A stretch of DNA of 64,000 nt. Origin: Nitrospira sp. (lineage in GTDB: Bacteria; Nitrospirota; Nitrospiria; Nitrospirales; Nitrospiraceae). Under the pieces are notes generated by a model. That model was not told where the DNA came from. It ran no database searches and was given only the letters and a program-made list of their open reading frames with translations. The stretch is taken from contig JAEURX010000018.1 of assembly GCA_016788885.1 (NCBI GenBank), positions 1 through 64,000 on the forward strand. Reading direction: 5' to 3'. A program made the position numbers and the translations under genes. Shown here in pieces: positions 1 to 64,000 of this stretch (position 1 is the first letter of the stretch; every line of letters starts with the position of its first letter).

Positions 1-51
1 GTGTTGTCGGTACGCGATCTGTTGCAACCGGTTGCGATAGACGAGTTCTAA
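1..51 (+). CDS. Possible 3' end of an upstream gene (partial)
   Basis: Frame 1 is open from the first base to a TAA at 49-51 and reads VLSVRDLLQPVAIDEF, which looks like an ordinary protein tail. Only 16 codons are visible, so no family can be assigned. It is placed upstream of a phosphate-type promoter region. It could equally be a chance open stretch. Confidence 0.3.
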   Translation: MLSVRDLLQPVAIDEF

Positions 52-112
52 TCCGCATGCGGCAGGCACTCACATTGACGTTACGCCTGACCAACAGCCC
101 GGCGTGCCAGTA

Positions 113-131
113 TTTAACACACCCGTAACAT
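113..131 (+). promoter_or_regulatory. Candidate Pho box upstream of first pstS
   Basis: TTAACA at 114-119 and GTAACA at 125-130 are repeated exactly 11 bp apart, the arrangement expected of a PhoB-type tandem half-site. The second unit ends 82 bp before the pstS ATG at 213. Very similar 11-bp-spaced pairs occur upstream of the second pstS, the porin and the PhoB-like gene in this window. The site is inferred; no binding data exist here. Confidence 0.6.
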
Positions 132-212
132 ACCAGTGATGCGCCAGCAATCATTGCTTCGTAGGATGTTTCACGTGACAGACGAGATCACTACTCTAGC
201 GGAGGAGAGAAC

Positions 213-1331
213 ATGTTGAGTCAGGGACAGAGGCAAGGATGGGGGCGGCGGACAGTCCTGATGGGTCTGATGGGGATCATGGCGACGACCGGTTCCTTGG
301 CCGTGGGTCCGATGCAGGCAGCTCAGGCCGAGAACGCCGGGCCGACGGCGAGTCTGGCGTTTGAAGAAGGATTGGTGCAATACAATCCGCAGACACAGGT
401 CGCAGGAAGCCTTCGCGTTCAAGGCTCCGATACCATGTCCCTCCTCATGAGTCGGCTCGCGGGTGAGTTTCAACGCCGTCAGCCGAATGTCTCGATCAAT
501 GTGAGCGGGGGCGGATCGACCAAGGCGGTGAATGAGTTTATTCAGCCGCCCGCTAAATTGAGCGGGAAGATTGCGCTCAAGGAAGAACGCCCGACCTATG
601 TGTCCCTGGTGGCCTCCTCACGTGAGTTGCTTGATGCCGAGGTCAAACAATTTGTCGCCCAGCATGGATATGAACCGACCGGCATTCCTGTGGCCGTCGA
701 TGCCGTGGCGCTGTATGTTCATCGTGACAATCCCATCCAGGGCCTTACGCTCGATCAGGTTGATGCCATGTTTTCAACCACGCATAATCGTGGACTCAAA
801 GCCAACCTGTCTCAGTGGGGCGCGCTGGGTCTTCAAGACGGGTGGGAGAAGGCTCCCGTCAGGTTGTATGGCCGGGATCGGCGATCCGGGACGCGCGCTT
901 TCTTTCAGGAACATTGCCTGGCGGGCGGTGAGTTCGCGCCGACGCTTCGCGAGGAGCCGGGCGCGGCATCGGTCATTCTGGATCTGACGCGTGATCAATT
1001 GGGTATCGGCTACAGTGGATTGGGGCTGGAAACCTCCAGTGTGCGGATTGTTCCGCTCGCGGAGAATCAAGGGATGCCCTTTGTCGCTCCCACGGCCGCA
1101 ACCGTATCCGACCAAACGTACCCTCTTCGCCGGATGCTGTATCTGTATATCGATAAGTCCCCGAAGGCGCCTCTTGCCCCTGCCGTGCAGGAATTTCTGA
1201 CTTTTGTCACGAGTCGCGAAGGTCAGGAAGCCGTGATGAAGGCGGGATTTTTCCCGCTTCCCATGAACCAGGTCAAGAAGAATTTCCTGGCCCTCGGCCT
1301 CACCGGCCAGGATGCGACGCTGACGAACTGA
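213..1331 (+). CDS. pstS: Phosphate ABC transporter substrate-binding protein PstS (copy 1)
   Basis: A 372-residue periplasmic phosphate-binding protein of the PstS/PBP-like family. The N-terminus has a twin-arginine-like segment (GRRTVLMG), a hydrophobic stretch and an AQA cleavage site near residue 37, so Tat export is possible. Family features seen are VQGSDTMS near residue 68, the SGGGSTKA phosphate-loop region, the DAVALYVH strand, the YGRDRRSGT segment and a C-terminal FLTFVTSREGQ. The ATG at 213 has a GGAGGAG ribosome site at 201-207. It stands alone, with a candidate Pho box upstream and a terminator downstream, away from the pstCAB operon at 9.4 kb. It is clearly related to the second PstS at 8423. 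The two probably differ in affinity or expression; this is inference. Confidence 0.92.
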   Translation: MLSQGQRQGWGRRTVLMGLMGIMATTGSLAVGPMQAAQAENAGPTASLAFEEGLVQYNPQTQVAGSLRVQGSDTMSLLMSRLAGEFQRRQPNVSINVSGGGSTKAVNEFIQPPAKLSGKIALKEERPTYVSLVASSRELLDAEVKQFVAQHGYEPTGIPVAVDAVALYVHRDNPIQGLTLDQVDAMFSTTHNRGLKANLSQWGALGLQDGWEKAPVRLYGRDRRSGTRAFFQEHCLAGGEFAPTLREEPGAASVILDLTRDQLGIGYSGLGLETSSVRIVPLAENQGMPFVAPTAATVSDQTYPLRRMLYLYIDKSPKAPLAPAVQEFLTFVTSREGQEAVMKAGFFPLPMNQVKKNFLALGLTGQDATLTN

Positions 1332-1354
1332 GCCGTATGTCACACGCCTCTGTA

Positions 1355-1402
1355 GCCGCAGGCTTTCGAACGGAAATTGTTTGATGCCTGCGGCCTGTTT
1401 TT
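1355..1402 (+). terminator. Rho-independent terminator after first pstS
   Basis: A perfect 9-bp inverted repeat (GCCGCAGGC at 1355-1363, GCCTGCGGC at 1386-1394) with a 22-base loop is followed by CTGTTTTT. It begins 24 bp after the pstS stop codon and would close that single-gene unit. Confidence 0.65.
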
Positions 1403-1816
1403 GCAGCCCGCTCTCTCCATTCACGACATATCCGCCCCGATGCGTTTTGCAACGGCACGGATGACGTTTCTCCAGCAACGGAATCCATGACCTCTCGCTT
1501 GTTTACGCAGTCGCATGCCACGCGATGACACGCTCTCAATCTCTTGCAACAGGCAGGAGAAAAATCACACCCACCGATCATGGCCTTGCCCGGATTCCCG
1601 AACCAGGGCATGAGACGGGCATGAAACCATTGCCTAATCAGCAGAGCAGCACGGTATTGCACTGAGGTTCATGCAGATATCGCCTCAGGGAATGACCGTA
1701 GATCCATGAGGCCCTGGCCATTTTCCTGGCGTGACCCGAGCCCTCATGGTTCCCGATGAGAACTAAATTCCTATCACGAACAGCGAGGTGGTAGTTCCCA
1801 GTCTCAAGAGAATCAG
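1403..1816. other. Intergenic stretch without a recognisable gene
   Basis: About 410 bp between the pstS terminator and the end of the lipoprotein operon transcribed towards it. Short open frames exist but lack ribosome sites and protein-like composition. No repeat, RNA gene or clear promoter was recognised. Confidence 0.5.
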
Positions 1817-2776
1817 CTATTGGGCGGTGGACTTACGGGGTGTTTTGCTTTTTGGGCGAGCGGAATCGAGGTCCTGCTGGAGCTTGAACAATTGATCCTG
1901 TAACACCTGCATCTGCTGACGTTGACTGTCCAGGCGGTTCCGGAGTTCAAGATTTGACGTGGTCAGCTCTCGTATTTGAAGGCGAAGATCATCTGCCTGA
2001 TTGCCCGCGGCCCCCGTGGCCCCGCCGTTGTTCGCTCCGATACCCGGTGAACCCGCCGTAGGAATCGATATGGAAGGTGACGCTTCAGGCGAAGGAACTG
2101 CGGGCCGGTGTCGCAGCGCGATGACATCCTTCACATTGAGCGAGAGGTGTACTGTTTCGAAATGGGCCCAGCGTGGTTCTTCCGCGTCGGGCACCGTGGC
2201 TGCAGTGGCCGGTGCCGCGGCCCACAATTTCATGCCTTTCGTGTCCCGCAGATCCTTCACCTCTCCTCCGGCCGTATCGGCCGCGGTGAAGGCGGAGTGA
2301 TCCGTGAGCACGACATGAAGATACCGTCCCCGCAGAAACAGTGCGCCGGCGGTGCGTTCTTCACTGTATTTCGTCTGCGACTTGGGTAAGGAGAAAAACA
2401 CGCGCTCGGTGGGCCCTGCTTGGTGAAAGGCCCGTGCGATCGGCTCGGCGATACGGCTCAACTCCGTATCCGTGAAGACAGGAACCGGGCGAGGCTGTTC
2501 CAGGATTCCGACGAGCGTTCCGCTCCAGCCGCTCACCATCAACGAACTGAGGAGCACTCGAATTTCCTCCGTCGTCATCTGCGCAGGCTGCTGATTCTCC
2601 GTCGGAGAAGACCCGCGGCTGATGGTGGGATCTGGTTGAAGTCCCACTTGGCTGTCCTGCTGGTTATAGAGCAGTGTTCCGCCGGACCACAGCGAGCAAG
2701 CGGAGGTCAGGCACATGAATAACACGAGACAGAAGCTGCCGAGCCAGTGTCTGGTGGAGCGCGGTGCATGGCTCAT
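1817..2776 (-). CDS. Putative lipoprotein with C-terminal coiled coil
   Basis: No named family is recognised. With the ATG at 2776 the protein is 319 residues: signal sequence, lipobox around CLTSAC (Cys near 27), a central domain of about 150 residues containing a LFLRGRYLHVVLTDHS strand, a Pro/Ala/Gly-rich linker, and a C-terminal heptad region rich in Leu, Gln and Arg that should form a coiled coil. The start was chosen because its ATG overlaps the stop of the upstream gene as ATGA (2773-2776); a longer open frame would run well into that gene. It is the last gene of a three-lipoprotein operon with the genes at 2773 and 3126. An envelope-associated role is likely, substrate unknown. Confidence 0.7.
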   Translation of the reverse strand: MSHAPRSTRHWLGSFCLVLFMCLTSACSLWSGGTLLYNQQDSQVGLQPDPTISRGSSPTENQQPAQMTTEEIRVLLSSLMVSGWSGTLVGILEQPRPVPVFTDTELSRIAEPIARAFHQAGPTERVFFSLPKSQTKYSEERTAGALFLRGRYLHVVLTDHSAFTAADTAGGEVKDLRDTKGMKLWAAAPATAATVPDAEEPRWAHFETVHLSLNVKDVIALRHRPAVPSPEASPSISIPTAGSPGIGANNGGATGAAGNQADDLRLQIRELTTSNLELRNRLDSQRQQMQVLQDQLFKLQQDLDSARPKSKTPRKSTAQ

Positions 2777-3144
2777 GGAATCGCTTCGCATGTGAACTGA
2801 ATTCCCCACAATCTCTCGCCTCCCATTTGCCCGCGCCAGGCTCGATCCGCGGCGCGGCTCACCTTCGGTATTTCGCCTTCTTTCTGAACGCGTGATCCAT
2901 CCGGACATTTGCGATTGATGAGCTCCATGGCGTCGCGCCGCTCGGTCGATGTCAGGATATCGACCTCATGTTGAAACGGATAGGTGACGAGGCCTCCCGT
3001 CGGGGTATCGCGAACCAGCGTTACCCCTCCTCCGCAGGCGCTGCAGGTCCAGACCAGCGCGAGTGCGGCCATGGCATCACACAGGCCATGGCGCGCCCGT
3101 ACCGATCGGATTTTCTGAGAGACTGTCAGCGGGATGCGGCGCAA
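2773..3144 (-). CDS. Small putative lipoprotein
   Basis: A 123-residue protein with a basic N-terminus, a hydrophobic segment (MAALALVW) and a lipobox-like CSAC followed by glycines near residue 37, so probably lipid-anchored. The mature part is short and Arg/Glu-rich, with two later cysteines. The most likely start is TTG at 3144, with GAGG about 7 bases upstream. This lies inside the last codons of the upstream Slp-like gene (19-nt overlap), indicating translational coupling. An internal ATG at 3072 is the alternative. The stop is coupled (ATGA) to the following lipoprotein gene. No family recognised. Confidence 0.6.
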   Translation of the reverse strand: MRRIPLTVSQKIRSVRARHGLCDAMAALALVWTCSACGGGVTLVRDTPTGGLVTYPFQHEVDILTSTERRDAMELINRKCPDGSRVQKEGEIPKVSRAADRAWRGQMGGERLWGIQFTCEAIP

Positions 3145-3665
3145 TAGGTTTCCTCTTCAAGCGGCTGGTATCCTGCCCCAAAGTTCGGGAAATCAGCAAT
3201 CTCTTTTCCCCCGGTGTTCCAAATGTGAAGACATTCGGCCGTGAGCGCCGGGAGACTGCGTTGACTGTCTTCGATGGCGACCACCGCGGCATGTTGCGTG
3301 GTGCCGATGACGATGACGCGATTCCCCGGTTGTAAATGGTTCATGGGAACTTTCCCGTTGAAATAGACCAGGAATTCTCCCCGTCCCCGTTCCGTATCAG
3401 TCGGACCATAGGCCGGGTGCTCGACGATCGGCAGCTGCGTCAGGACCATGGTCACCAGGCCGTCCCGTTGCGGAGCCTGGAGAATACGGCCACCCAGTTG
3501 CACCTTTTTTCCCGCCTTCGCGTTAGGCACCATACGCCAGGCAGTGAAGTCAAAATTCTGATCCACCCCTTCCAGTACCTGGGGCGAGAAAATGTGCTGC
3601 GGTCCGCATCCGCTGAGTACCATGCTGATCAGCACACCTACGATCGCTCTCCGGGATATCTTCAT
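3126..3665 (-). CDS. Slp-family outer membrane lipoprotein
   Basis: A 179-residue lipoprotein with signal peptide and lipobox (VLSGC, Cys20). The mature part resembles the Slp family, named for the E. coli starvation-inducible outer-membrane lipoprotein: VQLGGRIL near residue 56, a LTQLPI motif, a RGEFLVYFNG segment and an HLQPGNRVIVIGT motif. Slp proteins are OB-fold-like envelope proteins of unclear function. It is first gene of a three-lipoprotein operon; the next gene overlaps it by 19 nt. The palindromic repeat at 3685-3814 sits directly upstream and may contain or displace its promoter. Confidence 0.75.
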   Translation of the reverse strand: MKISRRAIVGVLISMVLSGCGPQHIFSPQVLEGVDQNFDFTAWRMVPNAKAGKKVQLGGRILQAPQRDGLVTMVLTQLPIVEHPAYGPTDTERGRGEFLVYFNGKVPMNHLQPGNRVIVIGTTQHAAVVAIEDSQRSLPALTAECLHIWNTGGKEIADFPNFGAGYQPLEEETYCAASR

Positions 3666-3684
3666 TGCATGCCTTTCTGTTTTC

Positions 3685-3814
3685 TAGCAGGACGTTGAAA
3701 AATTCCACCAGTCGCGTTCTCACATCGCTCGGAGGCTCAACGTACAGCCCAGAGTACGCTTCGCCTCTTCGCTCGCTGCGGCCTTGCTGAACGGCTTTTT
3801 TGACACCCTGCGAG
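3685..3814. repeat. Palindromic intergenic repeat element, about 130 bp
   Basis: The ends are imperfect inverted repeats: TAGCAGGACGTTGAAAAA at the left and TTTTTTGACACCCTGCGAG at the right. Inside, GAGGCTCAACGTAC and GTACGCTTCGCCTC form a second imperfect hairpin. It lies in the gap between the porin stop and the Slp-like gene. I recall similar elements in intergenic regions of Nitrospira genomes, but this is memory, not a search. Only one copy was noticed in this window. A non-autonomous mobile repeat (MITE/REP-like) is the likeliest explanation. Confidence 0.55.
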
Positions 3815-3880
3815 CGTTTTGATGGATCTGCTAGAGACCGGTTCGGTTCGAAATTCGTTGCAACATCCGCGTTCGTCTCA

Positions 3881-5437
3881 TTACATGAATCGTATTTGCC
3901 ACTGTACCAAGAAGGCATTCTGGGCGAAAGGGTCGCCGACGCCGCGTGTCGGATCGACGACATTATTGGGCCCGTTGCCGGAATGATGGCGGAACTCGTA
4001 ATTGATCTGCAGCTTCGATTGCACCTTGGGCGGGAAGTTTTCGAAATAGTAGCTCAGGCCCACGATGGTTCTGGTGTAGAGATCATTGCCGATTCTGGTA
4101 TTGGGATCGAATTGTTCGTACATGATAACCGGCTCGAAGTTTTCGAGCGGCCCGTCGGTAATCAGGTACTTGGCCAGCACATACCAGGTACGTCGTTGGA
4201 CTCCAGGGGCGCCGGAACCGCCGCAGATGAGTTGGACATCGCACGCGCCGTTGGCCGGCCGTCCGACCGTGGTCTGGTTCGCCCCATCATGCCCCTGCCA
4301 TATTTCTCCCTGCACCATGAAGCCGGGCAGAATTTTGGAGGTATAGCGAAAATCCAAGCCGTAGCGATCGAAGGCTCCCTTGCCGCGACCGTTGATATTG
4401 GTATTGGCGTTGTTCGACTCGCCTTGAATCGTCGTGAAACTGATAAAAGACACGTCGCTCCCGAACAATCGTACGCGTGAGTAGAAGCTTTTCGGCGCGT
4501 TTGATCCCGTCGCGTTGGCCTCATAATTGTTGTTGTTCATGATACCGACGACATACTCCAGCCGGTTGAACAGTTTGCCGCGCATATCGAGAAAATAGTC
4601 GCGCTCTTGGAGAAACTCGACGGTACCCGCCGACCCGGTGCGATTGCCCACTCCGGAGCCGACCGAGGTGAGATAGGGAGAGCTGATGATGTCGCGCAAT
4701 CCGCCGGATGTTTCCGTGAAGATACCGAAGGGCATTCGAAAAATACCCATGCGGAAATAATTGACGTTCGGCGCCCAGGACTGCACTGGTCTGATATCGA
4801 GGTACGCTTCACGAAAGAAGGTCGAGGAGGTCGGCACTCCGCCGGTGGCGGCACTGCCCCCGGTCGGCGTGTTGTTCAGGAGATTGATGCTTTGAAACTC
4901 CATCAAGGTGTGCCATCGCGGTAGGGTGTCGCTGATACGACCCCAAAACAGAATTTCCGACCGCCGGATGGACAAGTTGTCCTGACTTCGCCCTTCCGCC
5001 ACATGCGCATCCTGGTGGGTGTATAACCACTGGAGCGCGTTGAGTCCGAAATTCACCTTATCCCTGAGAATCGGCAGTAACTCTGCCTTTGACTTCCATT
5101 CGTCCAGGCTATCGATCCGCTTGTCGCGCTCCCCGCCCTTATATTCCTGCTCGGCCCGAATCTGAATCCATTCCTCCTTGGTGATCGTGCCTTTCTGCAT
5201 CAGCAGATCTTCGATGGATGTGCCGCCGAGAGGCATCTCCGGGGCTGCCGGCGGAGTGCCGGTTCCACTCGGAGCCGGCCCCGTCGACTGGGCGACCACA
5301 GTAGGAGACGGCGGAGCCATGGGGCCGAACCGCGGTGAGTCATCGGCCCAGGACGCGGTCAGGCAGAGAGTGCATGCCGCGGTCCCGACGAGGCCGCTGA
5401 TGGATGCAACCAACGGGGGTATTTCCATTACGAACAT
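3881..5437 (-). CDS. Outer-membrane beta-barrel porin, probably phosphate-regulated
   Basis: A 518-residue protein with a signal peptide (hydrophobic to about residue 28, cleavage near ASWADD), a Pro/Thr-rich spacer, a short charged segment (EEWIQIRAEQEYKGGERDKRIDSL) and a long region of alternating amphipathic strands ending FLVQWQIRFM, the aromatic-terminated last strand typical of outer-membrane barrels. The layout resembles OprP/OprO-like phosphate-selective porins, but residues defining anion selectivity cannot be assigned by eye. The start is ATG 5437 or the second ATG at 5428. A candidate Pho box lies 75-91 bp upstream. Together with the pst genes this suggests uptake of phosphate or small phosphorylated compounds across the outer membrane; inference. 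Confidence 0.75.
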   Translation of the reverse strand: MFVMEIPPLVASISGLVGTAACTLCLTASWADDSPRFGPMAPPSPTVVAQSTGPAPSGTGTPPAAPEMPLGGTSIEDLLMQKGTITKEEWIQIRAEQEYKGGERDKRIDSLDEWKSKAELLPILRDKVNFGLNALQWLYTHQDAHVAEGRSQDNLSIRRSEILFWGRISDTLPRWHTLMEFQSINLLNNTPTGGSAATGGVPTSSTFFREAYLDIRPVQSWAPNVNYFRMGIFRMPFGIFTETSGGLRDIISSPYLTSVGSGVGNRTGSAGTVEFLQERDYFLDMRGKLFNRLEYVVGIMNNNNYEANATGSNAPKSFYSRVRLFGSDVSFISFTTIQGESNNANTNINGRGKGAFDRYGLDFRYTSKILPGFMVQGEIWQGHDGANQTTVGRPANGACDVQLICGGSGAPGVQRRTWYVLAKYLITDGPLENFEPVIMYEQFDPNTRIGNDLYTRTIVGLSYYFENFPPKVQSKLQINYEFRHHSGNGPNNVVDPTRGVGDPFAQNAFLVQWQIRFM

Positions 5438-5511
5438 CCTCCTTCTGTCTGTTGATTTCCGAAACGCGGGCCGGATCGTAATCCGTCGGCATCACACCCG
5501 CGTTCATGCTT

Positions 5512-5528
5512 TGTTACCGATGTGTAAA
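5512..5528 (-). promoter_or_regulatory. Candidate Pho box upstream of the porin
   Basis: On the minus strand TTTACA (5528-5523) and GTAACA (5517-5512) are spaced 11 bp. The site is 75-91 bp upstream of the porin ATG and nearly identical to the site upstream of the PhoB-like gene. It matches the candidate sites of both pstS genes. Confidence 0.6.
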
Positions 5529-5588
5529 ACCATGTCGTTGATTCTGCGACAGGGTAGTTTGTTCCTTCCAGACGACTCATTGCGCTGT

Positions 5589-6299
5589 TCAGCCTGCGGA
5601 AAGTTTGTAGCCAACGCCTCTGACCGTGAGAATCCATTGCGGGACCGAGGGCTTGTGTTCCACTTTGTGGCGAAGGGCGTGAATATGCACGTCCAAGGCA
5701 TGTTCTTCGAGCGCGTAGTCTTCTCCCCAGACATGGTTGAGCAACTCTTGACGCGTCAAGACGCGCCCCGGGTTTTGCAACAGGACACGGAGAATCTGAA
5801 ATTCCTTCGGCGTGAGCTCAATCGATTTTCCTCCGACTCTGACCTCGTGCCGATCGAGATTCATGGCCAGCGCATGAACTCGAAACTCTCTCAGCGGCGC
5901 GGATTGCAGTTCCTGCCGCCGGAGCAATGCCTTGATAATGGCCAGCCATTCACGGTGGCGGTATGAATCGATCACGATATCGAATCCTGCAGCCAGGTCC
6001 TCAAGGGTCTCTTCTTCCGTGCTCGCTTCTCCCTGTGGTTGAAGCGCGATGATAGGCATGTGCCCAAACGCGTGGTGCTGCCGCAGGGCACGAATGACTT
6101 TGTGTCGCCGGTCGATCAACGCCAGTTTGAACGAGGCTCGAGGGGCGAGGGAGAGGGCGTCCTCAGCCGTCGGCGCAACCGACACCTGATAGCCGTTCGT
6201 CCGCAACAGTTGGAGGACGACCGTGGCAAAGTCTTCGTCCCGGGTCAGAAATAGTAGCGCGATTCCCTGATGACGCCTGGATTCCGCCGTCGGTTGCAT
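5589..6299 (-). CDS. PhoB-like OmpR-family response regulator with degenerate receiver
   Basis: A 236-residue regulator: receiver-like domain (about 12-130) and a winged-helix Trans_reg_C domain (about 140-236). The DNA-binding half is canonical (LTPKEFQILRVLLQNPGRVLT, then a VDVHI-type recognition region and TVRGVGYKL). The receiver has acidic residues near its start (TRDED) and an Asp in LALIDRR at the phosphoacceptor position, but the conserved Lys of the KPF motif is absent (region reads DIVIDSYRHRE). Phosphorylation-dependent switching may be altered. No sensor kinase is adjacent. Its own promoter carries a candidate Pho box 44 bp upstream, so autoregulation is likely. The context makes it the best local candidate for controlling pstS, the porin and psiE; inference. 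Confidence 0.82.
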   Translation of the reverse strand: MQPTAESRRHQGIALLFLTRDEDFATVVLQLLRTNGYQVSVAPTAEDALSLAPRASFKLALIDRRHKVIRALRQHHAFGHMPIIALQPQGEASTEEETLEDLAAGFDIVIDSYRHREWLAIIKALLRRQELQSAPLREFRVHALAMNLDRHEVRVGGKSIELTPKEFQILRVLLQNPGRVLTRQELLNHVWGEDYALEEHALDVHIHALRHKVEHKPSVPQWILTVRGVGYKLSAG

Positions 6300-6342
6300 G
6301 GCCTGATACTACCGGCAGAGGGTTGCATGGCTGTATCCCGAT

Positions 6343-6359
6343 TGTTACGGCTGTGTAAA
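6343..6359 (-). promoter_or_regulatory. Candidate Pho box upstream of the PhoB-like gene
   Basis: Minus-strand TTTACA (6359-6354) and GTAACA (6348-6343) are 11 bp apart, 44-60 bp upstream of the regulator ATG. It shares almost every base of its core with the porin site. Confidence 0.6.
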
Positions 6360-6409
6360 TACCGCTATGTACTGTACGTAGTGGTCGGATCGCCGGCTGT
6401 CTCGGAAAA

Positions 6410-6437
6410 CGTAACCCTGTTGTAATGCGGTTGTGAA
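6410..6437. promoter_or_regulatory. Candidate triple Pho half-site between phoB-like gene and psiE
   Basis: Three hexamers spaced exactly 11 bp: CGTAAC (6410-6415), TGTAAT (6421-6426) and TGTGAA (6432-6437). They read towards the minus strand like the neighbouring 6343-6359 site. The divergent gene psiE starts 124 bp to the right, so the site could serve either promoter. Confidence 0.45.
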
Positions 6438-6560
6438 GGCCATGGAACAATGGGGAGGTAGACTCTCGCTGAAGGTTGTGGTCCACGGGATCCGGAAAGG
6501 ACCCTCCGGGCAAGCTGCTCAGCCATGACCCCTATCATCACAAGGAGGCGTACGCAGGGT

Positions 6561-7070
6561 ATGACGTTCACCAATTTTCAGGTTCGAGTGCCACGTGTCG
6601 CAGACGTCGCGAATCGCATCATTGAAACGGATCTCACCGACCTCTGGATCAAAGGGATCAAAGGGGTACTGAGTCTCCTGATTCTGACGATCCTCATTGC
6701 CCTGACGGGAGGCGTCATCAAGACGTTTCTGGATATCCAATTGCTCCTGCATGCGGCGGTTGAAGTTGGGCTTCGGCAAATCATTGTGGATACGCTGATC
6801 CTTCTTGCGGTGGTCGAGGTCTTCAAGACGACGTTGACCTATTTCTCGGAAGGTCGCGTGAAGGTCACGTTTATCGTCGATACCATTCTGGTCGTCATGC
6901 TGACAGAAATCATCTCCCTCTGGTTCAAGGAAGCCGATCAAGCCAAGCTCCTATCGTTGGGCGCCATTGTGCTGGCATTGGGAGCGGTGCGCGTCGTTGC
7001 CGTACGCTGTTCACCCGCACAGGGAGAAGCCGGCGGCAAATGCGGAGGCTCTTGCCGGGAGGGAATCTAA
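6561..7070 (+). CDS. psiE: Phosphate-starvation-inducible PsiE-family membrane protein
   Basis: A 169-residue integral membrane protein with about four membrane helices (IKGVLSLLILTILIAL; LRQIIVDTLILLAVVEVF; VKVTFIVDTILVVMLTEII; LLSLGAIVLALGAVRVV). The VEVFKTTLTYFSEGRVKV segment matches the PsiE family. In E. coli psiE belongs to the Pho regulon, and its role is unknown. An ATG at 6525 gives 12 more residues, but AGGAGG at 6543-6548 supports the ATG at 6561. The C-terminal tail carries three cysteines (CSP, CGGSC), a possible metal or redox site; inference. Confidence 0.8.
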   Translation: MTFTNFQVRVPRVADVANRIIETDLTDLWIKGIKGVLSLLILTILIALTGGVIKTFLDIQLLLHAAVEVGLRQIIVDTLILLAVVEVFKTTLTYFSEGRVKVTFIVDTILVVMLTEIISLWFKEADQAKLLSLGAIVLALGAVRVVAVRCSPAQGEAGGKCGGSCREGI

Positions 7071-7093
7071 GCCCGTGCCGACGACAAGGCAAA

Positions 7094-7110
7094 TTTACAC
7101 GATCGTAATG
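7094..7110 (+). promoter_or_regulatory. Weak Pho-box-like pair
   Basis: TTTACA (7094-7099) and GTAATG (7105-7110) are 11 bp apart, upstream of the small gene at 7230. The second unit deviates from the other sites in its last two bases, so this is only a weak candidate. Confidence 0.3.
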
Positions 7111-7229
7111 AATGGCTGACGTCGCGAACATACGCGCGTTCCAAGATGAGGATCATACGATGCGGCCGCCATTCTGTGATAAGGCCGATTGATTTCCGGA
7201 GCGTAGGGACATTCCAACGAGGAGGATCC

Positions 7230-7475
7230 ATGATGGTTCATCACGTGGGTTTGCTCAGCAGTGAATTCAGGATTCTTGAGTTAGTGCATATGAGGAAATC
7301 ACTTACCTTGGAGCAGGTGGTCACCCTGCTTCCTGAGTTGAGCTGGAATCAGGTATTCAAGACGATTGATGAGCTGAGCCGGCGGGGAAAAATCATCCTG
7401 CTGCGACGAGGCTTTGATTACGAAATTGAACGGGTGTCTCCCAAGCAGCCTGCCGCCTCGTGCATAGGATGGTGA
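7230..7475 (+). CDS. Small helix-turn-helix-like protein
   Basis: An 81-residue protein. The ATG at 7230 is preceded by GAGGAGG (7219-7225), which rules against the longer open frame starting at 7146. Residues 10-65 look like a winged-helix domain: a first helix (SEFRILELVHM), a second (LTLEQVVTLL), a likely recognition helix (WNQVFKTIDELSRRGK) and a wing with a beta pair (IILLRRGFDYEIERV). This arrangement resembles small MarR/MjaII-type DNA-binding domains without effector part. Its position between psiE and a response regulator suggests local regulation; target unknown. Confidence 0.6.
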   Translation: MMVHHVGLLSSEFRILELVHMRKSLTLEQVVTLLPELSWNQVFKTIDELSRRGKIILLRRGFDYEIERVSPKQPAASCIGW

Positions 7476-7515
7476 CCTGATCGGAGTGTTTCCACCTGTG
7501 TGGAATCGACAGCCG

Positions 7516-8208
7516 TTAGCGGCCTGATTTCAATCGATAGCGAAATCCCGGCAGCACCTCGATGGACCCCGCCCCATTATTTTCAAGTTTTCGACGCAGG
7601 CTGCGGACGTCGCAATCCAACTCCCGGAGCATCACTTCCGACCCCTCCCCGCCAGGAATGCCTATCAATTCTTCCGCACCCAACAATGTGTTCTCGCGAC
7701 CGAGCAGGACGTCGAGCAGGAGCGCCTCTTTTCGTGACACAGTGACTTCTCGTTTTCCAATCAGGATGACAAAGTAAGGCCCCTGCATTCTGATGGCCGC
7801 GTTCAGAACGGGACCTGCTTCCACGGTTGAGGGATCGCTTCGGCGAAGGACGGCCCGTACGCGGGAGACGACCTCGCTTGAACTGAACGGCTTCTCAACA
7901 TAATCGTCCGCTCCCATGTCCAGGCCGGCGATCCGTTGAGCTTCACCTCCGACCGCCGTCAACATGATGATCGGAATGTGCCGAGTAGCAGTATTGTGGC
8001 GCACCATCCGGCAAATCTCCTGACCGCTGAGTCCCGGCAACATGAGATCGAGCAGAACGAGTGCCGGCAGGCGGCCTTGAATATCCCGCCACCCGCTGGG
8101 GCCATCGGTGGACAGCGAGGTGCCAAAGCCCGCGAGGCGCAGTGCGCGATCGAGCAATGCGGCGTGGAGAGGCTCGTCTTCAACAATGTGTACGGTCGAA
8201 GTGGTCAT
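7516..8208 (-). CDS. Response regulator, canonical receiver with divergent winged helix
   Basis: A 230-residue protein. The receiver (about 5-120) is complete: acidic pair in IVEDE, phosphoacceptor Asp in LVLLDLMLPG, Thr in IIMLTA, Lys in VEKPF. The C-terminal half (135-230) keeps the winged-helix outline (TVSRKEALLLDVLLGREN, LRELDCDVRSLRRKLE, VLPGFRYRL) but is only distantly like OmpR. It stands alone with no kinase beside it. It starts about 210 bp from the second pstS, transcribed divergently. It is structurally similar to the regulator at 17984; the pair brackets the pst operon. Confidence 0.8.
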   Translation of the reverse strand: MTTSTVHIVEDEPLHAALLDRALRLAGFGTSLSTDGPSGWRDIQGRLPALVLLDLMLPGLSGQEICRMVRHNTATRHIPIIMLTAVGGEAQRIAGLDMGADDYVEKPFSSSEVVSRVRAVLRRSDPSTVEAGPVLNAAIRMQGPYFVILIGKREVTVSRKEALLLDVLLGRENTLLGAEELIGIPGGEGSEVMLRELDCDVRSLRRKLENNGAGSIEVLPGFRYRLKSGR

Positions 8209-8319
8209 GGCATGAAATTGTACGGAGCGACTGTTTCAGTTTCCTCAACGGTTGTTGACGCGGTTGTTAACTCGACAGGGAGAGCAGCGACCGCTGCCCA
8301 GGGAAAGCGGTATAGGAAA

Positions 8320-8338
8320 GTTAACATGGTGTTTACAT
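8320..8338 (+). promoter_or_regulatory. Candidate Pho box upstream of the pstS-pstC-pstA-pstB operon
   Basis: GTTAACAT (8320-8327) and GTTTACAT (8331-8338) are near-identical direct repeats with an 11-bp period, about 85 bp upstream of the pstS start at 8423. This is the cleanest pair in the window and gives the consensus used for the other sites. Confidence 0.65.
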
Positions 8339-8422
8339 CGGGCTGATGGCCAAGAAATGCCCGCACCCTATGTTCATCAGTGCAATCGTACGGGGCTTTT
8401 TTAAATGGGAGGAATGTCTTCT

Positions 8423-9433
8423 ATGATCGTCTCGCGTCAGATTTGTTTGGGGCTCACGTTGACCGTGCTGGGTCCGTTTATGACGACGTGTCTGGTCAGC
8501 GCCGCGGCGGGTGATGCTCCCGCAGTCGACACGCTTACCATCGATGCCGAGATCAAGCCCTATGGGAAGGTCAGCGGCGTGTCCGGAACAATCAATAGTA
8601 TCGGCTCGGATACCCTCAACAATCTCATCACCTTGTGGGCGGAAGGATTTCGGAAACAATACCCCAACGTCAAAATTCAAGTGGAGGGGAAAGGATCGAG
8701 CACGGCCCCTCCCGCGTTGATCGAAAATACGGCTCAATTGGGCCCCATGTCACGGACGATGAAGTCCAGTGAGATCGATGCGTTCGAAGCCAAGTTCGGG
8801 TACCCCCCCACCGCCTACCCCGTCGCGGTGGATGCGCTGGCGCTCTTCGTCAACAAAGACAATCCGACGAAAGGGCTTACTATCGCGGAGGTCGATGCGC
8901 TGTTTTCAAAGTCGCGGCGGCAGGGGCACCCCACTGATCTGACCCGCTGGGGGCAGCTCGGTCATAGGGGCGATTGGGCCGATGCGCCGATCAGTCTCTA
9001 TGGTCGGAATTCAGCATCAGGAACGTACGGTTTCTTCAAGGAGCACGCGTTGAAAAATGGCGACTTCAAGGATCAGGTGAAAGAGCAGCCGGGATCGGCC
9101 TCCGTGGTACAGGGCATCAACGAGGACCGGTACGGCATTGGATATAGCGGTATCGGCTACAGTACATCGGGAGTGAAAATGGTTCCACTGGCGGCGAAGG
9201 CGGGACAACCGTTCGTCGAACCGACTCATGCCAATACGAAGAATGGAACCTATCCGCTCTGGCGCTACTTGTACATCTACGTGAATCAGGCCCCGGGTAA
9301 ACCGCTCTCCCCCATCGTGAAAGAATTTCTGGCGTACGTCTACAGCAAAGAAGGGCAATCGGATGTGCTGAGGGATGGATACTTCCCCGTCCCCGGTGCA
9401 TTGGCCGAGAAGCAACTCGCCAAGATTCGATAA
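8423..9433 (+). CDS. pstS: Phosphate ABC transporter substrate-binding protein PstS (copy 2)
   Basis: A 336-residue PstS with a signal peptide (hydrophobic to about 24, cleavage near VSAAAG). Recognisable elements are INSIGSDTLNNL, EGKGSSTAPPAL, YPVAVDALALFVNKDNP, LYGRNSASGTYGFFKEHAL and YVYSKEGQ. GGAGG at 8408-8412 fits the ATG at 8423; two earlier in-frame ATGs (8405, 8414) lie on or before that site. The stop overlaps the pstC start (TAATG), so it is the operon-linked PstS, working with the permease and ATPase downstream. It is homologous to copy 1 throughout, e.g. the SGTRAFFQEH/SGTYGFFKEH region. Confidence 0.93.
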   Translation: MIVSRQICLGLTLTVLGPFMTTCLVSAAAGDAPAVDTLTIDAEIKPYGKVSGVSGTINSIGSDTLNNLITLWAEGFRKQYPNVKIQVEGKGSSTAPPALIENTAQLGPMSRTMKSSEIDAFEAKFGYPPTAYPVAVDALALFVNKDNPTKGLTIAEVDALFSKSRRQGHPTDLTRWGQLGHRGDWADAPISLYGRNSASGTYGFFKEHALKNGDFKDQVKEQPGSASVVQGINEDRYGIGYSGIGYSTSGVKMVPLAAKAGQPFVEPTHANTKNGTYPLWRYLYIYVNQAPGKPLSPIVKEFLAYVYSKEGQSDVLRDGYFPVPGALAEKQLAKIR

Positions 9434-11661
9434 TGAAGACAAATCCGATGAGACATGTGTTCAGGCCCTTTCATGTACGAACGTTGATCGACCGGCTCGC
9501 CCGCATGGTTATTGCAGTGGGCGGGCTGGCGACCATCGTCAGCATTCTCGGCATCTTCTTTTTTCTGTTTCGGGAGGTCACTCCGCTTTTCACGGCGCCA
9601 AGTGCGAAGTTAAGCCAACGCCTCAGTGTGCCGGCCTTGCTTCAAGATGAAGGCCCCGCGCAGGTGGCGGTGGATGAACATCGTGAGATTGCCGAGGTCT
9701 TCACCTCCGGCGCGATTCAATTTTTCGACTTGGCCTCGGGCCGACCTATGGCCTTGGACATGCCGGCTCAGTTGACCTCGACGCAGGTGACGGCCATGGC
9801 CTCGGGGGGGGGCCACAGCGCGCGCCTGGCCGTCGGTACGGCAGACGGCCACATCTTGCTGTTGAAGATCGGCACTACGACGGAGTTCTCCGAGCAGGGC
9901 GAACGGCGGAAACGGCCGCACGTTCATGCCGGCTCGCCCATTCCGGTGACGAATAGCCCGATTGTCCGCCTGGCCTATCGGTCCAACGATCAGGGCAGTG
10001 TTCTTGTGCTCGCCACGAAAGCGGGACGTCTGTTCATCGGGAGAATCGACGCTGATGATGCCGCGGGAACCGAACTGAAGATCACGGAGCTGCCTCAACC
10101 GGCTGGTGCCGTCACGTCTCTCGCGCTGGACGCATCGCTGGAACACGTGTACATCGGCACTTCCGACGGGCATGTCGTTCATGTCGGAATTTCAGAGACG
10201 CAGCCGCCGGAGGTGAACGCGTCCTATGTGGCGGCCTCATCCGATACGGCGATCACCATGCTGGGATTTCTCAGCGGTGATCGGAGTCTGGTGGTCATGG
10301 CGGCTGACGGGGCCGTGTCCACGTGGGGGTTGGTTCGACGCGCCGACGTGCCATCCGGCTGGATCCTCACTCAGATGCATACGTTCCGCTCCCACTCCGC
10401 GCCGGTGACGTCGTTTGCTCCGTCGCAACGGGTCAAAGGTTTTGTCACCGGAGATGCGAAGGGCAATGTCTTCCTGCATCATGCCACCTCTTCTCAAACC
10501 TTGTTGAGGCTCGCCATTGGAGAGTTTCCGATTCGTGCGGTGGCATTTGCGCCGAAAGGCGACGCCGTGATCGCTCTGGATGGAGCCGGGCAACTGTCGG
10601 TCTACCAGGTCCAGAATCCGTATCCTGAGGTCACATTGGACACACTCTTCGGCAAAGTCTGGTACGAGGGGTATGATCAGCCCGCGTATGTCTGGCAATC
10701 ATCTTCCGGATCGGATGATGTGGAGCCGAAACTGGGCCTCCTTCCGTTGGCGTTTGGAACGCTGAAAGGAACGATCTATGCCTTGTTCCTGGCCGTGCCT
10801 ATCGCGATTTTCTCCGCGATCTGCACCTCGCAGTTCATGCATCACGATCTTCGCGCTAAAGTTAAACCGATAATTGAAGTCATGGCCGCCCTGCCGACCG
10901 TGGTGCTCGGCTTTTTAGCGGGGCTCTGGCTGGCTCCGCTTCTGGAGCGTATGCTTCCCGCCCTGGCCGGCATGGCGCTGGTCTTGCCGATGTTGGTCAT
11001 CGTGGCCTCCTTCGCCTGGCATCTCTGTCCCCTATCCATCACACGGCATTTTTCTGCGGGCAACGAAGCGCTGATGTTGATGCCCATTCTGGCTCTCGGG
11101 ATCGGCGGTTGCCTCTGGGCGCATTCCTTGTTCGAGGTCTGGTGGTTCGACGGCAACATCAAGGCCTGGCTTTCGAATCGGCTCGGCATCCAATATGACC
11201 AGCGCAATGCCTTGGTCGTCGGCATTGTGATGGGATTTGCCATCGTACCGGTGATCTACAGTATTGCCGAAGAGGCGCTTTTCAACGTGCCGAAATCCCA
11301 CATCGCCGGCTCGCTGGCGCTGGGTGCCACGCGCTGGCAAACCGTGCTGCATCTGGTCTTGTTATCTGCCAGCCCCGGAATCTTTTCTGCCGTCATGATC
11401 GGCTTCGGCCGCGCCATCGGAGAAACCATGATCGTCCTGATGGCCACCGGAAACACCCCGATTCTGGATTGGAATTGGGCCAACGGGTTCCGGACCTTGT
11501 CGGCCAACATCGCCGTCGAAATTCCAGAGGCGCCGCACGGCGGAAGTCTGTACCGGGTGCTGTTCCTGGCGGCTCTGCTCCTGTTCGTGATCACGTTCGT
11601 CATCAATTCGCTGGCGGAACTCATCCGCCAGCGGCTCCGGGATAAATATAGCCATGGGTAA
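9433..11661 (+). CDS. pstC: Phosphate ABC transporter permease PstC, long form with propeller-like domain
   Basis: A 742-residue permease, more than twice the E. coli PstC length (about 320). One membrane helix (about 25-48) is followed by about 350 residues of repeated beta-strand segments with WD/PQQ-like spacing (e.g. RLAVGTADGHILLLKIG, EHVYIGTSDGHVVHVG, GFVTGDAKGNVFLHH), which look like a seven-bladed propeller on the periplasmic side. The transmembrane domain (about 440-742) carries the binding-protein-dependent transport EAA loop (GSLALGATRWQTVLHLVLL). Long PstC proteins are also known in Pseudomonas. Its start overlaps the pstS stop by one base, and its end overlaps pstA by 8 nt. Confidence 0.9.
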   Translation: MKTNPMRHVFRPFHVRTLIDRLARMVIAVGGLATIVSILGIFFFLFREVTPLFTAPSAKLSQRLSVPALLQDEGPAQVAVDEHREIAEVFTSGAIQFFDLASGRPMALDMPAQLTSTQVTAMASGGGHSARLAVGTADGHILLLKIGTTTEFSEQGERRKRPHVHAGSPIPVTNSPIVRLAYRSNDQGSVLVLATKAGRLFIGRIDADDAAGTELKITELPQPAGAVTSLALDASLEHVYIGTSDGHVVHVGISETQPPEVNASYVAASSDTAITMLGFLSGDRSLVVMAADGAVSTWGLVRRADVPSGWILTQMHTFRSHSAPVTSFAPSQRVKGFVTGDAKGNVFLHHATSSQTLLRLAIGEFPIRAVAFAPKGDAVIALDGAGQLSVYQVQNPYPEVTLDTLFGKVWYEGYDQPAYVWQSSSGSDDVEPKLGLLPLAFGTLKGTIYALFLAVPIAIFSAICTSQFMHHDLRAKVKPIIEVMAALPTVVLGFLAGLWLAPLLERMLPALAGMALVLPMLVIVASFAWHLCPLSITRHFSAGNEALMLMPILALGIGGCLWAHSLFEVWWFDGNIKAWLSNRLGIQYDQRNALVVGIVMGFAIVPVIYSIAEEALFNVPKSHIAGSLALGATRWQTVLHLVLLSASPGIFSAVMIGFGRAIGETMIVLMATGNTPILDWNWANGFRTLSANIAVEIPEAPHGGSLYRVLFLAALLLFVITFVINSLAELIRQRLRDKYSHG

Positions 11662-13300
11662 ACCATCCACGCGCATGAACAGTTTTTGGCGAGGCGGAGA
11701 ACTCTTCGTCTGGATGACGGCGTCCGGTGTGGCGATCAGTTTACTGATGGTGGCGGGAATGCTGGTCCTGATCATCGTCAACGGCTTGGGGCAGTTCTGG
11801 CCGCGCGCCTTGCAACAGGTCACGCTGAAGACACAGGGGACGGTGATCGGGCAACTCGTCGGCGAAGAGCTGATTCCCCATTCGGTTACAACCGAGTGGC
11901 AATCGGGCCAACGCCGCTTTCGCTATCGCGTGGGCAATCGGGATCAATTCGGTTCCGAATATCGGTGGGTCAATGAAACCGAGATCGCGTCGATCTCGGC
12001 TCCCGACGACCTCACGTTCGTCGAGCGCCGGGAATGGGGTCCTGCCTATGGACGTGTCAGCCTGCCTGCTGAAGGGGGTGCCGCAACGATCCGTGGCGAA
12101 GGCTGGGCTACCATTGTCAGACTGGTGGATCGGGCCAACCGGCTGCGCCAGCGAATCGAACACCTCGAGCGTGAGGAGATCGGATCCATCAACTATCGTA
12201 TCGAAAAGGCCAGGCTCGCACGTCAGGCTCTGGTGCTGAAAGGCGGGTCTGATCTGTCCGCTGCAGAAGCAGACCGCAGTCTCGTCGATCAGATCGCCGC
12301 GCTTGAGCGCGAATACCTCTCCAAGACCGAAGCGCTGGAGCGCTTACATGCAGAAGCCGGCCAGGATGTGCTGTTCCTCACTCTTTCCACCGGTCGATCG
12401 GTGCGTCTCTCGCTCGACCAGGTCCTGGCCGTCAGTCGGCCCAATGCGATGAGTTGGTTCGAAAAGACTCTGACCTATGTTCGGAACCTGTGGCTCTTCA
12501 TCTCCGGTGAACCTCGTGAGGCCAATACGGAAGGTGGGATTTTCCCTGCCATCTTCGGCACGGTGCTGATGGTGTTCTTGATGACCTTGGCGGCCATGCC
12601 CTTCGGGGTCATGGCGGCGGTGTATTTGCGGGAGTATGCGAAACAAGGACCGCTTGTCAGTCTGGTCAGAATCGCGGTGAACAACCTGGCCGGGGTACCC
12701 TCGATCGTGTTCGGCGTATTCGGCCTGGCATTCTTCGTCTATGCGCTGGGTGGCACCATCGACCAGATTCTGTTTCCCGAATCGTTGCCCAATCCCACCT
12801 TCGGCACGGGCGGGATTCTCTGGGCTTCGCTGACCCTCGCCCTGCTCACCGTTCCTGTCGTCATCGTTGCCACCGAGGAAGGGCTGTCTGCGGTACCGCG
12901 AGATTTTCGCGAGGGCTCGGTCGGCCTGGGCGCCACTAAATTGGAGACGATCCGGCATATCATTCTGCCCTGCGCCTTGCCGGGAATTTTGACGGGATTG
13001 ATTCTCGCCATGGCCAGAGCCGCAGGCGAAGTGGCGCCGCTGATGCTGACCGGCGTCGTCAAGTTGGCCCCGGCGCTTCCGCTGGATGAGTATCTTCCTT
13101 TTTTGCATCTCGAACGAAAGTTCATGCATTTGGGTTTTCATATTTATGACGTGGGATTTCAGTCGCCGAACGTCGAGGCGGCAAAGCCGATGGTCTACAT
13201 GACCACCCTGATCCTGATTCTGGTGGTGGTGCTGTTGAATCTGGCGGCGGTCATGCTGCGCAATCGCTTACGCAAACGATTCGCGACATCGGCTGTGTGA
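11654..13300 (+). CDS. pstA: Phosphate ABC transporter permease PstA, long form
   Basis: A 548-residue permease. After a first membrane helix (about 15-42) comes a roughly 230-residue soluble region with a predicted helical hairpin (LVDRANRLRQRIEHLEREEIG to LERLHAEAG), absent from E. coli PstA (296 residues). The permease domain (about 290-548) has five or six helices and the EAA loop GSVGLGATKLETIRHIILP. It pairs with PstC, and both carry large extra domains, so the two insertions may contact each other or PstS; inference. It starts 8 nt before the pstC stop. Confidence 0.92.
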   Translation: MGKPSTRMNSFWRGGELFVWMTASGVAISLLMVAGMLVLIIVNGLGQFWPRALQQVTLKTQGTVIGQLVGEELIPHSVTTEWQSGQRRFRYRVGNRDQFGSEYRWVNETEIASISAPDDLTFVERREWGPAYGRVSLPAEGGAATIRGEGWATIVRLVDRANRLRQRIEHLEREEIGSINYRIEKARLARQALVLKGGSDLSAAEADRSLVDQIAALEREYLSKTEALERLHAEAGQDVLFLTLSTGRSVRLSLDQVLAVSRPNAMSWFEKTLTYVRNLWLFISGEPREANTEGGIFPAIFGTVLMVFLMTLAAMPFGVMAAVYLREYAKQGPLVSLVRIAVNNLAGVPSIVFGVFGLAFFVYALGGTIDQILFPESLPNPTFGTGGILWASLTLALLTVPVVIVATEEGLSAVPRDFREGSVGLGATKLETIRHIILPCALPGILTGLILAMARAAGEVAPLMLTGVVKLAPALPLDEYLPFLHLERKFMHLGFHIYDVGFQSPNVEAAKPMVYMTTLILILVVVLLNLAAVMLRNRLRKRFATSAV

Positions 13301-13318
13301 TCACAGAGAGGAGCTCGT

Positions 13319-14176
13319 ATGGAAGTTCAATCAGACAGGGTGACGGCGCCCATGGTGTCGCTTCGCCCGGCCATCTCCCCGTCCCGGCTCGTGCCCGCTC
13401 AGCGGGGGCTCGAGTCGCCCGTGCAGGCGAAAATGTCGGTTCGCGAGCTCGACTTTTATTACGGGCATCGTCAGGCCCTGTTTCGTGTCGGGCTCACCGT
13501 TCGGAGCCACTCCGTGACGGCGTTCATCGGGCCATCAGGCTGCGGAAAATCCACCCTGCTCCGGTGTTTGAATCGCATGAACGATCTGGTGGAAGGCGCG
13601 CGTGCTGTAGGCCGGGTGGAGCTGGACGGCCTGGATATCTACGATGCGGCCGTCGATGTGACCGACCTCCGGAAGCGCGTGGGAATGGTCTTTCAAAAAT
13701 CGAATCCTTTTCCGAAATCGATCTATGACAACGTGGCCTATGGGCCGCGTCTGCATGGGACAAAAGACAAACGGTTGCTGGACGAGCTGGTTCAGCACAG
13801 TTTGCAAGGAGCCGGCCTCTGGGATGAGGTGAAGGACCGTCTTCAGCACAGTGCCGTCGGACTTTCAGGCGGACAGCAGCAGCGGCTGTGCATCGCCCGC
13901 GCGTTGGCGGTGCAACCGGAAGTCATTCTGATGGATGAACCCTGTTCGGCGTTGGATCCTATTGCGACAGGAAAAATCGAGGAGCTCATCTATCGCTTGA
14001 AGGAGACCTACACCGTCGTCATCGTGACACACAATATGCAACAGGCGGCACGGGTTTCCGATCAATGCGGATTTTTTCTCATGGGCGAGTTAGTCGAATT
14101 CGGCGATACCAAGACCATATTCACCACGCCTCGTGACAAACGAACCGAAGATTACATCACCGGGCGATTCGGATAA
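13319..14176 (+). CDS. pstB: Phosphate ABC transporter ATP-binding protein PstB
   Basis: A 285-residue ABC ATPase energising PstCA. It has Walker [10 protein letters not shown] (about 65-73), a Q-loop (VFQKSNPFP), the signature LSGGQQQR, Walker [12 protein letters not shown] and the switch His in VTHNM. The first 40 residues extend beyond the usual PstB start (PstB is typically about 255 residues), but the ATG at 13319 has a GAGAGGAG site, so the extension seems real. It lies 18 bp after pstA. Confidence 0.96.
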
Positions 14177-14197
14177 ACGCCAGGAGGAGTTGGCATC

Positions 14198-14866
14198 ATG
14201 CAACGACACTTCGATCAAGACCTCGCGCATCTCAAGCAGCAGTTGCTCCGCATGGGCGGCCTGGTCGAGTCGCAAATTCAGCAGGCTTTGCAGGCTCTGG
14301 TGGATCGGGATTCCGATCTGGCCGTCGACGTCATCAAGCAAGATCACGACGTCAACGCCTTGGACGTCGAGATCGACGAACTCTGCGTCCAGTTATTGGC
14401 GCTTCAACAGCCCACGGCCAGGGACTTGCGGTTCATCACGACCGCCATGAAGATTTCTTCGGAACTGGAACGCATGGGTGATCTGGCCGACAACATCGCT
14501 CAGCGCGCATTGGAATTGAACGGCGAGCCGCAACTCAAGCCCTATATCGACATTCCACGCATGGCCAATTGGACCATGCGTATGGTCAAGGAGTGCCTGG
14601 ACGCCTTCGTGAATTCCGATCCGGCGCTGGCGAGAAAGGTCTGCACGGACGATGATTTTGTGGATGAGCTCAACGAGCAGTTGTTTCGAGAACTGCTCTC
14701 CTTTATGCTGGAGGACACGCGCACCATCACGCGCGCGATCCGCCTGACGTTCGTAGCCAAGTCGCTCGAACGCATCGCCGATCACGCCACCAATATTGCG
14801 GAACTTGTCGTCTATATGGTTGAAGGCAAGAATATCCGGCATGTTGCTCCTACCGCGAGTTTATAG
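14198..14866 (+). CDS. phoU: Phosphate signalling protein PhoU
   Basis: A 222-residue protein with two PhoU three-helix repeats (about 8-105 and 115-210). Each contains the metal-binding type ExxxD signatures (RMGDLADNIAQRAL; RIADHATNIAELVVYMV). PhoU links Pst transport state to the Pho two-component system and to polyphosphate levels. It starts with an AGGAGG site 21 bp after pstB, and its stop codon abuts the ATG of the following exopolyphosphatase gene. No PhoR kinase is present nearby, so its signalling partner is not visible. Confidence 0.95.
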   Translation: MQRHFDQDLAHLKQQLLRMGGLVESQIQQALQALVDRDSDLAVDVIKQDHDVNALDVEIDELCVQLLALQQPTARDLRFITTAMKISSELERMGDLADNIAQRALELNGEPQLKPYIDIPRMANWTMRMVKECLDAFVNSDPALARKVCTDDDFVDELNEQLFRELLSFMLEDTRTITRAIRLTFVAKSLERIADHATNIAELVVYMVEGKNIRHVAPTASL

Positions 14867-16420
14867 ATGCCCAAGCTGGCCGTCCTCGATATCGGCACCA
14901 ATTCCATCCACATGGTGTTAGCCGAGGTCCAGCCGGACTACTCCTATAAGATTCTCGATCGATTCAAAGACATGACGAGGCTGGGTGACGGTGTGTTCAC
15001 CTCGCGACGGCTCTCCGATCAGGCCATGATGCGGGGGCTGGAGGTGATTCGCGCGCTCGTGACTCTCGCTCGAAACAAGGGCTATGAGCAGATTGAGGCG
15101 GTGGCGACCAGTGCGGTTCGTGAGGCGCGCAACGGCGGAGAGTTCCTGGATCATGTGGCGCAGCAAACAGGTTTGGTCGTGCGCGTCATCACCGGAGCCG
15201 AGGAAGCACGGCTGATTTTTCTCGGCGTGCAAAATAGTGTCGCCTTGCCTGAGCAGCCGACGCTGGTGATCGATATCGGCGGCGGATCGGTGGAGGTCAT
15301 CGTCGGCAATCGGGAAACCGTGTTTCAGGCGAGAAGTCTCAAGTTGGGTGCGATTCGCCTCAAAGATCTCTATCTGCCGAAGACGCCTCCGTCGAAAGGT
15401 ATGCTGGGGGAATTAGAGCAGGCCGTGACGGTGCAATTGAAGGCGGGATTGGGCCCGTACAAGACCAAGCGCATTGAGCAGATTATCGCGACCTCCGGGA
15501 TGGCGGGCAATCTGGCCGAAGTCATCCATCTGCAACGGACCGGGCGCCCGCTTCCTCAACTGAATCTCGCCCATGTGACTGCGAAAGAAATCGCGGCCGT
15601 AGAGAAGCGTCTTGCCGGCGCCTCCCTGAAAACGAGGCTGGCGATGCCAGGCCTAGACCCTAAGCGCGTGGATACGTTGCTTCCCGCCACAATCGTTTTC
15701 AGGATTTTGCTCGACTTGCTGCAGAAGACCGAGTTGACGATTTGCGACAAGGCGATCCGCGAAGGCATCATTTATGATTTTATCCAGCGGCATCATGAGC
15801 GCATCCAGGCGGAACGAGACATTCCCGATGTGCGCAAGCGCAACATCCTGGCGTTGGCGCATCGCTGCCATGTCTCGGAGACCCATGCCCTTCACGTCGC
15901 GGGATTAGCCTTGCGTCTGTTCGATCAGACCGCACCGCTCCACGGCTTTGGGCCGCGTGAGCGTGAGTGGCTGGAGTGTGCAGCCATCCTGCATGATATC
16001 GGCTATCATATCAATTCGCGGCAGCATCATAAGCATGCCTACTACTTGATCAAGAACAGCGACCTCTCGGGGTTCACGGCCGAGGAGATCGATCTAGTCG
16101 CGAATGTCGCTCGCTATCATCGCCGTTCGGTGCCGAGCCGAAAGCATGACGAGTTTCAGGTCCTTTCCGCCAGTACGCAACGTGTCATCAACGTGCTTTC
16201 CGCGCTGTTGCGCATCGCCGACGGGCTGGATCGTAGCCAGTTCTCGGTCGTGCAGAACGTCGATGTGAAGCTTGGCAAATCCGTGGTGATCACGGTGCAG
16301 GCATCCGGCGATGCCGAACTGGAGATGTGGGCGGCACGGGGACGAAGCGACCTCTTCGAGAAGGTGTTCAAGCGGCCGGTTCAGTTCGTGACCAAGAATC
16401 AGGAGGAGAGCGGGGCCTGA
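14867..16420 (+). CDS. ppx: Exopolyphosphatase / pppGpp phosphatase (Ppx/GppA) with HD domain
   Basis: A 517-residue enzyme of the ASKHA superfamily. It hydrolyses terminal phosphate from polyphosphate and/or pppGpp; the two activities cannot be separated by sequence reading. The phosphate-1 motif is LDIGTNSIHMV at the start, and the phosphate-2 motif is VIDIGGGSVEVIVG near residue 140. The last third is an HD-type helical domain (HVAGLALRLFD, CAAILHDIGYHI, HHKHAYYLIK). Its ATG directly follows the phoU stop, so phosphate uptake and polyphosphate breakdown are co-expressed. Confidence 0.9.
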   Translation: MPKLAVLDIGTNSIHMVLAEVQPDYSYKILDRFKDMTRLGDGVFTSRRLSDQAMMRGLEVIRALVTLARNKGYEQIEAVATSAVREARNGGEFLDHVAQQTGLVVRVITGAEEARLIFLGVQNSVALPEQPTLVIDIGGGSVEVIVGNRETVFQARSLKLGAIRLKDLYLPKTPPSKGMLGELEQAVTVQLKAGLGPYKTKRIEQIIATSGMAGNLAEVIHLQRTGRPLPQLNLAHVTAKEIAAVEKRLAGASLKTRLAMPGLDPKRVDTLLPATIVFRILLDLLQKTELTICDKAIREGIIYDFIQRHHERIQAERDIPDVRKRNILALAHRCHVSETHALHVAGLALRLFDQTAPLHGFGPREREWLECAAILHDIGYHINSRQHHKHAYYLIKNSDLSGFTAEEIDLVANVARYHRRSVPSRKHDEFQVLSASTQRVINVLSALLRIADGLDRSQFSVVQNVDVKLGKSVVITVQASGDAELEMWAARGRSDLFEKVFKRPVQFVTKNQEESGA

Positions 16421-16546
16421 TCCTGGAGTCGGAGCCGCACCTCGTTCTTCTCCGTTGTGCGCATCAGATCGTTCTACCGCCTCCCTGCGCATACTCTGAT
16501 GTGATGTTGCCTCGGAGGAGCACTCCGCTCAGACCGCCGTGTCCGG

Positions 16547-17044
16547 TCATGCCAGCGCGCGTAACTGGGATGGAGTCAGCCACCAGACGAGTCGTCCTGC
16601 TCCAGGTCGCACGACCCTCTCGATCTGGATGAGGCACGCGCCGGCCTTCTTGAATGAAAAGGCGCGCGAGGAGGTGCCTGTCAGCAGCAGTCCGGCGGTG
16701 GCGCTGAGGTGTGGTTCGTGGCCGATACACCACACGAAGCCATCCGGCGGCAAGGTGCCGAGAAGTGCTAAGATGGTGTGCGGAGGGGCTGACGGTTCAA
16801 GTTCTGGAGTGCTGTGTACGGGTATCTTTTCTTGAAGCAGTGCTTGAAGAATTGCAGCCGTTTGGCGGGCACGCGTCAGCGGGCTCGAAAGAATATGCGT
16901 CGGCGTGACTCGCAACGCCAGCAGTCCCTTGCCGGACTGGCGGGTACGGACCATCCCCTTGTTCGTGAGAGGCCTCTGCCGCTCCGTCCCCTCCCACTCT
17001 TCGCGTTGGACGGCAATGCCATGGCGAACGAACAGGCAGTTCAT
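16547..17044 (-). CDS. sixA: SixA-type phosphohistidine phosphatase
   Basis: A 165-residue histidine-phosphatase-superfamily protein. The catalytic RHG is at residues 7-9 (LFVRHGIAV), with HILSSPLTRARQTA and the second His in WCIGHEPHLS. SixA removes phosphate from histidine residues of phosphotransfer proteins, classically the Hpt domain of ArcB or the Npr system. The ATG at 17044 has AAGGAAG 8 bases upstream; the longer frame from 17080 lacks this. It is convergent with ppx and divergent from the CHAD gene. Confidence 0.85.
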   Translation of the reverse strand: MNCLFVRHGIAVQREEWEGTERQRPLTNKGMVRTRQSGKGLLALRVTPTHILSSPLTRARQTAAILQALLQEKIPVHSTPELEPSAPPHTILALLGTLPPDGFVWCIGHEPHLSATAGLLLTGTSSRAFSFKKAGACLIQIERVVRPGAGRLVWWLTPSQLRALA

Positions 17045-17153
17045 AGGCCGTGCTTCCTTGCGATGGCGTGAGGGCAACAATCCCGCTCGGTTTGTGGATC
17101 GCTCATACGGTACGCGCGGTATTGCCGCTGCCCTGCTTCACCTGTGGTGCATC

Positions 17154-17987
17154 ATGGAGTCCTCGGATTCGTACATTCATACCGCACGGGGCCCTCTTTC
17201 TCAACAGGTGATCCGGACGGCACTCGCCTATCACTCAACCGTGCTGGAGTTGGTGAACCGGCTGAGTACCGGTGAGGAGTTGCCCGAGATGGTTCACGCC
17301 CTTCGAACGCATTGTCGAAGACTTCAAGCATTACTAGAGATCTATGGCCTGATGCGGAATGCTCGCCTGATAGCGAGGGGCGTGCGACGACTGAGTAAGC
17401 TCCGCGCGCTCCAGGTCTTCCGACAGTATCTTGTCACCATCGACGCTCCCCGAGATGATCTTGCGTCGGTGGACGCGAGGCTTGAGAAGCAGAGGCAGCG
17501 GCTTAGGCACGCTCTAGCTTATGACAAGATCACGCAGGTCGTAACCAAGCATGCACTACCGTCTGACGGCGTCTCCGACCTGTTTTTGCTCAATCGGCTC
17601 GAACTGGTACGGTGCGATCACCAACGTCGTCTCGAACGCCTCATCAAGACCACGCGGGAAGCTCCCAATCGGAAACGCCTTCATGCCCTGCGACTGAGGA
17701 TCAAAACGATTCGTTACCAACGGGAGTGGCTGGAGTCGCAAACTGTTCAGCCTCAGTCTTTTCTCAAGAAACTGATACGCCTACAAGCGCTGTTGGGGCG
17801 TTACGAAGAGTTGGCGGATTTTCGTCGTTGGGGGAAGCGGCTGAGCAGGCGCGTGCAGAAGCGAATCAGAAAGGATTGGAAGACATCTCGCGCACGGGCC
17901 AAGGCTGTACCGAAGACCCTTGGCTGGTTGCGACGTGCGATTGGCGCTGAGGATGTGTGGATGCCGTCGAGTGAACGAAAGGGCTAG
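17154..17987 (+). CDS. CHAD-domain protein (predicted polyphosphate binding)
   Basis: A 277-residue, strongly basic alpha-helical protein. The two CHAD signatures are visible: MVHALRTHCRRLQALLEIYG near residue 45, and LHALRLRIKTIRYQREWL near residue 180. CHAD domains bind polyphosphate through conserved His, Arg and Lys residues. The start was set at the ATG at 17154; a longer frame from 16905 would overlap sixA on the other strand and reads as out-of-frame sixA complement. It ends convergently with the next gene in a shared CTAG (17984-17987), where both stop codons overlap. Together with phoU and ppx this marks a polyphosphate module. Confidence 0.82.
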   Translation: MESSDSYIHTARGPLSQQVIRTALAYHSTVLELVNRLSTGEELPEMVHALRTHCRRLQALLEIYGLMRNARLIARGVRRLSKLRALQVFRQYLVTIDAPRDDLASVDARLEKQRQRLRHALAYDKITQVVTKHALPSDGVSDLFLLNRLELVRCDHQRRLERLIKTTREAPNRKRLHALRLRIKTIRYQREWLESQTVQPQSFLKKLIRLQALLGRYEELADFRRWGKRLSRRVQKRIRKDWKTSRARAKAVPKTLGWLRRAIGAEDVWMPSSERKG

Positions 17988-18706
17988 TGCGAAGGTGGTT
18001 CGGGGCTGGCATCTGTATCTGGCGATGTCAGGCGGAATCCACCCGGTAGAACTTTGATGTACGCGATCGACGTGGAGCCTTCGCCCAATTTGTGGTTGAG
18101 CTGCGCAATACAACGATCCAACTCGCCGTCGTGCAGGAGCGGATCATCCCCCCAGAGCAGGGATTTGAGTTCCTCACGCGGAACCACCATCCCCACCGTG
18201 CTCGCCAGTCTGCGGAGTGACTTCCATTCATGGGCTGAGAGCGTCATCTGTGTGCCGCGATAGATTGCGACATACAGCGTCTCCGTCAGGGTGAGATCCT
18301 CGACCTGGTCTTCGTCCTGCGCCGGTTCCTGGCGGGATCGCCGTAGGACCGCGCGTACTCGAGCGAGGAGTTCCGTGGCCGAGTAGGGTTTGAGGACAAA
18401 GTCGTCAGCCCCGCCGTCGAGTGCCTCGGTGCGGCGTTCTTCCGATGAAAACCCCGAGAGGACGATGATGGGGATGTTTTTGGTGGAGGGATCCTGCCGC
18501 AGGCGCTTGCACATCTCGCGGCCATTGAGTCCGGGTAGATTGTCGTCGGCTATGATCAGCGCAGGTTTGATACGCCAGACATCCTGCATGCCTGACGGCC
18601 CGTCAAATGCGACGTTCGTTCGGAACGAGGCCTGCCGAAGGATTTGATCGAGCAACTTCGCCTGACTGTGGTCGTCTTCGACGATTTCAATGATTTCCAA
18701 GGCCAT
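17984..18706 (-). CDS. Orphan response regulator with winged-helix domain
   Basis: A 240-residue protein from the ATG at 18706, supported by GGAGGGGAG just upstream. The receiver (about 3-120) is canonical: acidic residues in IVEDD, Asp in IIADDNLPG, Ser in IIVLSG, Lys in VLKPY. The C-terminal domain (about 140-235) is a divergent OmpR-like winged helix (LSAHEWKSLRRLAST, ELDRCIAQLNHKLG, VLPGGFRL). It shares domain order and style with the regulator at 7516, with no kinase adjacent. The stop codon overlaps the CHAD gene stop on the other strand. Confidence 0.8.
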   Translation of the reverse strand: MALEIIEIVEDDHSQAKLLDQILRQASFRTNVAFDGPSGMQDVWRIKPALIIADDNLPGLNGREMCKRLRQDPSTKNIPIIVLSGFSSEERRTEALDGGADDFVLKPYSATELLARVRAVLRRSRQEPAQDEDQVEDLTLTETLYVAIYRGTQMTLSAHEWKSLRRLASTVGMVVPREELKSLLWGDDPLLHDGELDRCIAQLNHKLGEGSTSIAYIKVLPGGFRLTSPDTDASPEPPSH

Positions 18707-18849
18707 GCGGCACTCCCCTCCCCCTCTAATCGGCTTGGGTGGAGTGAAACTTGAATGCACCCTCGGCTGAGCCCAAACGCGAGCAATGAAGAACACCAAT
18801 GCTATGAGTCACTGTGTATATCGCATTGAATGCACAGACGAATGCTCGA

Positions 18850-19130
18850 TCAACCGGTCATGAGAGAACGCACGCGAGAGGGGATGGGCCGCGCCGGTCT
18901 AGGTGACTTCCCCTCCATCATCAAGGCGTAGGCCGACTCTGCCTGTTCGATGGGAAACCGATGGGTGATCAGGGGGTTGAGGAGGACCGTGCGTTCCGAC
19001 ACCAGTTCGAGAAAGGCCTGCATGTTCCGTTGCTCTGTCCAGCGGACATAGGGAAAGGGATAATCCCGACCTTGCTCTTCATACCGGCCTGGATCGTGGT
19101 GAATTGATTATGTTGAAGGAGGTGTTTCAT
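18850..19130 (-). pseudogene. Decayed bi-domain Zn-dehydrogenase/Gfo-Idh oxidoreductase
   Basis: From about 19097 downwards the minus strand reads DPGRYEEQGRDYPFPYVRW, then RNMQAFLELV and PLITHRFPIEQAESAYALM. This matches the junction between the zinc-dehydrogenase and Gfo/Idh/MocA parts of the bi-domain oxidoreductases found in polysaccharide clusters. In another frame an ATG at 19130 begins MKHLLQHNQ, similar to how those proteins start. The recognisable match ends near 18905, and the frame stops at 18850. The picture is a gene with most of its interior and its C-terminal half deleted. Family assignment is from memory of conserved motifs. Confidence 0.55.
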
Positions 19131-19166
19131 GGCGTCGGTGACGGTGTGATCAGCCCTGTTATGAAG

Positions 19167-20567
19167 TTAGCGGCCGCCTTTTAAGAGTTGACGCATCTGT
19201 CTCCAAGCCATGCCGATTCCCCAGGAGGACGGACCACCTTGTTGCGCCGGTGTGGAGTGATCGCCTTCCAGATTCGAGAGCCGGGTCGCCGTATCCTTAA
19301 ATGTGCGGTCTGTGCGGAAAATCAGCCGGTACTGTTCCAACGCCTCGGGCCTGTCCCCCAGTTGTTCCAGTGTGCGTCCCAGAAGGTAGCGGACGCTCAG
19401 ACTCTGTTGGCGAGGCGCGTTGTAATCGGCACAAGCATTTCGAAATGCGGCTACGGCTTGCGGAACCTGGCCGAGTGCGCGGTAGCAGAGTCCGATTTGG
19501 CCGAATGATCGCAAATGATACGCGGGGTCTTGTGCCGCCTGCTGGAACCGGGTAATTGCGGCAATAAACTTCTGGGACTTTCGAAGTGCCATTCCCTGCT
19601 GGTAATAGGTCTCCGCGGATACGGTGTCCTCGTTGGTGCCGGCAGTGAGCCGTGGCTCGTCCGCAGTTTCCAATTCCCTGGCTATTTCAGGTCGCTCCGG
19701 CTCTTCTTTTCCCTCAGCGGCAGCGATGCTGGCGAGATCCTCAAGCTCAGACAGAGGAAGAATCCGATTCTTTCTCCGGTCGAGCGCGGCCTGCGCCAGC
19801 AGCTTCGCTGTGATGCGCGGAGCCTGCTGGGCAAAGCCGTAGGTCAACGCCATTTCGCAGACTTGATTGATCAGGCGCGGATTGCCCTGACTCAGTCGGT
19901 ATGTCAGTGCGCAGGCCTGGGGACTGAACAGAGGTCTGGACCCGCCGGATAACTGGATGCGGTGATGGATGTACTGCGCCACGTCTTCTTCCGTAAACGG
20001 TTGGATGTGGTAGTCCACCACCACTCGCTGGGCAAATTGCGTCATGTCCACTCGCCGGAGCAACGCCTGGAGATCTGGTTGGCCGGATAGAATGATCTGC
20101 AGTTGCAGCGACTTCTCTCGATTCAAATTGGACAAGAGTCGCAATTCTTCCAGCAGCTTCACGCCCAGGTTTTGCGCCTCATCCATAATCAGCACTACCC
20201 GGCGCTTCCGGAGCGCTTCCTCCGCCAGGAACTTCGCGAACAGATGTTGGGCCTCTACCGGGTCGAGTTGTTTCGTATTGAGCCCCAGTGCCAAGAGAAT
20301 CCACGGCAACAAATAATCCACATCGTAGCGGGCGTTGGTCAGGAATCCGATGGAATAGAGGTCACGATTGTCTGCGATGAGTTTGTGGAGCAAGGAGGTT
20401 TTGCCCGTGCCGGGATCACCGGTCAGGACCATGAAAGGAGCTTCGGTGAGGAGGCCATACTCCAACAGACTGTAAGCGGTGCGGTGAGTCGACCCGAGAT
20501 AGAGGAACTCACTGTCCGGCAGCAACGAAAAGGGTTTGCTGTGAAGGCGGTAGAAGCTTTTATACAT
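19167..20567 (-). CDS. ExeA-like ATPase of the PEP-CTERM/exosortase locus, with TPR tail
   Basis: A 466-residue protein. The AAA domain (about 1-270) has Walker A GDPGTGKTS (near 51), Walker B VVLIMDEAQ (near 125) and a sensor region (SGQPDLQALL), as in ExeA/GspA-type ATPases. It resembles the putative secretion ATPase family tied to PEP-CTERM loci. Residues about 320-440 form TPR-like helix pairs (AETYYQQGMALRKSQKF; GQIGLCYRALGQVPQAVAAF). It lies just downstream of the tyrosine-kinase-like gene and is the last intact gene of the polysaccharide operon. An assembly or energising role at the envelope is likely. Confidence 0.85.
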   Translation of the reverse strand: MYKSFYRLHSKPFSLLPDSEFLYLGSTHRTAYSLLEYGLLTEAPFMVLTGDPGTGKTSLLHKLIADNRDLYSIGFLTNARYDVDYLLPWILLALGLNTKQLDPVEAQHLFAKFLAEEALRKRRVVLIMDEAQNLGVKLLEELRLLSNLNREKSLQLQIILSGQPDLQALLRRVDMTQFAQRVVVDYHIQPFTEEDVAQYIHHRIQLSGGSRPLFSPQACALTYRLSQGNPRLINQVCEMALTYGFAQQAPRITAKLLAQAALDRRKNRILPLSELEDLASIAAAEGKEEPERPEIARELETADEPRLTAGTNEDTVSAETYYQQGMALRKSQKFIAAITRFQQAAQDPAYHLRSFGQIGLCYRALGQVPQAVAAFRNACADYNAPRQQSLSVRYLLGRTLEQLGDRPEALEQYRLIFRTDRTFKDTATRLSNLEGDHSTPAQQGGPSSWGIGMAWRQMRQLLKGGR

Positions 20568-20574
20568 CGATGGC

Positions 20575-21399
20575 CTATATCATCCGCTTCATGCGGGCCG
20601 GCGTGGCTGTCGCGTGGCCCACTTTGTTCACCACAGTCCCCAGGACGGGCGTCGACTGTTTGATCAGGGCTAACGCCCGTTCCACATCTTCCGCTTTTGT
20701 GCGTCCTTCTTCAATCACGACGAGCATGGCATCGAGATGGGGCGAAAAGGCCAGGACGTCCGATGTCTGCAGAATCGGGGGGAGGTCGAACAGGATCATA
20801 CGCGATTGATAGCGATGCTTAAATTCGTCGACCAGGGCTACCATTTTCGGGGAGGTCAGGGCTTCCGCCGAGTGCGAGACGGCTCGTCCGCCGGGCAGCA
20901 AGACGAATCGGCCAATGCCGGGATGCACCAGCAATTGTTCGATCGGGACATCATCCAGCAAATAGTCGGCCAGTCCTTGGCACTCGCCCAGGTCAAACAC
21001 CTCATGCACGCTGGGATGCCGGAGATTGGCATCGACCAACAGCACGGATTGCGTCACATCCATGGCTAGGCTGGCGGCGAGGTTGACGGCCGTAAAGGTC
21101 TTTCCCTCCCGCTCGCCAGGGCTGGTGACGCCAATGACATTCCATCCCTTCTCTCTGACGCGATGCAACACCTGCGTGCGCAGGATCTTGAATGAATCAA
21201 CGAACGGTCCACCTTCAAAGCCGGCCAGAATACGCTGTTCCCGCAGCACCGGTTCGGGGATCTGCACCGAACGCGTATGGGTATACACGATGGTGGCCGG
21301 AATCGCCCGGATGGGATGCGTTCGGCTCGGCCCGGATCTGGGGGGACTCTGGTGTTGCTGTTGCTTATAGCGATCGAGCGCCGCTTGAAACCATTCCAT
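20575..21399 (-). CDS. CpsD/CapB-type tyrosine autokinase-like ATPase
   Basis: A 274-residue P-loop ATPase of the BY-kinase/MinD-like fold, of the kind associated with PEP-CTERM exopolysaccharide loci. Walker A is TSPGEREGKTFTAVNLA (about 96-112), Walker A' is VLLVDANLRHP and the Walker B-like segment is MILFDLPP. It controls polymer length together with the Wzz-like protein encoded immediately upstream. The C-terminus (ARMKRMI) has no tyrosine cluster, the usual autophosphorylation target, so it may act as an ATPase or phosphorylate in trans. The start has GAGG close upstream. Confidence 0.85.
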   Translation of the reverse strand: MEWFQAALDRYKQQQHQSPPRSGPSRTHPIRAIPATIVYTHTRSVQIPEPVLREQRILAGFEGGPFVDSFKILRTQVLHRVREKGWNVIGVTSPGEREGKTFTAVNLAASLAMDVTQSVLLVDANLRHPSVHEVFDLGECQGLADYLLDDVPIEQLLVHPGIGRFVLLPGGRAVSHSAEALTSPKMVALVDEFKHRYQSRMILFDLPPILQTSDVLAFSPHLDAMLVVIEEGRTKAEDVERALALIKQSTPVLGTVVNKVGHATATPARMKRMI

Positions 21400-21460
21400 G
21401 GTGACCTCTTTTCATACTGGCAGACACGTGCAACGACCTCAAGTCAGGAGATGACCACGG

Positions 21461-23230
21461 TCATTCGATGCCGAATTTTCTCAAGGTTGCGAACCACACC
21501 ACATCCAGCGGTGTCCAGAACAAATGACAGAGCAGCAGGAGAAGGGCCACGGCCCCTAACCCGGCCATCCTGATCCTGCCCCGTCGTCTCAACGCACGGC
21601 CAACATCGGCCCGGTTCGGCATGTACGGGATCACCGCCAACGGAAAGGCCTGGGCGACCCGCAACAATTGCTCAGGCGTACGAATGGAATGGTCGAGATG
21701 TTCGGCCAAGGCAGCAGCGCCGGCGCCTCCCGCCATCGCGAGAATGAGCCCTAGCAGGACGATAGCTTTCCGATTTGGCTTTTCGGGGCTCTCCGGCAAC
21801 CCCGGTGGATCGATGAGCGAGAATCGTTCACCTTTGCGCTGCACTTCCAAACCCTCCGAAACCTTCGCTTCCAACAGCCGGGACCGGATGTCCTGGTACT
21901 TTTGGGCGGACGTATCGCGATCGCGGATCAGGACCAGATAGTCCGGCTCCAGTTCCGGAGTGCGTTCCACACGGGCGGCATAGTCGTGAAGCCGCCGTTT
22001 GACGATCGTGCGGCTGTTCTTGAGACCGTCGAGTGAGGAGACCACGCTGTTGAGTTGAGCCTGGATGTTGATATAGGCCGGATTTTCAGGCCGTAGATGG
22101 TTTCTGTTGAGGGCATTGGTGCCGAGACGGTCGAGTTCGTGCTGCAACGCCGTAATCGTGCGTTTCGTCTGCAGGACATCGGGGTGCTCAGAGCCCAGTC
22201 GATCGGTCAGCGTCGCCAATCGTGCTTTGGCATCGATAAGTTGTTTGGCGGTTTCCTCCCCTTCCGGCCTGGATCCGGTGTCACGTTCCAGTGCAGCAAT
22301 TTCCTGTTTCATCCGGATGAGGTCAGGATGGTCGGGAGCGAAATTTGCCGCGGCCGAGGCATACTGGGCCCGCAGTGTGCGCAGACGTTCGACACTGTCC
22401 AGAATGCGTTCGCCGGTCACTGAAAGAATGGGTGTGTTCGGTTTGATGGTGGCCAGCTCCCCTTCGAGGTAACTCTTGCGCTCCTGTAGGCTGCGGATTT
22501 GCTGGTCGAGATCTACCAACTCGCGATCGGCCTGGTTCATCATCTGGAGGTTCAACGGCATCAACTCCGGCAAGGCACCGCTGGCTCGCTGCTTGAACTT
22601 TGAGAGTTTGGCTTCCACTTCCTCGATGTGTTGAGACAGGCTTTCTGCTTCCTGTTTCAGAAAGGTCGTGGTCTCCTGCGCCTGCCGCTCCCGACTTTTG
22701 AGATTCTCGCCGAGAAACAGACTGGTCAATTCGTTGGCCACTCGTTGGGCGACTTCCGGAGTCCGGCTGTTATACGACACGGTGAAGGCAATGGTTGCCT
22801 TGGTCGCACTATGGGTCCGTTTATCGATGACGTCGGCACTGATGACTTCCACTTCGATATCCTTGATGAAGCGCTTGATGACTTCTTCGGTCGGATTCTC
22901 ATGTCGCATGCCGGTGTACAGAGCATATTGTTCCACGACTTTCCACAGACTGGAGCGGCTCATGACCTGCTGCTTGATCATTTCAATACGCTGGTCGGCG
23001 TAACTGGTGATCGTGCTATGGACCAACTCAGAGGGGACTTCCTGTTCTTCGATCAGAATGGTTGCCGTGGATTTGAAAGTCGGCGGCCAGAGAATGGCGG
23101 CTGCTAGGCTGAGACAGAGGAGAAGGCCTGCTGCCAAGAAAATGACGGTTTTCCGGCGAGTGAATATTGCGATGTAGTCTCCAAGATTGATCGTCGATTC
23201 TGGTTCTTGTGATCGCGGTTGACCTGTCAT
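21461..23230 (-). CDS. Wzz/GumC-type polysaccharide chain-length determinant
   Basis: A 589-residue inner-membrane protein. The Wzz domain follows a first membrane helix (about 33-52, VIFLAAGLLLCLSLAAAIL) with FKSTATILIEEQEVP. Long coiled coils fill about 170-470, and a second helix (AIVLLGLILAMAGGAGAAAL) lies near 510. A third hydrophobic stretch lies close to the end. The real start is the ATG at 23230 (AAGGA 7-8 bases upstream); the longer open frame runs back into the upstream gene. It lacks its own kinase domain, which is supplied by the next gene. It matches the chain-length family associated with PEP-CTERM loci. Confidence 0.88.
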   Translation of the reverse strand: MTGQPRSQEPESTINLGDYIAIFTRRKTVIFLAAGLLLCLSLAAAILWPPTFKSTATILIEEQEVPSELVHSTITSYADQRIEMIKQQVMSRSSLWKVVEQYALYTGMRHENPTEEVIKRFIKDIEVEVISADVIDKRTHSATKATIAFTVSYNSRTPEVAQRVANELTSLFLGENLKSRERQAQETTTFLKQEAESLSQHIEEVEAKLSKFKQRASGALPELMPLNLQMMNQADRELVDLDQQIRSLQERKSYLEGELATIKPNTPILSVTGERILDSVERLRTLRAQYASAAANFAPDHPDLIRMKQEIAALERDTGSRPEGEETAKQLIDAKARLATLTDRLGSEHPDVLQTKRTITALQHELDRLGTNALNRNHLRPENPAYINIQAQLNSVVSSLDGLKNSRTIVKRRLHDYAARVERTPELEPDYLVLIRDRDTSAQKYQDIRSRLLEAKVSEGLEVQRKGERFSLIDPPGLPESPEKPNRKAIVLLGLILAMAGGAGAAALAEHLDHSIRTPEQLLRVAQAFPLAVIPYMPNRADVGRALRRRGRIRMAGLGAVALLLLLCHLFWTPLDVVWFATLRKFGIE

Positions 23231-23259
23231 GGAGATATCCTTTTTCCTTAGATCAAAAC

Positions 23260-24498
23260 CTAATTCGAGATTGACAGTTTCGGTGGGTAATACGTCAACA
23301 TGATCATGAAAGTATTCGACATCACTGGCTCGTTCAAGGTCTCCGAATCGCGCCAGCGATACGCGTAAGAGGCTTCGGCTCTCCACCATTCCGAAAAATG
23401 CCATGTCAATTTCGGCGTGATATAGAACAATCGCTGTTCTTGAAGCGTACCTCCCCGAGCCTGACTGGTCACCCCTGAAACGAGATACCACGAAGCATCC
23501 AACGATGCTGTCAAGGTGTCCGTGAGGTTATAGGTTGTTAACGCTCCGATACGATCGGTCTGGAGTAAGACCCCGAAACCGCTAGGAAAAATGTCGCGGA
23601 TCGCGCTCAGTTGCAGGCTGGCTTGCTCGAACTGTTGGGTCAGACTCGCTCCGTAAATCCAGATCGTGTCAGCTGTGGTCTGACTAAACCCGCCGACCTG
23701 GGTAGTGGAACTCACGAAACGCGGACCTCCATACACCGTGGCCTTCAATCCTTCTGTAAAACTGTGGGTGACGGACAACATGGCTCCCGGGTAATAAGCC
23801 CTCAGTCCGAATGGAGCATTGGTGGTATGGAAGTTGGTGTAGGTCCCGGCTAGTTGCACATCGTCACGCTCCGTGACGTGATACAGGAACCCCGCTGACC
23901 CGCCGTAAACCTGATAGTCAACCAGCCCAAGACGGAGGGCGTCTTGATAACTGGCATCGCTGAACTGGAGTGTGCTTTGAAAGCCAAATTTCTCCGTGAT
24001 CATTCTTGTCCAACTCGGATTCAGGTTCCACAGGTTTCGTTGGGTGAATCGCAATACGATTCCGGTCGTCAACAATTCCCCCATCAACGTGTTGTCTCTG
24101 GTAAATCCTCCGGTGAATCCCCATTCGTTTTGCTCTGTCCGATATTTCACTGCCACAGGCAAGAAGACATTTGTGAAACGAGTCGGTTCCCCTCCATAAT
24201 AATCCACGAAGTCCAGTGCCGCTTTGCCGCTGACCTCAAGCCGCTCGGTCTTCCCGGCAAACTCCACTCCTGGTGAGATCCAGTACCCATACGTCGGATC
24301 GTGGGGCAACGGGGTCAGCAAGAGATTGTCGTTATAATAAGCCTTGCTACTCATCGAGGGTACAAGTGACCATTCGGCTGCCAGGCCAGTAGCCTCCCAA
24401 CAGGTGACGATGGCGAGCAGCAGCAGACACAAAGTCCCCGCCATCACCCGCCAACATTGTCCTCTACCCTCTCGGCTGTGGAACCATGACGTCTTCAC
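23260..24498 (-). CDS. Outer-membrane beta-barrel protein of the exopolysaccharide locus
   Basis: A 412-residue protein with a signal peptide (hydrophobic about 19-40) and then alternating amphipathic strands rich in Tyr, Trp and Phe. Each strand pair is separated by short turns, as in large outer-membrane barrels. It resembles the uncharacterised PEP-CTERM-system barrel family (TIGR03016-like) by position and style. The start is GTG 24498, or the internal ATG at 24444 directly before the signal core. It lies between the export lipoprotein and the chain-length gene. An outer-membrane exit or secretin-like role for the polymer is plausible but unproven. Confidence 0.72.
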   Translation of the reverse strand: MKTSWFHSREGRGQCWRVMAGTLCLLLLAIVTCWEATGLAAEWSLVPSMSSKAYYNDNLLLTPLPHDPTYGYWISPGVEFAGKTERLEVSGKAALDFVDYYGGEPTRFTNVFLPVAVKYRTEQNEWGFTGGFTRDNTLMGELLTTGIVLRFTQRNLWNLNPSWTRMITEKFGFQSTLQFSDASYQDALRLGLVDYQVYGGSAGFLYHVTERDDVQLAGTYTNFHTTNAPFGLRAYYPGAMLSVTHSFTEGLKATVYGGPRFVSSTTQVGGFSQTTADTIWIYGASLTQQFEQASLQLSAIRDIFPSGFGVLLQTDRIGALTTYNLTDTLTASLDASWYLVSGVTSQARGGTLQEQRLFYITPKLTWHFSEWWRAEASYAYRWRDSETLNEPVMSNTFMIMLTYYPPKLSISN

Positions 24499-24501
24499 GA
24501 A

Positions 24502-25113
24502 CTAGGGCACCATCACGACGTCGCCGCGCTGCAAGATGATATTCTGTTCGAGATCATTGCCTTTCCGTACATCACCGTACCGGAAGGGGAATGTATACTG
24601 TTGTCCCATCACCCGGCGCACAACCTTGATGTCGTTTTCTGCTGCAAACGGAGTCAATCCTCCGGCGAGGCTCAGCGCCTGCAGGACATCGGTATAGTGG
24701 CCGACCAGGAATTCGCCGGGTTTCGCGACACGACCGACGACATAGACTTTGTAACTTAAGGGTTTCACGACGGAAACCGTGATGTTGACGGCAGGAATAT
24801 ATTTGATCAGCCGTTTCGCGAGATCTAACCGGAGTTCCTCCACCGTTCTACCTTCGGCCGGAATATCCCCGACGAGAGGAAAGGAAATCATGCCATCCGG
24901 CCGGACGACCACTTCTTTGGTCAGATGCTCGTCTTTCCAGACAGAAATGAGCAGAACATCCTCGGGGCCGAGTTGGTACCCTTGCTCAGAAGCGGATGCC
25001 TCCTTGGATATGCCGCGCATGTCGGCGGATTGACAGCTCACAGTGGCGACCAGGAACATTCCGATGATCAACCCCAGCGTGATTCTCTGAACGATCTTGA
25101 AACGCAGCTGCAT
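24502..25113 (-). CDS. Wza-like polysaccharide export lipoprotein
   Basis: A 203-residue lipoprotein: signal peptide with lipobox LVATVSC (Cys near 27), the polysaccharide-export (Poly_export) domain about 45-130 (YQLGPEDVLLISVWKDEHL, VRPDGMISFPLVGDI), and one SLBB-type domain (YVVGRVAKPGEF) after it. It forms the periplasmic/outer-membrane part of the export channel in Wzx/Wzy-dependent systems and matches the short form found in PEP-CTERM loci. AGGAG lies 9 bases before the ATG. It sits 13 bp after the TPR gene stop. Confidence 0.9.
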   Translation of the reverse strand: MQLRFKIVQRITLGLIIGMFLVATVSCQSADMRGISKEASASEQGYQLGPEDVLLISVWKDEHLTKEVVVRPDGMISFPLVGDIPAEGRTVEELRLDLAKRLIKYIPAVNITVSVVKPLSYKVYVVGRVAKPGEFLVGHYTDVLQALSLAGGLTPFAAENDIKVVRRVMGQQYTFPFRYGDVRKGNDLEQNIILQRGDVVMVP

Positions 25114-25125
25114 AGTTCATGACTC

Positions 25126-27534
25126 CTATCCGTTCGTTCGGGCGAGTAGTTGTTGTGCTTCCCGTCGCCCTTGGAATTGTTCTGTACTCTTAAGTGCTTT
25201 TGCGAGGTATATCTTGGCTTCACCATTTCGGCCCGACTGATGCAACGCCGCGCCAAGGTGATAATTGAGCGTCGGGAGGTCTGGGGCCTTCACAATCGCT
25301 TGCCGCATGATGCGAACCGCTTCTTCGAGATGTCCCATTTTCAGCCGCACCCAGGCCAGCGTATCGAGAAACAGCGGGTGCGGGGCGTCTTTTTCGAACT
25401 CCCGGCTCAAGAGAAATGCACGTTCAAGATTCGGCGCATCCTGTTTGTAATCGGCCAGCAGTGCCGCCAGATTGTTCGCCGAGAAAATATTGCGCGGATT
25501 CATGCGCAACACGGCGTCATAGGCTGCAATGGCCTCATCGACCGCATTCTGGCTCGCCAGTACCGACGCCAACAACATCTGTAACTCTTCACTGGCAGGG
25601 TTCGCGTTCAATCCTTCTCTCAGCGTTCGAACTGCGTCGTCTGCCTGTCCCTGGGCTATCGAGAGTGTTGCCGCGTCCAACCAAGGGGTGAGCCAGCGTG
25701 GATTGATTTTGATCGCATCACGGAAGTGGGCCATGGCCGAATCCCGCCGTCCCATAAGGGTCAACACTTCTCCTATCAAGCCGTGGGCGTAGGGATGATC
25801 GGGATGTGCGGCAATGATACTTTCCAGGCGGCGTCGTGCACGTTCGGTCTGTTTATTGTGAATATCGAGCTGGACGACGGCCACCAGAGGTCCCTGTGCA
25901 TCAACGGCCATTGCTGCCGCACGCTCATAGGCTGCCACGGCCTGAGCGTATTCCTTTCGGCTCTCGTAGAGCTTACCTTCCGCCATGAGTATCGCGGCGG
26001 TTTCTCCCTCCAATTGTCGGAGACGGCTCAGCAGCGAGGCGGCATGACTCCAATCGCCGGCCGCCAGGTCCAAGCCGAACAAGAGCTCCATTGCCTGCTG
26101 ATGGTCGGGGTGAGAGGTCAAGATGGCTTTCAGGCGCGCCCTGGCGTTTTGAGACTGGCCGCTTCGACTCTCCATCGTCGCGAGTGCTAATTTCGCATCG
26201 AGCAAGCTAGGCTGCAGTGCCACCGATCGCTCGAAACTTTCACGGGCTAATGCTGAGTCTCCCGTCGTCATGTACGCTTGGCCGAGCAGATACTGTACGT
26301 GGGCGAGTTCCGGCTGATCGCGAAGGACCGTTCGGAATGCCTGTACGGCGTCCTTACCGTTTCGTCCAATCAACGCCATCTTGCCCTGCAAGATCAACCC
26401 CTGGGCCGACCGGGGGTTCTGCCGCAACACGTCCGACAGTCGCCGCTCGGCTTCCTCTTGACGCCCGGCGTTGAACGCGAGCTGCGCGATTTTGACCTGC
26501 GCATCCAACCCGGCCGGCTTCTTGTCGTAGTCCTTCGCCAAAGTTTCATAGACCAGCTTTGCTTCTGCGAAATCTTGATGAGACTCATACAGCGCGGCCA
26601 GGGCGAACGGGATCTGCGTGGAATAGGGCAACTGTTTCGCAGCTTGCCGCAGCGCGACCTGCGCTGCCTCCCTTCCCCTGCGCATGTTCAAAAAGTCGGC
26701 CAAGGCCAGCCAGGCCTGCTCGTTCTCAGGGAATACTTTGAGCGCGTCGCGCAGTATGGCTTCGGCCTGATCAGTCGCGTGGTGCTGGTCGAAAAAACGA
26801 GCCAGCTTCAGCCGATGGTCATATACCGTCGGTTCTTCCTGAATGATCTGGCGTAGCACCTGTTCCGTGGCCTTGTCGTCGTGAGCATCGACGAGGATAG
26901 CTTTTAGATTGTGCAGGAGATCCAGATGATGCGGATGTGCTTGAAGCGCACGCTGCAACGTCGCTCTGGCATCCGGCAAGCGATGATTCTGACCATACAG
27001 TGTGGCCAGGAGAATAGCGACATCGGGTTCGGTCGGGTGCTTTTTGCTCAACGCTTCCGCGCGCGCCGTCGCCTGATCCATTCTGTCCTGCTGTCCGAGC
27101 AACGCAATCTTCAGGGCCTGCGCCTGCGGGTCTTGCGGATGTTTTTCGAGAACCTTGTCTGCCGTCCGTCCCACTTCCTCCCCTAGTTTGGCTTCGAGGT
27201 AGTACTTAGCCAAGACAATGAGGGCCTCTTTGTGGTCCGGCACGATATCGATGACCTGTTGGTAGTTGGCGACGGCATTGCGCCAGTTTTTTTCCTTTTC
27301 TTCTACTTGTGCCACGAGAAAGTAGGCGTCCGCGTCTTTGGGATCGATCTTCAATACGTTTCGTAATGCCACCCGAGCCTTCGGGAAGTTCCCTGCCTGG
27401 ATGTACTCCTGCGCCTTGGCGCGGTATTGCGCCTTACGTTCTTGCGGGCCTCCGCACGCCATGAGGCTGACTATGAGCACTGACAATCCGGCGTGTCGCA
27501 CCGTCTGCAGTATGAAGATGACGGTCGTGGTCAT
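25126..27534 (-). CDS. prsT: PrsT-type TPR-repeat lipoprotein of the PEP-CTERM system
   Basis: An 802-residue protein with a signal segment and lipobox SLMAC near residue 27, then about 20 TPR-like helix pairs filling the rest (e.g. AKARVALRNVLKIDPKDADAY-type units repeated every 34 residues). It matches the large TPR lipoprotein family that accompanies exosortase loci (PEP_TPR_lipo/PrsT). The ATG at 27534 has GAGGTGAG in front and sits 14 bp from the upstream stop. A scaffold for polymer secretion or for sorting of PEP-CTERM-like proteins is inferred from context. Confidence 0.87.
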   Translation of the reverse strand: MTTTVIFILQTVRHAGLSVLIVSLMACGGPQERKAQYRAKAQEYIQAGNFPKARVALRNVLKIDPKDADAYFLVAQVEEKEKNWRNAVANYQQVIDIVPDHKEALIVLAKYYLEAKLGEEVGRTADKVLEKHPQDPQAQALKIALLGQQDRMDQATARAEALSKKHPTEPDVAILLATLYGQNHRLPDARATLQRALQAHPHHLDLLHNLKAILVDAHDDKATEQVLRQIIQEEPTVYDHRLKLARFFDQHHATDQAEAILRDALKVFPENEQAWLALADFLNMRRGREAAQVALRQAAKQLPYSTQIPFALAALYESHQDFAEAKLVYETLAKDYDKKPAGLDAQVKIAQLAFNAGRQEEAERRLSDVLRQNPRSAQGLILQGKMALIGRNGKDAVQAFRTVLRDQPELAHVQYLLGQAYMTTGDSALARESFERSVALQPSLLDAKLALATMESRSGQSQNARARLKAILTSHPDHQQAMELLFGLDLAAGDWSHAASLLSRLRQLEGETAAILMAEGKLYESRKEYAQAVAAYERAAAMAVDAQGPLVAVVQLDIHNKQTERARRRLESIIAAHPDHPYAHGLIGEVLTLMGRRDSAMAHFRDAIKINPRWLTPWLDAATLSIAQGQADDAVRTLREGLNANPASEELQMLLASVLASQNAVDEAIAAYDAVLRMNPRNIFSANNLAALLADYKQDAPNLERAFLLSREFEKDAPHPLFLDTLAWVRLKMGHLEEAVRIMRQAIVKAPDLPTLNYHLGAALHQSGRNGEAKIYLAKALKSTEQFQGRREAQQLLARTNG

Positions 27535-27547
27535 CGACTCACCTCGC

Positions 27548-29176
27548 TCATAGCCATGCCTTGATTCCCAATCCAAGTAAGATCCACAAGGACACGAGAC
27601 CAAACTGTCTCATTCGCTCGGCAAAGGTATGCAAAAGTAACTCAAACGAGAAATACAGCACGATCAACTTGGCGGCCAGAATGCTCAGCGTCGGCATGTC
27701 GGCACGCATTTCCGGCAGCAAGGGGACGATCAAGGCAAAAAACACCATCAGATAATCCAACGGCGTGGTTTGAAATCGATTGCCACGGCTAAAGCGCATG
27801 CTCAACAACACCAGGAGGGCAATTAGCGCCAGAAGTGTATTGTGCGTGACATAGATAGGCCAGATGTCGGACATGCCGGATTGCTCTCCCATGTACATCA
27901 GAAATGCGCTACCCACATAGAGCCCTCCACGCACGAAATGTGAGCGGTATTCGGGGAAGAGCCACAGGCCCACGAGCACCACGGCGAACAGGCTCAACGC
28001 TGCGTATCCGACATCCATTGGAACTCGTCCCGGTAAGAAGACGTTCGCGACCAAAAAGAGTGGAACGACGACGGCCAGAAACCTGGGGGCCATATCGCTG
28101 AGCCACAATCCTGCTCTGGCCAGTTTAGTGTCGGAGAGTACGCGGCCGCTCGATGAGACCGACAACGGAACACGGCGTCGTTCAGTTGCAACGAACAGGG
28201 CGAACATAGCCGTGGCAAAAGCGCCATACATGGTGAAAATCAGGGCATCGGATTGCCAGCGTAGGAGATATGCGAGGCCGACCATCACCGCCTGAATTCC
28301 ATAGATCACGATGACGGCTTCATAGTGAGACAGTCCAAGCGCCAGCAGCTTGTGGTGCACATGGTTCCGATCGCCGATGAAGGGTGAGCGGCCCTTCGCA
28401 ATCCGTTGCGCCATGACGGCAATGGTGTCGAGAAATGGTAATCCGAGAACGAGCAGTCCGACCGATACCGGGAAAGGAGTACGGGATGGATCACTCAACA
28501 CCAGTACGAGCACCCCCATCGAAAAGCCGAGTAATTGACTGCCCGCGTCGCCCATAAAAATTCTGGCCGGATAGGTGTTATATCGCAAGAACCCCAGTAA
28601 TCCGCCTAGGAATCCCGCTGCCAGCACTAACAGGGTGATGTCGTGCGACAGATAGGTGAGATAGGCAATGCCGGCAAAACTCAGGAATGCCAGACCTCCG
28701 GCCAATCCATCGAGGCCGTCGGAGAGGTTGACGGCGTTCGAGGCCCCGACCAGAAAGACAACGGTCAAGGGCACCGTTAACCACAGCGGCGCTTCTTCTT
28801 CGTAGAAAAACGGGATCTGTTCGAAGCGAATGTGGCCGATGACGACCACCACGAAGACAGCCAGTAATTGCCCGATGAGTTTGGTGCGGTAGTTCAGGTT
28901 GGCACGGTCGTCCCAAATACCGAATCCCAGGATGATCGCCGCGCTCACCAATACCGGCGGAATGATCGGATCCTGAGGCACCCAAAAGAAAATAGAGAGG
29001 AGTGCCGCGAATCCGAACGCGATGCCGCCCACCCGCGGGATTGGATTTGCATGGACTTTTCTCTCGCCTGGAAGGTCCATGAAGCTCCAACGCCCGGCAT
29101 TCAGCTGCAGCGGCGGGATCAATGCCATGCAGATGAACAGAGAGGTGATGAAGCTGAAAAAGACCGCACTCGTCAT
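27548..29176 (-). CDS. WecA/MraY-family polyprenyl-phosphate sugar-1-phosphate transferase, extended
   Basis: A 542-residue integral membrane protein. Residues 1-330 carry family-4 motifs: Asp-rich DDRANL-type loop (GIWDDRANLNY), NLSDGLDGLAGG, FMGDAGSQLLGF and the RNHVHHKLL His box. Such enzymes load the first sugar phosphate onto undecaprenyl phosphate, and GlcNAc-type substrates are usual. About 200 further residues with five or six membrane helices follow, beyond the usual 320-370-residue length, function unknown. It starts 2 bp after the exosortase stop. WecB at 49556 could feed the same lipid-linked sugar pathway. Confidence 0.85.
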   Translation of the reverse strand: MTSAVFFSFITSLFICMALIPPLQLNAGRWSFMDLPGERKVHANPIPRVGGIAFGFAALLSIFFWVPQDPIIPPVLVSAAIILGFGIWDDRANLNYRTKLIGQLLAVFVVVVIGHIRFEQIPFFYEEEAPLWLTVPLTVVFLVGASNAVNLSDGLDGLAGGLAFLSFAGIAYLTYLSHDITLLVLAAGFLGGLLGFLRYNTYPARIFMGDAGSQLLGFSMGVLVLVLSDPSRTPFPVSVGLLVLGLPFLDTIAVMAQRIAKGRSPFIGDRNHVHHKLLALGLSHYEAVIVIYGIQAVMVGLAYLLRWQSDALIFTMYGAFATAMFALFVATERRRVPLSVSSSGRVLSDTKLARAGLWLSDMAPRFLAVVVPLFLVANVFLPGRVPMDVGYAALSLFAVVLVGLWLFPEYRSHFVRGGLYVGSAFLMYMGEQSGMSDIWPIYVTHNTLLALIALLVLLSMRFSRGNRFQTTPLDYLMVFFALIVPLLPEMRADMPTLSILAAKLIVLYFSFELLLHTFAERMRQFGLVSLWILLGLGIKAWL

Positions 29177-29178
29177 GG

Positions 29179-30723
29179 TCAGTCCGGAATATACCGATTC
29201 AGTTGAGGTTGAATGCGTTGTGCAAATTGCAGCAATCGCTGCTCGACGGCTTGCTCATCGTCACCAGGATCGACGGCGGCGGATAGTCGAATCAGGGCTC
29301 CGTCGCTTCGTTGTCTGGTCATCGCATCCCACAACAAATATAGTTTCACCAGATACTCATTCGACAGAATCCGATCACGCTGTTTAAACCAATAGACCAC
29401 TAGCTGTTTCTGTCGATCTTTTTGGATTAGCACGCGATTGACCGGTTCGGTGAGTCCGCCAATCGGCAGATCCACTTTTTGCTTGGAGGTGATTTCCCAT
29501 CCGCCGCCGGGGATACAGCTTTGCGGGGAATGTGCGGATTGGCCCTTACGCTGCGAGTGGTAGTAGGCCATGTACAGCGTGAGAGGTCCCCCTCCCGGTG
29601 CCGCATAATCGGCCAGCAAGTAATCATCAAACCGCAGGGCCGAGATGAGTTGCGGCTCCACCGGCTGTGGGTTTCCCTGCCACTCCCCGATGCGCATAGA
29701 AAAATCGACAAACGCCGAACGATCCGGAACGATCTCTTGCCGTCCCCCGATAGATGGGAACAGGAGCGTAACGGGAAGAATCAGGGCCAAGCTCCCGACA
29801 TAGGCGGGAATCTTGGACTGTGTCCGAGGTGGCATGCCCGGTGTGATCGTGACCGATTCCGCCGATTCCGGAGCGATGTCCCAGGAAAACCGTTCCGAGA
29901 GCTTCGTTGACCCAGGCAGAGGATGAACCTTCGATAAGATCCACATTTCGAGCAGGAGGAGGCCCAGGGTAGCGAGGAACAATACCCAGCCTTCAAAAAG
30001 GTGTAGGAATCCCTCGGCCGCTTGTGGCCCATAGAACTCTACGAGCACGCCGACAATGCCGATACGGAGGCCATTGATGAAGATTGAAACAGGCAAGGCC
30101 GATATCACCAGCAGAAGCCGTTTCCACAGGCGTTCGCGATACAGATAGGCACTGAGGAGAGCCAGCGCGGTGAGGGGGAAGAGGTACCGGATACCACTGC
30201 AGGCTTCGGCGACCTGTAATTGAACTGGGCCAAGGTCGATCACATTACCCTCTCTGAAGGCCGTGACTCCGATGGCCTGTAAAAATCCGACCCCCAGCGC
30301 CGACGACCACAACTGTAGCTGGCTTGAGAGGGTGTTGTAGATAAAGATGGGCAGAGGGATAGCGGTCAACAGATACGTCAACGGGAAAGCCAATACTCGC
30401 AGGGCAGGCCGGCCAATGAAGGAGAGGGTGACGCCAACGATCACGATCCACAATGAGAGATGAAGCAAGACATACAGCGTGGCATAGTCTCCCAGTATGA
30501 ACAGCAGCAATCCGATGGCAACAAGCAAAGGCCCTTCCCAGGAAGGGGACATCCCGACTGCCGCCAATTGCGCTCGTCGTTGCCAAATGAGAAACGCACT
30601 GATGATCGGAATGAATGGCCCATGGCTATAGTCGTCCCGCCCCCATTGGCCAAATAGAAACACTAAGCTGTCGGCGTAGATGTAGCCCAATGCGGCTACA
30701 GTCAGTAATCCGATGACAGCCAA
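29179..30723 (-). CDS. xrtD: Exosortase fused to EpsI domain, VPLPA-CTERM type (XrtD-like)
   Basis: A 514-residue protein. The exosortase half (1-270) has about eight membrane helices and the catalytic triad: Cys175 in AEACSGIRYL, Arg220 in NGLR and His241 in FLHLFEGW. The C-terminal half (about 300-514) is an EpsI-type domain (YYHSQRKGQ, SPQSCIPGGGW, VYWFKQRDR). It cuts and sorts proteins bearing a C-terminal VPLPA/PEP-type signal during export. The nearest upstream gene encodes a protein with such a signal, so the class is inferred to be VPLPA-specific. The start is a TTG at 30723 with AGGTG 4 bases upstream, just after a strong hairpin. Confidence 0.85.
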   Translation of the reverse strand: MAVIGLLTVAALGYIYADSLVFLFGQWGRDDYSHGPFIPIISAFLIWQRRAQLAAVGMSPSWEGPLLVAIGLLLFILGDYATLYVLLHLSLWIVIVGVTLSFIGRPALRVLAFPLTYLLTAIPLPIFIYNTLSSQLQLWSSALGVGFLQAIGVTAFREGNVIDLGPVQLQVAEACSGIRYLFPLTALALLSAYLYRERLWKRLLLVISALPVSIFINGLRIGIVGVLVEFYGPQAAEGFLHLFEGWVLFLATLGLLLLEMWILSKVHPLPGSTKLSERFSWDIAPESAESVTITPGMPPRTQSKIPAYVGSLALILPVTLLFPSIGGRQEIVPDRSAFVDFSMRIGEWQGNPQPVEPQLISALRFDDYLLADYAAPGGGPLTLYMAYYHSQRKGQSAHSPQSCIPGGGWEITSKQKVDLPIGGLTEPVNRVLIQKDRQKQLVVYWFKQRDRILSNEYLVKLYLLWDAMTRQRSDGALIRLSAAVDPGDDEQAVEQRLLQFAQRIQPQLNRYIPD

Positions 30724-30745
30724 GGAACACCTGGATGGAATACTA

Positions 30746-30773
30746 TTCCTCTCCCCCAGTCGGGGGAGAGGAA
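30746..30773. repeat. 12-bp perfect hairpin before the exosortase gene
   Basis: TTCCTCTCCCCC (30746-30757) and GGGGGAGAGGAA (30762-30773) are exact complements around a 4-base loop. It lies 23 bp upstream of the exosortase TTG and 86 bp after the VPLPA gene stop, both on the minus strand. No T-run follows, so it is not a typical terminator. It may be a processing or attenuating structure that separates abundant substrate mRNA from the enzyme mRNA, or a short dispersed repeat. Confidence 0.6.
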
Positions 30774-30858
30774 AGAAGACGGAGGTACTCGCTAGACACC
30801 ACGAGTGCCGAAGCGATGCGGGTGATTGAACAGCAGGTTGGCGTGTTTTCAGTCAACC

Positions 30859-31545
30859 TTACGACTCTTTTCTCGTCACCAGACCACGAGAACCCAGACC
30901 GACCAGTGCGATCAATCCTGCGCCGAACAACCACACTGCCGCCGGCAACGGTACGAGAGACTGCAACGCGCCCTGCACTCTCGTGCTGGCAGAGCCAAAA
31001 AGCAGGCGGAACTCAGAGCGTGCGAAAGATGACAGGCTGGGTCCGCCTGCCGGGAGTGCATCGCTGGAGAATGCCCTACCAGTTGGATCCGTCAGTTCGA
31101 GCGTGAACCTGCTTGGCGAAAAGCCATTAACTGGGCTCCCAGACAAGGCGGTGATGTTAAGTTCGTAAATGTCGCTGCCGGCACCAGGAGCATTGTTCGT
31201 GATTCTGACGAAGCTAGTGAGCGGCGCATATGTGGCAACATACGTACCGACACTCAGTGAGAAATCCTGAATGGCGTTATACCGTCCGATGGTGGAAGTT
31301 GCATTGGAGTCTCTCGCCAGCGGATTGATGGTGATGCCTCCTGATACTGGAAGAGCAGTGGTAAAGCCGTCTGCCCCAAAACCATTCGGGGTGAAGACTC
31401 CGCCGAACACGTCTCCGACGGATCCAGTGAAGTTGAAGGAAATTGACGCTGCTTGGCCGCGATCAGGTGCCATGAGCACCGCACACAGTAACCCTGCTCC
31501 GAGGCCGATCATGGTTCGCACAGTCTTTCGATTGCTCTTAGTCAT
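30859..31545 (-). CDS. VPLPA-CTERM sorting-signal protein
   Basis: A 228-residue secreted protein. It has a signal peptide (hydrophobic 11-26, cleavage near RGQAA), a beta-rich mature region with many Asn, Ser and Gly residues, and a C-terminal sorting tail (198-228): VPLPAAVWLFGAGLIALVG, then a basic end (RGLVTRKES). This tripartite motif-helix-basic layout is the VPLPA variant of PEP-CTERM. The start is set by AGGAGG before the ATG at 31545. It is adjacent to the exosortase and is its obvious local substrate. The function of the mature domain is unknown; surface or matrix protein likely. Confidence 0.85.
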   Translation of the reverse strand: MTKSNRKTVRTMIGLGAGLLCAVLMAPDRGQAASISFNFTGSVGDVFGGVFTPNGFGADGFTTALPVSGGITINPLARDSNATSTIGRYNAIQDFSLSVGTYVATYAPLTSFVRITNNAPGAGSDIYELNITALSGSPVNGFSPSRFTLELTDPTGRAFSSDALPAGGPSLSSFARSEFRLLFGSASTRVQGALQSLVPLPAAVWLFGAGLIALVGLGSRGLVTRKES

Positions 31546-31934
31546 TCTCTTTCCTCCTGGACGAGACAAACGCCAACTCAAATAATCAGCGTGTAAAACT
31601 ACGTATAGACACATTTAGTGCGAATTCTACCGGCATCTTGGACAGTACTCAAAACTGAATAGCAGCGCAAGGATTTTTTGTAAAAACGAAAAATATTTCT
31701 ACGTATCCGACAAGGCTGTATGGATTCTCCTACAGGCATGTCGAACTGAACTCTGAATGCTGTGCGCACTGTGTGTCAAAATATGACACTCAAGGATAAG
31801 GCTGGGGCCAGGTGGACCTATCATGGCAGGTCATGTTGGAGCCTGGGGAGACCTACGAGACTAGTTGTGAACTTCTTTTCGTATAGGCCCTCCCTTTCAC
31901 CGAGACGAAGGTGGAGCCATCCGTGCGACACAAC
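31546..31934. other. Intergenic, upstream of the VPLPA-CTERM gene
   Basis: About 390 bp with locally AT-rich stretches around 31670-31700 (T- and A-runs), likely holding the promoter of the VPLPA gene. No gene, terminator hairpin or convincing -24/-12 or -35/-10 pair could be fixed by eye. Confidence 0.4.
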
Positions 31935-32837
31935 TCATGGTTGAGCCGGTGGCAATTTCTTCATAAAGTCTTTTGTCACTTTCCACCAGGCAGCATTGTC
32001 GTCCCAGTTCATTCGCCCGTTGGCACCCCACCCACCCCAAATGACAATTCCATCGGCATATTGCTTGGCCATTTGAAGTTGAAGTCTCCAGAAATCAGCC
32101 GGCAAGGGGGCTCCTTTGAGCGATGGATTAGAGTCGTGGTACTGCGACCATAAAAATACATATACTGGCTTTCCGTTGGCATTACGTCGCGCCTCTGCTA
32201 TTTGCGCGTATGCATAGCGCACCCATCCACCCTGGTCGGTATAGAAGGTGTACAGCGAGGGAAAGAGGATATCCACCGCTCCCGCCAAAGGTCGGAGCTG
32301 ATCATTCTCCTTGGCAAAGGATGCCCATTCCTTGCTCATGGGAGGCTTGAGGGACTTCCAGTAATCGCGTATTGGTGGCGCGCCATAATAACCCACCGGC
32401 AACCCAGGCGCTGCCTCCTTGAACCATTGGAGCACGGTCATATACTTCGATAAGCTGGCACGCACCCGGTTGGGATCCCCAACCAACGGCCAATGTTCGA
32501 TATCGATGACAACAGGAAAATTCTTTGCCAAGGCTTCGCTAGCGACCTGCCGAACAACGCTCTTATCAGGCAACGCATCGGGATTTTTGTACCACTGATT
32601 TCCGAATTGGCCTGTATACGCGATCGAGATGGGGCGGATGCTATACACCGACAAGTCTGGCTTGCCAGCATACATTGTCCCGTCAAACACCATAAATGAC
32701 TTTTGATTGGGCAAGGCTTGTGCGTGCACGACTGGTTCCACTACCCCACTGACAAACCAGAAAGCTGAGAATATCCCGAGCACCACCGCAACTATGGTCG
32801 CGAAAATGATGGGGCCTCTCTGTGTCATGTTCATCAT
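31935..32837 (-). CDS. Secreted GH56 hyaluronidase-like protein (copy A)
   Basis: A 300-residue protein with an N-terminal membrane anchor/signal (about 8-33). Ordered motifs parallel eukaryotic GH56 hyaluronidases: VVIDIEHW (Asp112, Glu114; compare the catalytic DxExW), VGYYG, KENDQL, LFPSLY (191-196), a kPVYVFLWSQY strand and ADGIVIWGGWG (about 262-271) near the end. GH56 enzymes are retaining TIM-barrel endo-hexosaminidases acting on hyaluronan or chondroitin. The assignment is by remembered motif order, not search. The start at 32837 is supported by GAGGAG 7 bases upstream. It is a tandem paralogue of the gene at 33411, beside the exosortase operon, so polymer trimming is plausible. Confidence 0.65.
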   Translation of the reverse strand: MMNMTQRGPIIFATIVAVVLGIFSAFWFVSGVVEPVVHAQALPNQKSFMVFDGTMYAGKPDLSVYSIRPISIAYTGQFGNQWYKNPDALPDKSVVRQVASEALAKNFPVVIDIEHWPLVGDPNRVRASLSKYMTVLQWFKEAAPGLPVGYYGAPPIRDYWKSLKPPMSKEWASFAKENDQLRPLAGAVDILFPSLYTFYTDQGGWVRYAYAQIAEARRNANGKPVYVFLWSQYHDSNPSLKGAPLPADFWRLQLQMAKQYADGIVIWGGWGANGRMNWDDNAAWWKVTKDFMKKLPPAQP

Positions 32838-33410
32838 GTGTACTCTCCTCATCCGTTCCTACAAACGATTGTTTCATGCACCGTCGAGCGTCTCTGCAAC
32901 TTCCATCAGACGAGTGAGCCTGATGCGAGGCCATTAAGGGATTGCAGAACAAGCAAGCACGCGATGCATACATGTTCATCGGTTGCAAGCAATGACAACT
33001 TGATTAACGCCGATGAGCGCATGCATTCTTTCCTGAAATCTGACAGGAAGGCGTGAAGACTGAATGTGTCGCGTCACTCGCCAAATTAAACGTAAATGTT
33101 AACACTCAAGTAAAGCAACTTAAGAGTGAAAACTGTCAAGTGTGAACGATGAGATTACATGCACGATCGTATGGTCGAAGTGGTGGGAGCAGAGGCTAAT
33201 CAGGCAGCGAGTGGCGATAAAAAGAAACTGCGGAAGCAGATGGGGTGCAGGAATGACACAAGTGATGTATCGATATGAAGCAATGATCGTGTCAAACTGT
33301 CTGTCGTTTATCTGTTCATGATCTAACCATCCCGCTGAAGAGAATTGTTGCCGATAGCAACGAGCAGGCTCTCACCGTCTCGGCCAGTAGGCTGAGCATA
33401 CATAGTGTTG
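32838..33410. other. Intergenic between the two GH56-like genes
   Basis: About 570 bp, AT-richer than its flanks, with no protein-like frame preceded by a ribosome site. It presumably carries an independent promoter for copy A. No repeat or RNA gene was recognised. Confidence 0.4.
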
Positions 33411-34319
33411 TTATTCTGCCTTTGGATTGCCCGACGCTCTTGGTCCCTGAATCGTCTTGATAAAGTCTTTGGTCACCTTCCACCAAGTCGCATCGTCGTC
33501 CCATTTCGCTGGCCGATTGTTACTTCCCCACCCACCCCACAGGATGATCCCATCGGCGTACTGCCTCGCAGTGTCCAGTTCAAGCCTCCAGTAATCGGCG
33601 GGTAGGTATGTTCCCGCGAGCATGCGATTGGAGTTGTGGTACTGCGGCCATAAGAATACGTATACCGGTTTGCCTTTCCCGTATCGACGTGCTTCTTCAA
33701 TTTGGGCCCGAGCAAACCGCACCCACCCTTCCTGATCCGAATAAAACGTATACAGGGAGGGATATAGCGTATCTACTGCATCAGCAAGGCTGCGAAGTGC
33801 ATCGTTTTCTTGTTTCCATGTTCCCCACTCTCTACTTGCGGGTCCTTTCATAACTCGCCAGTAGTCGCGTATGGGAGGGACTCCGTAAAAGCCGACGTTG
33901 AGACTAGGGACTGCCTCCTTGAACCACTCCAGCACGGCGAGGAACTTTCGAATACTTCTCCCCACTTCTTGGGCATCACCATGGAGCGGCCAATGTTCGA
34001 TATCAATCACCACGTGATCAGCCCGTGTTCGGGACTCTCGAGCTACTTTTTCAACCTGCTTCTTATCGGGCAGTTGCTCCGGAGAGCGATGCCAGTCTGT
34101 CCCAAGCGCTCCGGCATAGGCGAGTGAGATGGGGCGTATGCCGTACGCAGAAAAATCGGGCTTATCTTTGTACAGGGTTCCGTCAAAGAGGAGAAACGAT
34201 CGTTCCTCACCAGCTTGTTGGCCGAGGGCTAGAGAAGTCGGAAGGAGCATACTCCAGAGAGCCATGGCTACCATTCCATAGGTGCAGACAATTCTCGCGA
34301 GGTGTTTACGAGAGAGCAT
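33411..34319 (-). CDS. Secreted GH56 hyaluronidase-like protein (copy B)
   Basis: A 302-residue paralogue of copy A with the same motifs: VVIDIEHW (Asp106, Glu108), VGFYG, QENDAL, LYPSLY, KPVYVFLWPQY and ADGIILWGGWG. The last 70 residues are especially similar between copies. The signal peptide spans about 8-33 (cleavage near LALGQQ). The ATG at 34319 has GGAGGGAAG directly upstream and gives a length equal to copy A; longer starts, including an ATG at 34385 overlapping the glycosyltransferase stop, are less likely. It lies downstream of glycosyltransferase genes on the same strand. Confidence 0.65.
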   Translation of the reverse strand: MLSRKHLARIVCTYGMVAMALWSMLLPTSLALGQQAGEERSFLLFDGTLYKDKPDFSAYGIRPISLAYAGALGTDWHRSPEQLPDKKQVEKVARESRTRADHVVIDIEHWPLHGDAQEVGRSIRKFLAVLEWFKEAVPSLNVGFYGVPPIRDYWRVMKGPASREWGTWKQENDALRSLADAVDTLYPSLYTFYSDQEGWVRFARAQIEEARRYGKGKPVYVFLWPQYHNSNRMLAGTYLPADYWRLELDTARQYADGIILWGGWGSNNRPAKWDDDATWWKVTKDFIKTIQGPRASGNPKAE

Positions 34320-34381
34320 CTTCCCTCCTTGATAGATAGGAGACTCCACTCCATCCCGATTCACTTCAAACTTCTCCTTTG

Positions 34382-35602
34382 TCATGCGCGATGATCCGCG
34401 CAGTTCTTGAGGAGCAACCGCCAAGCACGCTCGGCTCGAGTTTTGTCGAATTGAGCGTCGAACAAATCTCTTGCGTTTTGGCCATAACGCGCACATTTGG
34501 CGGTGTCTTTCGCGAGCGAACGAATAATCTCTGCAGCTGATTCGGCTTGGCCTAGTGGAACGGCAAATCCACAATTCGACTCGCGTAGTATTCGAGGGAC
34601 TTCTCCCTCTGTATCGCCTAGATAAAGTGTTGGTCGCCCTGCGGCGGCAATTCCATAAAATTTGCTAGGAACGATCAGCCCTTCGAGTGATGGCTGTAGC
34701 GAGATAAGATGGAGATCCGGAACACAAAGACTGAGGTGCAGCTGTTCACGAGGTTGGTAGGGTTTAAACACCACGTTAGTCAGGCCCTTCTGGACAAGCG
34801 CTCCTCTCAACCAATCGTGTTGAGCTCCGCCTCCGATGAATACGAATATGATGTGGTTCTCATTTCGGAGCAACTGCACCACATCTAGGATCGTTTTGAA
34901 GTCATGTGCCCTACCGAAGTTTCCCGAGTACCCAACCACAAAGCGATGTTGCAGGTTCCACTCACGCCTGAGTTCGTTGTGTTCTCGATCAATGGGACGA
35001 ATGGCCTGTCCATCCGCCCAATTGTGAATAACTTGAATGTTCTCGGCAGGAATGCCCTCTCTTTCCAGCCTGAGCTGCATTTGCTTGCCGATCACGACAT
35101 TCCATTTGGCAGACAAGAGAGACCAATTTCGAAGAGATCGCAGGCTCCAGAAGAACTTTCCCGCCCGTCCACCGAGCAAGCTTGAGACAACTTCGGGAAA
35201 TAAGTCCTGAATCCAATTGACCAGAAGTGCACCCCGGAGTCGAGTCACCATTGCAGCGAGAACCGAGATCAACGGCGGGTCGGTTTTGGCCACGATGACA
35301 TCGTCTTTTTTCGTCAGTGCGAGTAAACTCCAGAGGGCACTTGCGTAAAACGTGGCATAGTCGAGCGTCCGGCCAGGTAAGTGCCGCCGGCCGAACATGG
35401 TGGACCAGACGCGAACGACACGGACGCCTTGCTCGTTGGCTCTTGCGGGGTAGAGCGCCAGTGGGTTGTCGTAGGTTTGCCGGCTTGTCACGACAGCAAC
35501 CTCATACCCCGCTTCTGCGAGGTGAACCGTCACGTCCGTCAACAATTGACTCGTTGCAGAGTGATCAGGAAAAAAAAAACGATTGACGAAAACGATCTTC
35601 AT
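34382..35602 (-). CDS. Glycosyltransferase family 4 (WbuB-like)
   Basis: A 406-residue GT-B enzyme. The N-terminal domain begins MKIVFVNRFFFPDHSATSQLL and contains WIQDLFPEVV. The C-terminal nucleotide-sugar domain has VVGYSGNFGRAHDF, FIGGGAQHDWL and the GLIVPSKFYGIAAAGRPTLYLG region typical of GT4. It probably transfers a sugar (Fuc/NAc-sugar in WbuB homologues) to the lipid-linked repeat unit at the cytoplasmic face. It follows the GT2 gene at 35606 by 3 bp, so they are co-transcribed. Confidence 0.85.
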   Translation of the reverse strand: MKIVFVNRFFFPDHSATSQLLTDVTVHLAEAGYEVAVVTSRQTYDNPLALYPARANEQGVRVVRVWSTMFGRRHLPGRTLDYATFYASALWSLLALTKKDDVIVAKTDPPLISVLAAMVTRLRGALLVNWIQDLFPEVVSSLLGGRAGKFFWSLRSLRNWSLLSAKWNVVIGKQMQLRLEREGIPAENIQVIHNWADGQAIRPIDREHNELRREWNLQHRFVVGYSGNFGRAHDFKTILDVVQLLRNENHIIFVFIGGGAQHDWLRGALVQKGLTNVVFKPYQPREQLHLSLCVPDLHLISLQPSLEGLIVPSKFYGIAAAGRPTLYLGDTEGEVPRILRESNCGFAVPLGQAESAAEIIRSLAKDTAKCARYGQNARDLFDAQFDKTRAERAWRLLLKNCADHRA

Positions 35603-35605
35603 CTT

Positions 35606-36511
35606 CTACTTGTGAGCTGTTGAGGAATCATTGTCGAGAACACAAGCTCCTCTCTCGAGACGCTGCAACTCATAACAGCAGGCATCGACGTAAAATCTAA
35701 ACCAAAACCCCTGTAACCCGTGATAGATCAACCCAGGAGTGCCGTCAAGAAACCCGCCTCTGATCACGTATCGAGTGACGAAATAGAGAAGCGCTCGAAA
35801 AAACATGGGCATCCTTGAATAGAGGCTTGATCGCAGCCACCGCCTTCTCTCAATGGGCGATCCGATCAATTTGGCTTGAACGGCAACCGACGCGTCCCTT
35901 CCCGGCCCCTTGAACAGTTCGCGGGCTTCCATTTGTGCCCACTTATTGTGCCGCGCAGTCCATGAAAAGAGGGATGTGGCGGTCAGTTCGAGTAAATCTG
36001 CTTCTATGAGGGCAGTGCGGCCTTCGACGAGGAAATGCTGGTCATATTCCCGGTCTTCACAACGGCCGGATTGCCTTCGAAAGACTCTGCAGTGGTACGT
36101 GGGATACAGGCCACCGTGGACAATTGGTTTTCCGAAAAAGATGATTTTTCGTCGGACCATATATCCCGCGTAATCCTGTGTCGAATGCGACCTCCCGGCA
36201 AACAGTTCACCAAGTCGAGCAGCAAGTTCCGGCGATACTCGTTCATCAGCGTCGATATGAAATACCCATTCATGCGACAGCGGCACATTATTCTGTGCCC
36301 AATTTCTCTGGTGTGAGTAGTTTTGGAAAGGATGCGTAAGGACTTTCGCCCCGTACTTGCTGACAATGTCCAATGTCCGATCCGTGCTTCCCGAATCGAC
36401 AACAAAGATCTCCTGCGCCCATGAAACAATACTTTCCAAACATGGCCCAATATTCTGCTCTTCATTGAATGTAAGAACGATGACGGATAGGGGCAATTTC
36501 TCTGGTGACAT
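35606..36511 (-). CDS. Glycosyltransferase family 2 (WaaE/KdtX-like)
   Basis: About 301 residues from the ATG at 36511 (the frame continues to 36589). A GT-A fold is evident: LSVIVLTFNEEQNIGPCLES at the start, the VDSGSTDRT motif, the DxD-type HIDADERV and the NKWAQMEARELF region seen in LPS-core GT2 enzymes such as WaaE. A C-terminal hydrophobic stretch (FFRALLYFVTRYVIRGGFLDG) suggests membrane association. It lies between two other glycosyltransferase genes in the operon. Confidence 0.85.
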   Translation of the reverse strand: MSPEKLPLSVIVLTFNEEQNIGPCLESIVSWAQEIFVVDSGSTDRTLDIVSKYGAKVLTHPFQNYSHQRNWAQNNVPLSHEWVFHIDADERVSPELAARLGELFAGRSHSTQDYAGYMVRRKIIFFGKPIVHGGLYPTYHCRVFRRQSGRCEDREYDQHFLVEGRTALIEADLLELTATSLFSWTARHNKWAQMEARELFKGPGRDASVAVQAKLIGSPIERRRWLRSSLYSRMPMFFRALLYFVTRYVIRGGFLDGTPGLIYHGLQGFWFRFYVDACCYELQRLERGACVLDNDSSTAHK

Positions 36512-36685
36512 TCGTTTTCTCTGTGAATACAAGCAGTGTGTTGGCAGGAAACTGACCTGCTCAATTGGCCTTGACAGAAGACCGGCCACTCAGTTTATGC
36601 GCGTATGTTGCTGACAGGGTTCCATTCACTTGGGCGGGTTACCCTCCAGGTTACCTGCCACCAATTGGTTCTCCGGCCCATGAAA

Positions 36686-37618
36686 TCAGGCGAGCGGAGC
36701 TAATCGAGCAGCGATTTCTTCGTAGGGAACGAATCGTCGCCTGTTTAGCTCAACGAAAAGTCTAAACGTTTGGAGAGAGATCGGGGTTCGTTTTCCCAGT
36801 TTGGCGAAACAGGAAGCATACCCACGCACGATTCCTTCAAGGGCAATGGGCAGCTGGCGAATGTTGCTTGCGCCTCTTGCGACGCAACGCGCGGTTTGAA
36901 GGCCCAGCAATGGAATCAGCACGGGCAGTGGCGCTGTATACCATGATGCCAATATCATGTTTCGGTAAAGCCATACATTTTTCCCTCGCTTATGCCTACC
37001 CTCTGTCGCCGGAAAATGATGTATTGGGTCGGTCATAGCCAACCGTACCACTCTGCCAGCATTCAGCATTCGCTGAGAGTATTCAGGCTCTTCGCCCCAG
37101 TGAAAAAGATGGCCTTGAAACCCTCCCAAAGCCAAAAATAGATCACGTCGTACAGCATAGCCGGCACCTGTAAAAGCATGCATAACCCAGAACGCGTGCT
37201 TTTCACTTGGCCTGCCTGCATAAAACTCTCGCGGAACTCCCCCAATAATGTTGATTAAGGGTAGTGCTAATGCCCCCACTCGTTCCTCTGAAAAATGTGG
37301 TAGTGCCTGAGAAATAATATTTGGAGTAGAAAAAATCGCATCATCATCTAAGGAGAAAACAATGGGGCTCGTGGCAATTTCTGCTGCACGGTTTCTTTGT
37401 ACAATCAGTCCGCAGCGAGTCTCGGTTGCCACAAGTCGCACCATTGGGAACTCCGCTGTTACCATTTCGCCGGTCCCATCAGTGGAAGCATCATCCATCA
37501 CAATAATTTCGACTTCCTCTTGTTGCGCTAGGGTGGATGTGATGGCATCCCTAAGCAACTCTTTCCTATTCCGAGTGGTGATAACGACCGTTGCTGCATA
37601 TTTTTTGCTTCCGTTCAT
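36686..37618 (-). CDS. Glycosyltransferase family 2
   Basis: A 310-residue GT-A enzyme: ATVVITTRNRKELLRDAI, IIVMDDASTDGT, the DxD-like FSLDDDAIF, and the GGFQGHLFHWGEEPEYSQR acceptor-loop motif. The C-terminal third is amphipathic (residues about 225-270 hydrophobic). Its start codon overlaps the preceding acetyltransferase stop (ATGA, 37615-37618). The donor sugar cannot be told from sequence. Confidence 0.85.
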   Translation of the reverse strand: MNGSKKYAATVVITTRNRKELLRDAITSTLAQQEEVEIIVMDDASTDGTGEMVTAEFPMVRLVATETRCGLIVQRNRAAEIATSPIVFSLDDDAIFSTPNIISQALPHFSEERVGALALPLINIIGGVPREFYAGRPSEKHAFWVMHAFTGAGYAVRRDLFLALGGFQGHLFHWGEEPEYSQRMLNAGRVVRLAMTDPIHHFPATEGRHKRGKNVWLYRNMILASWYTAPLPVLIPLLGLQTARCVARGASNIRQLPIALEGIVRGYASCFAKLGKRTPISLQTFRLFVELNRRRFVPYEEIAARLAPLA

Positions 37619-38256
37619 ACGTCTCCCTGGCCACCTGCATCATTGAGGGTCCGGTTTCTTACGACCCGCGCTGGGTTGCCACACACAACAACCCAAGGCC
37701 TCACATCACGCATCACCGTTGATCGCGCTCCTACCACTGATCCCTCACCGACTGTGACCCCTGGGCCTATGAAGACATCCGCTGCCACCCAGGCTCCATT
37801 TTCAATGACTATTGGCGAGGAGATGAGAGGCATGTTCTGCTCCGTATAGTCGTGACTGGCCGTGCACAAAAAACTGTATTGACTGACCGTGGCGTGTGGG
37901 CCCAATCGGATCGTGTTGACGGAGTAACAATCCACCTTTTCTGACAGACAGCTGTGCTCTCCCATCTCCAAGTTCCACGGTGCCCATATGTCAGCAGATG
38001 GGTAAGGGTGAGCCCCTCGACCGACTTTTGCTCCAAAAAGCCGTAGGAGAGCGCGCCGCCAGGCGTGAAAGGGACGAGGGCTTGGACGATATAGCGTTCG
38101 CCATACGGCCCGCCAAAGGAGTCGAGCAAGCTTGTTCCAGAGTGAATGCGGACTCGGACAATGCGAGAGATTTACTGCTATATCATCGTCAGCTTTGTGT
38201 GCCATGTGTTCAGAGCCCGGCAGTTGCGCTTCCGCTACTTGGCCCATGGAGGGCAA
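37615..38256 (-). CDS. WcaF-like hexapeptide-repeat acetyltransferase
   Basis: Up to 213 residues. Family similarity begins with SPHSLWNKLARLLWRAVW, as in colanic-acid WcaF-type enzymes. Hexapeptide repeats forming the left-handed beta-helix follow (IWAPWNLEMGEHSCL, VIENGAWVAADVFIGPGVTV, VVGARSTVMRDV, ending WVVVCGNPARVVRNR). It acetylates a sugar of the repeat unit. The start is uncertain: the outermost codon is TTG (38256), with ATGs at 38247 and 38205. The stop is coupled to the following GT2 gene. Confidence 0.82.
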   Translation of the reverse strand: MPSMGQVAEAQLPGSEHMAHKADDDIAVNLSHCPSPHSLWNKLARLLWRAVWRTLYRPSPRPFHAWRRALLRLFGAKVGRGAHPYPSADIWAPWNLEMGEHSCLSEKVDCYSVNTIRLGPHATVSQYSFLCTASHDYTEQNMPLISSPIVIENGAWVAADVFIGPGVTVGEGSVVGARSTVMRDVRPWVVVCGNPARVVRNRTLNDAGGQGDV

Positions 38257-38804
38257 AATTCCGGTCTCACCACTGCCCCCTCGAGCATTTGTTCATGCGT
38301 CTGTCGATCCTTTGGATCGGGAAATCGCTCTCCAATTTTTCGATTCGGCACTCCGCCGTGAATTTCAAAAGGTGGCACGTTTTTGGTCACCACCGTGCCC
38401 GCACCTATGATGGCGCCGCGGCCAATGGTCACCCCTGAAAAAATAATTGCCCCAAAGCCAATCCAGACATCCTCACCGATATACGTTCTCTTCAATCCTG
38501 GTCGTCCCGAAAAAATTATCGGTTTGCCTGGGATGTCGTGGAGGTGATCTCCGCCGACAACGGCCACATATGGCGCGAGCATGGCGTATCGACCTAGCTC
38601 AACCTTGGGTCCGAGTATACATCCGATGTTGACAAAGCTGTATTCATGGGCAGCCAGATCACTCGACACCCGACAGCCGCGCGCCATGTAAAACGTATGG
38701 TGGACATTATTCAATCCAAAGCGCCAGCGGCGGTATGTCATGAGACCTTGTCGAGCCAGCTTGTAGCTCCAATCCGTGGACCGTATCAGGTTAAGAAAAT
38801 TCAT
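38235..38804 (-). CDS. Hexapeptide-repeat O-acyltransferase
   Basis: A 189-residue left-handed beta-helix enzyme with repeats such as YIGEDVWIGFGAIIFSGVTI and GRGAIIGAGTVVTKNV, a catalytic-type His region (GGDHLHD) and a C-terminal GVPNRKIGERF. It resembles NeuD/VatD-like sugar O-acetyltransferases. It overlaps the next acetyltransferase by about 22 nt if the outer start of that gene is used. Two acetyltransferases in tandem suggest a heavily O-acetylated polymer. Confidence 0.82.
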   Translation of the reverse strand: MNFLNLIRSTDWSYKLARQGLMTYRRWRFGLNNVHHTFYMARGCRVSSDLAAHEYSFVNIGCILGPKVELGRYAMLAPYVAVVGGDHLHDIPGKPIIFSGRPGLKRTYIGEDVWIGFGAIIFSGVTIGRGAIIGAGTVVTKNVPPFEIHGGVPNRKIGERFPDPKDRQTHEQMLEGAVVRPEFCPPWAK

Positions 38805-38837
38805 TAAACTACTTCGTAGGCATGTCGTAAGCCGTAA

Positions 38838-40007
38838 TCAAGTTTGGCCTTCAGCAGGGCAACCCGCCACAGCACGCGCAATGATATTCGCCTGATACTG
38901 CGGGTTGTAAAACCTCTCCATTATCGCAATGCACTCTTGCCGTGCCGTCGCGTCTGGCCATGGGCGATGGATCCATCGTTTTAATACCTCTGCCAGATCC
39001 ACTACATCACCATGCCGAAACAGGTCCCCTGTTTTTCCTGGAACAATAGCTTCCGACTCAGGCATCTGATTGTGCACATCGTCATGTGTCACCACGGGAA
39101 CTCCATAGGCCAGGCTGTGCATCGCGGTCAAACCGACCTGCCCTGGAGACACTGTTAGATTCGCGGACATGATCAGTTCCGCCAGGCGTTCCTCCTCATA
39201 GCAAGCACCAAAAAAATGAACGCTGAGCCCTCGCTCTAAAGCCCTCGCCCTCAATGCCGCTTCTTCTGGCCCTTCTCCCACTAGTAGGAGAGAGGTGTGG
39301 AGGCCCTCATCGAGCAACAAAAACATGGCGTCAAGCAAGAGGTCTATGCGTTTTAGTTTGTTCAATCTCCCGGTGCATATTAGGACTGGGCAGGCAGCAT
39401 TCTTAAAAAACTGGTTTCGAATGCTGGAAAGGCGGGACCGTTCGATGGCCTCTCTTAATTCACTCTGATGTCTATAGTCCAAACTGTTATAAATGACGTA
39501 GAGGTTCTCCTTGGGAAACCCGTTTCTTATTCCAATCGCTTTCGCCCTATTGCCGTACAGCAATAAACCGTGTGCGAGCCTATAAAACAAATTCCTAACA
39601 AGCCGTTTCAGGCCACGCTCATCCCTCACCCACCCGTGCGTCCAAAATAAAACTCGCTTCCCCAGCAGCCTCGCCAGGCCAGCCGAACACCACGTACTTA
39701 AAAAATTCGCATTCCCCAGAAAAATTATTGCGTCCGTTTCTGGTTGCATCGCGAGGCGCAACAACCCCTTTTGCCAAATGAAATTCGCGCCGAGTCTAAA
39801 GCAAGGAGACCAACGCCATCGATCCTTGGGCGGCTCCCATGCCTCGATCTCGTTACTGGGTTCATGTAAATCGCTTATCAAGAAATAATCGATGGCCTCC
39901 GACGCTAGCAGCGTCTGCATGATCGCCGCGCGGTAATGGGCAAAAAAGTGATAGACAACTGCAACGCGCCGCTTTTCAATACGAGAGCAAACCGTCGATT
40001 CACTCAT
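38838..40007 (-). CDS. Glycosyltransferase family 4
   Basis: A 389-residue GT-B enzyme from the ATG at 40007 (AGAGAG upstream). The longer frame to 40244 would overlap the upstream polymerase gene. Elements seen: VVYHFFAHYRAAIMQTLL, LFWTHGWVRDERG, ICTGRLNKLKRIDLLLDA, LLVGEGPEEAALRARA and the HSLAYGVPVVTHDD E-x7-E-like donor region. It starts 7 bp after the polymerase stop. Confidence 0.82.
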   Translation of the reverse strand: MSESTVCSRIEKRRVAVVYHFFAHYRAAIMQTLLASEAIDYFLISDLHEPSNEIEAWEPPKDRWRWSPCFRLGANFIWQKGLLRLAMQPETDAIIFLGNANFLSTWCSAGLARLLGKRVLFWTHGWVRDERGLKRLVRNLFYRLAHGLLLYGNRAKAIGIRNGFPKENLYVIYNSLDYRHQSELREAIERSRLSSIRNQFFKNAACPVLICTGRLNKLKRIDLLLDAMFLLLDEGLHTSLLLVGEGPEEAALRARALERGLSVHFFGACYEEERLAELIMSANLTVSPGQVGLTAMHSLAYGVPVVTHDDVHNQMPESEAIVPGKTGDLFRHGDVVDLAEVLKRWIHRPWPDATARQECIAIMERFYNPQYQANIIARAVAGCPAEGQT

Positions 40008-40014
40008 ATCTCTC

Positions 40015-41355
40015 TTACGACGACGCCTGGTTGGACAGATATCCAAAAGAAAGACTGGAAACCTCGGTTGGGGATTGGGCATTGGAGCCTCTTCTTGCCA
40101 GGACTTTCTCGAATCGTCCCAGCCCGATCCCCAACATAAAGGGTTCAAGATTAACCAGTAGACTTCCCTGCTTGAGCGAAAGGATGACTGTGAACAGATA
40201 CATGCCGAGAAGGCCAGCCACGAGCATTTTAAAATCCGAATCACCTTGCGACAAATGAAGTGCCCTGTAGGAAGAACGAAGCGTCAGGAGGAAGATCACT
40301 GCGTACAAAGCAAAGCCGAACACGCCTTCTTCGGCGAGCACCTCTAACGGTAGAAAATGCGGATAAATTCCGAGTATGCGATGGTCGTAGGCTGCTGAAT
40401 TGCCGAGGCCAAAGATAAAGGTGGTTGGTGTTTCAGCGGCGAGTTCTACCATTAGCAAAGCATTGTCAAGCCGCCCGGAAACATCCTGTTGGGCGGATTG
40501 TTCGTTCCATCTTCCCTTTCCGCTTGCAACCTCTTTTCCCCAAAATTCTTGCATGGTCCAACCGATCGCGACGCTGATAAACAGTACTACCAGGGCAAGA
40601 ACAGCAAATTGCTTCACGTTTCTGAGTCCACGACTAATTGGCCAGCACAAGAGGCAAGCTACCAGTACTGCTAGCAATTGTCCGCGAGAGCCTGAGCGCA
40701 CAATCAACGCCAATGCCAGCGCGACGAATGCCCACTTTAGGGGAAACGACACAGCGGATCGTGGCCAGGGCTCAGTCAGAATGAGAATTATCACCACCAG
40801 GCCCGCCATTGCGGCAATGGCAAGTGGATTTCCTAAATTGCCATCAAGCACTATTCGCCGTGAGTCCCACTTCACAAAGAAGAGTAAGAGCACGGACAGA
40901 ATTCCTCCAATCAGCGCCAATCCAGCATTTGCTGCATGGATGTCTCGAGCCTCAGTAATCAACAAAGGACACAGCAATATAATGGTAACAAGGTACGGCC
41001 AGCGGCTTGCCCACAGATTCAAACTAAGATCTGGGCGAGGTGCCCACTGAGTAGACGCAAATGCATAGAGAAAAAATGCCATGGTGAGCCAACCGATTGC
41101 GGGGTATCCCTTAAAAAGATCTAATCCTTTTCGGATGAATTGAATCGTGAGAGCGAATACTAGAATTCCACCAATTAGCAGATTTGTTGCGCTCTGATGA
41201 TGAGCGAAAAATCTCGTAGTCGCTTGCCCCCACTGCTCTAACCCGAACATGCACAGGACACCTGCTATTGCCACAGCGGGATGCTTGATGGAGACAACAA
41301 CGAGGAAGAAACAGATGCTTCCATATGCAAGTAGCCCGATCGTACCAGAGACCAT
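40015..41355 (-). CDS. O-antigen polymerase/ligase family protein (Wzy-like)
   Basis: A 446-residue inner-membrane protein with 11-12 hydrophobic helices. The O-antigen ligase/polymerase (Wzy_C) signature lies in the large periplasmic loop and after it: RSGSRGQLLAVLVA, then YPHFLPLEVLAEEGVFGFALY. It polymerises the repeat units delivered by the flippase encoded upstream. A polymerase is more likely than a WaaL ligase because an exporter, a Wzz-like protein and a flippase share the locus. Confidence 0.8.
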   Translation of the reverse strand: MVSGTIGLLAYGSICFFLVVVSIKHPAVAIAGVLCMFGLEQWGQATTRFFAHHQSATNLLIGGILVFALTIQFIRKGLDLFKGYPAIGWLTMAFFLYAFASTQWAPRPDLSLNLWASRWPYLVTIILLCPLLITEARDIHAANAGLALIGGILSVLLLFFVKWDSRRIVLDGNLGNPLAIAAMAGLVVIILILTEPWPRSAVSFPLKWAFVALALALIVRSGSRGQLLAVLVACLLCWPISRGLRNVKQFAVLALVVLFISVAIGWTMQEFWGKEVASGKGRWNEQSAQQDVSGRLDNALLMVELAAETPTTFIFGLGNSAAYDHRILGIYPHFLPLEVLAEEGVFGFALYAVIFLLTLRSSYRALHLSQGDSDFKMLVAGLLGMYLFTVILSLKQGSLLVNLEPFMLGIGLGRFEKVLARRGSNAQSPTEVSSLSFGYLSNQASS

Positions 41356-41478
41356 GATTGAATCTTCTGCCTAGAGTATGGTTCTTCGCTTACGATATCT
41401 TTCAGATGGCATGGCAGCGGAGCATCTGCCATTATCCATAAAGCATCCGGCCGTTAATTATTATGATTCTTCTGCAAG

Positions 41479-43011
41479 TCAAGGCGCACATTCAAACGTA
41501 GAGAGTCTCATTAGGCGGACGAAAGGAGTACGCAATCGATTTGGCATTACTTCAGCCATCTGCAGCATTTGCCTGGGGAAAATGGTTCTGCTAGCTATCG
41601 TGAAAATGGATACGAACAACAAGCCGTTGGCGAGAACTCTTACTGCCGGTGTTAAGAACGTCATCAGAAAGCCATCCATAAGGACTGAAATACCTGCCGA
41701 AAGCAAAGCTATCGCCCACCTCTGAGACAGACTAATCAACACCAAGGAAGTAGCAATCCCGGAGGTCTCAAGAATGCTTCTCAGGTATACGAGAGATCCG
41801 GCAAATAAGCAGGATCCGGCCCCCAGGGCTACTCCAATAGCATTCTTTGTCAAAGTGGCCCCAACCATTCCGCCTGCAATAGTTGCTGCTGCGAGCAGAA
41901 GCATCATCACCGCCATCTGTTGGAAGTGTCCAAGTGCCGCCTGAGAAGCATTCACAACACTCAAAACAACCGTTATTGGGTAAAATACACATAGAATTTG
42001 GACTGGTTGGACGGACTCCAGCCACTTTCCTTGCCAGACAAGCGCTTCTAGTGGGTCGTAAATGGCGATAACTGCGAGAGTCGGAGCGGCCAACCAGGTT
42101 GCCAGCTGCAACGAACGTTCTAGGGCGAGTCTGGATCGTTGAGGATCGTGTGTCAGCTGAGAAAATGCCGGGAATAATACTTGGAACAGGTTGTGAGAGA
42201 GCAGCAGCCCAATTTGTACGACGAATTGATAGGCAAAGTAATATACCCCTAGTACCGACTTAGACACAAAGAATCCAAGGGTAAAATAGAGGCCGTTATT
42301 GAAGATACCAGTAGCGCATGCGCTCAGCAGAATCCATTTCGTTTGGCCTAGGATATACGGCCATTGTTGGTAGCCAGTTGGGTCGAGCCAGGGCGTTAAT
42401 CGAGTGATCCACCAAATGGCTATACTCTCGCATACACTAGAGACGATAACTGGCAAAACAAAACTCAATGGCCCGAGACCATACCACGCGAGGCCAACCA
42501 TCCCCACACACCGAATAACGGAAGAGGATATCTGTATTAGCGATAAGATGCGGAACTCAAGCCCGATGCGAAGTTTTGCGGAAAGCACGGTGGCTGGAGT
42601 TGCTACAACAGAAGCACATGCAATTACCGCAAGAACAACTTGCAATCCTGGCTCTTTGTAAGCATGGGCTAGAGCGGGAGCAATGCATAATATGACAGCG
42701 CCTGCAGCAACATTGAGCGTCAATGATAGCCAGAAGACAGGGCCCTTGAAACGATCGTAGTCACCTTGTTTTTGAATAAGAAAATTCCGAAGTCCATTGT
42801 CTGATAGTAAAGCCGTAAAAGAGGTGACAGAAACGGCAATCGCATATAGTGCAAAATCGTCGTGACTCAGAAGCCATCCAAGGGTGATTTGGGCACTAAC
42901 TCCCAAAATCTTCGCGGCTCCAGTATTAAAGAGCATCCAGATTGCGCTCCACCTGACCGTGTTTCTCAATGGACGCCCCGTCATTGGCGGGCTAGTGTCG
43001 AGGTTATTCAT
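41479..43011 (-). CDS. Polysaccharide flippase (Wzx, MATE/PST type)
   Basis: A 510-residue membrane protein with about 14 helices. The N-terminus (SAIWMLFNTGAAKILG) and the LLSHDDFALYAIAVSVTSFTALLSDNGLRNFLIQK region are typical of oligosaccharide flippases of the PST family. It moves lipid-linked repeat units across the inner membrane. The DNA here is visibly AT-richer: for example 24 of 60 bases at 42241-42300 are G or C, against 35 of 60 at 12601-12660. This suggests recent acquisition. Confidence 0.85.
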   Translation of the reverse strand: MNNLDTSPPMTGRPLRNTVRWSAIWMLFNTGAAKILGVSAQITLGWLLSHDDFALYAIAVSVTSFTALLSDNGLRNFLIQKQGDYDRFKGPVFWLSLTLNVAAGAVILCIAPALAHAYKEPGLQVVLAVIACASVVATPATVLSAKLRIGLEFRILSLIQISSSVIRCVGMVGLAWYGLGPLSFVLPVIVSSVCESIAIWWITRLTPWLDPTGYQQWPYILGQTKWILLSACATGIFNNGLYFTLGFFVSKSVLGVYYFAYQFVVQIGLLLSHNLFQVLFPAFSQLTHDPQRSRLALERSLQLATWLAAPTLAVIAIYDPLEALVWQGKWLESVQPVQILCVFYPITVVLSVVNASQAALGHFQQMAVMMLLLAAATIAGGMVGATLTKNAIGVALGAGSCLFAGSLVYLRSILETSGIATSLVLISLSQRWAIALLSAGISVLMDGFLMTFLTPAVRVLANGLLFVSIFTIASRTIFPRQMLQMAEVMPNRLRTPFVRLMRLSTFECAP

Positions 43012-43065
43012 TTTTTGAATATAGGAACGGATTAATCTAATGAACTCGCGCGCGTCGCATCGGAT

Positions 43066-43992
43066 TTAGTGAAAAGGTTTCTGACATGCATAAAGCATAT
43101 GATCGCGAGCTGTGATCCAGACTGGTGCTCGACGACAGAGAAATATTTGCGCAAGTCTCCGAAGCCTCAGGCCTCGCAGTCTATTTGCTGCCATGAAACC
43201 CAAGTTCTTGCTTGTCTCAATAGTTCTTTGCACAAGTGTTGACCTTCTTTGTCGAATTCTTCGGTAGTAGAGGCGTTCCATTCCTAACTGCGCGGCCATA
43301 AAGTCAAAAGTGGCAGCACAGTAAAAACTGACATGCTCTGGTAAGCTACAGTACCAATGTAGATTCCGCTCCAAGCGCCACTGCCAGGCGGCCGAGTCTC
43401 CTGTTTGTATCAAGAGCACACCTCCTGGACGTAGGAGGTCTCGAGCGCGTGTGAGGAAGGGCATGGGGTCAAGAAGGTGCTCCACCACATCCAGTACGGT
43501 GATTCTGTCGAAGTGATGAAGAGTGGGATCGAGACCAAAGATCGATTGACCAAGAATGTGAACGCCATTCGCTGCCGCTTTCTCCGCAGCCTTCCTGCTT
43601 GGCTCAACTCCAAATAGAGTGTATTCATCGCGTAGCGTTTTGAGGAAGGCGCCATTGTGGCACCCGATATCCAGTATCGAACGAGCAGGGCCGAATTTCT
43701 TGAGCACATTGCGGACACTACGGAATCGTTGACCTCCGTCTGCATCAATTTTTCCCCACAAATCGTCGCTGCTATTCGCATAACACTCCGCGAGCGTGAG
43801 TTCTGAAATCGCCGGACTTTTAAATTGAAACGCACAGCGGTCGCAGCACCGAAGTTCAAATCTTGTTCCGCATAGATCAACTGCTGATCCGGCAATCAAG
43901 GCTGGTTGTGCATGGTAAATTTCTCCGACCCCGTTGCACTGACTGTTGAAGCAGATCGGGCATGCAGTTCTAGTTTGGGATAGTGGTCTCAT
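43066..43992 (-). CDS. SAM-dependent methyltransferase with zinc-ribbon-like N-terminus
   Basis: A 309-residue protein from the ATG at 43992. Four cysteines in two CxxC pairs (ACPICF and CCDRC) in the first 60 residues suggest a zinc-binding head. The class I methyltransferase domain follows: ILDIGCHNGAFLKTL (motif I), FGVEPSRKAAEKA, and TVLDVVEHLLDP. It belongs to the type often found in polysaccharide clusters, methylating sugars or capping chains. The longer frame to 44061 would overlap the FkbM gene. Confidence 0.8.
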   Translation of the reverse strand: MRPLSQTRTACPICFNSQCNGVGEIYHAQPALIAGSAVDLCGTRFELRCCDRCAFQFKSPAISELTLAECYANSSDDLWGKIDADGGQRFRSVRNVLKKFGPARSILDIGCHNGAFLKTLRDEYTLFGVEPSRKAAEKAAANGVHILGQSIFGLDPTLHHFDRITVLDVVEHLLDPMPFLTRARDLLRPGGVLLIQTGDSAAWQWRLERNLHWYCSLPEHVSFYCAATFDFMAAQLGMERLYYRRIRQRRSTLVQRTIETSKNLGFMAANRLRGLRLRRLAQIFLCRRAPVWITARDHMLYACQKPFH

Positions 43993-44006
43993 TGTGCAGC
44001 CAGAGT

Positions 44007-44813
44007 CTAAAGGCGCGGTTCTCGAAGACTCCCATCGTGTTGGCGCTGATACCCCCACCAATCATGTCCTGAAAATTGTCTGAGGCGGTGGCCAGAAGGG
44101 ACAAACAACAGGTCCATGTAGCCAAGCACATCATCTGATGGCCGTCTTAGGATCCCCATGACGTCGAACCAGGAAAGGCCTCGCTGTCTCATGAATTCGA
44201 TCACCTCCTCGACAGTTGGCATTTTCGGATGCACACGATAAAAATTAACCTCGATGAGTATAGCCTCGCATTTGTCAATTAGCGTGGTAGCTCCTTTCAA
44301 TACCTCGAGTTCATATCCTTGAACATCCAATTTAATAAAATCCGGTGGAGGGATGCGTTTTTCAGCGACCATTTCGTCGAGCACCAGCATTTCAGCAGTT
44401 GACTTAGCTGAGCTAGAGGGGGTTAGGTCATAGAGACTTGTTTGGTTTCCCCTTTCGTCATACTGAATAGTCTTGTGACATGCTCCAAGCAGACACGAGA
44501 AATACTGAAATTTTGGCAAGGTGCTACGTGCAGCTTCGAGAAGGAGTTGGTTTGAAAGATTCGGTTCGAATCCAACGATGTGAGCACTCGGCCAGGTAGA
44601 GGCAGCGAGTCTTGCCCAATTTCCTTGTGCGGCGCCTACGTCGTAGATCACTTTAGGCGTCACACCAAGAGACCGCAGGTGATTTAAACGCTTGGGCATA
44701 TCCAAATGTCTCATGCTGGGGATGAGTTCGACTGCACATTGGCGCAGGAATGTTTTCAATGAGGCAGGCAACCAGCGATTCAAAATATTTTGCTTCATCT
44801 TCACTGTCGTCAA
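44007..44813 (-). CDS. FkbM-family methyltransferase
   Basis: A 268-residue enzyme: motif I YDVGAAQGNWARLAA, FEPNLSNQ, and the family-defining FIKLDVQGYELEVLKGA, followed by LIEVNFYRVHP. FkbM-type enzymes O-methylate sugars or polyketides. The start is TTG 44813, sharing TTGA with the upstream glycosyltransferase stop, or the ATG at 44798. It lies next to another methyltransferase, so the polymer probably carries methyl groups. Confidence 0.83.
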   Translation of the reverse strand: MTTVKMKQNILNRWLPASLKTFLRQCAVELIPSMRHLDMPKRLNHLRSLGVTPKVIYDVGAAQGNWARLAASTWPSAHIVGFEPNLSNQLLLEAARSTLPKFQYFSCLLGACHKTIQYDERGNQTSLYDLTPSSSAKSTAEMLVLDEMVAEKRIPPPDFIKLDVQGYELEVLKGATTLIDKCEAILIEVNFYRVHPKMPTVEEVIEFMRQRGLSWFDVMGILRRPSDDVLGYMDLLFVPSGHRLRQFSGHDWWGYQRQHDGSLREPRL

Positions 44814-46054
44814 ACCAATAAAGGATTGATGTTATCAATGCCTGATAAGACTTCACTCCACGAGACCATCCCTTGAGGGAGAGGCTCCCCCGTTCTCGTC
44901 CTGATGCGCGCCGTAATATGGGCAGCAAAATTGGCGACGGTATGAAAGCGCACGAATCGAGTTGCCTCAGCGGGTTGTCGATAGCTTCCCGCACTATCCA
45001 AAGCGGTCTTAATCCGCACAGCAAACTCCTCGATATTAGAGGTGCAACAGGTCCACCCGAGGCCAAATGTGGGAACTACTGCGCCTAGCCAGCCATAGTC
45101 AGAAGCCAGCACAGGTTTATGTAGAGCCGCTGCACGCACAACGATGCCGGAGGATCCTATGTGTCGAGGGTATGGCGTGCAGATCATGTCGGCAGCATTC
45201 AATCCGAGGCAGAACAGTTCATGTGATAAATACCGATCTATAAGAATTAGTCTTCCATTCCGAACATACGATTTCATTTGGCTTTCAATCAGATGCCGGA
45301 CTGGAGGGTCGATCTTTCCCATCAATAACAGTCTGTCATTTACGCTCAGTTCTGCACGACAAAATGCCCGCACTAGTAAGTCAGTGCCTTTCCTTATATC
45401 TCCCGATCCCAAGCCGACAATATATCGACCATCAGTAGGAACGCCGATTTGCCGTCGAGCATCGGATAGATTAACGCGTCGAATCTGCTCAACCGGTTCA
45501 GGAATAATGTGGCACTTGGCCCTGAATTTTGTCCCGTGTTGTTTTAGTGCTGAAAATGAGATGGGATCGAGTTGATGCAAGACCTCAAACGGAAGAAATC
45601 GGGTCATGGCGAGTGATGCGATTGCGTGAACGCGATCGCGCCAATTATCCGCTGGATAGGCAAAGCTGCCTCGCATCATGATTCCCTCTATTTCTGGCTT
45701 TGAGGATAAGTCCAAGGCCCCCATAATCTTGGCAGGCCCCAGGAGCTGAGCGAGACCGTCTGCGTAGGGGACGAAAAGCTGGTCGGCGCGCTCATTCCGC
45801 AGGGCTTTTCGAAATGCATCAAGCTTGATAAGAGCGTTGCGAAACGAACCGCCATAAGGGGTGTAGCCGTGTGTCACCAATCGGAAAAATGATTCGACCT
45901 CGTGTAGATGAATTTTGTATTCGTCCGAGCCAACTGCTTTCTCACTGGTGAAGAGAATCACTTCCTTGCATAGAGGATTCAACGCCTCGATGAGGACGCG
46001 TACGAACTGCAACCTGTGGCCAGTATGGTCTAATTCAAACACTAAGGTGCGCAT
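44810..46054 (-). CDS. Glycosyltransferase family 4-like
   Basis: A 414-residue GT-B-type protein. The start MRTLVFELDHTGHRLQFVRV is characteristic of a GT4 subgroup. The donor domain has YIVGLGSGDIRKGTDLLVRAF, LLLMGKIDPPVRHL, and the HIGSSGIVVRAAALHKPVLASDYGW loop. The similarity is clear at the C-terminal half and weak at the N-terminal half. It begins the low-GC subcluster and overlaps the following FkbM gene by 4 nt. Confidence 0.75.
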   Translation of the reverse strand: MRTLVFELDHTGHRLQFVRVLIEALNPLCKEVILFTSEKAVGSDEYKIHLHEVESFFRLVTHGYTPYGGSFRNALIKLDAFRKALRNERADQLFVPYADGLAQLLGPAKIMGALDLSSKPEIEGIMMRGSFAYPADNWRDRVHAIASLAMTRFLPFEVLHQLDPISFSALKQHGTKFRAKCHIIPEPVEQIRRVNLSDARRQIGVPTDGRYIVGLGSGDIRKGTDLLVRAFCRAELSVNDRLLLMGKIDPPVRHLIESQMKSYVRNGRLILIDRYLSHELFCLGLNAADMICTPYPRHIGSSGIVVRAAALHKPVLASDYGWLGAVVPTFGLGWTCCTSNIEEFAVRIKTALDSAGSYRQPAEATRFVRFHTVANFAAHITARIRTRTGEPLPQGMVSWSEVLSGIDNINPLLV

Positions 46055-46222
46055 ACTGGACCGCGTCTTAGCCCAAATATGATCAGATGCATCTCAGCGC
46101 GATCAAGGAGTAATCATTCGATTGTCTTGGAGAGTTCCCTGTCCTACTACAATCTTGACGGTAAAATCTGTCCATTGCTGAGATCACCTTTCGAGTCAAT
46201 TCCGCTCAGCTGTCAGTTCACA

Positions 46223-47236
46223 CTAACGAACCTGTGTTCCTCTTGTCCCTTCCAACGTCTGCCGCTCTGCCCGCACATCCGCATCCACCATCATCACAAC
46301 TAGTTGGTCGAAGGAGACTTTCGGCTCCCATCCCAGCGTGCGCTTGGCCTTCGAGGCATCACCGATGAGGAGGTCGACCTCTGTCGGCCGATAGTAGCGA
46401 GGATCGATCTTCACATAGTCGTGCCAATCCAATTCCACATGTCCGAATGCACGGTCGAGAAACTCCCTCACCGTATGAGTTTCTCCAGTCGCGATGACGT
46501 AGTCATCCGGCTGGTCGGCTTGCAGCATCATCCACATGGCGTGCACATAGTCGCCCGCGAACCCCCAGTCTCGTTTGGCATCGAGATTGCCGAGGAACAA
46601 CTCTTTCTGCACGCCTAATTTAATACGGGCTGCCGCTCGGGTGATTTTTCTGGTCACGAACGTCTCTCCCCGCCGCGGGGACTCGTGGTTGAAGAGAATG
46701 CCGCTACAAGCAAACAGATTGTAGGCCTCGCGATAATTCACGGTGATCCAGTGTGCATACATCTTGGCCGCGCCATAGGGACTGCGCGGGTAAAACGGCG
46801 TGGTCTCCCGTTGCGGGATGTCCTGCACCTTGCCGAACATTTCACTGGAGGAAGCTTGATAAAATTTGGGTTGAATCCCGGATTCTCGAATCGCCTCAAG
46901 CAGACGTACCGTCCCGAGCGCCGTGATCTCCGCCGTATATTCCGGGACATCGAAACTGACCCGGACATGGCTCTGTGCTCCCAGGTTGTAGATTTCGTCC
47001 GGTTGAATCGTCCGGAGGATCCTATTCAACGAACTCGCATCGTTGAGGTCGCCATAGACCAACTTGAGTCGGGCATTGGGTACATGCGGGTCTTGGTAAA
47101 TAGGATCGATTCGCCCGGTGTTAAACGAACTCGAACGGCGGATGACTCCGTGCACCTCGTACCCTTTCGCGAGGAGAAACTCGGCGAGGTAGGATCCGTC
47201 TTGCCCGCTGATGCCGGTAATGAGGGCTTTTTTCAC
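46223..47236 (-). CDS. gmd: GDP-mannose 4,6-dehydratase
   Basis: A 337-residue short-chain dehydrogenase of the extended type. It has the NAD(P)-binding glycine motif [17 protein letters not shown] at the N-terminus, [12 protein letters not shown], the catalytic YxxxK in [11 protein letters not shown] and [16 protein letters not shown], a hallmark of Gmd. It converts GDP-mannose to GDP-4-keto-6-deoxymannose, the precursor of GDP-fucose, rhamnose or perosamine. The GTG at 47236 has AGGAG 10 bases upstream; the longer frame lacks homology. No GDP-fucose synthase follows, so the later step is encoded elsewhere. Confidence 0.93.
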
Positions 47237-47585
47237 GTGTTGTGCACTCCTGTTCTCGGCCCGGCCACATCGGTGATCGCAAGCGTGTATTTCTACTGAG
47301 TGCGAATTGCCAGCCAATCAAACTCTCTTAGCATAATTACGAGAGAAAGTGTGAGGGCCAAATAGCCGCACCGTCGTCTTTCGAATTGAATGTCTCAGCG
47401 TGAGACAGCGCGGCGATTTATATACGTAGTTTATTATTCGACATTCCTGTAGGTGATATTTCGGCATTGACCAACGCGTCGAACGAAGGTAGTGTTCCTT
47501 CGCTGGCGGTCGCTGTCGGCCAGGGCCGAATGGAGGGGGCTTCGAGATTGATTTCTCTGCGAGTTTCATGGTGCGGGGGTAGGCG
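47237..47585. other. Divergent promoter region between gmd and the heparinase-like gene
   Basis: About 350 bp, AT-rich near 47410-47440. It must hold promoters for both divergent genes. A weak plus-strand pair (TTGACC 47467-47472, TAGTGT 47490-47495, 17-bp spacing) was seen but is not convincing. No gene recognised. Confidence 0.4.
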
Positions 47586-49460
47586 TTGCGCGTTACGCTT
47601 TCGTTGAAGACGAGTCTTTTGCCTCGAACACTTGAGGCTTCAGCCAAAGCTCTGGCAGCCGGGTCTCCTGAAGACTGGTGGCATGAGGCAAGAGAACGCG
47701 GATTGTTCTCTCTCTTTCGACTGCAACGGCAACTGGGTAGCCGGTGGTTGTCCCGCTCGTTTTCGGAACAGGAGATCGCTACGGCCTCGTTTTGCCGAAG
47801 CGCCTATCCGGTGCTTCCTTCCCTTCCCTGGCAGTGCGACTTCGATGGGGAGGCGATTGAAGAACTGCTGAGCGGCCGCTTGTCGGTGTTCGGACAGCCC
47901 TGGCAATGGACTGCCGACGGATCCTGCTGGCACCAGGCTCCGGACACGGGGCGGGCCTGGCCGCGCCGATTCTTTCCCAACATCCCGGTTCACACGGGCA
48001 ACCCGAGCGGAGATGCCCGCATGATCTGGGAACCATCACGGCTGCAGCATCTCGTGACGCTGGGCTTGATCGCGCAAAAGGCTGATCCCCCCATTCGGGC
48101 GCGTGCGGTCGCGGCAGTGGAATCTCAGTTTCTGTCTTGGGTTGCCACCAATCCCCTCTTGAGCGGCGTGCATTACGTGGCGCCCATGGAATGTGCCTTA
48201 CGTCTGCTCGCGAGCTGTTATGCATTGGACTTGATTCGTTCATGGATGCAACAGCCTAGACAAGTGTGGGGCGCTCTCCTGACGTTAGTTTCGGGACATG
48301 CGGAATTGATCCGGAAGCGTCTGGCGCTTCGTTCTCCGATTCCGCATGAAACGCTGGCGGGATCCGCAGCATTGGTTCATGCCGGCAGTCTCTTTCCAGA
48401 GATGGAGCAGGCTGAGCGCTGGTTGGCATTTGGTCTCTATCTGTTGGAGGAGGAGACGCCTCGACACATCAGTCAGGATGGCGGCAGTCAAGAACAGGGA
48501 CTCGGCTATCTCCATTTCAGCAGCGACCTCTACGGGTTGGTCGTGGCGTTGCTCGACCACCAACAGCGGCCTCTTCCTGAGAAGGTCCGCCAGGCGTTCA
48601 ACCGCAGCCGCGCGTTTCTCGATGAGTTCCGCACAGTGGCTGACGACCAGTTGCCCCCCATCGGAGACGGTGAATGCGAAAGCGCCCTGTCACGGTACCT
48701 TCGCTTTCCCAACTCCGGAAGAAAACGCGCATCCAGCTTGACGACGTTTCACCTCTCGGGCTGCTCCATCATTCGCGGATCGAGTTCCCAGCGGGCGATC
48801 TTTGATCACGGGCCGCTCGGTCTGCCGCCGCGGTACGCACATAGCCATGCTGACGCCCTCTCGATGATTCTCCAGATCGGCACGCAGGATGTGTTGATCG
48901 ATCCTGGCAGCTACACATACCTGGGAGATGAGGCGTGGCGTGCGTATTTCCGCGGCACGCGCGGGCACAATACCGTGACCGTGGATGGATTAGATCAGGC
49001 TGTGCCGGAGGGGCCGTTGACCTGGTCACACCCGTTCGACACGCATCTGGTCTATCGAGATGAAACGCCGGAAGGGAAGATCACCGTGATCGCTCGCCAC
49101 TATGGTTACAAAGAGCGCCTGGGCGTGGTGCATCTGCGGGGAATTTCCTATGAGCCGTCCGGTTCATGGATTATTTGGGATTGGTTGACGGGTAGCGGCA
49201 CACACCATCTCGCACTGAACTGGCATCTGGGATGCCAGGCGGTTGCGGTGGAAGGTGGGTATCGGTTGGAAGGATTAGACCAGCCTCTTCTGCTGACGAT
49301 AGAAGGTGGGAGGAGCGAACTGTTTGCTGGTTCTGTCCAACCCGCTGCCGGATGGAAGTCCAGTCGGTATGGGAGCAAGGAGCCGACGCCGACGATCAGA
49401 GTCGAGCATCAGGGCCCGCTCCCCCATGAATTCATGACGCGAATACGTCCGGTGTCCTGA
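47586..49460 (+). CDS. Heparinase II/III-family protein (polysaccharide lyase-like)
   Basis: A 624-residue protein. The N-terminal two thirds form an alpha/alpha toroid (helical, with WEPSRLQHLVTLGLIAQ and EQGLGYLHFSSDLYGLV motifs). The C-terminal Heparinase_II_III beta domain starts near residue 380, with YAHSHADALSMILQIG, DPGSYTY and FRGTRGHNTVTVDG. Such proteins cleave acidic polysaccharides by beta-elimination, and homologues are common in exopolysaccharide clusters. No signal peptide is apparent. The start is a TTG at 47586. It is the only plus-strand gene of the locus and probably degrades or edits the polymer. Confidence 0.82.
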   Translation: MRVTLSLKTSLLPRTLEASAKALAAGSPEDWWHEARERGLFSLFRLQRQLGSRWLSRSFSEQEIATASFCRSAYPVLPSLPWQCDFDGEAIEELLSGRLSVFGQPWQWTADGSCWHQAPDTGRAWPRRFFPNIPVHTGNPSGDARMIWEPSRLQHLVTLGLIAQKADPPIRARAVAAVESQFLSWVATNPLLSGVHYVAPMECALRLLASCYALDLIRSWMQQPRQVWGALLTLVSGHAELIRKRLALRSPIPHETLAGSAALVHAGSLFPEMEQAERWLAFGLYLLEEETPRHISQDGGSQEQGLGYLHFSSDLYGLVVALLDHQQRPLPEKVRQAFNRSRAFLDEFRTVADDQLPPIGDGECESALSRYLRFPNSGRKRASSLTTFHLSGCSIIRGSSSQRAIFDHGPLGLPPRYAHSHADALSMILQIGTQDVLIDPGSYTYLGDEAWRAYFRGTRGHNTVTVDGLDQAVPEGPLTWSHPFDTHLVYRDETPEGKITVIARHYGYKERLGVVHLRGISYEPSGSWIIWDWLTGSGTHHLALNWHLGCQAVAVEGGYRLEGLDQPLLLTIEGGRSELFAGSVQPAAGWKSSRYGSKEPTPTIRVEHQGPLPHEFMTRIRPVS

Positions 49461-49555
49461 CCCGCACCACCTATGGTTGACGACGCCTCTCAGTGCCAAG
49501 GTGCTCTGCCCTGATAGTCCGCAAGAGGCGGCTCTCAGGTACGGCTTGATTCTCT

Positions 49556-50656
49556 TCAACCGCCCTCCAACAGACGAGACAGATGCCCGACGATTCGCTC
49601 GGCTGCTTTTCCGTCCCAGAGCGGCGGAATTCCTCCGGATTTCCACTGGCCGGCCATCAAGCGGGTCAATGCCGGAGGCAGCTTGCGGGGGTCGGTCCCA
49701 ATGAGTTCGTTGGTGCCGATCGTGACGGTTTCGGGCCGTTCCGTATTATCGCGCAACGTGAGGCAGGGAACGCCCAAGACCGTGGTTTCTTCCGTGATCC
49801 CACCCGAATCCGTAATCACACCGCGGGCATGTTTCACGAGATAGTTGAATTCGAGATACCCCAGCGGGTCGACATAATGCATCGATGGGAGCGTTTTCCC
49901 TGCTTCGCGAAGATTCTTCGCCGTGCGAGGGTGCACAGGAAAGACGATCGGCAGACCCTGGGTACCATCGGCGATGGCCTGCAACAGCCCAAGCAATTGC
50001 TGCTCCCCGTCGACATTCGCAGGACGATGCAGGGTTACGACGCAGTACTGCTGTGGCGTCAGGGCGAGCGACGTCCAGCAGGCCGGTTGGCGCAATCGTG
50101 GCAGCTGCTTCAGCAGCGTATCGATCATCGTGTTGCCCACGAAGAAGATGCGATCATCGGTCACACCGACTCGGCGCAGGTTGTCATTGGCCGTGTCGCT
50201 GGTGGTAAAAAACCAATTGGTAATCGAATCGGTCACGACCCGGTTGATTTCTTCAGGCATGGTCCAGTCATGTGAACGGATGCCACCTTCCACATGCGCC
50301 ACGGGAATGCCCATCTTTCGGGCGACGATGGAGCAGGCCATGGTGGACGTTACATCTCCCACCACCAGGCAGAGATCACTCTTTTCTTTCGCCAGTACCT
50401 TTTCATAACCTACCATGATCCCGGCGGTCTGCTCCGCTTGTGTGCCCGAGCCCACTTCGAGATTCATGTCGGGATTCGGAATGCCGAGCTCCTCGAAGAA
50501 ACTGCCTGACATGGCGCGGTCATAATGTTGTCCCGTATGGATGAGTCTGAACCGCAGGGGGCCACCTTTCGAACGAGCCGCATTCAGGGCGTCGATGATC
50601 GGCGCAATTTTCATAAAGTTGGGTCTGGCTCCGGCGATGAGATCAATGCGTTTCAT
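49556..50656 (-). CDS. wecB: UDP-N-acetylglucosamine 2-epimerase (non-hydrolysing)
   Basis: A 366-residue GT-B-fold epimerase converting UDP-GlcNAc to UDP-ManNAc. Motifs: GARPNFMKIAPII, HTGQHYDRAMSGSFFEELGI, VVGDVTSTMACSIVA, HVEGGIRSHDWTMPEEINR, VTLHRPANVD and TDSGGITEETTVLGVP, all diagnostic of WecB/MnaA. It supplies ManNAc or derived sugars for the polymer made by the neighbouring locus. It is convergent with the heparinase-like gene. Confidence 0.93.
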   Translation of the reverse strand: MKRIDLIAGARPNFMKIAPIIDALNAARSKGGPLRFRLIHTGQHYDRAMSGSFFEELGIPNPDMNLEVGSGTQAEQTAGIMVGYEKVLAKEKSDLCLVVGDVTSTMACSIVARKMGIPVAHVEGGIRSHDWTMPEEINRVVTDSITNWFFTTSDTANDNLRRVGVTDDRIFFVGNTMIDTLLKQLPRLRQPACWTSLALTPQQYCVVTLHRPANVDGEQQLLGLLQAIADGTQGLPIVFPVHPRTAKNLREAGKTLPSMHYVDPLGYLEFNYLVKHARGVITDSGGITEETTVLGVPCLTLRDNTERPETVTIGTNELIGTDPRKLPPALTRLMAGQWKSGGIPPLWDGKAAERIVGHLSRLLEGG

Positions 50657-50829
50657 GGTGTGGTTCCAGTTGAAGTACTGGGATGGAATTGGGTTGTACT
50701 CTCTACATAGCGGACCTTGGTCGGCCCGTCAACAAAAACGACGGTGAAGACGGACGAGGCCAAGAGGATGTCTAGCCGGGAGACAGAGACGAACGGTTGG
50801 CGGCTGCGGGTGGCGGGCCAGGAACGACG

Positions 50830-51069
50830 CTATTCCTTTTCGACGAGCCGCCATCCCTTTTTTTGAAGGCAGCGCTCAGTGGCCTGAATGATCAGGAGTT
50901 GAATGCCTTGTTGCAGCTTGGGATCGCGAAGGGTATCGGCCTGGCATTGATTGTAGTCTTGTGTGTAGAGGTCTTTGGAGCGAGTGGGATGCACCCATTC
51001 TGCGCCGCTGCAGCTGGTCAAGAATGAGAGCAATGCGAGGGAAGACAATAGGCGCGCGGGACGAGTCAT
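50830..51069 (-). CDS. Small putative lipoprotein
   Basis: A 79-residue protein from the ATG at 51069 (GAGG 6 bases upstream), or the ATG at 51081. It has a signal peptide and lipobox LTSC (Cys20). The mature part has two more cysteines and a pattern (DYNQCQADTL, ATERCLQKKGWRLVE) seen in small YfhG/OmpA-neighbour lipoproteins of unknown role. It lies downstream of the partner-switch genes, separated by about 100 bp. Confidence 0.6.
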   Translation of the reverse strand: MTRPARLLSSLALLSFLTSCSGAEWVHPTRSKDLYTQDYNQCQADTLRDPKLQQGIQLLIIQATERCLQKKGWRLVEKE

Positions 51070-51165
51070 GTGGGGCCTCATGGTCAGCCGAGTGAATCGT
51101 GGATTTCAGGGAAAGGAAGATAAACCGCGGAGTCGAGATGCGTCAAGCCACCGAGCGGCAGGCGT

Positions 51166-52065
51166 TCACGGAAGTGGTACGGAGAAGGTCACTTCGTTAC
51201 CCCGTTCGTTATAGATCAAATTGGGGAAGAAGGCTTTGGCAAGAAAGAGGCCGCGTCCGTTGGCGTCATGGCTGTCGCAGGCCTTGTCATTTTGAGCGAG
51301 AAAGCGTTTCCACATGAATCCTTTGCCTTCGTCTGTGATTGCATAACGGAGCTGGCGGCGGGGCATGTCATAACAGGCCTGCACGACCACATGGCGTTCG
51401 GCGAATCGCGGATCACGACGGCGCGCCTCGATCAAGGCATCAAACGTGTCGGCACTCAGCGCCTCGTGCTTTTCCTGGTATTGGATTTCTAGACTGCCGT
51501 GTTCCACGGCGTTCACGATCAGCTCGATGAGGGTGGCCCGTAAGTGCAGGCGTTGAGCTTCAGGAAATCTTCTCGCCGTCTGCTCGATCAGCCAGGTGAC
51601 GCAGGGTTCCACTTGATGCGGATCGGTGCCGATGGTCAGACGGTAGTCTAATTCCTCAATGCCCGGAATTTCCTCAAGCGCGTGGGGAACATGTTGAATC
51701 GCCCGATCCAACGCCAGGGCCAGGGCATCGGCGCAGGTTGGTTGCGGCAAATAGTCTGTCCCGCCCGCCCGCATCGCTTCGATGACGGTTTGCCCATCGG
51801 CCGTCCCGGCTGACACAATGATGGCCGTATTGGGAAACCGATTGTGGATTTCCTGGACCAACGTCAATCCGGTGCGTTCCGGTAGGAACAGATCGGTGAT
51901 CACAATATCGGGCAGTGCCATGTCCGCCATCATGAGTGCCGCCTGAGGGTCCTGAGCGGTCACGACGGAAAGGCCACGCGAATTGGCCTGTTCCAGTGTG
52001 AGGACGAGGGTCTCGGAATCTGGGATGATGGCCAGTAGCGTAAGGGACGACGCTGGACCGGTCAT
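51166..52065 (-). CDS. Receiver domain fused to anti-sigma-type HATPase
   Basis: A 299-residue protein. Residues 1-130 form a receiver with Asp58 in IVITDLFLPE, but the conserved Lys is replaced (YLPQPT). Residues 150-299 form a GHKL ATPase of the RsbW/SpoIIAB type: N-box ELIVNAVEHG, DEGKGF (G1) and GRGLFLAK (G2). No phosphoacceptor His is present, so it is a likely Ser/Thr kinase or binding partner for the STAS proteins encoded upstream. Its start overlaps the Hpt gene stop (ATGA). It is the last gene of the che-partner-switch run. Confidence 0.8.
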   Translation of the reverse strand: MTGPASSLTLLAIIPDSETLVLTLEQANSRGLSVVTAQDPQAALMMADMALPDIVITDLFLPERTGLTLVQEIHNRFPNTAIIVSAGTADGQTVIEAMRAGGTDYLPQPTCADALALALDRAIQHVPHALEEIPGIEELDYRLTIGTDPHQVEPCVTWLIEQTARRFPEAQRLHLRATLIELIVNAVEHGSLEIQYQEKHEALSADTFDALIEARRRDPRFAERHVVVQACYDMPRRQLRYAITDEGKGFMWKRFLAQNDKACDSHDANGRGLFLAKAFFPNLIYNERGNEVTFSVPLP

Positions 52066-52421
52066 GAGGGAAATCCTTTTTCGATGATGGTCATGAGCGC
52101 TGACTTGAGCCGCTCGGTTTCCGCATAGACCTGTTCAGCCAATGTTGCGAGCTCTTGCAGGGCAGCATTTCGCGCTGATTCTTCGAGATGTGCCGCGGAA
52201 GCCACGGTTGGCTTGGCGCAAAACTCCATAGCCGATCCCTTGAGCTTGTGGGCCTCCTTGATCAGGGTTGGGATGTCTCCCGCCGTCATGGCCATTTGGA
52301 TGGCAACGAGGGCCTGCGGTGACCGTTCTACGAAGAGGCTGGCAAGAGTTAAAAATAGCTCCTGATCCCCGTCCAGCCGATCAAGTGCAGCGGTCAGGTC
52401 CATGACTGATTGAGATTCCAC
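52062..52421 (-). CDS. Hpt-domain phosphotransfer protein
   Basis: A 119-residue four-helix protein with the phosphotransfer site His58 in KEAHKLKGSAMEF. It shuttles phosphate between receivers and kinases. The GTG start at 52421 overlaps the upstream phosphatase stop by one base (TAGTG); the ATG at 52403 is an alternative. It is flanked by two receiver-bearing proteins, which are natural partners. Confidence 0.82.
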   Translation of the reverse strand: MESQSVMDLTAALDRLDGDQELFLTLASLFVERSPQALVAIQMAMTAGDIPTLIKEAHKLKGSAMEFCAKPTVASAAHLEESARNAALQELATLAEQVYAETERLKSALMTIIEKGFPS

Positions 52422-53686
52422 TAGGTCCTCCCCTTCCGCGCCTCGGCTCGATCCAGGAGTTCCAGTCCAAGTAACGCGACGTCATCGGGGAAAATGTCCC
52501 CGCCCAACCACTCATGTGCGGTCGCCATGGTGTCGGTGATGCTGTGAACCAAACTGCGGGCGCGATGCCCTTCGAGAGTAACTTGCAGGCGAGGCCTGCC
52601 CCAGAGCTCTCCCGTCTTTGAGGGCGCTTCATAAATGCCGTCGCTCAACAGATACAGTCGGTCGTGTGGCTGCATCTGTGTGCAGACGCTTTCAAACGTC
52701 GCGGTCGGATCGAACCCCAAGGGAAGACTGGCAGACGCGAGCCATCGCGATTCGCCGGCGTTGGCGCTCAGAAATGCGCCGCTATGGCCTGCCGTCGCAT
52801 ACGACAAGGCGTATGAGGTGAGGTCGAGGCGACCGACCCATAGCGTGAAATACTCTCCATCCTGACTCAATGGAAAACGCCGATTGGCTTCATTGACGAT
52901 CGTGCCGGGATCGAGGCTGCCGACGGCCTTCACCAAATTGTCCTCGCGGAGAAAACTCATGAGTCCGACGGCGCGTAGGGCCGCCGCAACACCATGGCCT
53001 GACGCATCGAGGATGTAGAGTCCAAGGGCGTCGGGTCCCCAGGGACACACGTGAAACAGATCTCCTCCCAATGCGAGCGAGGGCTGATAGGCCCAATGCA
53101 TGGCAATGCCTGGCGCCGGCATACCAGGTAACGGGAGTTGGGCACGCACGAAGGCCGCGGCCGATTGGAGTTCGCTCTCCAGCTCACGTTGCTTTGCGGA
53201 GAGTAGTTTATGTGAGCGGTCCAAATCGTCACGGGTGCGTTCGATTTCCCGGACCAACGCACTGGATCGAAGGCCTGCTTGCACACGCGCCAGGATCTCC
53301 TGCTTGTTGGCGGCTTTGCTCAAGAAATCATCCGCGCCGCGCGACAGGCCTTCGGCAATCTGTTCGGGCCGGTCATGTGCGGTCATTAGTACGACTTGAC
53401 TGGATCGTAATTCGGGGTCCGCGCGGATCGCTTCACACACACTGGGGCCATCCATACCTGGCATCATCCAATCAAGGATCACCAGATCGGGACGGTGCAC
53501 GCGGATCGCCGCCAATCCAGCACTTCCATCGACGGCTTCGATCACGCGATGCCCCAAACGTTTCAATCGTCCGGCCATGCCGATTCTGGTGATTTCGTCG
53601 TCGTCGACAAGCAAAATCAGCGGCACCGGTTTGGGAGCGGTCTCAACGCCGGCCGGTTGTGCTAGCTGCGGTGCGGGCTCACCCAC
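52421..53686 (-). CDS. Receiver-linked PP2C phosphatase (RsbU/SpoIIE type)
   Basis: A 421-residue protein. The receiver (about 22-140) is canonical (LVDDDE, Asp in LVILDWMMPGMDG, Lys in FLSKAAN). A coiled-coil linker spans 145-185. The SpoIIE-type PP2C domain (190-415) has GGDLFHV, LDASGHGVAAAL and LLSDGIYEA motifs that bind metal. Such phosphatases dephosphorylate STAS anti-anti-sigma proteins, here presumably the two encoded just upstream. The GTG start has AGGAG 8 bases upstream. Confidence 0.88.
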   Translation of the reverse strand: MGEPAPQLAQPAGVETAPKPVPLILLVDDDEITRIGMAGRLKRLGHRVIEAVDGSAGLAAIRVHRPDLVILDWMMPGMDGPSVCEAIRADPELRSSQVVLMTAHDRPEQIAEGLSRGADDFLSKAANKQEILARVQAGLRSSALVREIERTRDDLDRSHKLLSAKQRELESELQSAAAFVRAQLPLPGMPAPGIAMHWAYQPSLALGGDLFHVCPWGPDALGLYILDASGHGVAAALRAVGLMSFLREDNLVKAVGSLDPGTIVNEANRRFPLSQDGEYFTLWVGRLDLTSYALSYATAGHSGAFLSANAGESRWLASASLPLGFDPTATFESVCTQMQPHDRLYLLSDGIYEAPSKTGELWGRPRLQVTLEGHRARSLVHSITDTMATAHEWLGGDIFPDDVALLGLELLDRAEARKGRT

Positions 53687-53707
53687 GTAGGCTGCTCCTG
53701 AGAGGTG

Positions 53708-54058
53708 TCATCTGGCTGCTGGCAAACAGGTTGCGGCCAGCGCGTCTTGTTCTGAGTGATAGACCGGCAGCATCTGATGCAGATTCGCCAACGTGATGAT
53801 CTCTTTTACATAACTTTGAGGGTTCAACAGTCCGATCATTCCAGGTGTGCCGCTCAGGCTTTGAGCCACGAGCGCCAGGGTCCCGAGTGCCGAACTGTCC
53901 AGGAAGCGAACGGCATGCATGTTAAGAATGAGGTGGCGACACCCGGCTGCTTTTACGCGATCGACCGCACTCTTGAACGTCGCGCGGTTTGCGTACGTCA
54001 GCTCGCCGACGAGGTCGAGAATGACGGCATTCCCGACACGTCGCTCAGTAATCTGCAT
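53708..54058 (-). CDS. STAS-domain anti-sigma factor antagonist (1)
   Basis: A 116-residue SpoIIAA-like protein from the ATG at 54058 (AAGGAG upstream). The core strand and phosphorylatable serine region read AVRFLDSSALGTLAL. These proteins switch partners depending on Ser phosphorylation by an RsbW-type kinase and removal by an RsbU-type phosphatase. Both enzymes are encoded just downstream. It is similar to the adjacent STAS gene but clearly diverged. Confidence 0.88.
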   Translation of the reverse strand: MQITERRVGNAVILDLVGELTYANRATFKSAVDRVKAAGCRHLILNMHAVRFLDSSALGTLALVAQSLSGTPGMIGLLNPQSYVKEIITLANLHQMLPVYHSEQDALAATCLPAAR

Positions 54059-54089
54059 GCCCGGCTCCTTCCATGCCAACGGAACAGGC

Positions 54090-54428
54090 TCAGGCGCTCT
54101 TTTGGGCCATCGAAGGGACGTCCGAATCGAGCAATGGAATCGTTTTATGCAGGTTGGCCAACTCGATAATCTGTCGTACCGTCGGTTGGGGATAGGCCAG
54201 TGATAAGGTCCGCTTTTCGCCCTGCACCTGTCGGTGGGAAATCATCAGGAGCCCTAATGCCGCGCTGTCGAGGAACGCCACTTGAGACAAATCGATCACA
54301 ATGTGTTCGATGCCGTCAACGCTGACCGCTTTCAGCATTTCCTGAAACGGTTTGCGCTGGGTATACGTAAAGTTGCCTTCCAGCTTCAAGGTCACCTTAC
54401 GGTTATTGACTTCTTTCGTAATTTTCAT
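54090..54428 (-). CDS. STAS-domain anti-sigma factor antagonist (2)
   Basis: A 112-residue STAS protein: KLEGNFTYTQRKPFQEML, then VIDLSQVAFLDSAALGLLMI, with the conserved Ser after Asp. The last strand/helix (TVRQIIELANLHKTIPLL) matches the TLANLH segment of its neighbour, suggesting duplication. It lies 30 bp after cheB, so chemotaxis and partner-switch genes are likely one transcript. Confidence 0.88.
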   Translation of the reverse strand: MKITKEVNNRKVTLKLEGNFTYTQRKPFQEMLKAVSVDGIEHIVIDLSQVAFLDSAALGLLMISHRQVQGEKRTLSLAYPQPTVRQIIELANLHKTIPLLDSDVPSMAQKSA

Positions 54429-54457
54429 CTCGACTCCTCTGTGGCAAAGGTGAACAA

Positions 54458-55507
54458 TCAGACACGGGTGACATGAGTCAGCACGGTTGCGGCGATTGCG
54501 TCGAGCGGGCGAACGACTTCGACCGCGCCGAGCTTGATGGCTTCTTTGGGCATTCCGAAGACGACGCAGGAGGCCTCGTCCTGGGCGATGGTATAGGCTC
54601 CGGCCTCCTTCATCTTGAGCAAGCCCTTGGCCCCGTCGCCGCCCATTCCGGTCAGGATCACGCCCACGGCATTGCCTCCCGCGTATTGCGCGACAGAGTC
54701 GAACAACACATCTACGGACGGGCGATGGCGGTTGACCGGTTCGTTCTGATCCAGCCGAACTGAGTAGCGGGCGCCGCTGCGTACGAGCGTCATATGGTAG
54801 TTGCCCGGAGCCACCAGGGCATGGCCGGGTAGCACACTATCCCCATCTTCGGCTTCTTTGACCGAGATGCGGCTGAGTTGATTGAGGCGGTCGGCCCAGG
54901 TTTTTGTGAACCGTTCGGGCATGTGTTGCGTGACCAAAATCGGCGGAGTATTCGGCGGCAATACTTGCAATACCTCCTTCACGGCCTCGGTTCCTCCGGT
55001 TGACGCCCCGATGGCGATGATCATGTCGGTGGTCTTGATCATTGCCGAACTCAACGAAGCCGGACGAGCCGAACCCTGTGCGCCGGCTGCCGGTGCACGA
55101 CGCAGCGAAGCTGTGGCGGCGCCCTTCACCTTGGCGATCAAGTCGGCCGCGATCTCATCCATTCCCTGACGCAGATCGATCTTGGGTTTGGTGATAAAGT
55201 CTACCGCGCCGAGTTCCATGGCCCGGAGAGTCGTCTCACAGCCGGTCTCCGTGAGTGAACTGACCATGATCACCGGCGTGGGACGTCCACGCATGAGCTT
55301 TTCCAGAAAGGTCAAGCCGTCCATCTTCGGCATTTCCACGTCCAAGGTCAGCACATCGGGATTGAGCGCCTTGATCTTCTCTCTGGCGACATAGGGATCC
55401 GGTGCGCTGCCAATCACCTCAATGTCAGGATCCTTTGACAGTAATTCAGCCAGCACCTGTCTCATCAGTGCCGAATCGTCGATCGTGAGTACTCGAATTT
55501 TAGCCAT
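54458..55507 (-). CDS. cheB: Chemotaxis response regulator methylesterase CheB
   Basis: A 349-residue enzyme: receiver (1-125) with Asp56 in [12 protein letters not shown] and Lys in ITKPKID, an Ala/Gly/Arg-rich linker, and the methylesterase domain (160-349) with catalytic Ser169 (GASTGG), His195 (TQHMP) and Asp291 (GMGGDG). It removes methyl groups from chemoreceptor glutamates and deamidates glutamines. It is part of the cheR-cheD-cheB run and acts with CheR as the adaptation pair. Confidence 0.96.
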
Positions 55508-55569
55508 TGCAAACCATCTCCAGTTTCTGTGGCATGCCCATAGGCACTGCCACCACGCGGTGTCTGCGC

Positions 55570-56187
55570 TTAGAAGAGCGTGATATCGCTTTGCTGTGTC
55601 GTCGGCTCTTCTTCGATCCGATGTTGATAGGCTGTTTCCCGCTCGTAAATCGTGCGGTTTTTGACGCGCTCGATCTTTTTCATCAGGACGCGGCCCGAAT
55701 CGGTAAAGTAGTACACCTTCCGCGGAAACACGTCTCCGAGATCACTCTTGGCGACGCTGTAGCCTTCCGTTTTCAAAAATTGTAGGACCCACTCGGTATT
55801 GCGGGCGCCGACATCGATATTGCCTTCGTAAATTCTTCCGGCGCCGAACAGCTTGATCTCGAGCCGATGTTTCACTCCGCCTCGTTTCAGGATTTCATTG
55901 ATCAGTTGCTCCATCGCGAATGACCCATAGCGGGTCGACTCCCCACCCCAGGAGTCTCCGGATTGGTGTTCCTTCGGAGCCGGGAGCATGAAATGATTCA
56001 TGCCGCCAACCCCGACGATCGGATCGCGAATACAGGCGGAGATGCAGGAACCGAGCACGGTGTACACCACCATCGGTTCACGACTCACGAAAAATTCCCC
56101 TGGAAGAATGCAGGCGATTTCGTACGGGAAGCGACGATCGTGCATTCGGCGGATGTGGGAAAACGTCTCAGTATCAATAGCAGGCAT
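55570..56187 (-). CDS. cheD: Chemoreceptor glutamine deamidase CheD
   Basis: A 205-residue enzyme from the ATG at 56187. The catalytic Cys48 lies in VLGSCISAC and His65 in [17 protein letters not shown] and NTEWVLQFL are also typical. It deamidates receptor Gln and, in other bacteria, interacts with CheC. A roughly 20-residue tail after the domain ends SDITLF, very similar to the NVTLF ending of the MCP-like protein at 63205, which may be a shared docking peptide. It lies 5 bp after cheR. Confidence 0.92.
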
Positions 56188-56192
56188 GTCGA

Positions 56193-57011
56193 TCAGGCTT
56201 CTTTCCAGTAAATGGTCGGTGCGATCGCTTTGAAGGGGTGGGTGACCCATTGCAGACTTTCCGAGTGCCCGATGAACAGATATCCACCAGGCTTAAGGTG
56301 CTGATAAAACTTGTTCACCAGCCGTTCCTGTGTCGGGCGATCGAAGTAGATCATCACGTTTCGACAGAAAATCAGATCCAGTGGCGCCTTGATGGGGAAG
56401 CGGTCGTCCATCAGATTCAAACGTCGAAATGTAATGATCGAAGAAAGATGCGGCTTCACCTTGACGAGCCCGGCACTGTCTCCGCGGCCGTGGAGGAAAT
56501 GCCGTTTGATGATCTCCGGTGGAACCTCCCGTACTCGCTCTTCCGCATAGAGTCCCTTGGCGGCATGTGCCAATACACGAGTCGAAATATCCGACGCGAG
56601 AACCTGAAAGTTCCATTGCTCCGGCGCGCGAACACTCTCATACAGCGTCATCGCGATCGTGTAGGGTTCTTCTCCGGTTGAACAGGCGGACGACCAGATG
56701 CGGATCTGCTTGTCCTTCTCGAGGGAAGGCAAAATACGTTCGCGCAGGAAGTCGAAATGTTTGGGTTCACGGAAAAAGTCGGTTTTGTTCGTCGAGAGGA
56801 GATCCAGCATGCGGGTGAATTCCTCGCCGCTGTCGTCCTGCGTCACATAGTCATAGTAGGAGGCGAAGCCGTCCAGTTGGAGATGACGAAGCCTTTTCGT
56901 GAGACGCGAGACCACCAACGATTGCTTGCTGTCTCCCAGCGAAATGCCGCTTTCGTCGTACAGCAATGTCCGGATCTTTTCGTATTCCTGCTTCGAGATT
57001 GCGTATTCCAT
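56193..57011 (-). CDS. cheR: Chemoreceptor methyltransferase CheR
   Basis: A 272-residue enzyme from the ATG at 57011. The N-terminal helical domain (1-75) is followed by the SAM-binding domain with WSSACSTGEEPYTIAM, an ASDIST segment, FCRNVMIYFD and the final GHSESL motif. It methylates receptor glutamates. It starts 4 bp after the DUF420-like gene. Confidence 0.95.
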   Translation of the reverse strand: MEYAISKQEYEKIRTLLYDESGISLGDSKQSLVVSRLTKRLRHLQLDGFASYYDYVTQDDSGEEFTRMLDLLSTNKTDFFREPKHFDFLRERILPSLEKDKQIRIWSSACSTGEEPYTIAMTLYESVRAPEQWNFQVLASDISTRVLAHAAKGLYAEERVREVPPEIIKRHFLHGRGDSAGLVKVKPHLSSIITFRRLNLMDDRFPIKAPLDLIFCRNVMIYFDRPTQERLVNKFYQHLKPGGYLFIGHSESLQWVTHPFKAIAPTIYWKEA

Positions 57012-57015
57012 CGTG

Positions 57016-57477
57016 TCAGCTCCGATACCAAACGAACAATAGCATGTACACCAAATAGGCCGTGAGCATCGTACCGCTGAACGTCCAGACAAGGGCGTTC
57101 CCCATGCGTCGATGTGTCGTCATGCCGGCGACCATTGCGCCCACGCTTCCGAACCGAAGGCGATGGAGGCCCATGTAGAGATTGTACGCGCCCAATACAA
57201 TCGTCGAGACCGCCAAGAGCATATGCGTAACGAAGATGGGGACGTAGAGTGACCAATAGTCGGTCTCAGGGCCTTGGAACGACTCTCGTCCGAAGAGCGC
57301 TTGTTTGAGTACGTAGGCGACCAGCCAGATGCCGACGATGGTGCATCCGACGATCATGCGATGGGAATGGTGCGAGACATCGTGGGATTTTGCGGCACGG
57401 ACGCCGGCCAACACGACGAGATACGCCACGGTCAAACTCGTGAGGACGAGATACCAGAGGATGGTTTTGAGGTCCAT
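57016..57477 (-). CDS. DUF420-like four-helix membrane protein
   Basis: A 153-residue protein with four membrane helices and conserved-type His residues (SHHSHRMIVG, FVTHMLLAV, HRRMGNA). The layout matches DUF420 proteins, often found with cytochrome oxidase assembly genes. AAGGA lies 6 bases upstream of the ATG. Its place directly before cheR and after an oxygen-type globin receptor gene is unusual and might link it to respiration or redox sensing. Confidence 0.7.
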   Translation of the reverse strand: MDLKTILWYLVLTSLTVAYLVVLAGVRAAKSHDVSHHSHRMIVGCTIVGIWLVAYVLKQALFGRESFQGPETDYWSLYVPIFVTHMLLAVSTIVLGAYNLYMGLHRLRFGSVGAMVAGMTTHRRMGNALVWTFSGTMLTAYLVYMLLFVWYRS

Positions 57478-57632
57478 GATTCGTCCTTGGCTAGTGGTGA
57501 AATCCGCCGGAGCTGTCGAGTTAGATCCGGCATACAGACACCTGCACCTTCCTTTATCGGTTGGCTGGACCTAGTTCTTGAGGGGGATCATGATACACAT
57601 GTGGGCAGGAATTGAGGAAAGCAGAGAAACGC

Positions 57633-57672
57633 GAGTCCCGAGGGTGGGCAAGTATTGCCCACCCTCGGGCTC
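57633..57672 (-). terminator. Strong stem-loop after the globin chemoreceptor gene
   Basis: CCCGAGGGTGGGCA (57637-57650) and TGCCCACCCTCGGG (57656-57669) form a perfect 14-bp stem with a 5-base loop. Three more pairs (GAG/CTC) follow past one bulged base. It lies 6 bp beyond the receptor stop codon on the minus strand. The following bases (ACTCGCGTTTCTC) lack a clean T-run, so termination may be partial. Confidence 0.6.
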
Positions 57673-57678
57673 AAGATG

Positions 57679-59991
57679 CTAGAACTCTTCGAAATCGTCA
57701 TCCTTCTTGTGGCGATCATGACCGTTTCCGGCTGCCACACCCACCGGCTTGGCATCTGCCGACTTTGATGAGAAGCTTGGCTTTTTCAGGACCGGCTTCG
57801 CGGCGGTGATACCAGGCTTGGTTGTAGTCTTGGCCGCCGGAGCGGCATTGCGTGCGGACGTATGCCCTCCGGACGAGTTGACCACGAACACGTCCATCTG
57901 GCTCATCAATTCCTTGGCCTGATCCTTCATCGACTGACTGGCCGATGTCGTTTCTTCCACCAAGGCGGCGTTCTGTTGGGTCGTTTCGTCCATTTGCATG
58001 ATGGCCTTATTGACCTGATCGATGCCCTGGGCTTGTTCCTGAGACGCTGCCGTGATTTCAGCGATGATGTCGGTCACGCGCTTGACCGAGCTGACGATCT
58101 CTTCCAGCGTTTTCCCGGATTGGTTGACCAACTCGCTGCCGTCGCTGACGCGCTGGATCGACTCGTTGATCAATCCCTTGATCTCTTTCGCGGCCGTCGC
58201 GGACCGCTGAGCCAGATTGCGCACTTCTGCGGCGACGACTGCGAAGCCTCGACCATGTTCCCCTGCCCGAGCCGCTTCCACCGCGGCATTCAAGGCCAGC
58301 AGGTTGGTCTGGAACGCGATCTCGTCGATCACGGTGATGATGTCCGCGATCTTCTTGCTGCTCTTGTTGATCTCGCCCATCGCTTCAACCGCACGGACGG
58401 TGACGGAACCGCCCTTATCGGCGATATCCCGTGCCGCGATGGCCAACTGGTTGGCCTGCTTGGCATTATCAGCATTTTGCTTCACGGTCGAGGTCATCTC
58501 TTCCATGGAGGCCGAGGTCTCCTCCAGCGCACTCGCCTGTTCCGAGGTGCGTTGAGAGAGGTCTTCGTTGCCTTTGGTGATTTGTTCCGCCCCTGAGGAC
58601 ACTGCCTGGACGGCTTCCCGTACGGTCGTGATGGTTTGGGTCAGGTTTTGAACGACCGCGTTGATGCTGGTTTTCACTTTATCCAGATCACCGCGATAGG
58701 TCTCAGTCATTTCCAACGTCAGATCGTTGCTTGCCAATCGTCCCAACACCGCTTGCGCTTCCGCTACCAGCTTCTCCATATCGATCTGCGACTGCTTCTG
58801 CGCGGTGATGTCGGTGGCAAACTTGACCACCTTATATGGCTTCCCGCTCGCATCGAAGATGGGGTTGTAGGAGGCCTGGATCCAAATCTCCCTGCCGCCC
58901 TTGGCGATGCGCTTGTAGACGCCGGTATCAAACTCGCCGCGATTCAGTTTCGCCCAAAATGCCTGGTACTCCAGGCTGTTGGCGAAGGCTGGATCGGCAA
59001 ACATCCGGTGATGTTTCCCCTTGATTTCATCCAGGCTGTAGCCCAAGCAGGCCAGGAAGTTGTCGTTGGCGGTAACGACGGTGCCGTCCAGGTTGAATTC
59101 GATCACCGCCTGCGACTTGCTCATGGCGAGAGCCTGCTGCTCCATCTTGCGTTTCTCGGTGACATCCGCCCACTCCAAGGCATTGCCGAGATACTCGCCG
59201 GTCTGGCTCATTACCGCGGTGACCAGCAGGCTGAGGGTCAACGGGCCGATCTGAATATCCGCCTTGTGCGGCATGTTCCCGGGATCGGCCAAGATTCTGC
59301 GCTGCTTGCTGGGATCGAGATGGAACTCATCGATACAGGTTCCCACCACCGTATTGATGTTGAACTTGGGCAATACTTTCTTGATTTCCGATTCGAGGGC
59401 CGCAAGGGTCCTCTTCGCGGTGGAGTTGGCATAGGTGATGACCAGATTGCGGTCACAGAGCAAAATGTTGTTCTGCGATTGCTCGAGCGCACCCAGATAA
59501 AACCCACTCATATCAGTCTGCGCTGGCGTTTTCTTTGTTTTCGCCGTAGCCTTACTCATCGTCTTCTCTCCTTGTGTGTGGTGTGCGCGTTTTGCGCCCG
59601 CAAGCATAATGGTCTTAATGGCGGTGTAGGCGTCGGTCCAGGCCTGCTTGACTTCGGGTGTCCAGGCCTCGCCGGCGAATTCGCCTAACACGGCCAACAA
59701 GTTCTCTCCGACCGCGTCGTAGTGCGCGGGCTTGGCGCCGTATCCGACATGTCTGGCCCCCATGTCCTGCAGCACCGGTGTGAGCTTCTCAGGACGGCGA
59801 ATGTTCTGGATAACCAACACCAGGGAGGCCAACAGCTTTTTCTTCTGTTCCGGGATGGAGGCATTCTTGAACAACGGCTTCACGGCGGGATACTTCTCGA
59901 ACAGCCGTTCGTAGAAGCGGGTGACCAACGCGTCGCCCTGGGGTGCCACAAGTTTAAAGCTCGATTCCAACAATTCAACGTTTAATCCCAT
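57679..59991 (-). CDS. Soluble globin-PAS-PAS chemoreceptor
   Basis: A 770-residue receptor with no membrane helix. Residues 1-130 are a flavohaemoglobin/VHb-type globin: [16 protein letters not shown] (B-C region), proximal His81 in GARHVGYG, and the [20 protein letters not shown] region. Two PAS domains follow (about 160-280 and 285-405), then a HAMP-like linker and a long MCP signalling domain (about 470-700) with the [22 protein letters not shown] hairpin tip split by the usual [11 protein letters not shown]. Oxygen or NO is the likely ligand. The tail ends DFEEF, which fits the x-aromatic-x-x-aromatic pentapeptide that tethers CheR/CheB. An internal ATG at 59559 has an ideal ribosome site. 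Confidence 0.9.
59559..59573 (-). promoter_or_regulatory. Internal ribosome site for a globin-less receptor
   Basis: Inside the receptor gene, AAGGAG (59573-59568) precedes an in-frame ATG (59559-59557, residue 145) by 8 bases. This is as good as any authentic start in the operon. Translation here would yield a 626-residue PAS-PAS-MCP protein beginning [10 protein letters not shown], without the globin. Confidence 0.6.
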
Positions 59992-60016
59992 GTCGTAGTC
60001 TCCTCGGGTGCGATGG

Positions 60017-60526
60017 TTAAGCAGCGATCTTCTCGGTTTCCGTCATATCTCCGTCGGTCAAGAGGCGATCCATATCCAGCAACGCGACCAGTTTGTCTCC
60101 GGCCTTGCCGATGCCATTGAGAAAACTGACATCAACCTGGGCGCCGAACTGCGGGGCCGGCTGAATATCTTTCTTATCGATATCGAGCACGTCGGAGACC
60201 GCATCCACGACGAGGCCCATGATTTTCTCTTTGACGACCACGACGACGATCACGGTGAACATCGTGTATTCGATCGTCGGCATTCCGAACTTCGTACGGA
60301 GCTCGACAATCGGGACGATGGTGCCACGCAGATTCAACACGCCCTTAATGTGAGCTGGGGTGTTGGGGATGCGGGTGACTGCCGTATACCCCTTGATTTC
60401 CTGCACCCGGAGAATGTCTACGCCGTAGAGTTCTTCTCCGAGCTGGAATGTCAGAAATTGGCTGCCGTCAGTGGTGATGCCCATTTGATGATTCAACTCT
60501 TTGTTTGTGGACTCCTGTTCAGCCAT
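60017..60526 (-). CDS. cheW: Chemotaxis coupling protein CheW
   Basis: A 169-residue protein with the CheW SH3-like fold: [38 protein letters not shown] and [13 protein letters not shown] are standard. It bridges the receptors to CheA. The start has GGGAGGAG just upstream. It lies between cheA and the globin receptor gene. Confidence 0.95.
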
Positions 60527-60583
60527 CGTCTCCTCCCAGCCTTTCCGTGAAATCGCCGCCTCAATCGTTTGAGAATGTGTGGT

Positions 60584-62704
60584 TTACGCCGCCTTGGCCG
60601 TACCCTTTCGAGAAATATTGAGCAACCCGCGGACATCCAGAATGAACCCGACCGTGCCGTCGCCCAGAATGGTGGCCCCGGCGACGCCTTCGATCTTTCG
60701 AAAGTTTTGCTCCATGCTCTTGATCACTACTTGCTGCTGTCCGAGAATCTCGTCGACCATCACGGCGACGCGTTCGCCCTCCGTTTCCAGAATCAACAGA
60801 ATCGCCTTGGTAGGATCTGAGAGCTCTGGTTCTAACCGGAAGACTTCGTAGAGTCGCATGAGCGGCAGATAGGTGCCGCGCACGTTCACCAGCTCCCCTT
60901 TGCCGACGAGCGTCTTGATCATCTCACGCTTGGGCTGGATCGATTCGAGTATCGACAGCAACGGAACGATGTACGTGTCCTTGCCGACTCGAACCGTCAT
61001 GCCTTCGATAATCGCTAGTGTCAGCGGAAGCTTGAGTGTAAAGGTGGTGCCCTTGCCGGCCATGGTTTTAATGCTGACCGTGCCGCCGAGCCCCTCGATG
61101 TTACGTTTCACCACATCCATTCCGACCCCGCGGCCGGATACGTCCGTGACTTTTTCTGCGGTCGAGAATCCAGGTTTGAAAATGAGCATCCAGATCTGCT
61201 CATCCGACAGCTTGTCGGATTCTGCGATCAGTCCTTGTTTGATGCCTTTGGCCAGAATCTTGTCTCGATTGAGACCTCGCCCATCGTCCTCCACGGTGAT
61301 GCAGATATTGCCGCCCTCGTGGAAGGCATTAAGGCGAATGATGCCCTGCTCAGGTTTGCCGGCCGCGATGCGTTCGGTCGGTGGTTCGAGACCATGATCC
61401 GCGGAGTTGCGCACGAGGTGCGTCAATGGATCGCCGATGGACTCGATCACGGTCTTATCCAGCTCGGTTTCCTCGCCGGACAGAATCAAATGAATCTTCT
61501 TACCGGCTTTACCGGAGAGATCGCGGACAAGACGCGGGAAGCGGCTAAAGGCATTTCCGATCGGAACCATACGAATGCCCATCACACGTTCTTGAATCTC
61601 GCGCGTGTTACGCTCGAGCTGCGCCACGCGTTCCAGCAGGACGGGCAGCTGGCTCATCTCGAATCGGGAACCCAGATCACTGAGCATGGACTGCGTAATG
61701 ACGAGTTCGCCCACCAGATTGATCAACCGATCAATCTTGACGGTGTCTACACGGATCGACGGAGTCTCCGCCTTCTTCGTCGGCGGAGTGCCTTCCGATT
61801 GAAGTTTCAGCGCGTCGGAGATTTGTTTCGGCGTGGCAATATGTTGTTCGATCAGGATTTCGCCGACTCGCTTCTGTTGAGACAGGGCTTGATTGAGTTC
61901 CGTTTGTGACACCACGCCGGTTTCGACGAGGATTTCACCCAAGGGCTTGACTCCATCCGACGGAAGGGATGGTGTCGGTGCCACCTGGCGATCGACAATC
62001 GTCAAGGTACTGTCTTCCCGAACAAAATCAAACACGGCCTCGATGACTTTGAGATCTTTGGCCGTATCCAGTTCGATCGTCCAGCCCAAGTAGCATTGTT
62101 CGGGATCGAGATCTTTGAAGGCCGGCAATCGGCTGGCGTCGAGTGTCACGCTGGTCACGGAACCGAGCTCTCCCAGTTCTTTGATGAACTGAGTGGGGTC
62201 GAGCCCACGCTGAAACAGGTAACGCGGGGGAACCCATGTGAGTGTAAAGTGGTGGTCGCCCTTGGTGTGTGATGGATTCAGTGCGGCTGGGGCAGCCTCC
62301 TGCTTTACTGCAGACGCTCCGCTCTGACAGGCTTCGAGACGGGCCCCCAGGCCGGACACCACTGCATCGTTCGGCGCCTCGCCGGATTTGGCGCAATCGA
62401 TCAGCGTCTTGAGGCAATCAAGTGATTGCAGCAACAGATCGGTGACTTCCACGGTCACGACCATCTGGCTGCTGCGGAGTTGATCCAGAACCGACTCCAT
62501 TTTGTGCGTAAACTGGGAGACGGCTGTGAAGCCGAACATGCCGCTGTTGCCCTTGATGGAATGCGCACCGCGGAAGATTCGGTTGAGAAGGTCGATGTCC
62601 CCCGGACGTTGTTCGAGCTGGAGCAATCCCTCCTCGATGGTCGTCAGGTGTTCCTGCGATTCCTCAAAGAAGGCATCTTTAAAATGGGAAAGGTCAGTGC
62701 TCAT
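60584..62704 (-). CDS. cheA: Chemotaxis histidine kinase CheA with MshEN-like insert
   Basis: A 706-residue kinase. Hpt/P1 has His48 in RGAHSIKG. A non-standard region (150-240) follows, then two repeats (254-302) reading LGEILVETGVV and VGEILIEQHIA with QALSQQ/DALKLQ. This is the pattern of GspE/MshE N-terminal domains, placed where P2 is expected. Then come P3 dimerisation (about 320-380), the P4 ATPase with RNSADHGLEPP, DDGRGLNRDKI and GRGVGMDVV, and the P5 CheW-like domain to the end. It phosphorylates CheY and CheB. Confidence 0.95.
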   Translation of the reverse strand: MSTDLSHFKDAFFEESQEHLTTIEEGLLQLEQRPGDIDLLNRIFRGAHSIKGNSGMFGFTAVSQFTHKMESVLDQLRSSQMVVTVEVTDLLLQSLDCLKTLIDCAKSGEAPNDAVVSGLGARLEACQSGASAVKQEAAPAALNPSHTKGDHHFTLTWVPPRYLFQRGLDPTQFIKELGELGSVTSVTLDASRLPAFKDLDPEQCYLGWTIELDTAKDLKVIEAVFDFVREDSTLTIVDRQVAPTPSLPSDGVKPLGEILVETGVVSQTELNQALSQQKRVGEILIEQHIATPKQISDALKLQSEGTPPTKKAETPSIRVDTVKIDRLINLVGELVITQSMLSDLGSRFEMSQLPVLLERVAQLERNTREIQERVMGIRMVPIGNAFSRFPRLVRDLSGKAGKKIHLILSGEETELDKTVIESIGDPLTHLVRNSADHGLEPPTERIAAGKPEQGIIRLNAFHEGGNICITVEDDGRGLNRDKILAKGIKQGLIAESDKLSDEQIWMLIFKPGFSTAEKVTDVSGRGVGMDVVKRNIEGLGGTVSIKTMAGKGTTFTLKLPLTLAIIEGMTVRVGKDTYIVPLLSILESIQPKREMIKTLVGKGELVNVRGTYLPLMRLYEVFRLEPELSDPTKAILLILETEGERVAVMVDEILGQQQVVIKSMEQNFRKIEGVAGATILGDGTVGFILDVRGLLNISRKGTAKAA

Positions 62705-62795
62705 GGTCTCTCCGCGTCGGTCTTCGTGCGTCGCGCGTCAGTCGATGTTTGCGTGTCGTTGCATCAATGTCACGATTCGCCTCGACGATGTCCGC

Positions 62796-63167
62796 TCAGC
62801 CGGGTAACACTTTCTTGATCACCGCCATCATCTGCTCGGGGTTGAACGGCTTCACGATCCAGCCCGTGGCGCCAGCCGCCTGCCCTGCTTTCTTTTTGTC
62901 ATCGGAGGCTTCCGTGGTCAGCATGAGGATCGGTGTGAACTTCAGAGCCGGCATTTTCCGAATTTCCTTGATTAGCGAAATGCCGTCCATTTCAGGCATG
63001 TTCAAGTCAGTGACGACAAGATCCGGCTTCGTGCCGCCATTGACTTTGCCGACGGCCTCCTTGCCGTTGCCGGCCTCCACAACCTGGTAGCCGGCGCTAC
63101 TCAGTGTAAAAGCCACCATCTGTCGCATCGTGGGGGAATCGTCGACAACCAAGACTGTTTTCGGCAT
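62796..63167 (-). CDS. cheY: Chemotaxis response regulator CheY
   Basis: A 123-residue single-domain receiver with all key residues: Asp9/Asp10 (VVDDS), Asp54 (VVTDLNMPEMDG), Thr84 (LMLTTE) and Lys106 (IVKPFNP). Phospho-CheY is the motor or output signal. It lies 91 bp upstream of cheA and about 37 bp downstream of the MCP/CheZ-like gene, whose motif could make it the CheY phosphatase. Confidence 0.94.
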   Translation of the reverse strand: MPKTVLVVDDSPTMRQMVAFTLSSAGYQVVEAGNGKEAVGKVNGGTKPDLVVTDLNMPEMDGISLIKEIRKMPALKFTPILMLTTEASDDKKKAGQAAGATGWIVKPFNPEQMMAVIKKVLPG

Positions 63168-63204
63168 GACGCACTCCTTAATTACTCTGATGATCCGGCG
63201 TTAC

Positions 63205-64000
63205 TTAAAACAGGGTGACATTCGCATCGTCTGCTGGGGCAGCGGCCTGCGTCGTTGGCGCAAACTGCCCATTCGTGGACTGATGAAACAGGACTCGCTC
63301 CTCTTCCATGGTGTAGGTTTTGTCGAGATTCGCGAGCATATCCAGCTTGTCTGCAACACGGTCGCGGGAATGACCTTGAATCAGCGCGTCCATCAGTTCA
63401 CGTACGTGCGTGAGAGGCTCAATGACATGTTCAAGTTTTTGTCTGGTGATGTCTTGGAACTGCAACGCCATGATGATTTTGCCGACATCCTGTGCGAGTT
63501 CGTCGGCGTGCGCTTTTGAGTTCATGATGGCGAACTGGAGCGTTTTATTACGTTCCGCAAGGCCGTGGGTCATCTGGTCGAGACGATGTTTAATCGAGAG
63601 TGTCTTGCTGAGATCTACCGAGGCGAGGCTCTCAACCGTGCGCATGGCATGGCTGGTGCTTTTCTGCACATCCTTCACCATGCTGTTGATGCTACTGGCG
63701 GCTTGGCCAGACCGGTTTGCCAGTTTCGTGACTTCATCCGCCACGACGGCGAATCCGCGACCATGCTCTCCCGCTCGAGCGGCTTCGATCGCGGCATTGA
63801 GTGCGAGCAACCGCGTCTGGTCGGCAATGAACTCGATCTCGCCGATCATGCCGGTGATGGCCTTCGTACTGCGTTCAACCTCATCCATGATGGTGGCGAC
63901 ATTCAGAGCCATTTCCGACGACTTCATGACGTCACTGACAAACCCTTCGAGCATGGTGTCGGTGGTTTTGAGGACGGTGTCCAGATTGAGTTCGCCGCCG
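63205..64000 (-). CDS. MCP signalling protein with CheZ-like motif (5' end cut by window)
   Basis: The frame is open to the window edge, so the N-terminus is missing; 264 residues are visible. The first part has the MCP hairpin tip ([29 protein letters not shown]). A helix near the C-terminal half reads [15 protein letters not shown]; its D-x3-Q spacing equals the CheZ catalytic FQDLTGQ (Asp143/Gln147 in E. coli). The protein ends DDANVTLF, similar to the CheD tail and reminiscent of the CheY-binding CheZ tail. Receptor, phosphatase or both are possible. Confidence 0.82.

Follow-up and report, generated by a model that had tools for sequence, protein, structure and literature searches.

A regulator with a degenerate receiver in the phosphate-uptake cluster of Nitrospira, probably a second tier beneath PhoB

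According to passages of PMC12632262, a response regulator counts as atypical when one or more of five conserved residues are missing. Activity without Asp phosphorylation is described there as common in such regulators but not as defining them; several of those studied dimerise or act without phosphorylation, and the switching of pseudo-receivers is called a mystery (PMC12632262). The Pho boxes of E. coli PhoB and cyanobacterial SphR are described, in parts of two further sources, as two 11-nt units (PMC4415409) and as CTTAACCT repeats with 3-bp linkers (PMC1906773).

The atypical OmpR-family regulator described here (ARR) is similar to ChxR, HP1043/HsrA, RitR and CosR in that a receiver fold without the full phosphotransfer set is combined with an OmpR-type DNA-binding domain. 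However, ARR belongs to a different lineage, is joined to phosphate uptake, and most of its homologues have a Cys at the Lys position. In the literature searched, no paper was found that connects Nitrospira with both a phosphate-selective porin and a response regulator, or the Pho regulon with a pseudo-receiver.

The window, i.e. the whole stretch of 64,000 nucleotides that was analysed (C18:1-64000), comes from a Nitrospira-type genome: the homologues of ARR above 40% identity are Nitrospira or Nitrospirota records, with a single exception that is labelled Nitrosospira and is evidently of the same kind. The first 15 kb of the window contain a phosphate-uptake cluster in the order pstS1 (+), porin O/P (-), ARR (-), psiE (+), a small winged-helix gene (+), RR2 (-) and pstS2-pstC-pstA-pstB-phoU (+). 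An earlier, sequence-only reading of this DNA had grouped ARR with phosphate uptake, and its place among these genes agrees with that. The genes are:

213..1331, + strand: pstS1, phosphate-binding protein (PF12849, 104.9 bits)
3881..5437, - strand: phosphate-selective porin O/P, downstream of ARR on the same strand (PF07396, 26.2 bits, cut-off 20.9)
5589..6299, - strand: ARR, atypical OmpR-family regulator, an ORF of 236 aa with a pseudo-receiver at about 13-130 and a winged-helix DNA-binding domain at 157-233
6525..7070, + strand: psiE, divergent from ARR (PF06146, 45.8 bits, cut-off 23.9)
7516..8208, - strand: RR2, second OmpR-type response regulator (Response_reg, 78.7 bits; Trans_reg_C, 30.1 bits, barely above the cut-off)
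8405..9433, + strand: pstS2, phosphate-binding protein (PF12849, 127.1 bits)
9433..14866, + strand: pstC, pstA, pstB and phoU in operon order (ORFs at 9433, 11654, 13319 and 14198), named from reading the translations, with relatives of pstC found

RR2 is a mirror image of ARR, as its receiver is intact and its DNA-binding domain matches weakly. Both are in one phosphate cluster, and a partnership between the two is conceivable. The window also contains a third OmpR-type regulator (17984-18799, - strand) with an apparently intact receiver and neighbours that read as SixA- and CHAD-like.

The DNA-binding half of ARR matches Trans_reg_C with 104 bits (cut-off 26.2) and is thus of the OmpR/PhoB type, as expected from the sequence-only reading, which called it canonical. 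The Response_reg match is just 17.2 bits, below the Pfam cut-off of 30.2. The same reading had noticed that the receiver Lys is lost, and residues 107-117 are indeed DIVIDSYRHRE; the loss is however wider than a single residue. When ARR is aligned with the intact PhoB of its own genome, T/R is found in place of the acidic pair, Gln in place of the Thr and Asp in place of the Lys, i.e. four of the five catalytic positions are gone and only the Asp (IDRR) is retained. ARR also lacks the loop that follows the Asp in this PhoB, including the Pro and Gly, and is about 7 residues shorter there. The register at the Lys position is our own reading, one column off the MAFFT placement: the alignment is ungapped from alpha-5 backwards, and therefore DSY of ARR lies opposite KPF.

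Structurally, the AlphaFold model of ARR, built on 46 family members, has a mean pLDDT of 86.2 and a pTM of 0.55 and shows the strand-helix order of a receiver together with a winged helix. With DD, T and K missing, D present and this strand-helix order in the model, ARR falls under the definition of a pseudo-receiver. A Foldseek search with the model finds full-length OmpR-family regulators; the best matches are the ordinary regulators KdpE (top) and MtrA, while RitR, CosR and the orphan regulator 2hqr are found lower among the matches. Judged from its residues, the receiver is very probably unable to use normal phosphotransfer chemistry.

The name PhoB-like, used in the sequence-only reading, fits the OmpR/PhoB-type DNA-binding domain but is otherwise loose. 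Against the NCBIfam PhoB model TIGR02154, ARR scores 121.2 bits, does not reach the cut-off of 296.2 and ranks seventh in its own genome. ARR is like PhoB in having an OmpR-type DNA-binding domain and in its setting among pst, phoU and porin genes; it is unlike PhoB in this score, in its pseudo-receiver and in its recognition helix, and a real PhoB is present on another contig, C38.

We found 55 loci related to ARR (L008-L062). The counts given for 48 rows cover the window and L008-L054, after dropping L056-L062, which are not Nitrospira-type, and L055, whose frame is broken; the conservation counts over 46 rows additionally omit L025 and L049. The loss of the Lys is family-wide, as it is found in none of the 48 Nitrospira-type homologues. 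The residue at this position is Cys in 35 rows, Asp, Pro and Ala in 3 each, Glu in 2, Ser in 1 and Val in 1. The phospho-acceptor column contains Asp in 40 rows, Glu in 7 and Gly in 1, and because the Asp is retained in these 40 of 48, residual phosphorylation is still conceivable.

Cysteines occur at the columns of window residues 93, 98 and 111 (111 being the Lys position) in 39, 34 and 35 of the 48 rows; 32 rows have both the second and the third, 11 have neither and 5 have one of the two. It can be speculated that the receiver has a new input, in which the Cys at the Lys position and the two nearby ones form a redox sensor or a metal site, and that the clade of the window lost or never had them. 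Redox-sensing atypical regulators exist, RitR and Hp1021 being named in passages of PMC12632262. However, the ARR of the window contains no Cys at all, and the independent changes of the Cys columns on the tree are few (5 and 4). The co-changes are mostly in the same direction, but the paired-change test has only 3 usable pairs, with which significance is unreachable. Such an input is therefore possible but rather doubtful. In its fullest form, which we hold to be unlikely, a Nitrospiraceae-specific family would have converted its phosphorylation pocket to a switch of three cysteines that responds to redox state or metal, and a second signal would thereby gate outer-membrane phosphate uptake atop PhoR-PhoB, while the Cys-free ARR of the window's clade would act by abundance alone.

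In the 46 rows, D107 and R116 of the receiver are invariant and the recognition helix mostly so. The DNA-binding helix, ALEEHALDVHIH[SA]LR, shows little or no variation at identities down to 41%, which argues against the ARR gene being a decaying duplicate without function. Decay would fit a receiver this far off the consensus and the broken frame of the related locus L055, but the promoter box and the synteny are conserved as well (see below), and we consider it highly improbable. The recognition helix of the PhoB of the same genome is TTRTVDVHVRRLK, unlike the helix of ARR, and the differences include three positions that contact DNA in E. coli PhoB. Because the helix differs at these positions, it is doubtful that ARR shares the site of PhoB, and it probably prefers another sequence.

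At E 1e-55, the ARR profile matches in 54 of 395 genomes drawn from the phylum, all in the family of the window and in 9 of 169 genera. Some of these matches, with E values near 1e-56 to 1e-60, correspond to a longer protein that is distinct from ARR. Within the genus, ARR is present in 25 of 29 genomes; in G008, a contig end was examined for a broken ARR and gave no clear match, the best being 35% over 68 aa. A phosphate-selective porin is found within 4 kb of ARR in 40 of the 47 loci, a PstS-type gene in 42, and one or the other in 43; the four loci with neither are L034, L040, L044 and L051. The arrangement varies by clade: the N. moscoviensis-like clade has ARR divergent from a pstS gene and the N. 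defluvii-like clade has it divergent from the porin, while in the clade of the window ARR precedes the porin.

Longer relatives have 502-542 aa (L271:1695-3203, - strand; L272:1469-3049, + strand; L273:1706-3298, - strand; L274:1855-3483, - strand) and consist of an exported-looking N-terminal part followed by a pseudo-receiver and an OmpR-type domain. Of the four, only L273 and L274 contain a PEP-CTERM-like stretch (VPLPGA..LF.SGL). From this architecture, they look like membrane-tethered regulators. At locus L275 (3813-4595, + strand; 4779-5489, + strand; 7409-8110, - strand), ARR is accompanied within 4 kb by a second ARR-like and a second PhoB-like gene, and N. moscoviensis (L054) has a PhoB-like gene at a distance of about 8 kb from its second ARR.

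Gibbs sampling on the regions upstream of ARR (L017, L025 and L049 omitted, L055 included) yields the pattern TTWAC-N6-KTWACA with 11-bp spacing and, frequently, a third unit. In its direct repeats and 11-bp spacing the box is like the Pho boxes of E. coli PhoB and cyanobacterial SphR, while its unit, TTWAC/GTAACA, is unlike theirs. B. subtilis PhoP boxes are TTAACA repeats, which the Nitrospira unit resembles. The strict pattern has 6 matches in the 3.92 Mb genome, and 4 of them are inside the first 8.4 kb of the window, before pstS1, the porin, ARR and pstS2. The other two are on contig C13 and at a contig end, the latter being probably the pstS1 site seen again. The boxes and candidates of the window are:

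114..143, + strand: Pho-type box before pstS1, strict match with core 114-130 (PWM 19.6 bits)
5499..5528, - strand: Pho-type box before the porin, strict match with core 5512-5528 (PWM 12.8 bits)
6330..6359, - strand: Pho-type box before ARR, three units with 11-bp spacing and strict core 6343-6359, TTTACACAGCCGTAACA (PWM 23.5 bits, the best in the window, a score that is not independent because the ARR site was in the training set of the matrix)
6411..6440, + strand: weak candidate box before psiE, TTGTAATgcggTTGTGAA on the + strand (PWM 7.8 bits, inside the null range)
7094..7123, + strand: probable Pho-type box before the small winged-helix gene (PWM 11.5 bits, best null 8.9)
8321..8350, + strand: Pho-type box before pstS2, strict match with core 8321-8337 (PWM 18.3 bits)

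In a matrix scan of the 64-kb window the same four strict boxes rank first, and three simulated 64-kb sequences peak at 8.9 bits. An identical pstS1 box is found in window positions 1-130 and at the end of contig C59 (G000:C59, 18744-18760 of 18771), and the two contigs therefore probably join here.

A looser form of the box is found on the ARR strand within 220 bp upstream in 46 of the 47 homologues, compared with 0.85% of shuffles. In the 25 ARR-bearing genomes of the genus, 74 of the 106 strict boxes are at most 15 kb away from ARR, while 0.77 would be expected with an even spread. Over the whole genome, the strict pattern has no clear excess over a reversed control, and it seems special by its placement only. 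The site at 6343-6359, suggested earlier as a possible point of autoregulation, is thus real. By the promoter box it shares with the pst genes, ARR is most likely a member of the Pho regulon, and phosphate- or PhoB-dependent expression is predicted; autoregulation through this box is possible. Gibbs sampling found no ARR-specific binding site, and the second-best run returned a box again.

None of the 66 places in the genome that match TIGR02966 falls in C18:1-64000, so there is no PhoR near ARR, as previously noted. An intact pair is however found on contig C38, where a PhoB with an intact receiver (42335-43006) adjoins a PhoR-type kinase. Their scores of 232.8 and 314.7 bits fall short of the curated cut-offs (296.2 and 334.2), as do the scores in all but 2 and 1, respectively, of the 14 control genomes. 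PiT and DUF47 genes, named from their translations, are located beside the pair. PhoB is present in 27 of the 29 genomes of the genus and in all 24 good ones, and all five catalytic residues are kept in 27 of 27.

Relatives without ARR, as defined by the profile search at E 1e-55 with 7 candidates scored per genome, are informative about the reader of the box. We scanned 17 of the 20 listed ARR-less genomes and 11 of the 54 ARR-bearing ones; G027 gave no pstS match, which leaves 16 ARR-less relatives, each with one pstS locus scored. In 14 of these 16, the box before pstS scores 10 bits or more; in a fifteenth it scores 8.2 bits and includes a strict match, and G086 has none. As a control, sixty stretches of 430 bases peak at 1.3. 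Because it is present before pstS in relatives without ARR, the box is independent of ARR. These pstS boxes overturn the idea that the box is ARR's own site, which had been considered from the 74 strict boxes near ARR and from G027, where both are missing.

The same boxes speak against ARR itself being the master regulator on the boxes, with phosphate sensed by a route other than PhoR. The clustering of boxes round the ARR gene in 25 of 25 genomes would agree with such a role, and so would the absence of a box before phoB in 27 of 27 genomes and the case of G027, a good genus genome (97% complete) that has no match for ARR and no strict box yet keeps PhoB at 93% identity. However, G027 also has no match for PstC or PstS2. 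It decides nothing on the reader of the box, because the missing boxes may follow from the missing target genes. Phosphate may enter this organism by a different uptake system. With intact PhoB in every good genome of the genus, we regard the master role of ARR as quite improbable. The sequence-only reading had proposed a Pho circuit in which phosphate is sensed in some other way, against which an intact PhoR-PhoB pair controlling these promoters would speak. That proposal is not supported, given the pair on C38 and the pstS boxes of the ARR-less relatives; that the pair controls these promoters is the part we infer. PhoB would be the simplest reader of the box. As phoB has no box of its own, autoregulation gives this assignment no support and another regulator is conceivable; the boxes could also be read by both PhoB and ARR.

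We suggest that ARR is probably a phosphorylation-independent, second-tier regulator in the Pho regulon of Nitrospiraceae, placed under PhoB and acting on the adjacent porin and PstS genes. Phosphate limitation would activate the ordinary PhoR-PhoB pair, and PhoB would then bind the 11-bp direct-repeat Pho boxes before pstS, the porin and the ARR gene. ARR would accumulate and act by abundance; it would be active without Asp phosphorylation, because its receiver lacks the phosphotransfer residues. Through a DNA-binding helix unlike that of PhoB it would tune the neighbouring porin and PstS genes, either boosting or limiting them, and it would probably act on its own promoter too, in a feed-forward loop.

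Alternatively, ARR could be a competitor or brake on the same boxes, deaf to PhoR, that limits or shuts off the Pho genes while it accumulates, i.e. a negative feedback. ARR and PhoB are of one DNA-binding family, the ARR promoter carries the box and no kinase partner is found near ARR, all of which would suit a brake. However, the recognition helix of ARR is unlike that of PhoB at positions that contact DNA in E. coli PhoB, which makes a shared site doubtful and a brake of this kind improbable.

ARR as a second tier under PhoB looks like an extra layer on a normal phosphate circuit and not a replacement of it. The ARR family is densely sampled in sequence, its genomic setting is stable and its promoter box is defined; some natural variants carry the cysteines and others lack them. 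All this makes the switching of pseudo-receivers testable. If ARR has such a role, PhoR-PhoB is not the only regulator of phosphate uptake in Nitrospira.

What the first reader, a model, noticed from the sequence alone, without database searches (positions are those of the whole stretch)
31935..34319. Tandem bacterial relatives of GH56 hyaluronidases
Both proteins keep, in order, the DxExW acid motif, a GYYG/GFYG strand, an END helix cap, PSLY, and an ADGIxxWG end strand. I recognise this pattern from eukaryotic GH56 enzymes such as bee-venom hyaluronidase. Bacterial hyaluronan enzymes are usually other families. Secreted and encoded beside an exosortase/polymer locus, they may cut a hexosamine-containing exopolysaccharide.
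Basis: partly seen in the sequence, partly recalled or inferred. Interest (0 to 1): 0.7.

Follow-up and report, generated by a model that had tools for sequence, protein, structure and literature searches.

The report
Bacterial hyaluronidase-like enzymes in slime locus
Two neighbouring bacterial genes encode secreted enzymes built like bee-venom and human hyaluronidases, and they sit inside a gene cluster that makes the cell's own surface slime, so they most likely trim that slime rather than attack animal tissue.

Summary
P1 (31935-32852) and P2 (33411-34319), both on the minus strand, are 56% identical and each passes Pfam's curated GH56 cut-off. A profile of 13 bacterial and phage relatives finds all four GH56 sequences in the PDB first (bee 6e-12; next hit 1.2). 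AlphaFold models of both match GH56 structures best (bee Z 18.9 and 18.0). The five residues described as strictly conserved in GH56 (bee D111, E113, Y184, Y227, W301) are all kept, by sequence alignment. The genes lie in an XrtD/VPLPA-CTERM exopolysaccharide (EPS) locus. Homologues sit at the same place in other genera of the family, and also in other EPS clusters and in phages. Same-genus XrtD loci without them mostly carry other polysaccharide-active enzymes. Best explanation: secreted GH56-type endo-hexosaminidases that cut the cell's own EPS by substrate-assisted catalysis. Substrate and activity are untested. The arginine after DxExW is Pro, one active-site Tyr is Phe, and the mature proteins lack cysteines, so hyaluronan is an unlikely substrate. 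I found no paper on a bacterial GH56 enzyme. Novelty: new variant of a known kind.

The parts
33411..34319 (-). P2, 302 aa secreted GH56-like protein; start ATG 34319 behind AAGGAGG
   Evidence: Pfam PF01630 33.3 bits, cut-off 23.2; model pLDDT 80, bee hyaluronidase Z 18.9 over 237 residues
31935..32852 (-). P1, tandem paralogue of P2 (305 aa from the first ATG; Met6 at 32837 has the better ribosome site)
   Evidence: Pfam PF01630 26.9 bits; 56% identical to P2; model Z 18.0 to bee hyaluronidase
33996..34004 (-). P2 Asp106-Ile-Glu108, equivalent of bee D111/E113
   Evidence: Glu108 invariant in 27 aligned relatives
32496..32504 (-). P1 Asp117-Ile-Glu119 (Asp112/Glu114 when counted from Met6)
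34382..35602 (-). WcaI-like glycosyltransferase directly upstream; same neighbour in most relatives
   Evidence: NF007640 155 bits (below its cut-off); synteny
30859..31614 (-). secreted protein with VPLPA-CTERM sorting end (presumed XrtD substrate)
   Evidence: TIGR03370, E 6e-4, 19.8 bits, below its cut-off of 25.35; VPLPAAVWLFGAGLI motif read directly
29179..30723 (-). XrtD exosortase with EpsI domain
   Evidence: TIGR04152 547.6 bits, cut-off 400; TIGR02914 148.9 bits, cut-off 42.8
27548..29176 (-). WecA/MraY-type polyprenyl-phosphate sugar-1-phosphate transferase (initiating enzyme)
   Evidence: TIGR02380 154.8 bits, below its cut-off of 326
19167..27603 (-). PEP-CTERM/EPS export block: ATPase, tyrosine kinase, chain-length regulator, outer-membrane protein, export protein, PrsT-like TPR protein
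   Evidence: best matches TIGR03015, 03018, 03007, 03016, 03027, 02917, all below their curated cut-offs
35606..44061 (-). rest of the EPS cluster: glycosyltransferases, two acetyltransferases, Wzy_C-type polymerase/ligase (40015-41355), MOP flippase (41479-43011)
46223..50656 (.). GDP-mannose 4,6-dehydratase (46223-47317 -), heparinase II/III-like protein (47586-49460 +), WecB UDP-GlcNAc 2-epimerase (49556-50656 -)
   Evidence: TIGR01472 553.9 bits and TIGR00236 312.7 bits, both over cut-off; PF07940 130 bits

Best explanation
P1 and P2 are secreted members of a divergent bacterial and phage branch of the GH56 (hyaluronidase) family. They are endo-acting beta-hexosaminidases that cut the exopolysaccharide made by the surrounding Wzy/exosortase (XrtD) cluster, during or after its export, to set chain length or loosen the matrix. 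Proposed chemistry: the Glu of DIE protonates the glycosidic oxygen. The 2-acetamido group of the sugar in subsite -1 attacks its own anomeric carbon, while the Asp, two Tyr and the Trp hold and stabilise the oxazoline-type intermediate. Water activated by the Glu then completes hydrolysis with retention. Shown here: homology, predicted fold, conserved catalytic set, locus context, purifying selection. Inferred: enzymatic activity, an N-acetylhexosamine at the cut site, the cell's own EPS as substrate, and timing during export.
For: GH56 relationship: Pfam over cut-off; all four PDB GH56 sequences on top of the profile searches; top-ranked folds of both models. Active site: D111, E113, Y184, Y227 and W301 of bee all kept; these five are the residues that PMC13080975 calls strictly conserved. 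EPS link: exosortase close by in all nine other-genus loci of the family that were read, and the glycosyltransferase - GH56 - XrtD order in most of them and in the intact genus copies; in two Planctomycetota, where no exosortase was seen, beside a glycosyltransferase and a polymerase relative. Swapping: of nine same-genus XrtD loci without GH56, eight carry heparinase II/III, GHL10 or BNR_4 proteins. Hexosamine: WecA-type initiator and WecB in or near the cluster. Phage homologues lie beside tail genes, in one case a tail spike, as depolymerases do. Precedent: PrmQ, a GH16 in a Sphingomonas EPS cluster, whose loss makes colonies rugose (PMC11340318).
Against: No activity data exist. The polymer structure is unknown. 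Bee R116 is Pro, Y265 is Phe and mature P1/P2 have no cysteine, so specificity differs. Two phage relatives have Asn or Lys for the Asp, so part of the branch may use another mechanism or be inactive. Heparinase-like proteins coexist with GH56 in this locus, so the swap is not strict, and one GH56-free locus (L088) showed no replacement in the 16 kb read. No 3D superposition of residues was obtained.
Confidence: 0.65

Rival explanations
1. They are exported catabolic or matrix-dispersal enzymes that digest glycans of other organisms (including hyaluronan or chondroitin) for food.
For: GH56 enzymes elsewhere digest external glycans (PMC11669647); signal segments imply export.
Against: Genes sit in the EPS biosynthesis/export cluster in most genomes that carry them. 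No sugar uptake or catabolic genes were recognised beside them. The Arg after DxExW, kept in bee, wasp and human HYAL1, is replaced.
Confidence: 0.12
2. They are catalytically dead or weak GH56-fold proteins that bind the EPS as export guides or matrix adhesins; the tandem pair could be one enzyme and one binder.
For: Phage relatives with Asn or Lys at the Asp position show the branch tolerates loss of part of the site.
Against: Both tandem copies keep the full five-residue set and the Glu is invariant in 27 relatives; P1 orthologues have dN/dS about 0.1.
Confidence: 0.12
3. They belong to another TIM-barrel hydrolase clan (for example GH164 or GH113 mannosidases) and the GH56 likeness is only a common barrel.
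For: GH164 beta-mannosidases score Z 15-16 against the models.
Against: Sequence profiles find GH56 only, with a wide gap to the next hit; GH164 shares 8-9% identity against 15-23% for GH56; five GH56 landmarks are kept.
Confidence: 0.05
4. They are transglycosylases or attachment enzymes that modify or link the EPS (for example to the VPLPA-CTERM protein) instead of simply hydrolysing it.
For: GH56 hyaluronidases show transglycosylation (PMC11669647); the pair lies next to an exosortase and its presumed substrate gene.
Against: Homologues also occur in EPS clusters where no exosortase was seen (L003, L081) and in phages.
Confidence: 0.06

Closest known systems
GH56 bee venom hyaluronidase (1fcq) and wasp, HYAL1, PH-20
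   Same: Predicted fold (Z 16-19), DxExW, Y184, Y227, W301 equivalents, END helix
   Different: 15-23% identity, no cysteines in the mature protein, R116 to Pro, Y265 to Phe, shorter loop after DxExW, bacterial EPS locus, substrate unknown
PrmQ, GH16 of the Sphingomonas promonan EPS cluster (PMC11340318)
   Same: Exported glycoside hydrolase encoded in a Wzy-type EPS cluster; works like the proposed role
   Different: GH16, not GH56; no homology claimed
Periplasmic EPS hydrolases/lyases such as PslG, PelA, BcsZ, AlgL (own knowledge)
   Same: Glycan-cutting enzyme tied to export of its own polymer
   Different: Other families; different polymers
Second bacterial GH56 lineage in Planctomycetota (L096-L099)
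   Same: GH56 with DxE and the same landmarks
   Different: 75-90 Pfam bits, groups with the eukaryotic enzymes (100/100 support), no exosortase seen in the 3.8 kb read

Membership tests
GH56 (Pfam PF01630) | Profile score over the curated cut-off (23.2 bits) | tested here: met
   26.9 bits (P1) and 33.3 bits (P2); several relatives of the same branch were not matched (L003, L032, L034)
GH56 (Pfam PF01630) | Hyaluronidase-type beta/alpha barrel | tested here: met
   AlphaFold models, best PDB matches are GH56; prediction only
GH56 (Pfam PF01630) | Catalytic Glu and partner Asp (bee E113/D111) | tested here: met
   Sequence alignment to wasp DFE (a weak stretch) and through bridge sequences to bee
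GH56 (Pfam PF01630) | Substrate-positioning Tyr184, Tyr227, Trp301 | tested here: met
   list of residues from PMC13080975
GH56 (accompanying, not defining, feature of the animal enzymes) | Two disulfides of the catalytic domain | tested here: not met
   No cysteine in P1; only Cys12 (signal segment) in P2
EC 3.2.1.35 hyaluronidase (activity) | Cleaves hyaluronan or chondroitin at beta-1,4 hexosamine bonds | not testable with these tools
   Needs an enzyme assay; so the name hyaluronidase is not claimed
GH56 (CAZy) | Listed in, or assigned by, CAZy | not tested
   CAZy is not among the tools
XrtD/VPLPA-CTERM exopolysaccharide locus | XrtD exosortase over its curated cut-off in an EPS gene cluster | tested here: met
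   TIGR04152 547.6 bits, cut-off 400
XrtD/VPLPA-CTERM exopolysaccharide locus | Neighbouring protein with VPLPA-CTERM sorting end | tested here: inconclusive
   TIGR03370 E 6e-4, 19.8 bits, under the 25.35 cut-off; the VPLPA motif, hydrophobic stretch and basic end can be read directly

The most novel reading that the evidence does not exclude
A whole branch of GH56, absent from the enzymology literature searched here, works in bacteria as EPS-processing endo-hexosaminidases tied to Wzy/exosortase clusters and has been taken up by phages as depolymerases. GH56 would then be mainly a microbial EPS-degrading family, of which animal hyaluronidases are one specialised twig.
Probability: 0.45. Interest if true: 0.7.

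Novelty: new variant of a known kind. Interest (0 to 1): 0.55.

Why it matters
GH56 is treated as an animal and venom enzyme family. A 2024 review of microbial hyaluronan-degrading enzymes places none of them in GH56 (PMC11669647). A bacterial branch in EPS clusters and phages would give a new set of hexosamine-cutting enzymes for biofilm and floc control. It would suggest where animal hyaluronidases came from, and would give a way to read the unknown polymer of exosortase (XrtD) loci from the enzyme that cuts it.

Tried and rejected
NCBIfam, and PHROGs with P2, gave no family. The phages collection gave nothing. An apparent fused N-terminal domain in Planctomycetota (L082-L084) was rejected as a long-frame ORF artefact: a start with a signal segment lies inside. 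Sigma-54 (-24/-12) sites, expected for PEP-CTERM genes, were no more frequent than by chance (4 found, 5.2 expected). The grouping of phage protein L036 with animal GH56 was rejected as unstable: it moved when bridge sequences were added. Naming the host was tried through TIGR03479 and was inconclusive. Simple-barrel likeness was rejected because sequence profiles point to GH56 alone. The single genome-contig scan found one relative only, so the spread over other phyla is not measured.

Full report
What was checked. The two ORFs exist as described. P2 (33411-34319) starts at ATG 34319 behind AAGGAGG; P1 (31935-32852) probably starts at Met6 (32837), which has an AGGAG ahead of it. All quoted motifs are present in order.

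Relationship to GH56. Pfam PF01630 hits both over its curated cut-off, but only over profile positions 156-306. The closest single PDB sequence to P2 is bee venom hyaluronidase (E 6e-4). With a profile of 13 relatives all four distinct GH56 sequences of the PDB come first (6e-12, 3e-8, 2e-7, 1e-4) and the next hit is E 1.2. A wider profile of 27 relatives gives 6e-14 for the bee enzyme, with the first non-GH56 hit at 0.056. Structure models of P2 (pLDDT 80) and P1 (pLDDT 77), made only from window, viral and genome-contig sequences, match GH56 best: bee Z 18.9, rmsd 3.3 over 237 residues for P2, and Z 18.0, rmsd 3.1 over 232 for P1. GH164 follows at 15-16 with 8-9% identity.

Active site. The wasp sequence aligns its catalytic VIDFERW with the profile's vlDiEhw as a separate, by itself insignificant, stretch. 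Planctomycete bridge sequences align with the bee enzyme from residue 84 and carry the DxE across. In the joint alignment P1 and P2 keep the equivalents of bee D111, E113, Y184, Y227 and W301, the five residues that PMC13080975 lists as essential and strictly conserved. The Glu is invariant in 27 relatives. R116 (Pro here), Y265 (Phe here) and the disulfides differ. The mechanism proposed is carried over from GH56 (PMC13080975; PMC12254123) and is inference for these proteins.

Locus. The cluster encodes an XrtD exosortase with EpsI domain (TIGR04152 547.6 bits), a VPLPA-CTERM protein, a WecA-type initiating transferase, PEP-CTERM-type export genes, glycosyltransferases, a Wzy_C protein, a flippase, acetyltransferases, Gmd and WecB. 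The order glycosyltransferase - GH56 - (GH56) - VPLPA-CTERM - XrtD - WecA-like - TPR - export is kept in other species of the genus. In the nine other-genus loci of the family the exosortase lies within about 5 kb each time; the VPLPA-CTERM relative was found in only some of them. In L077 and in two Planctomycetota (L003, L081) no exosortase was seen near the gene; L003 and L081 have a glycosyltransferase and a polymerase relative beside it.

Presence and swapping. Among 29 same-genus genomes, 16 have a close XrtD. Seven of these have GH56 (one decayed, G020), and none of the other 13 does (Fisher p 0.008; not corrected for relatedness). Of nine same-genus XrtD loci without GH56, eight carry heparinase II/III-like, GHL10 or BNR_4 proteins (three of the heparinase assignments rest on 52-53% BLAST identity to the window's heparinase-like protein). 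The heparinase-like protein also exists in this window, so replacement is partial.

Evolution. The P1 type forms a supported clade with four other genus members (100/99), while P2 types branch around it. The duplication is therefore older than the divergence of these species. P1 orthologues have dN/dS 0.05-0.15; P2 comparisons are saturated at synonymous sites. The branch is present in 16 of 246 genomes of the phylum, in 5 of 294 Planctomycetota, in viral contigs and on a Burkholderia plasmid. Two viral homologues lie on contigs with recognised phage genes: a tail completion protein, major tail protein and tape measure protein in L024; a tail spike and terminase in L034. A second bacterial GH56 lineage in Planctomycetota groups with the animal enzymes.

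What is new. In the open literature searched I found no report of a bacterial GH56 enzyme; a 2024 review of microbial hyaluronan-degrading enzymes lists none. Pfam already catches P1 and P2, so the membership itself is discoverable by standard annotation. The link to EPS clusters, the swapping with other polysaccharide-active enzymes and the phage copies are the new parts. The host's name is not given by the tools; a Nitrospira-like bacterium is my guess only.

Noticed in passing
L096-L099 (Planctomycetota genomes G314, G452, G375, G282): A second bacterial GH56 lineage, 75-90 Pfam bits over the DxE region, that groups with animal hyaluronidases (100/100); a multi-pass membrane protein without Pfam match lies next to it. 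It bears on the origin of animal GH56.
   Followed up: partly
L024:2238-3014, L032:4707-5753, L033:890-1663, L034:1740-2534, L036:4821-5744, L039:4986-6008: Viral contigs carry GH56-like proteins; two (L024, L034) have Asn or Lys for the catalytic-partner Asp while the Glu is kept.
   Followed up: partly
L030 (G020:C37:76000-95000): The EPS cluster of one same-genus genome looks decayed: GH56 copies and several glycosyltransferase genes are broken by stops and frame breaks, while XrtD and the export genes are less affected.
   Followed up: no
L031:9884-10879, Burkholderia arboris plasmid NZ_CP101526.1: A very divergent GH56-like protein (24% to P2, 31.0 Pfam bits) keeping DxE, without an annotated gene in the plasmid table.
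   Followed up: no
window 57679-59991 (-): A long protein that reads as globin, PAS and methyl-accepting chemotaxis domains in one chain (globin-coupled sensor); read by eye, not searched.
   Followed up: no
window 213-1331 and 8405-9433 (+): Two phosphate-binding PstS-like genes flank response regulators ahead of pstCAB-phoU-ppx-like genes; read by eye.
   Followed up: no
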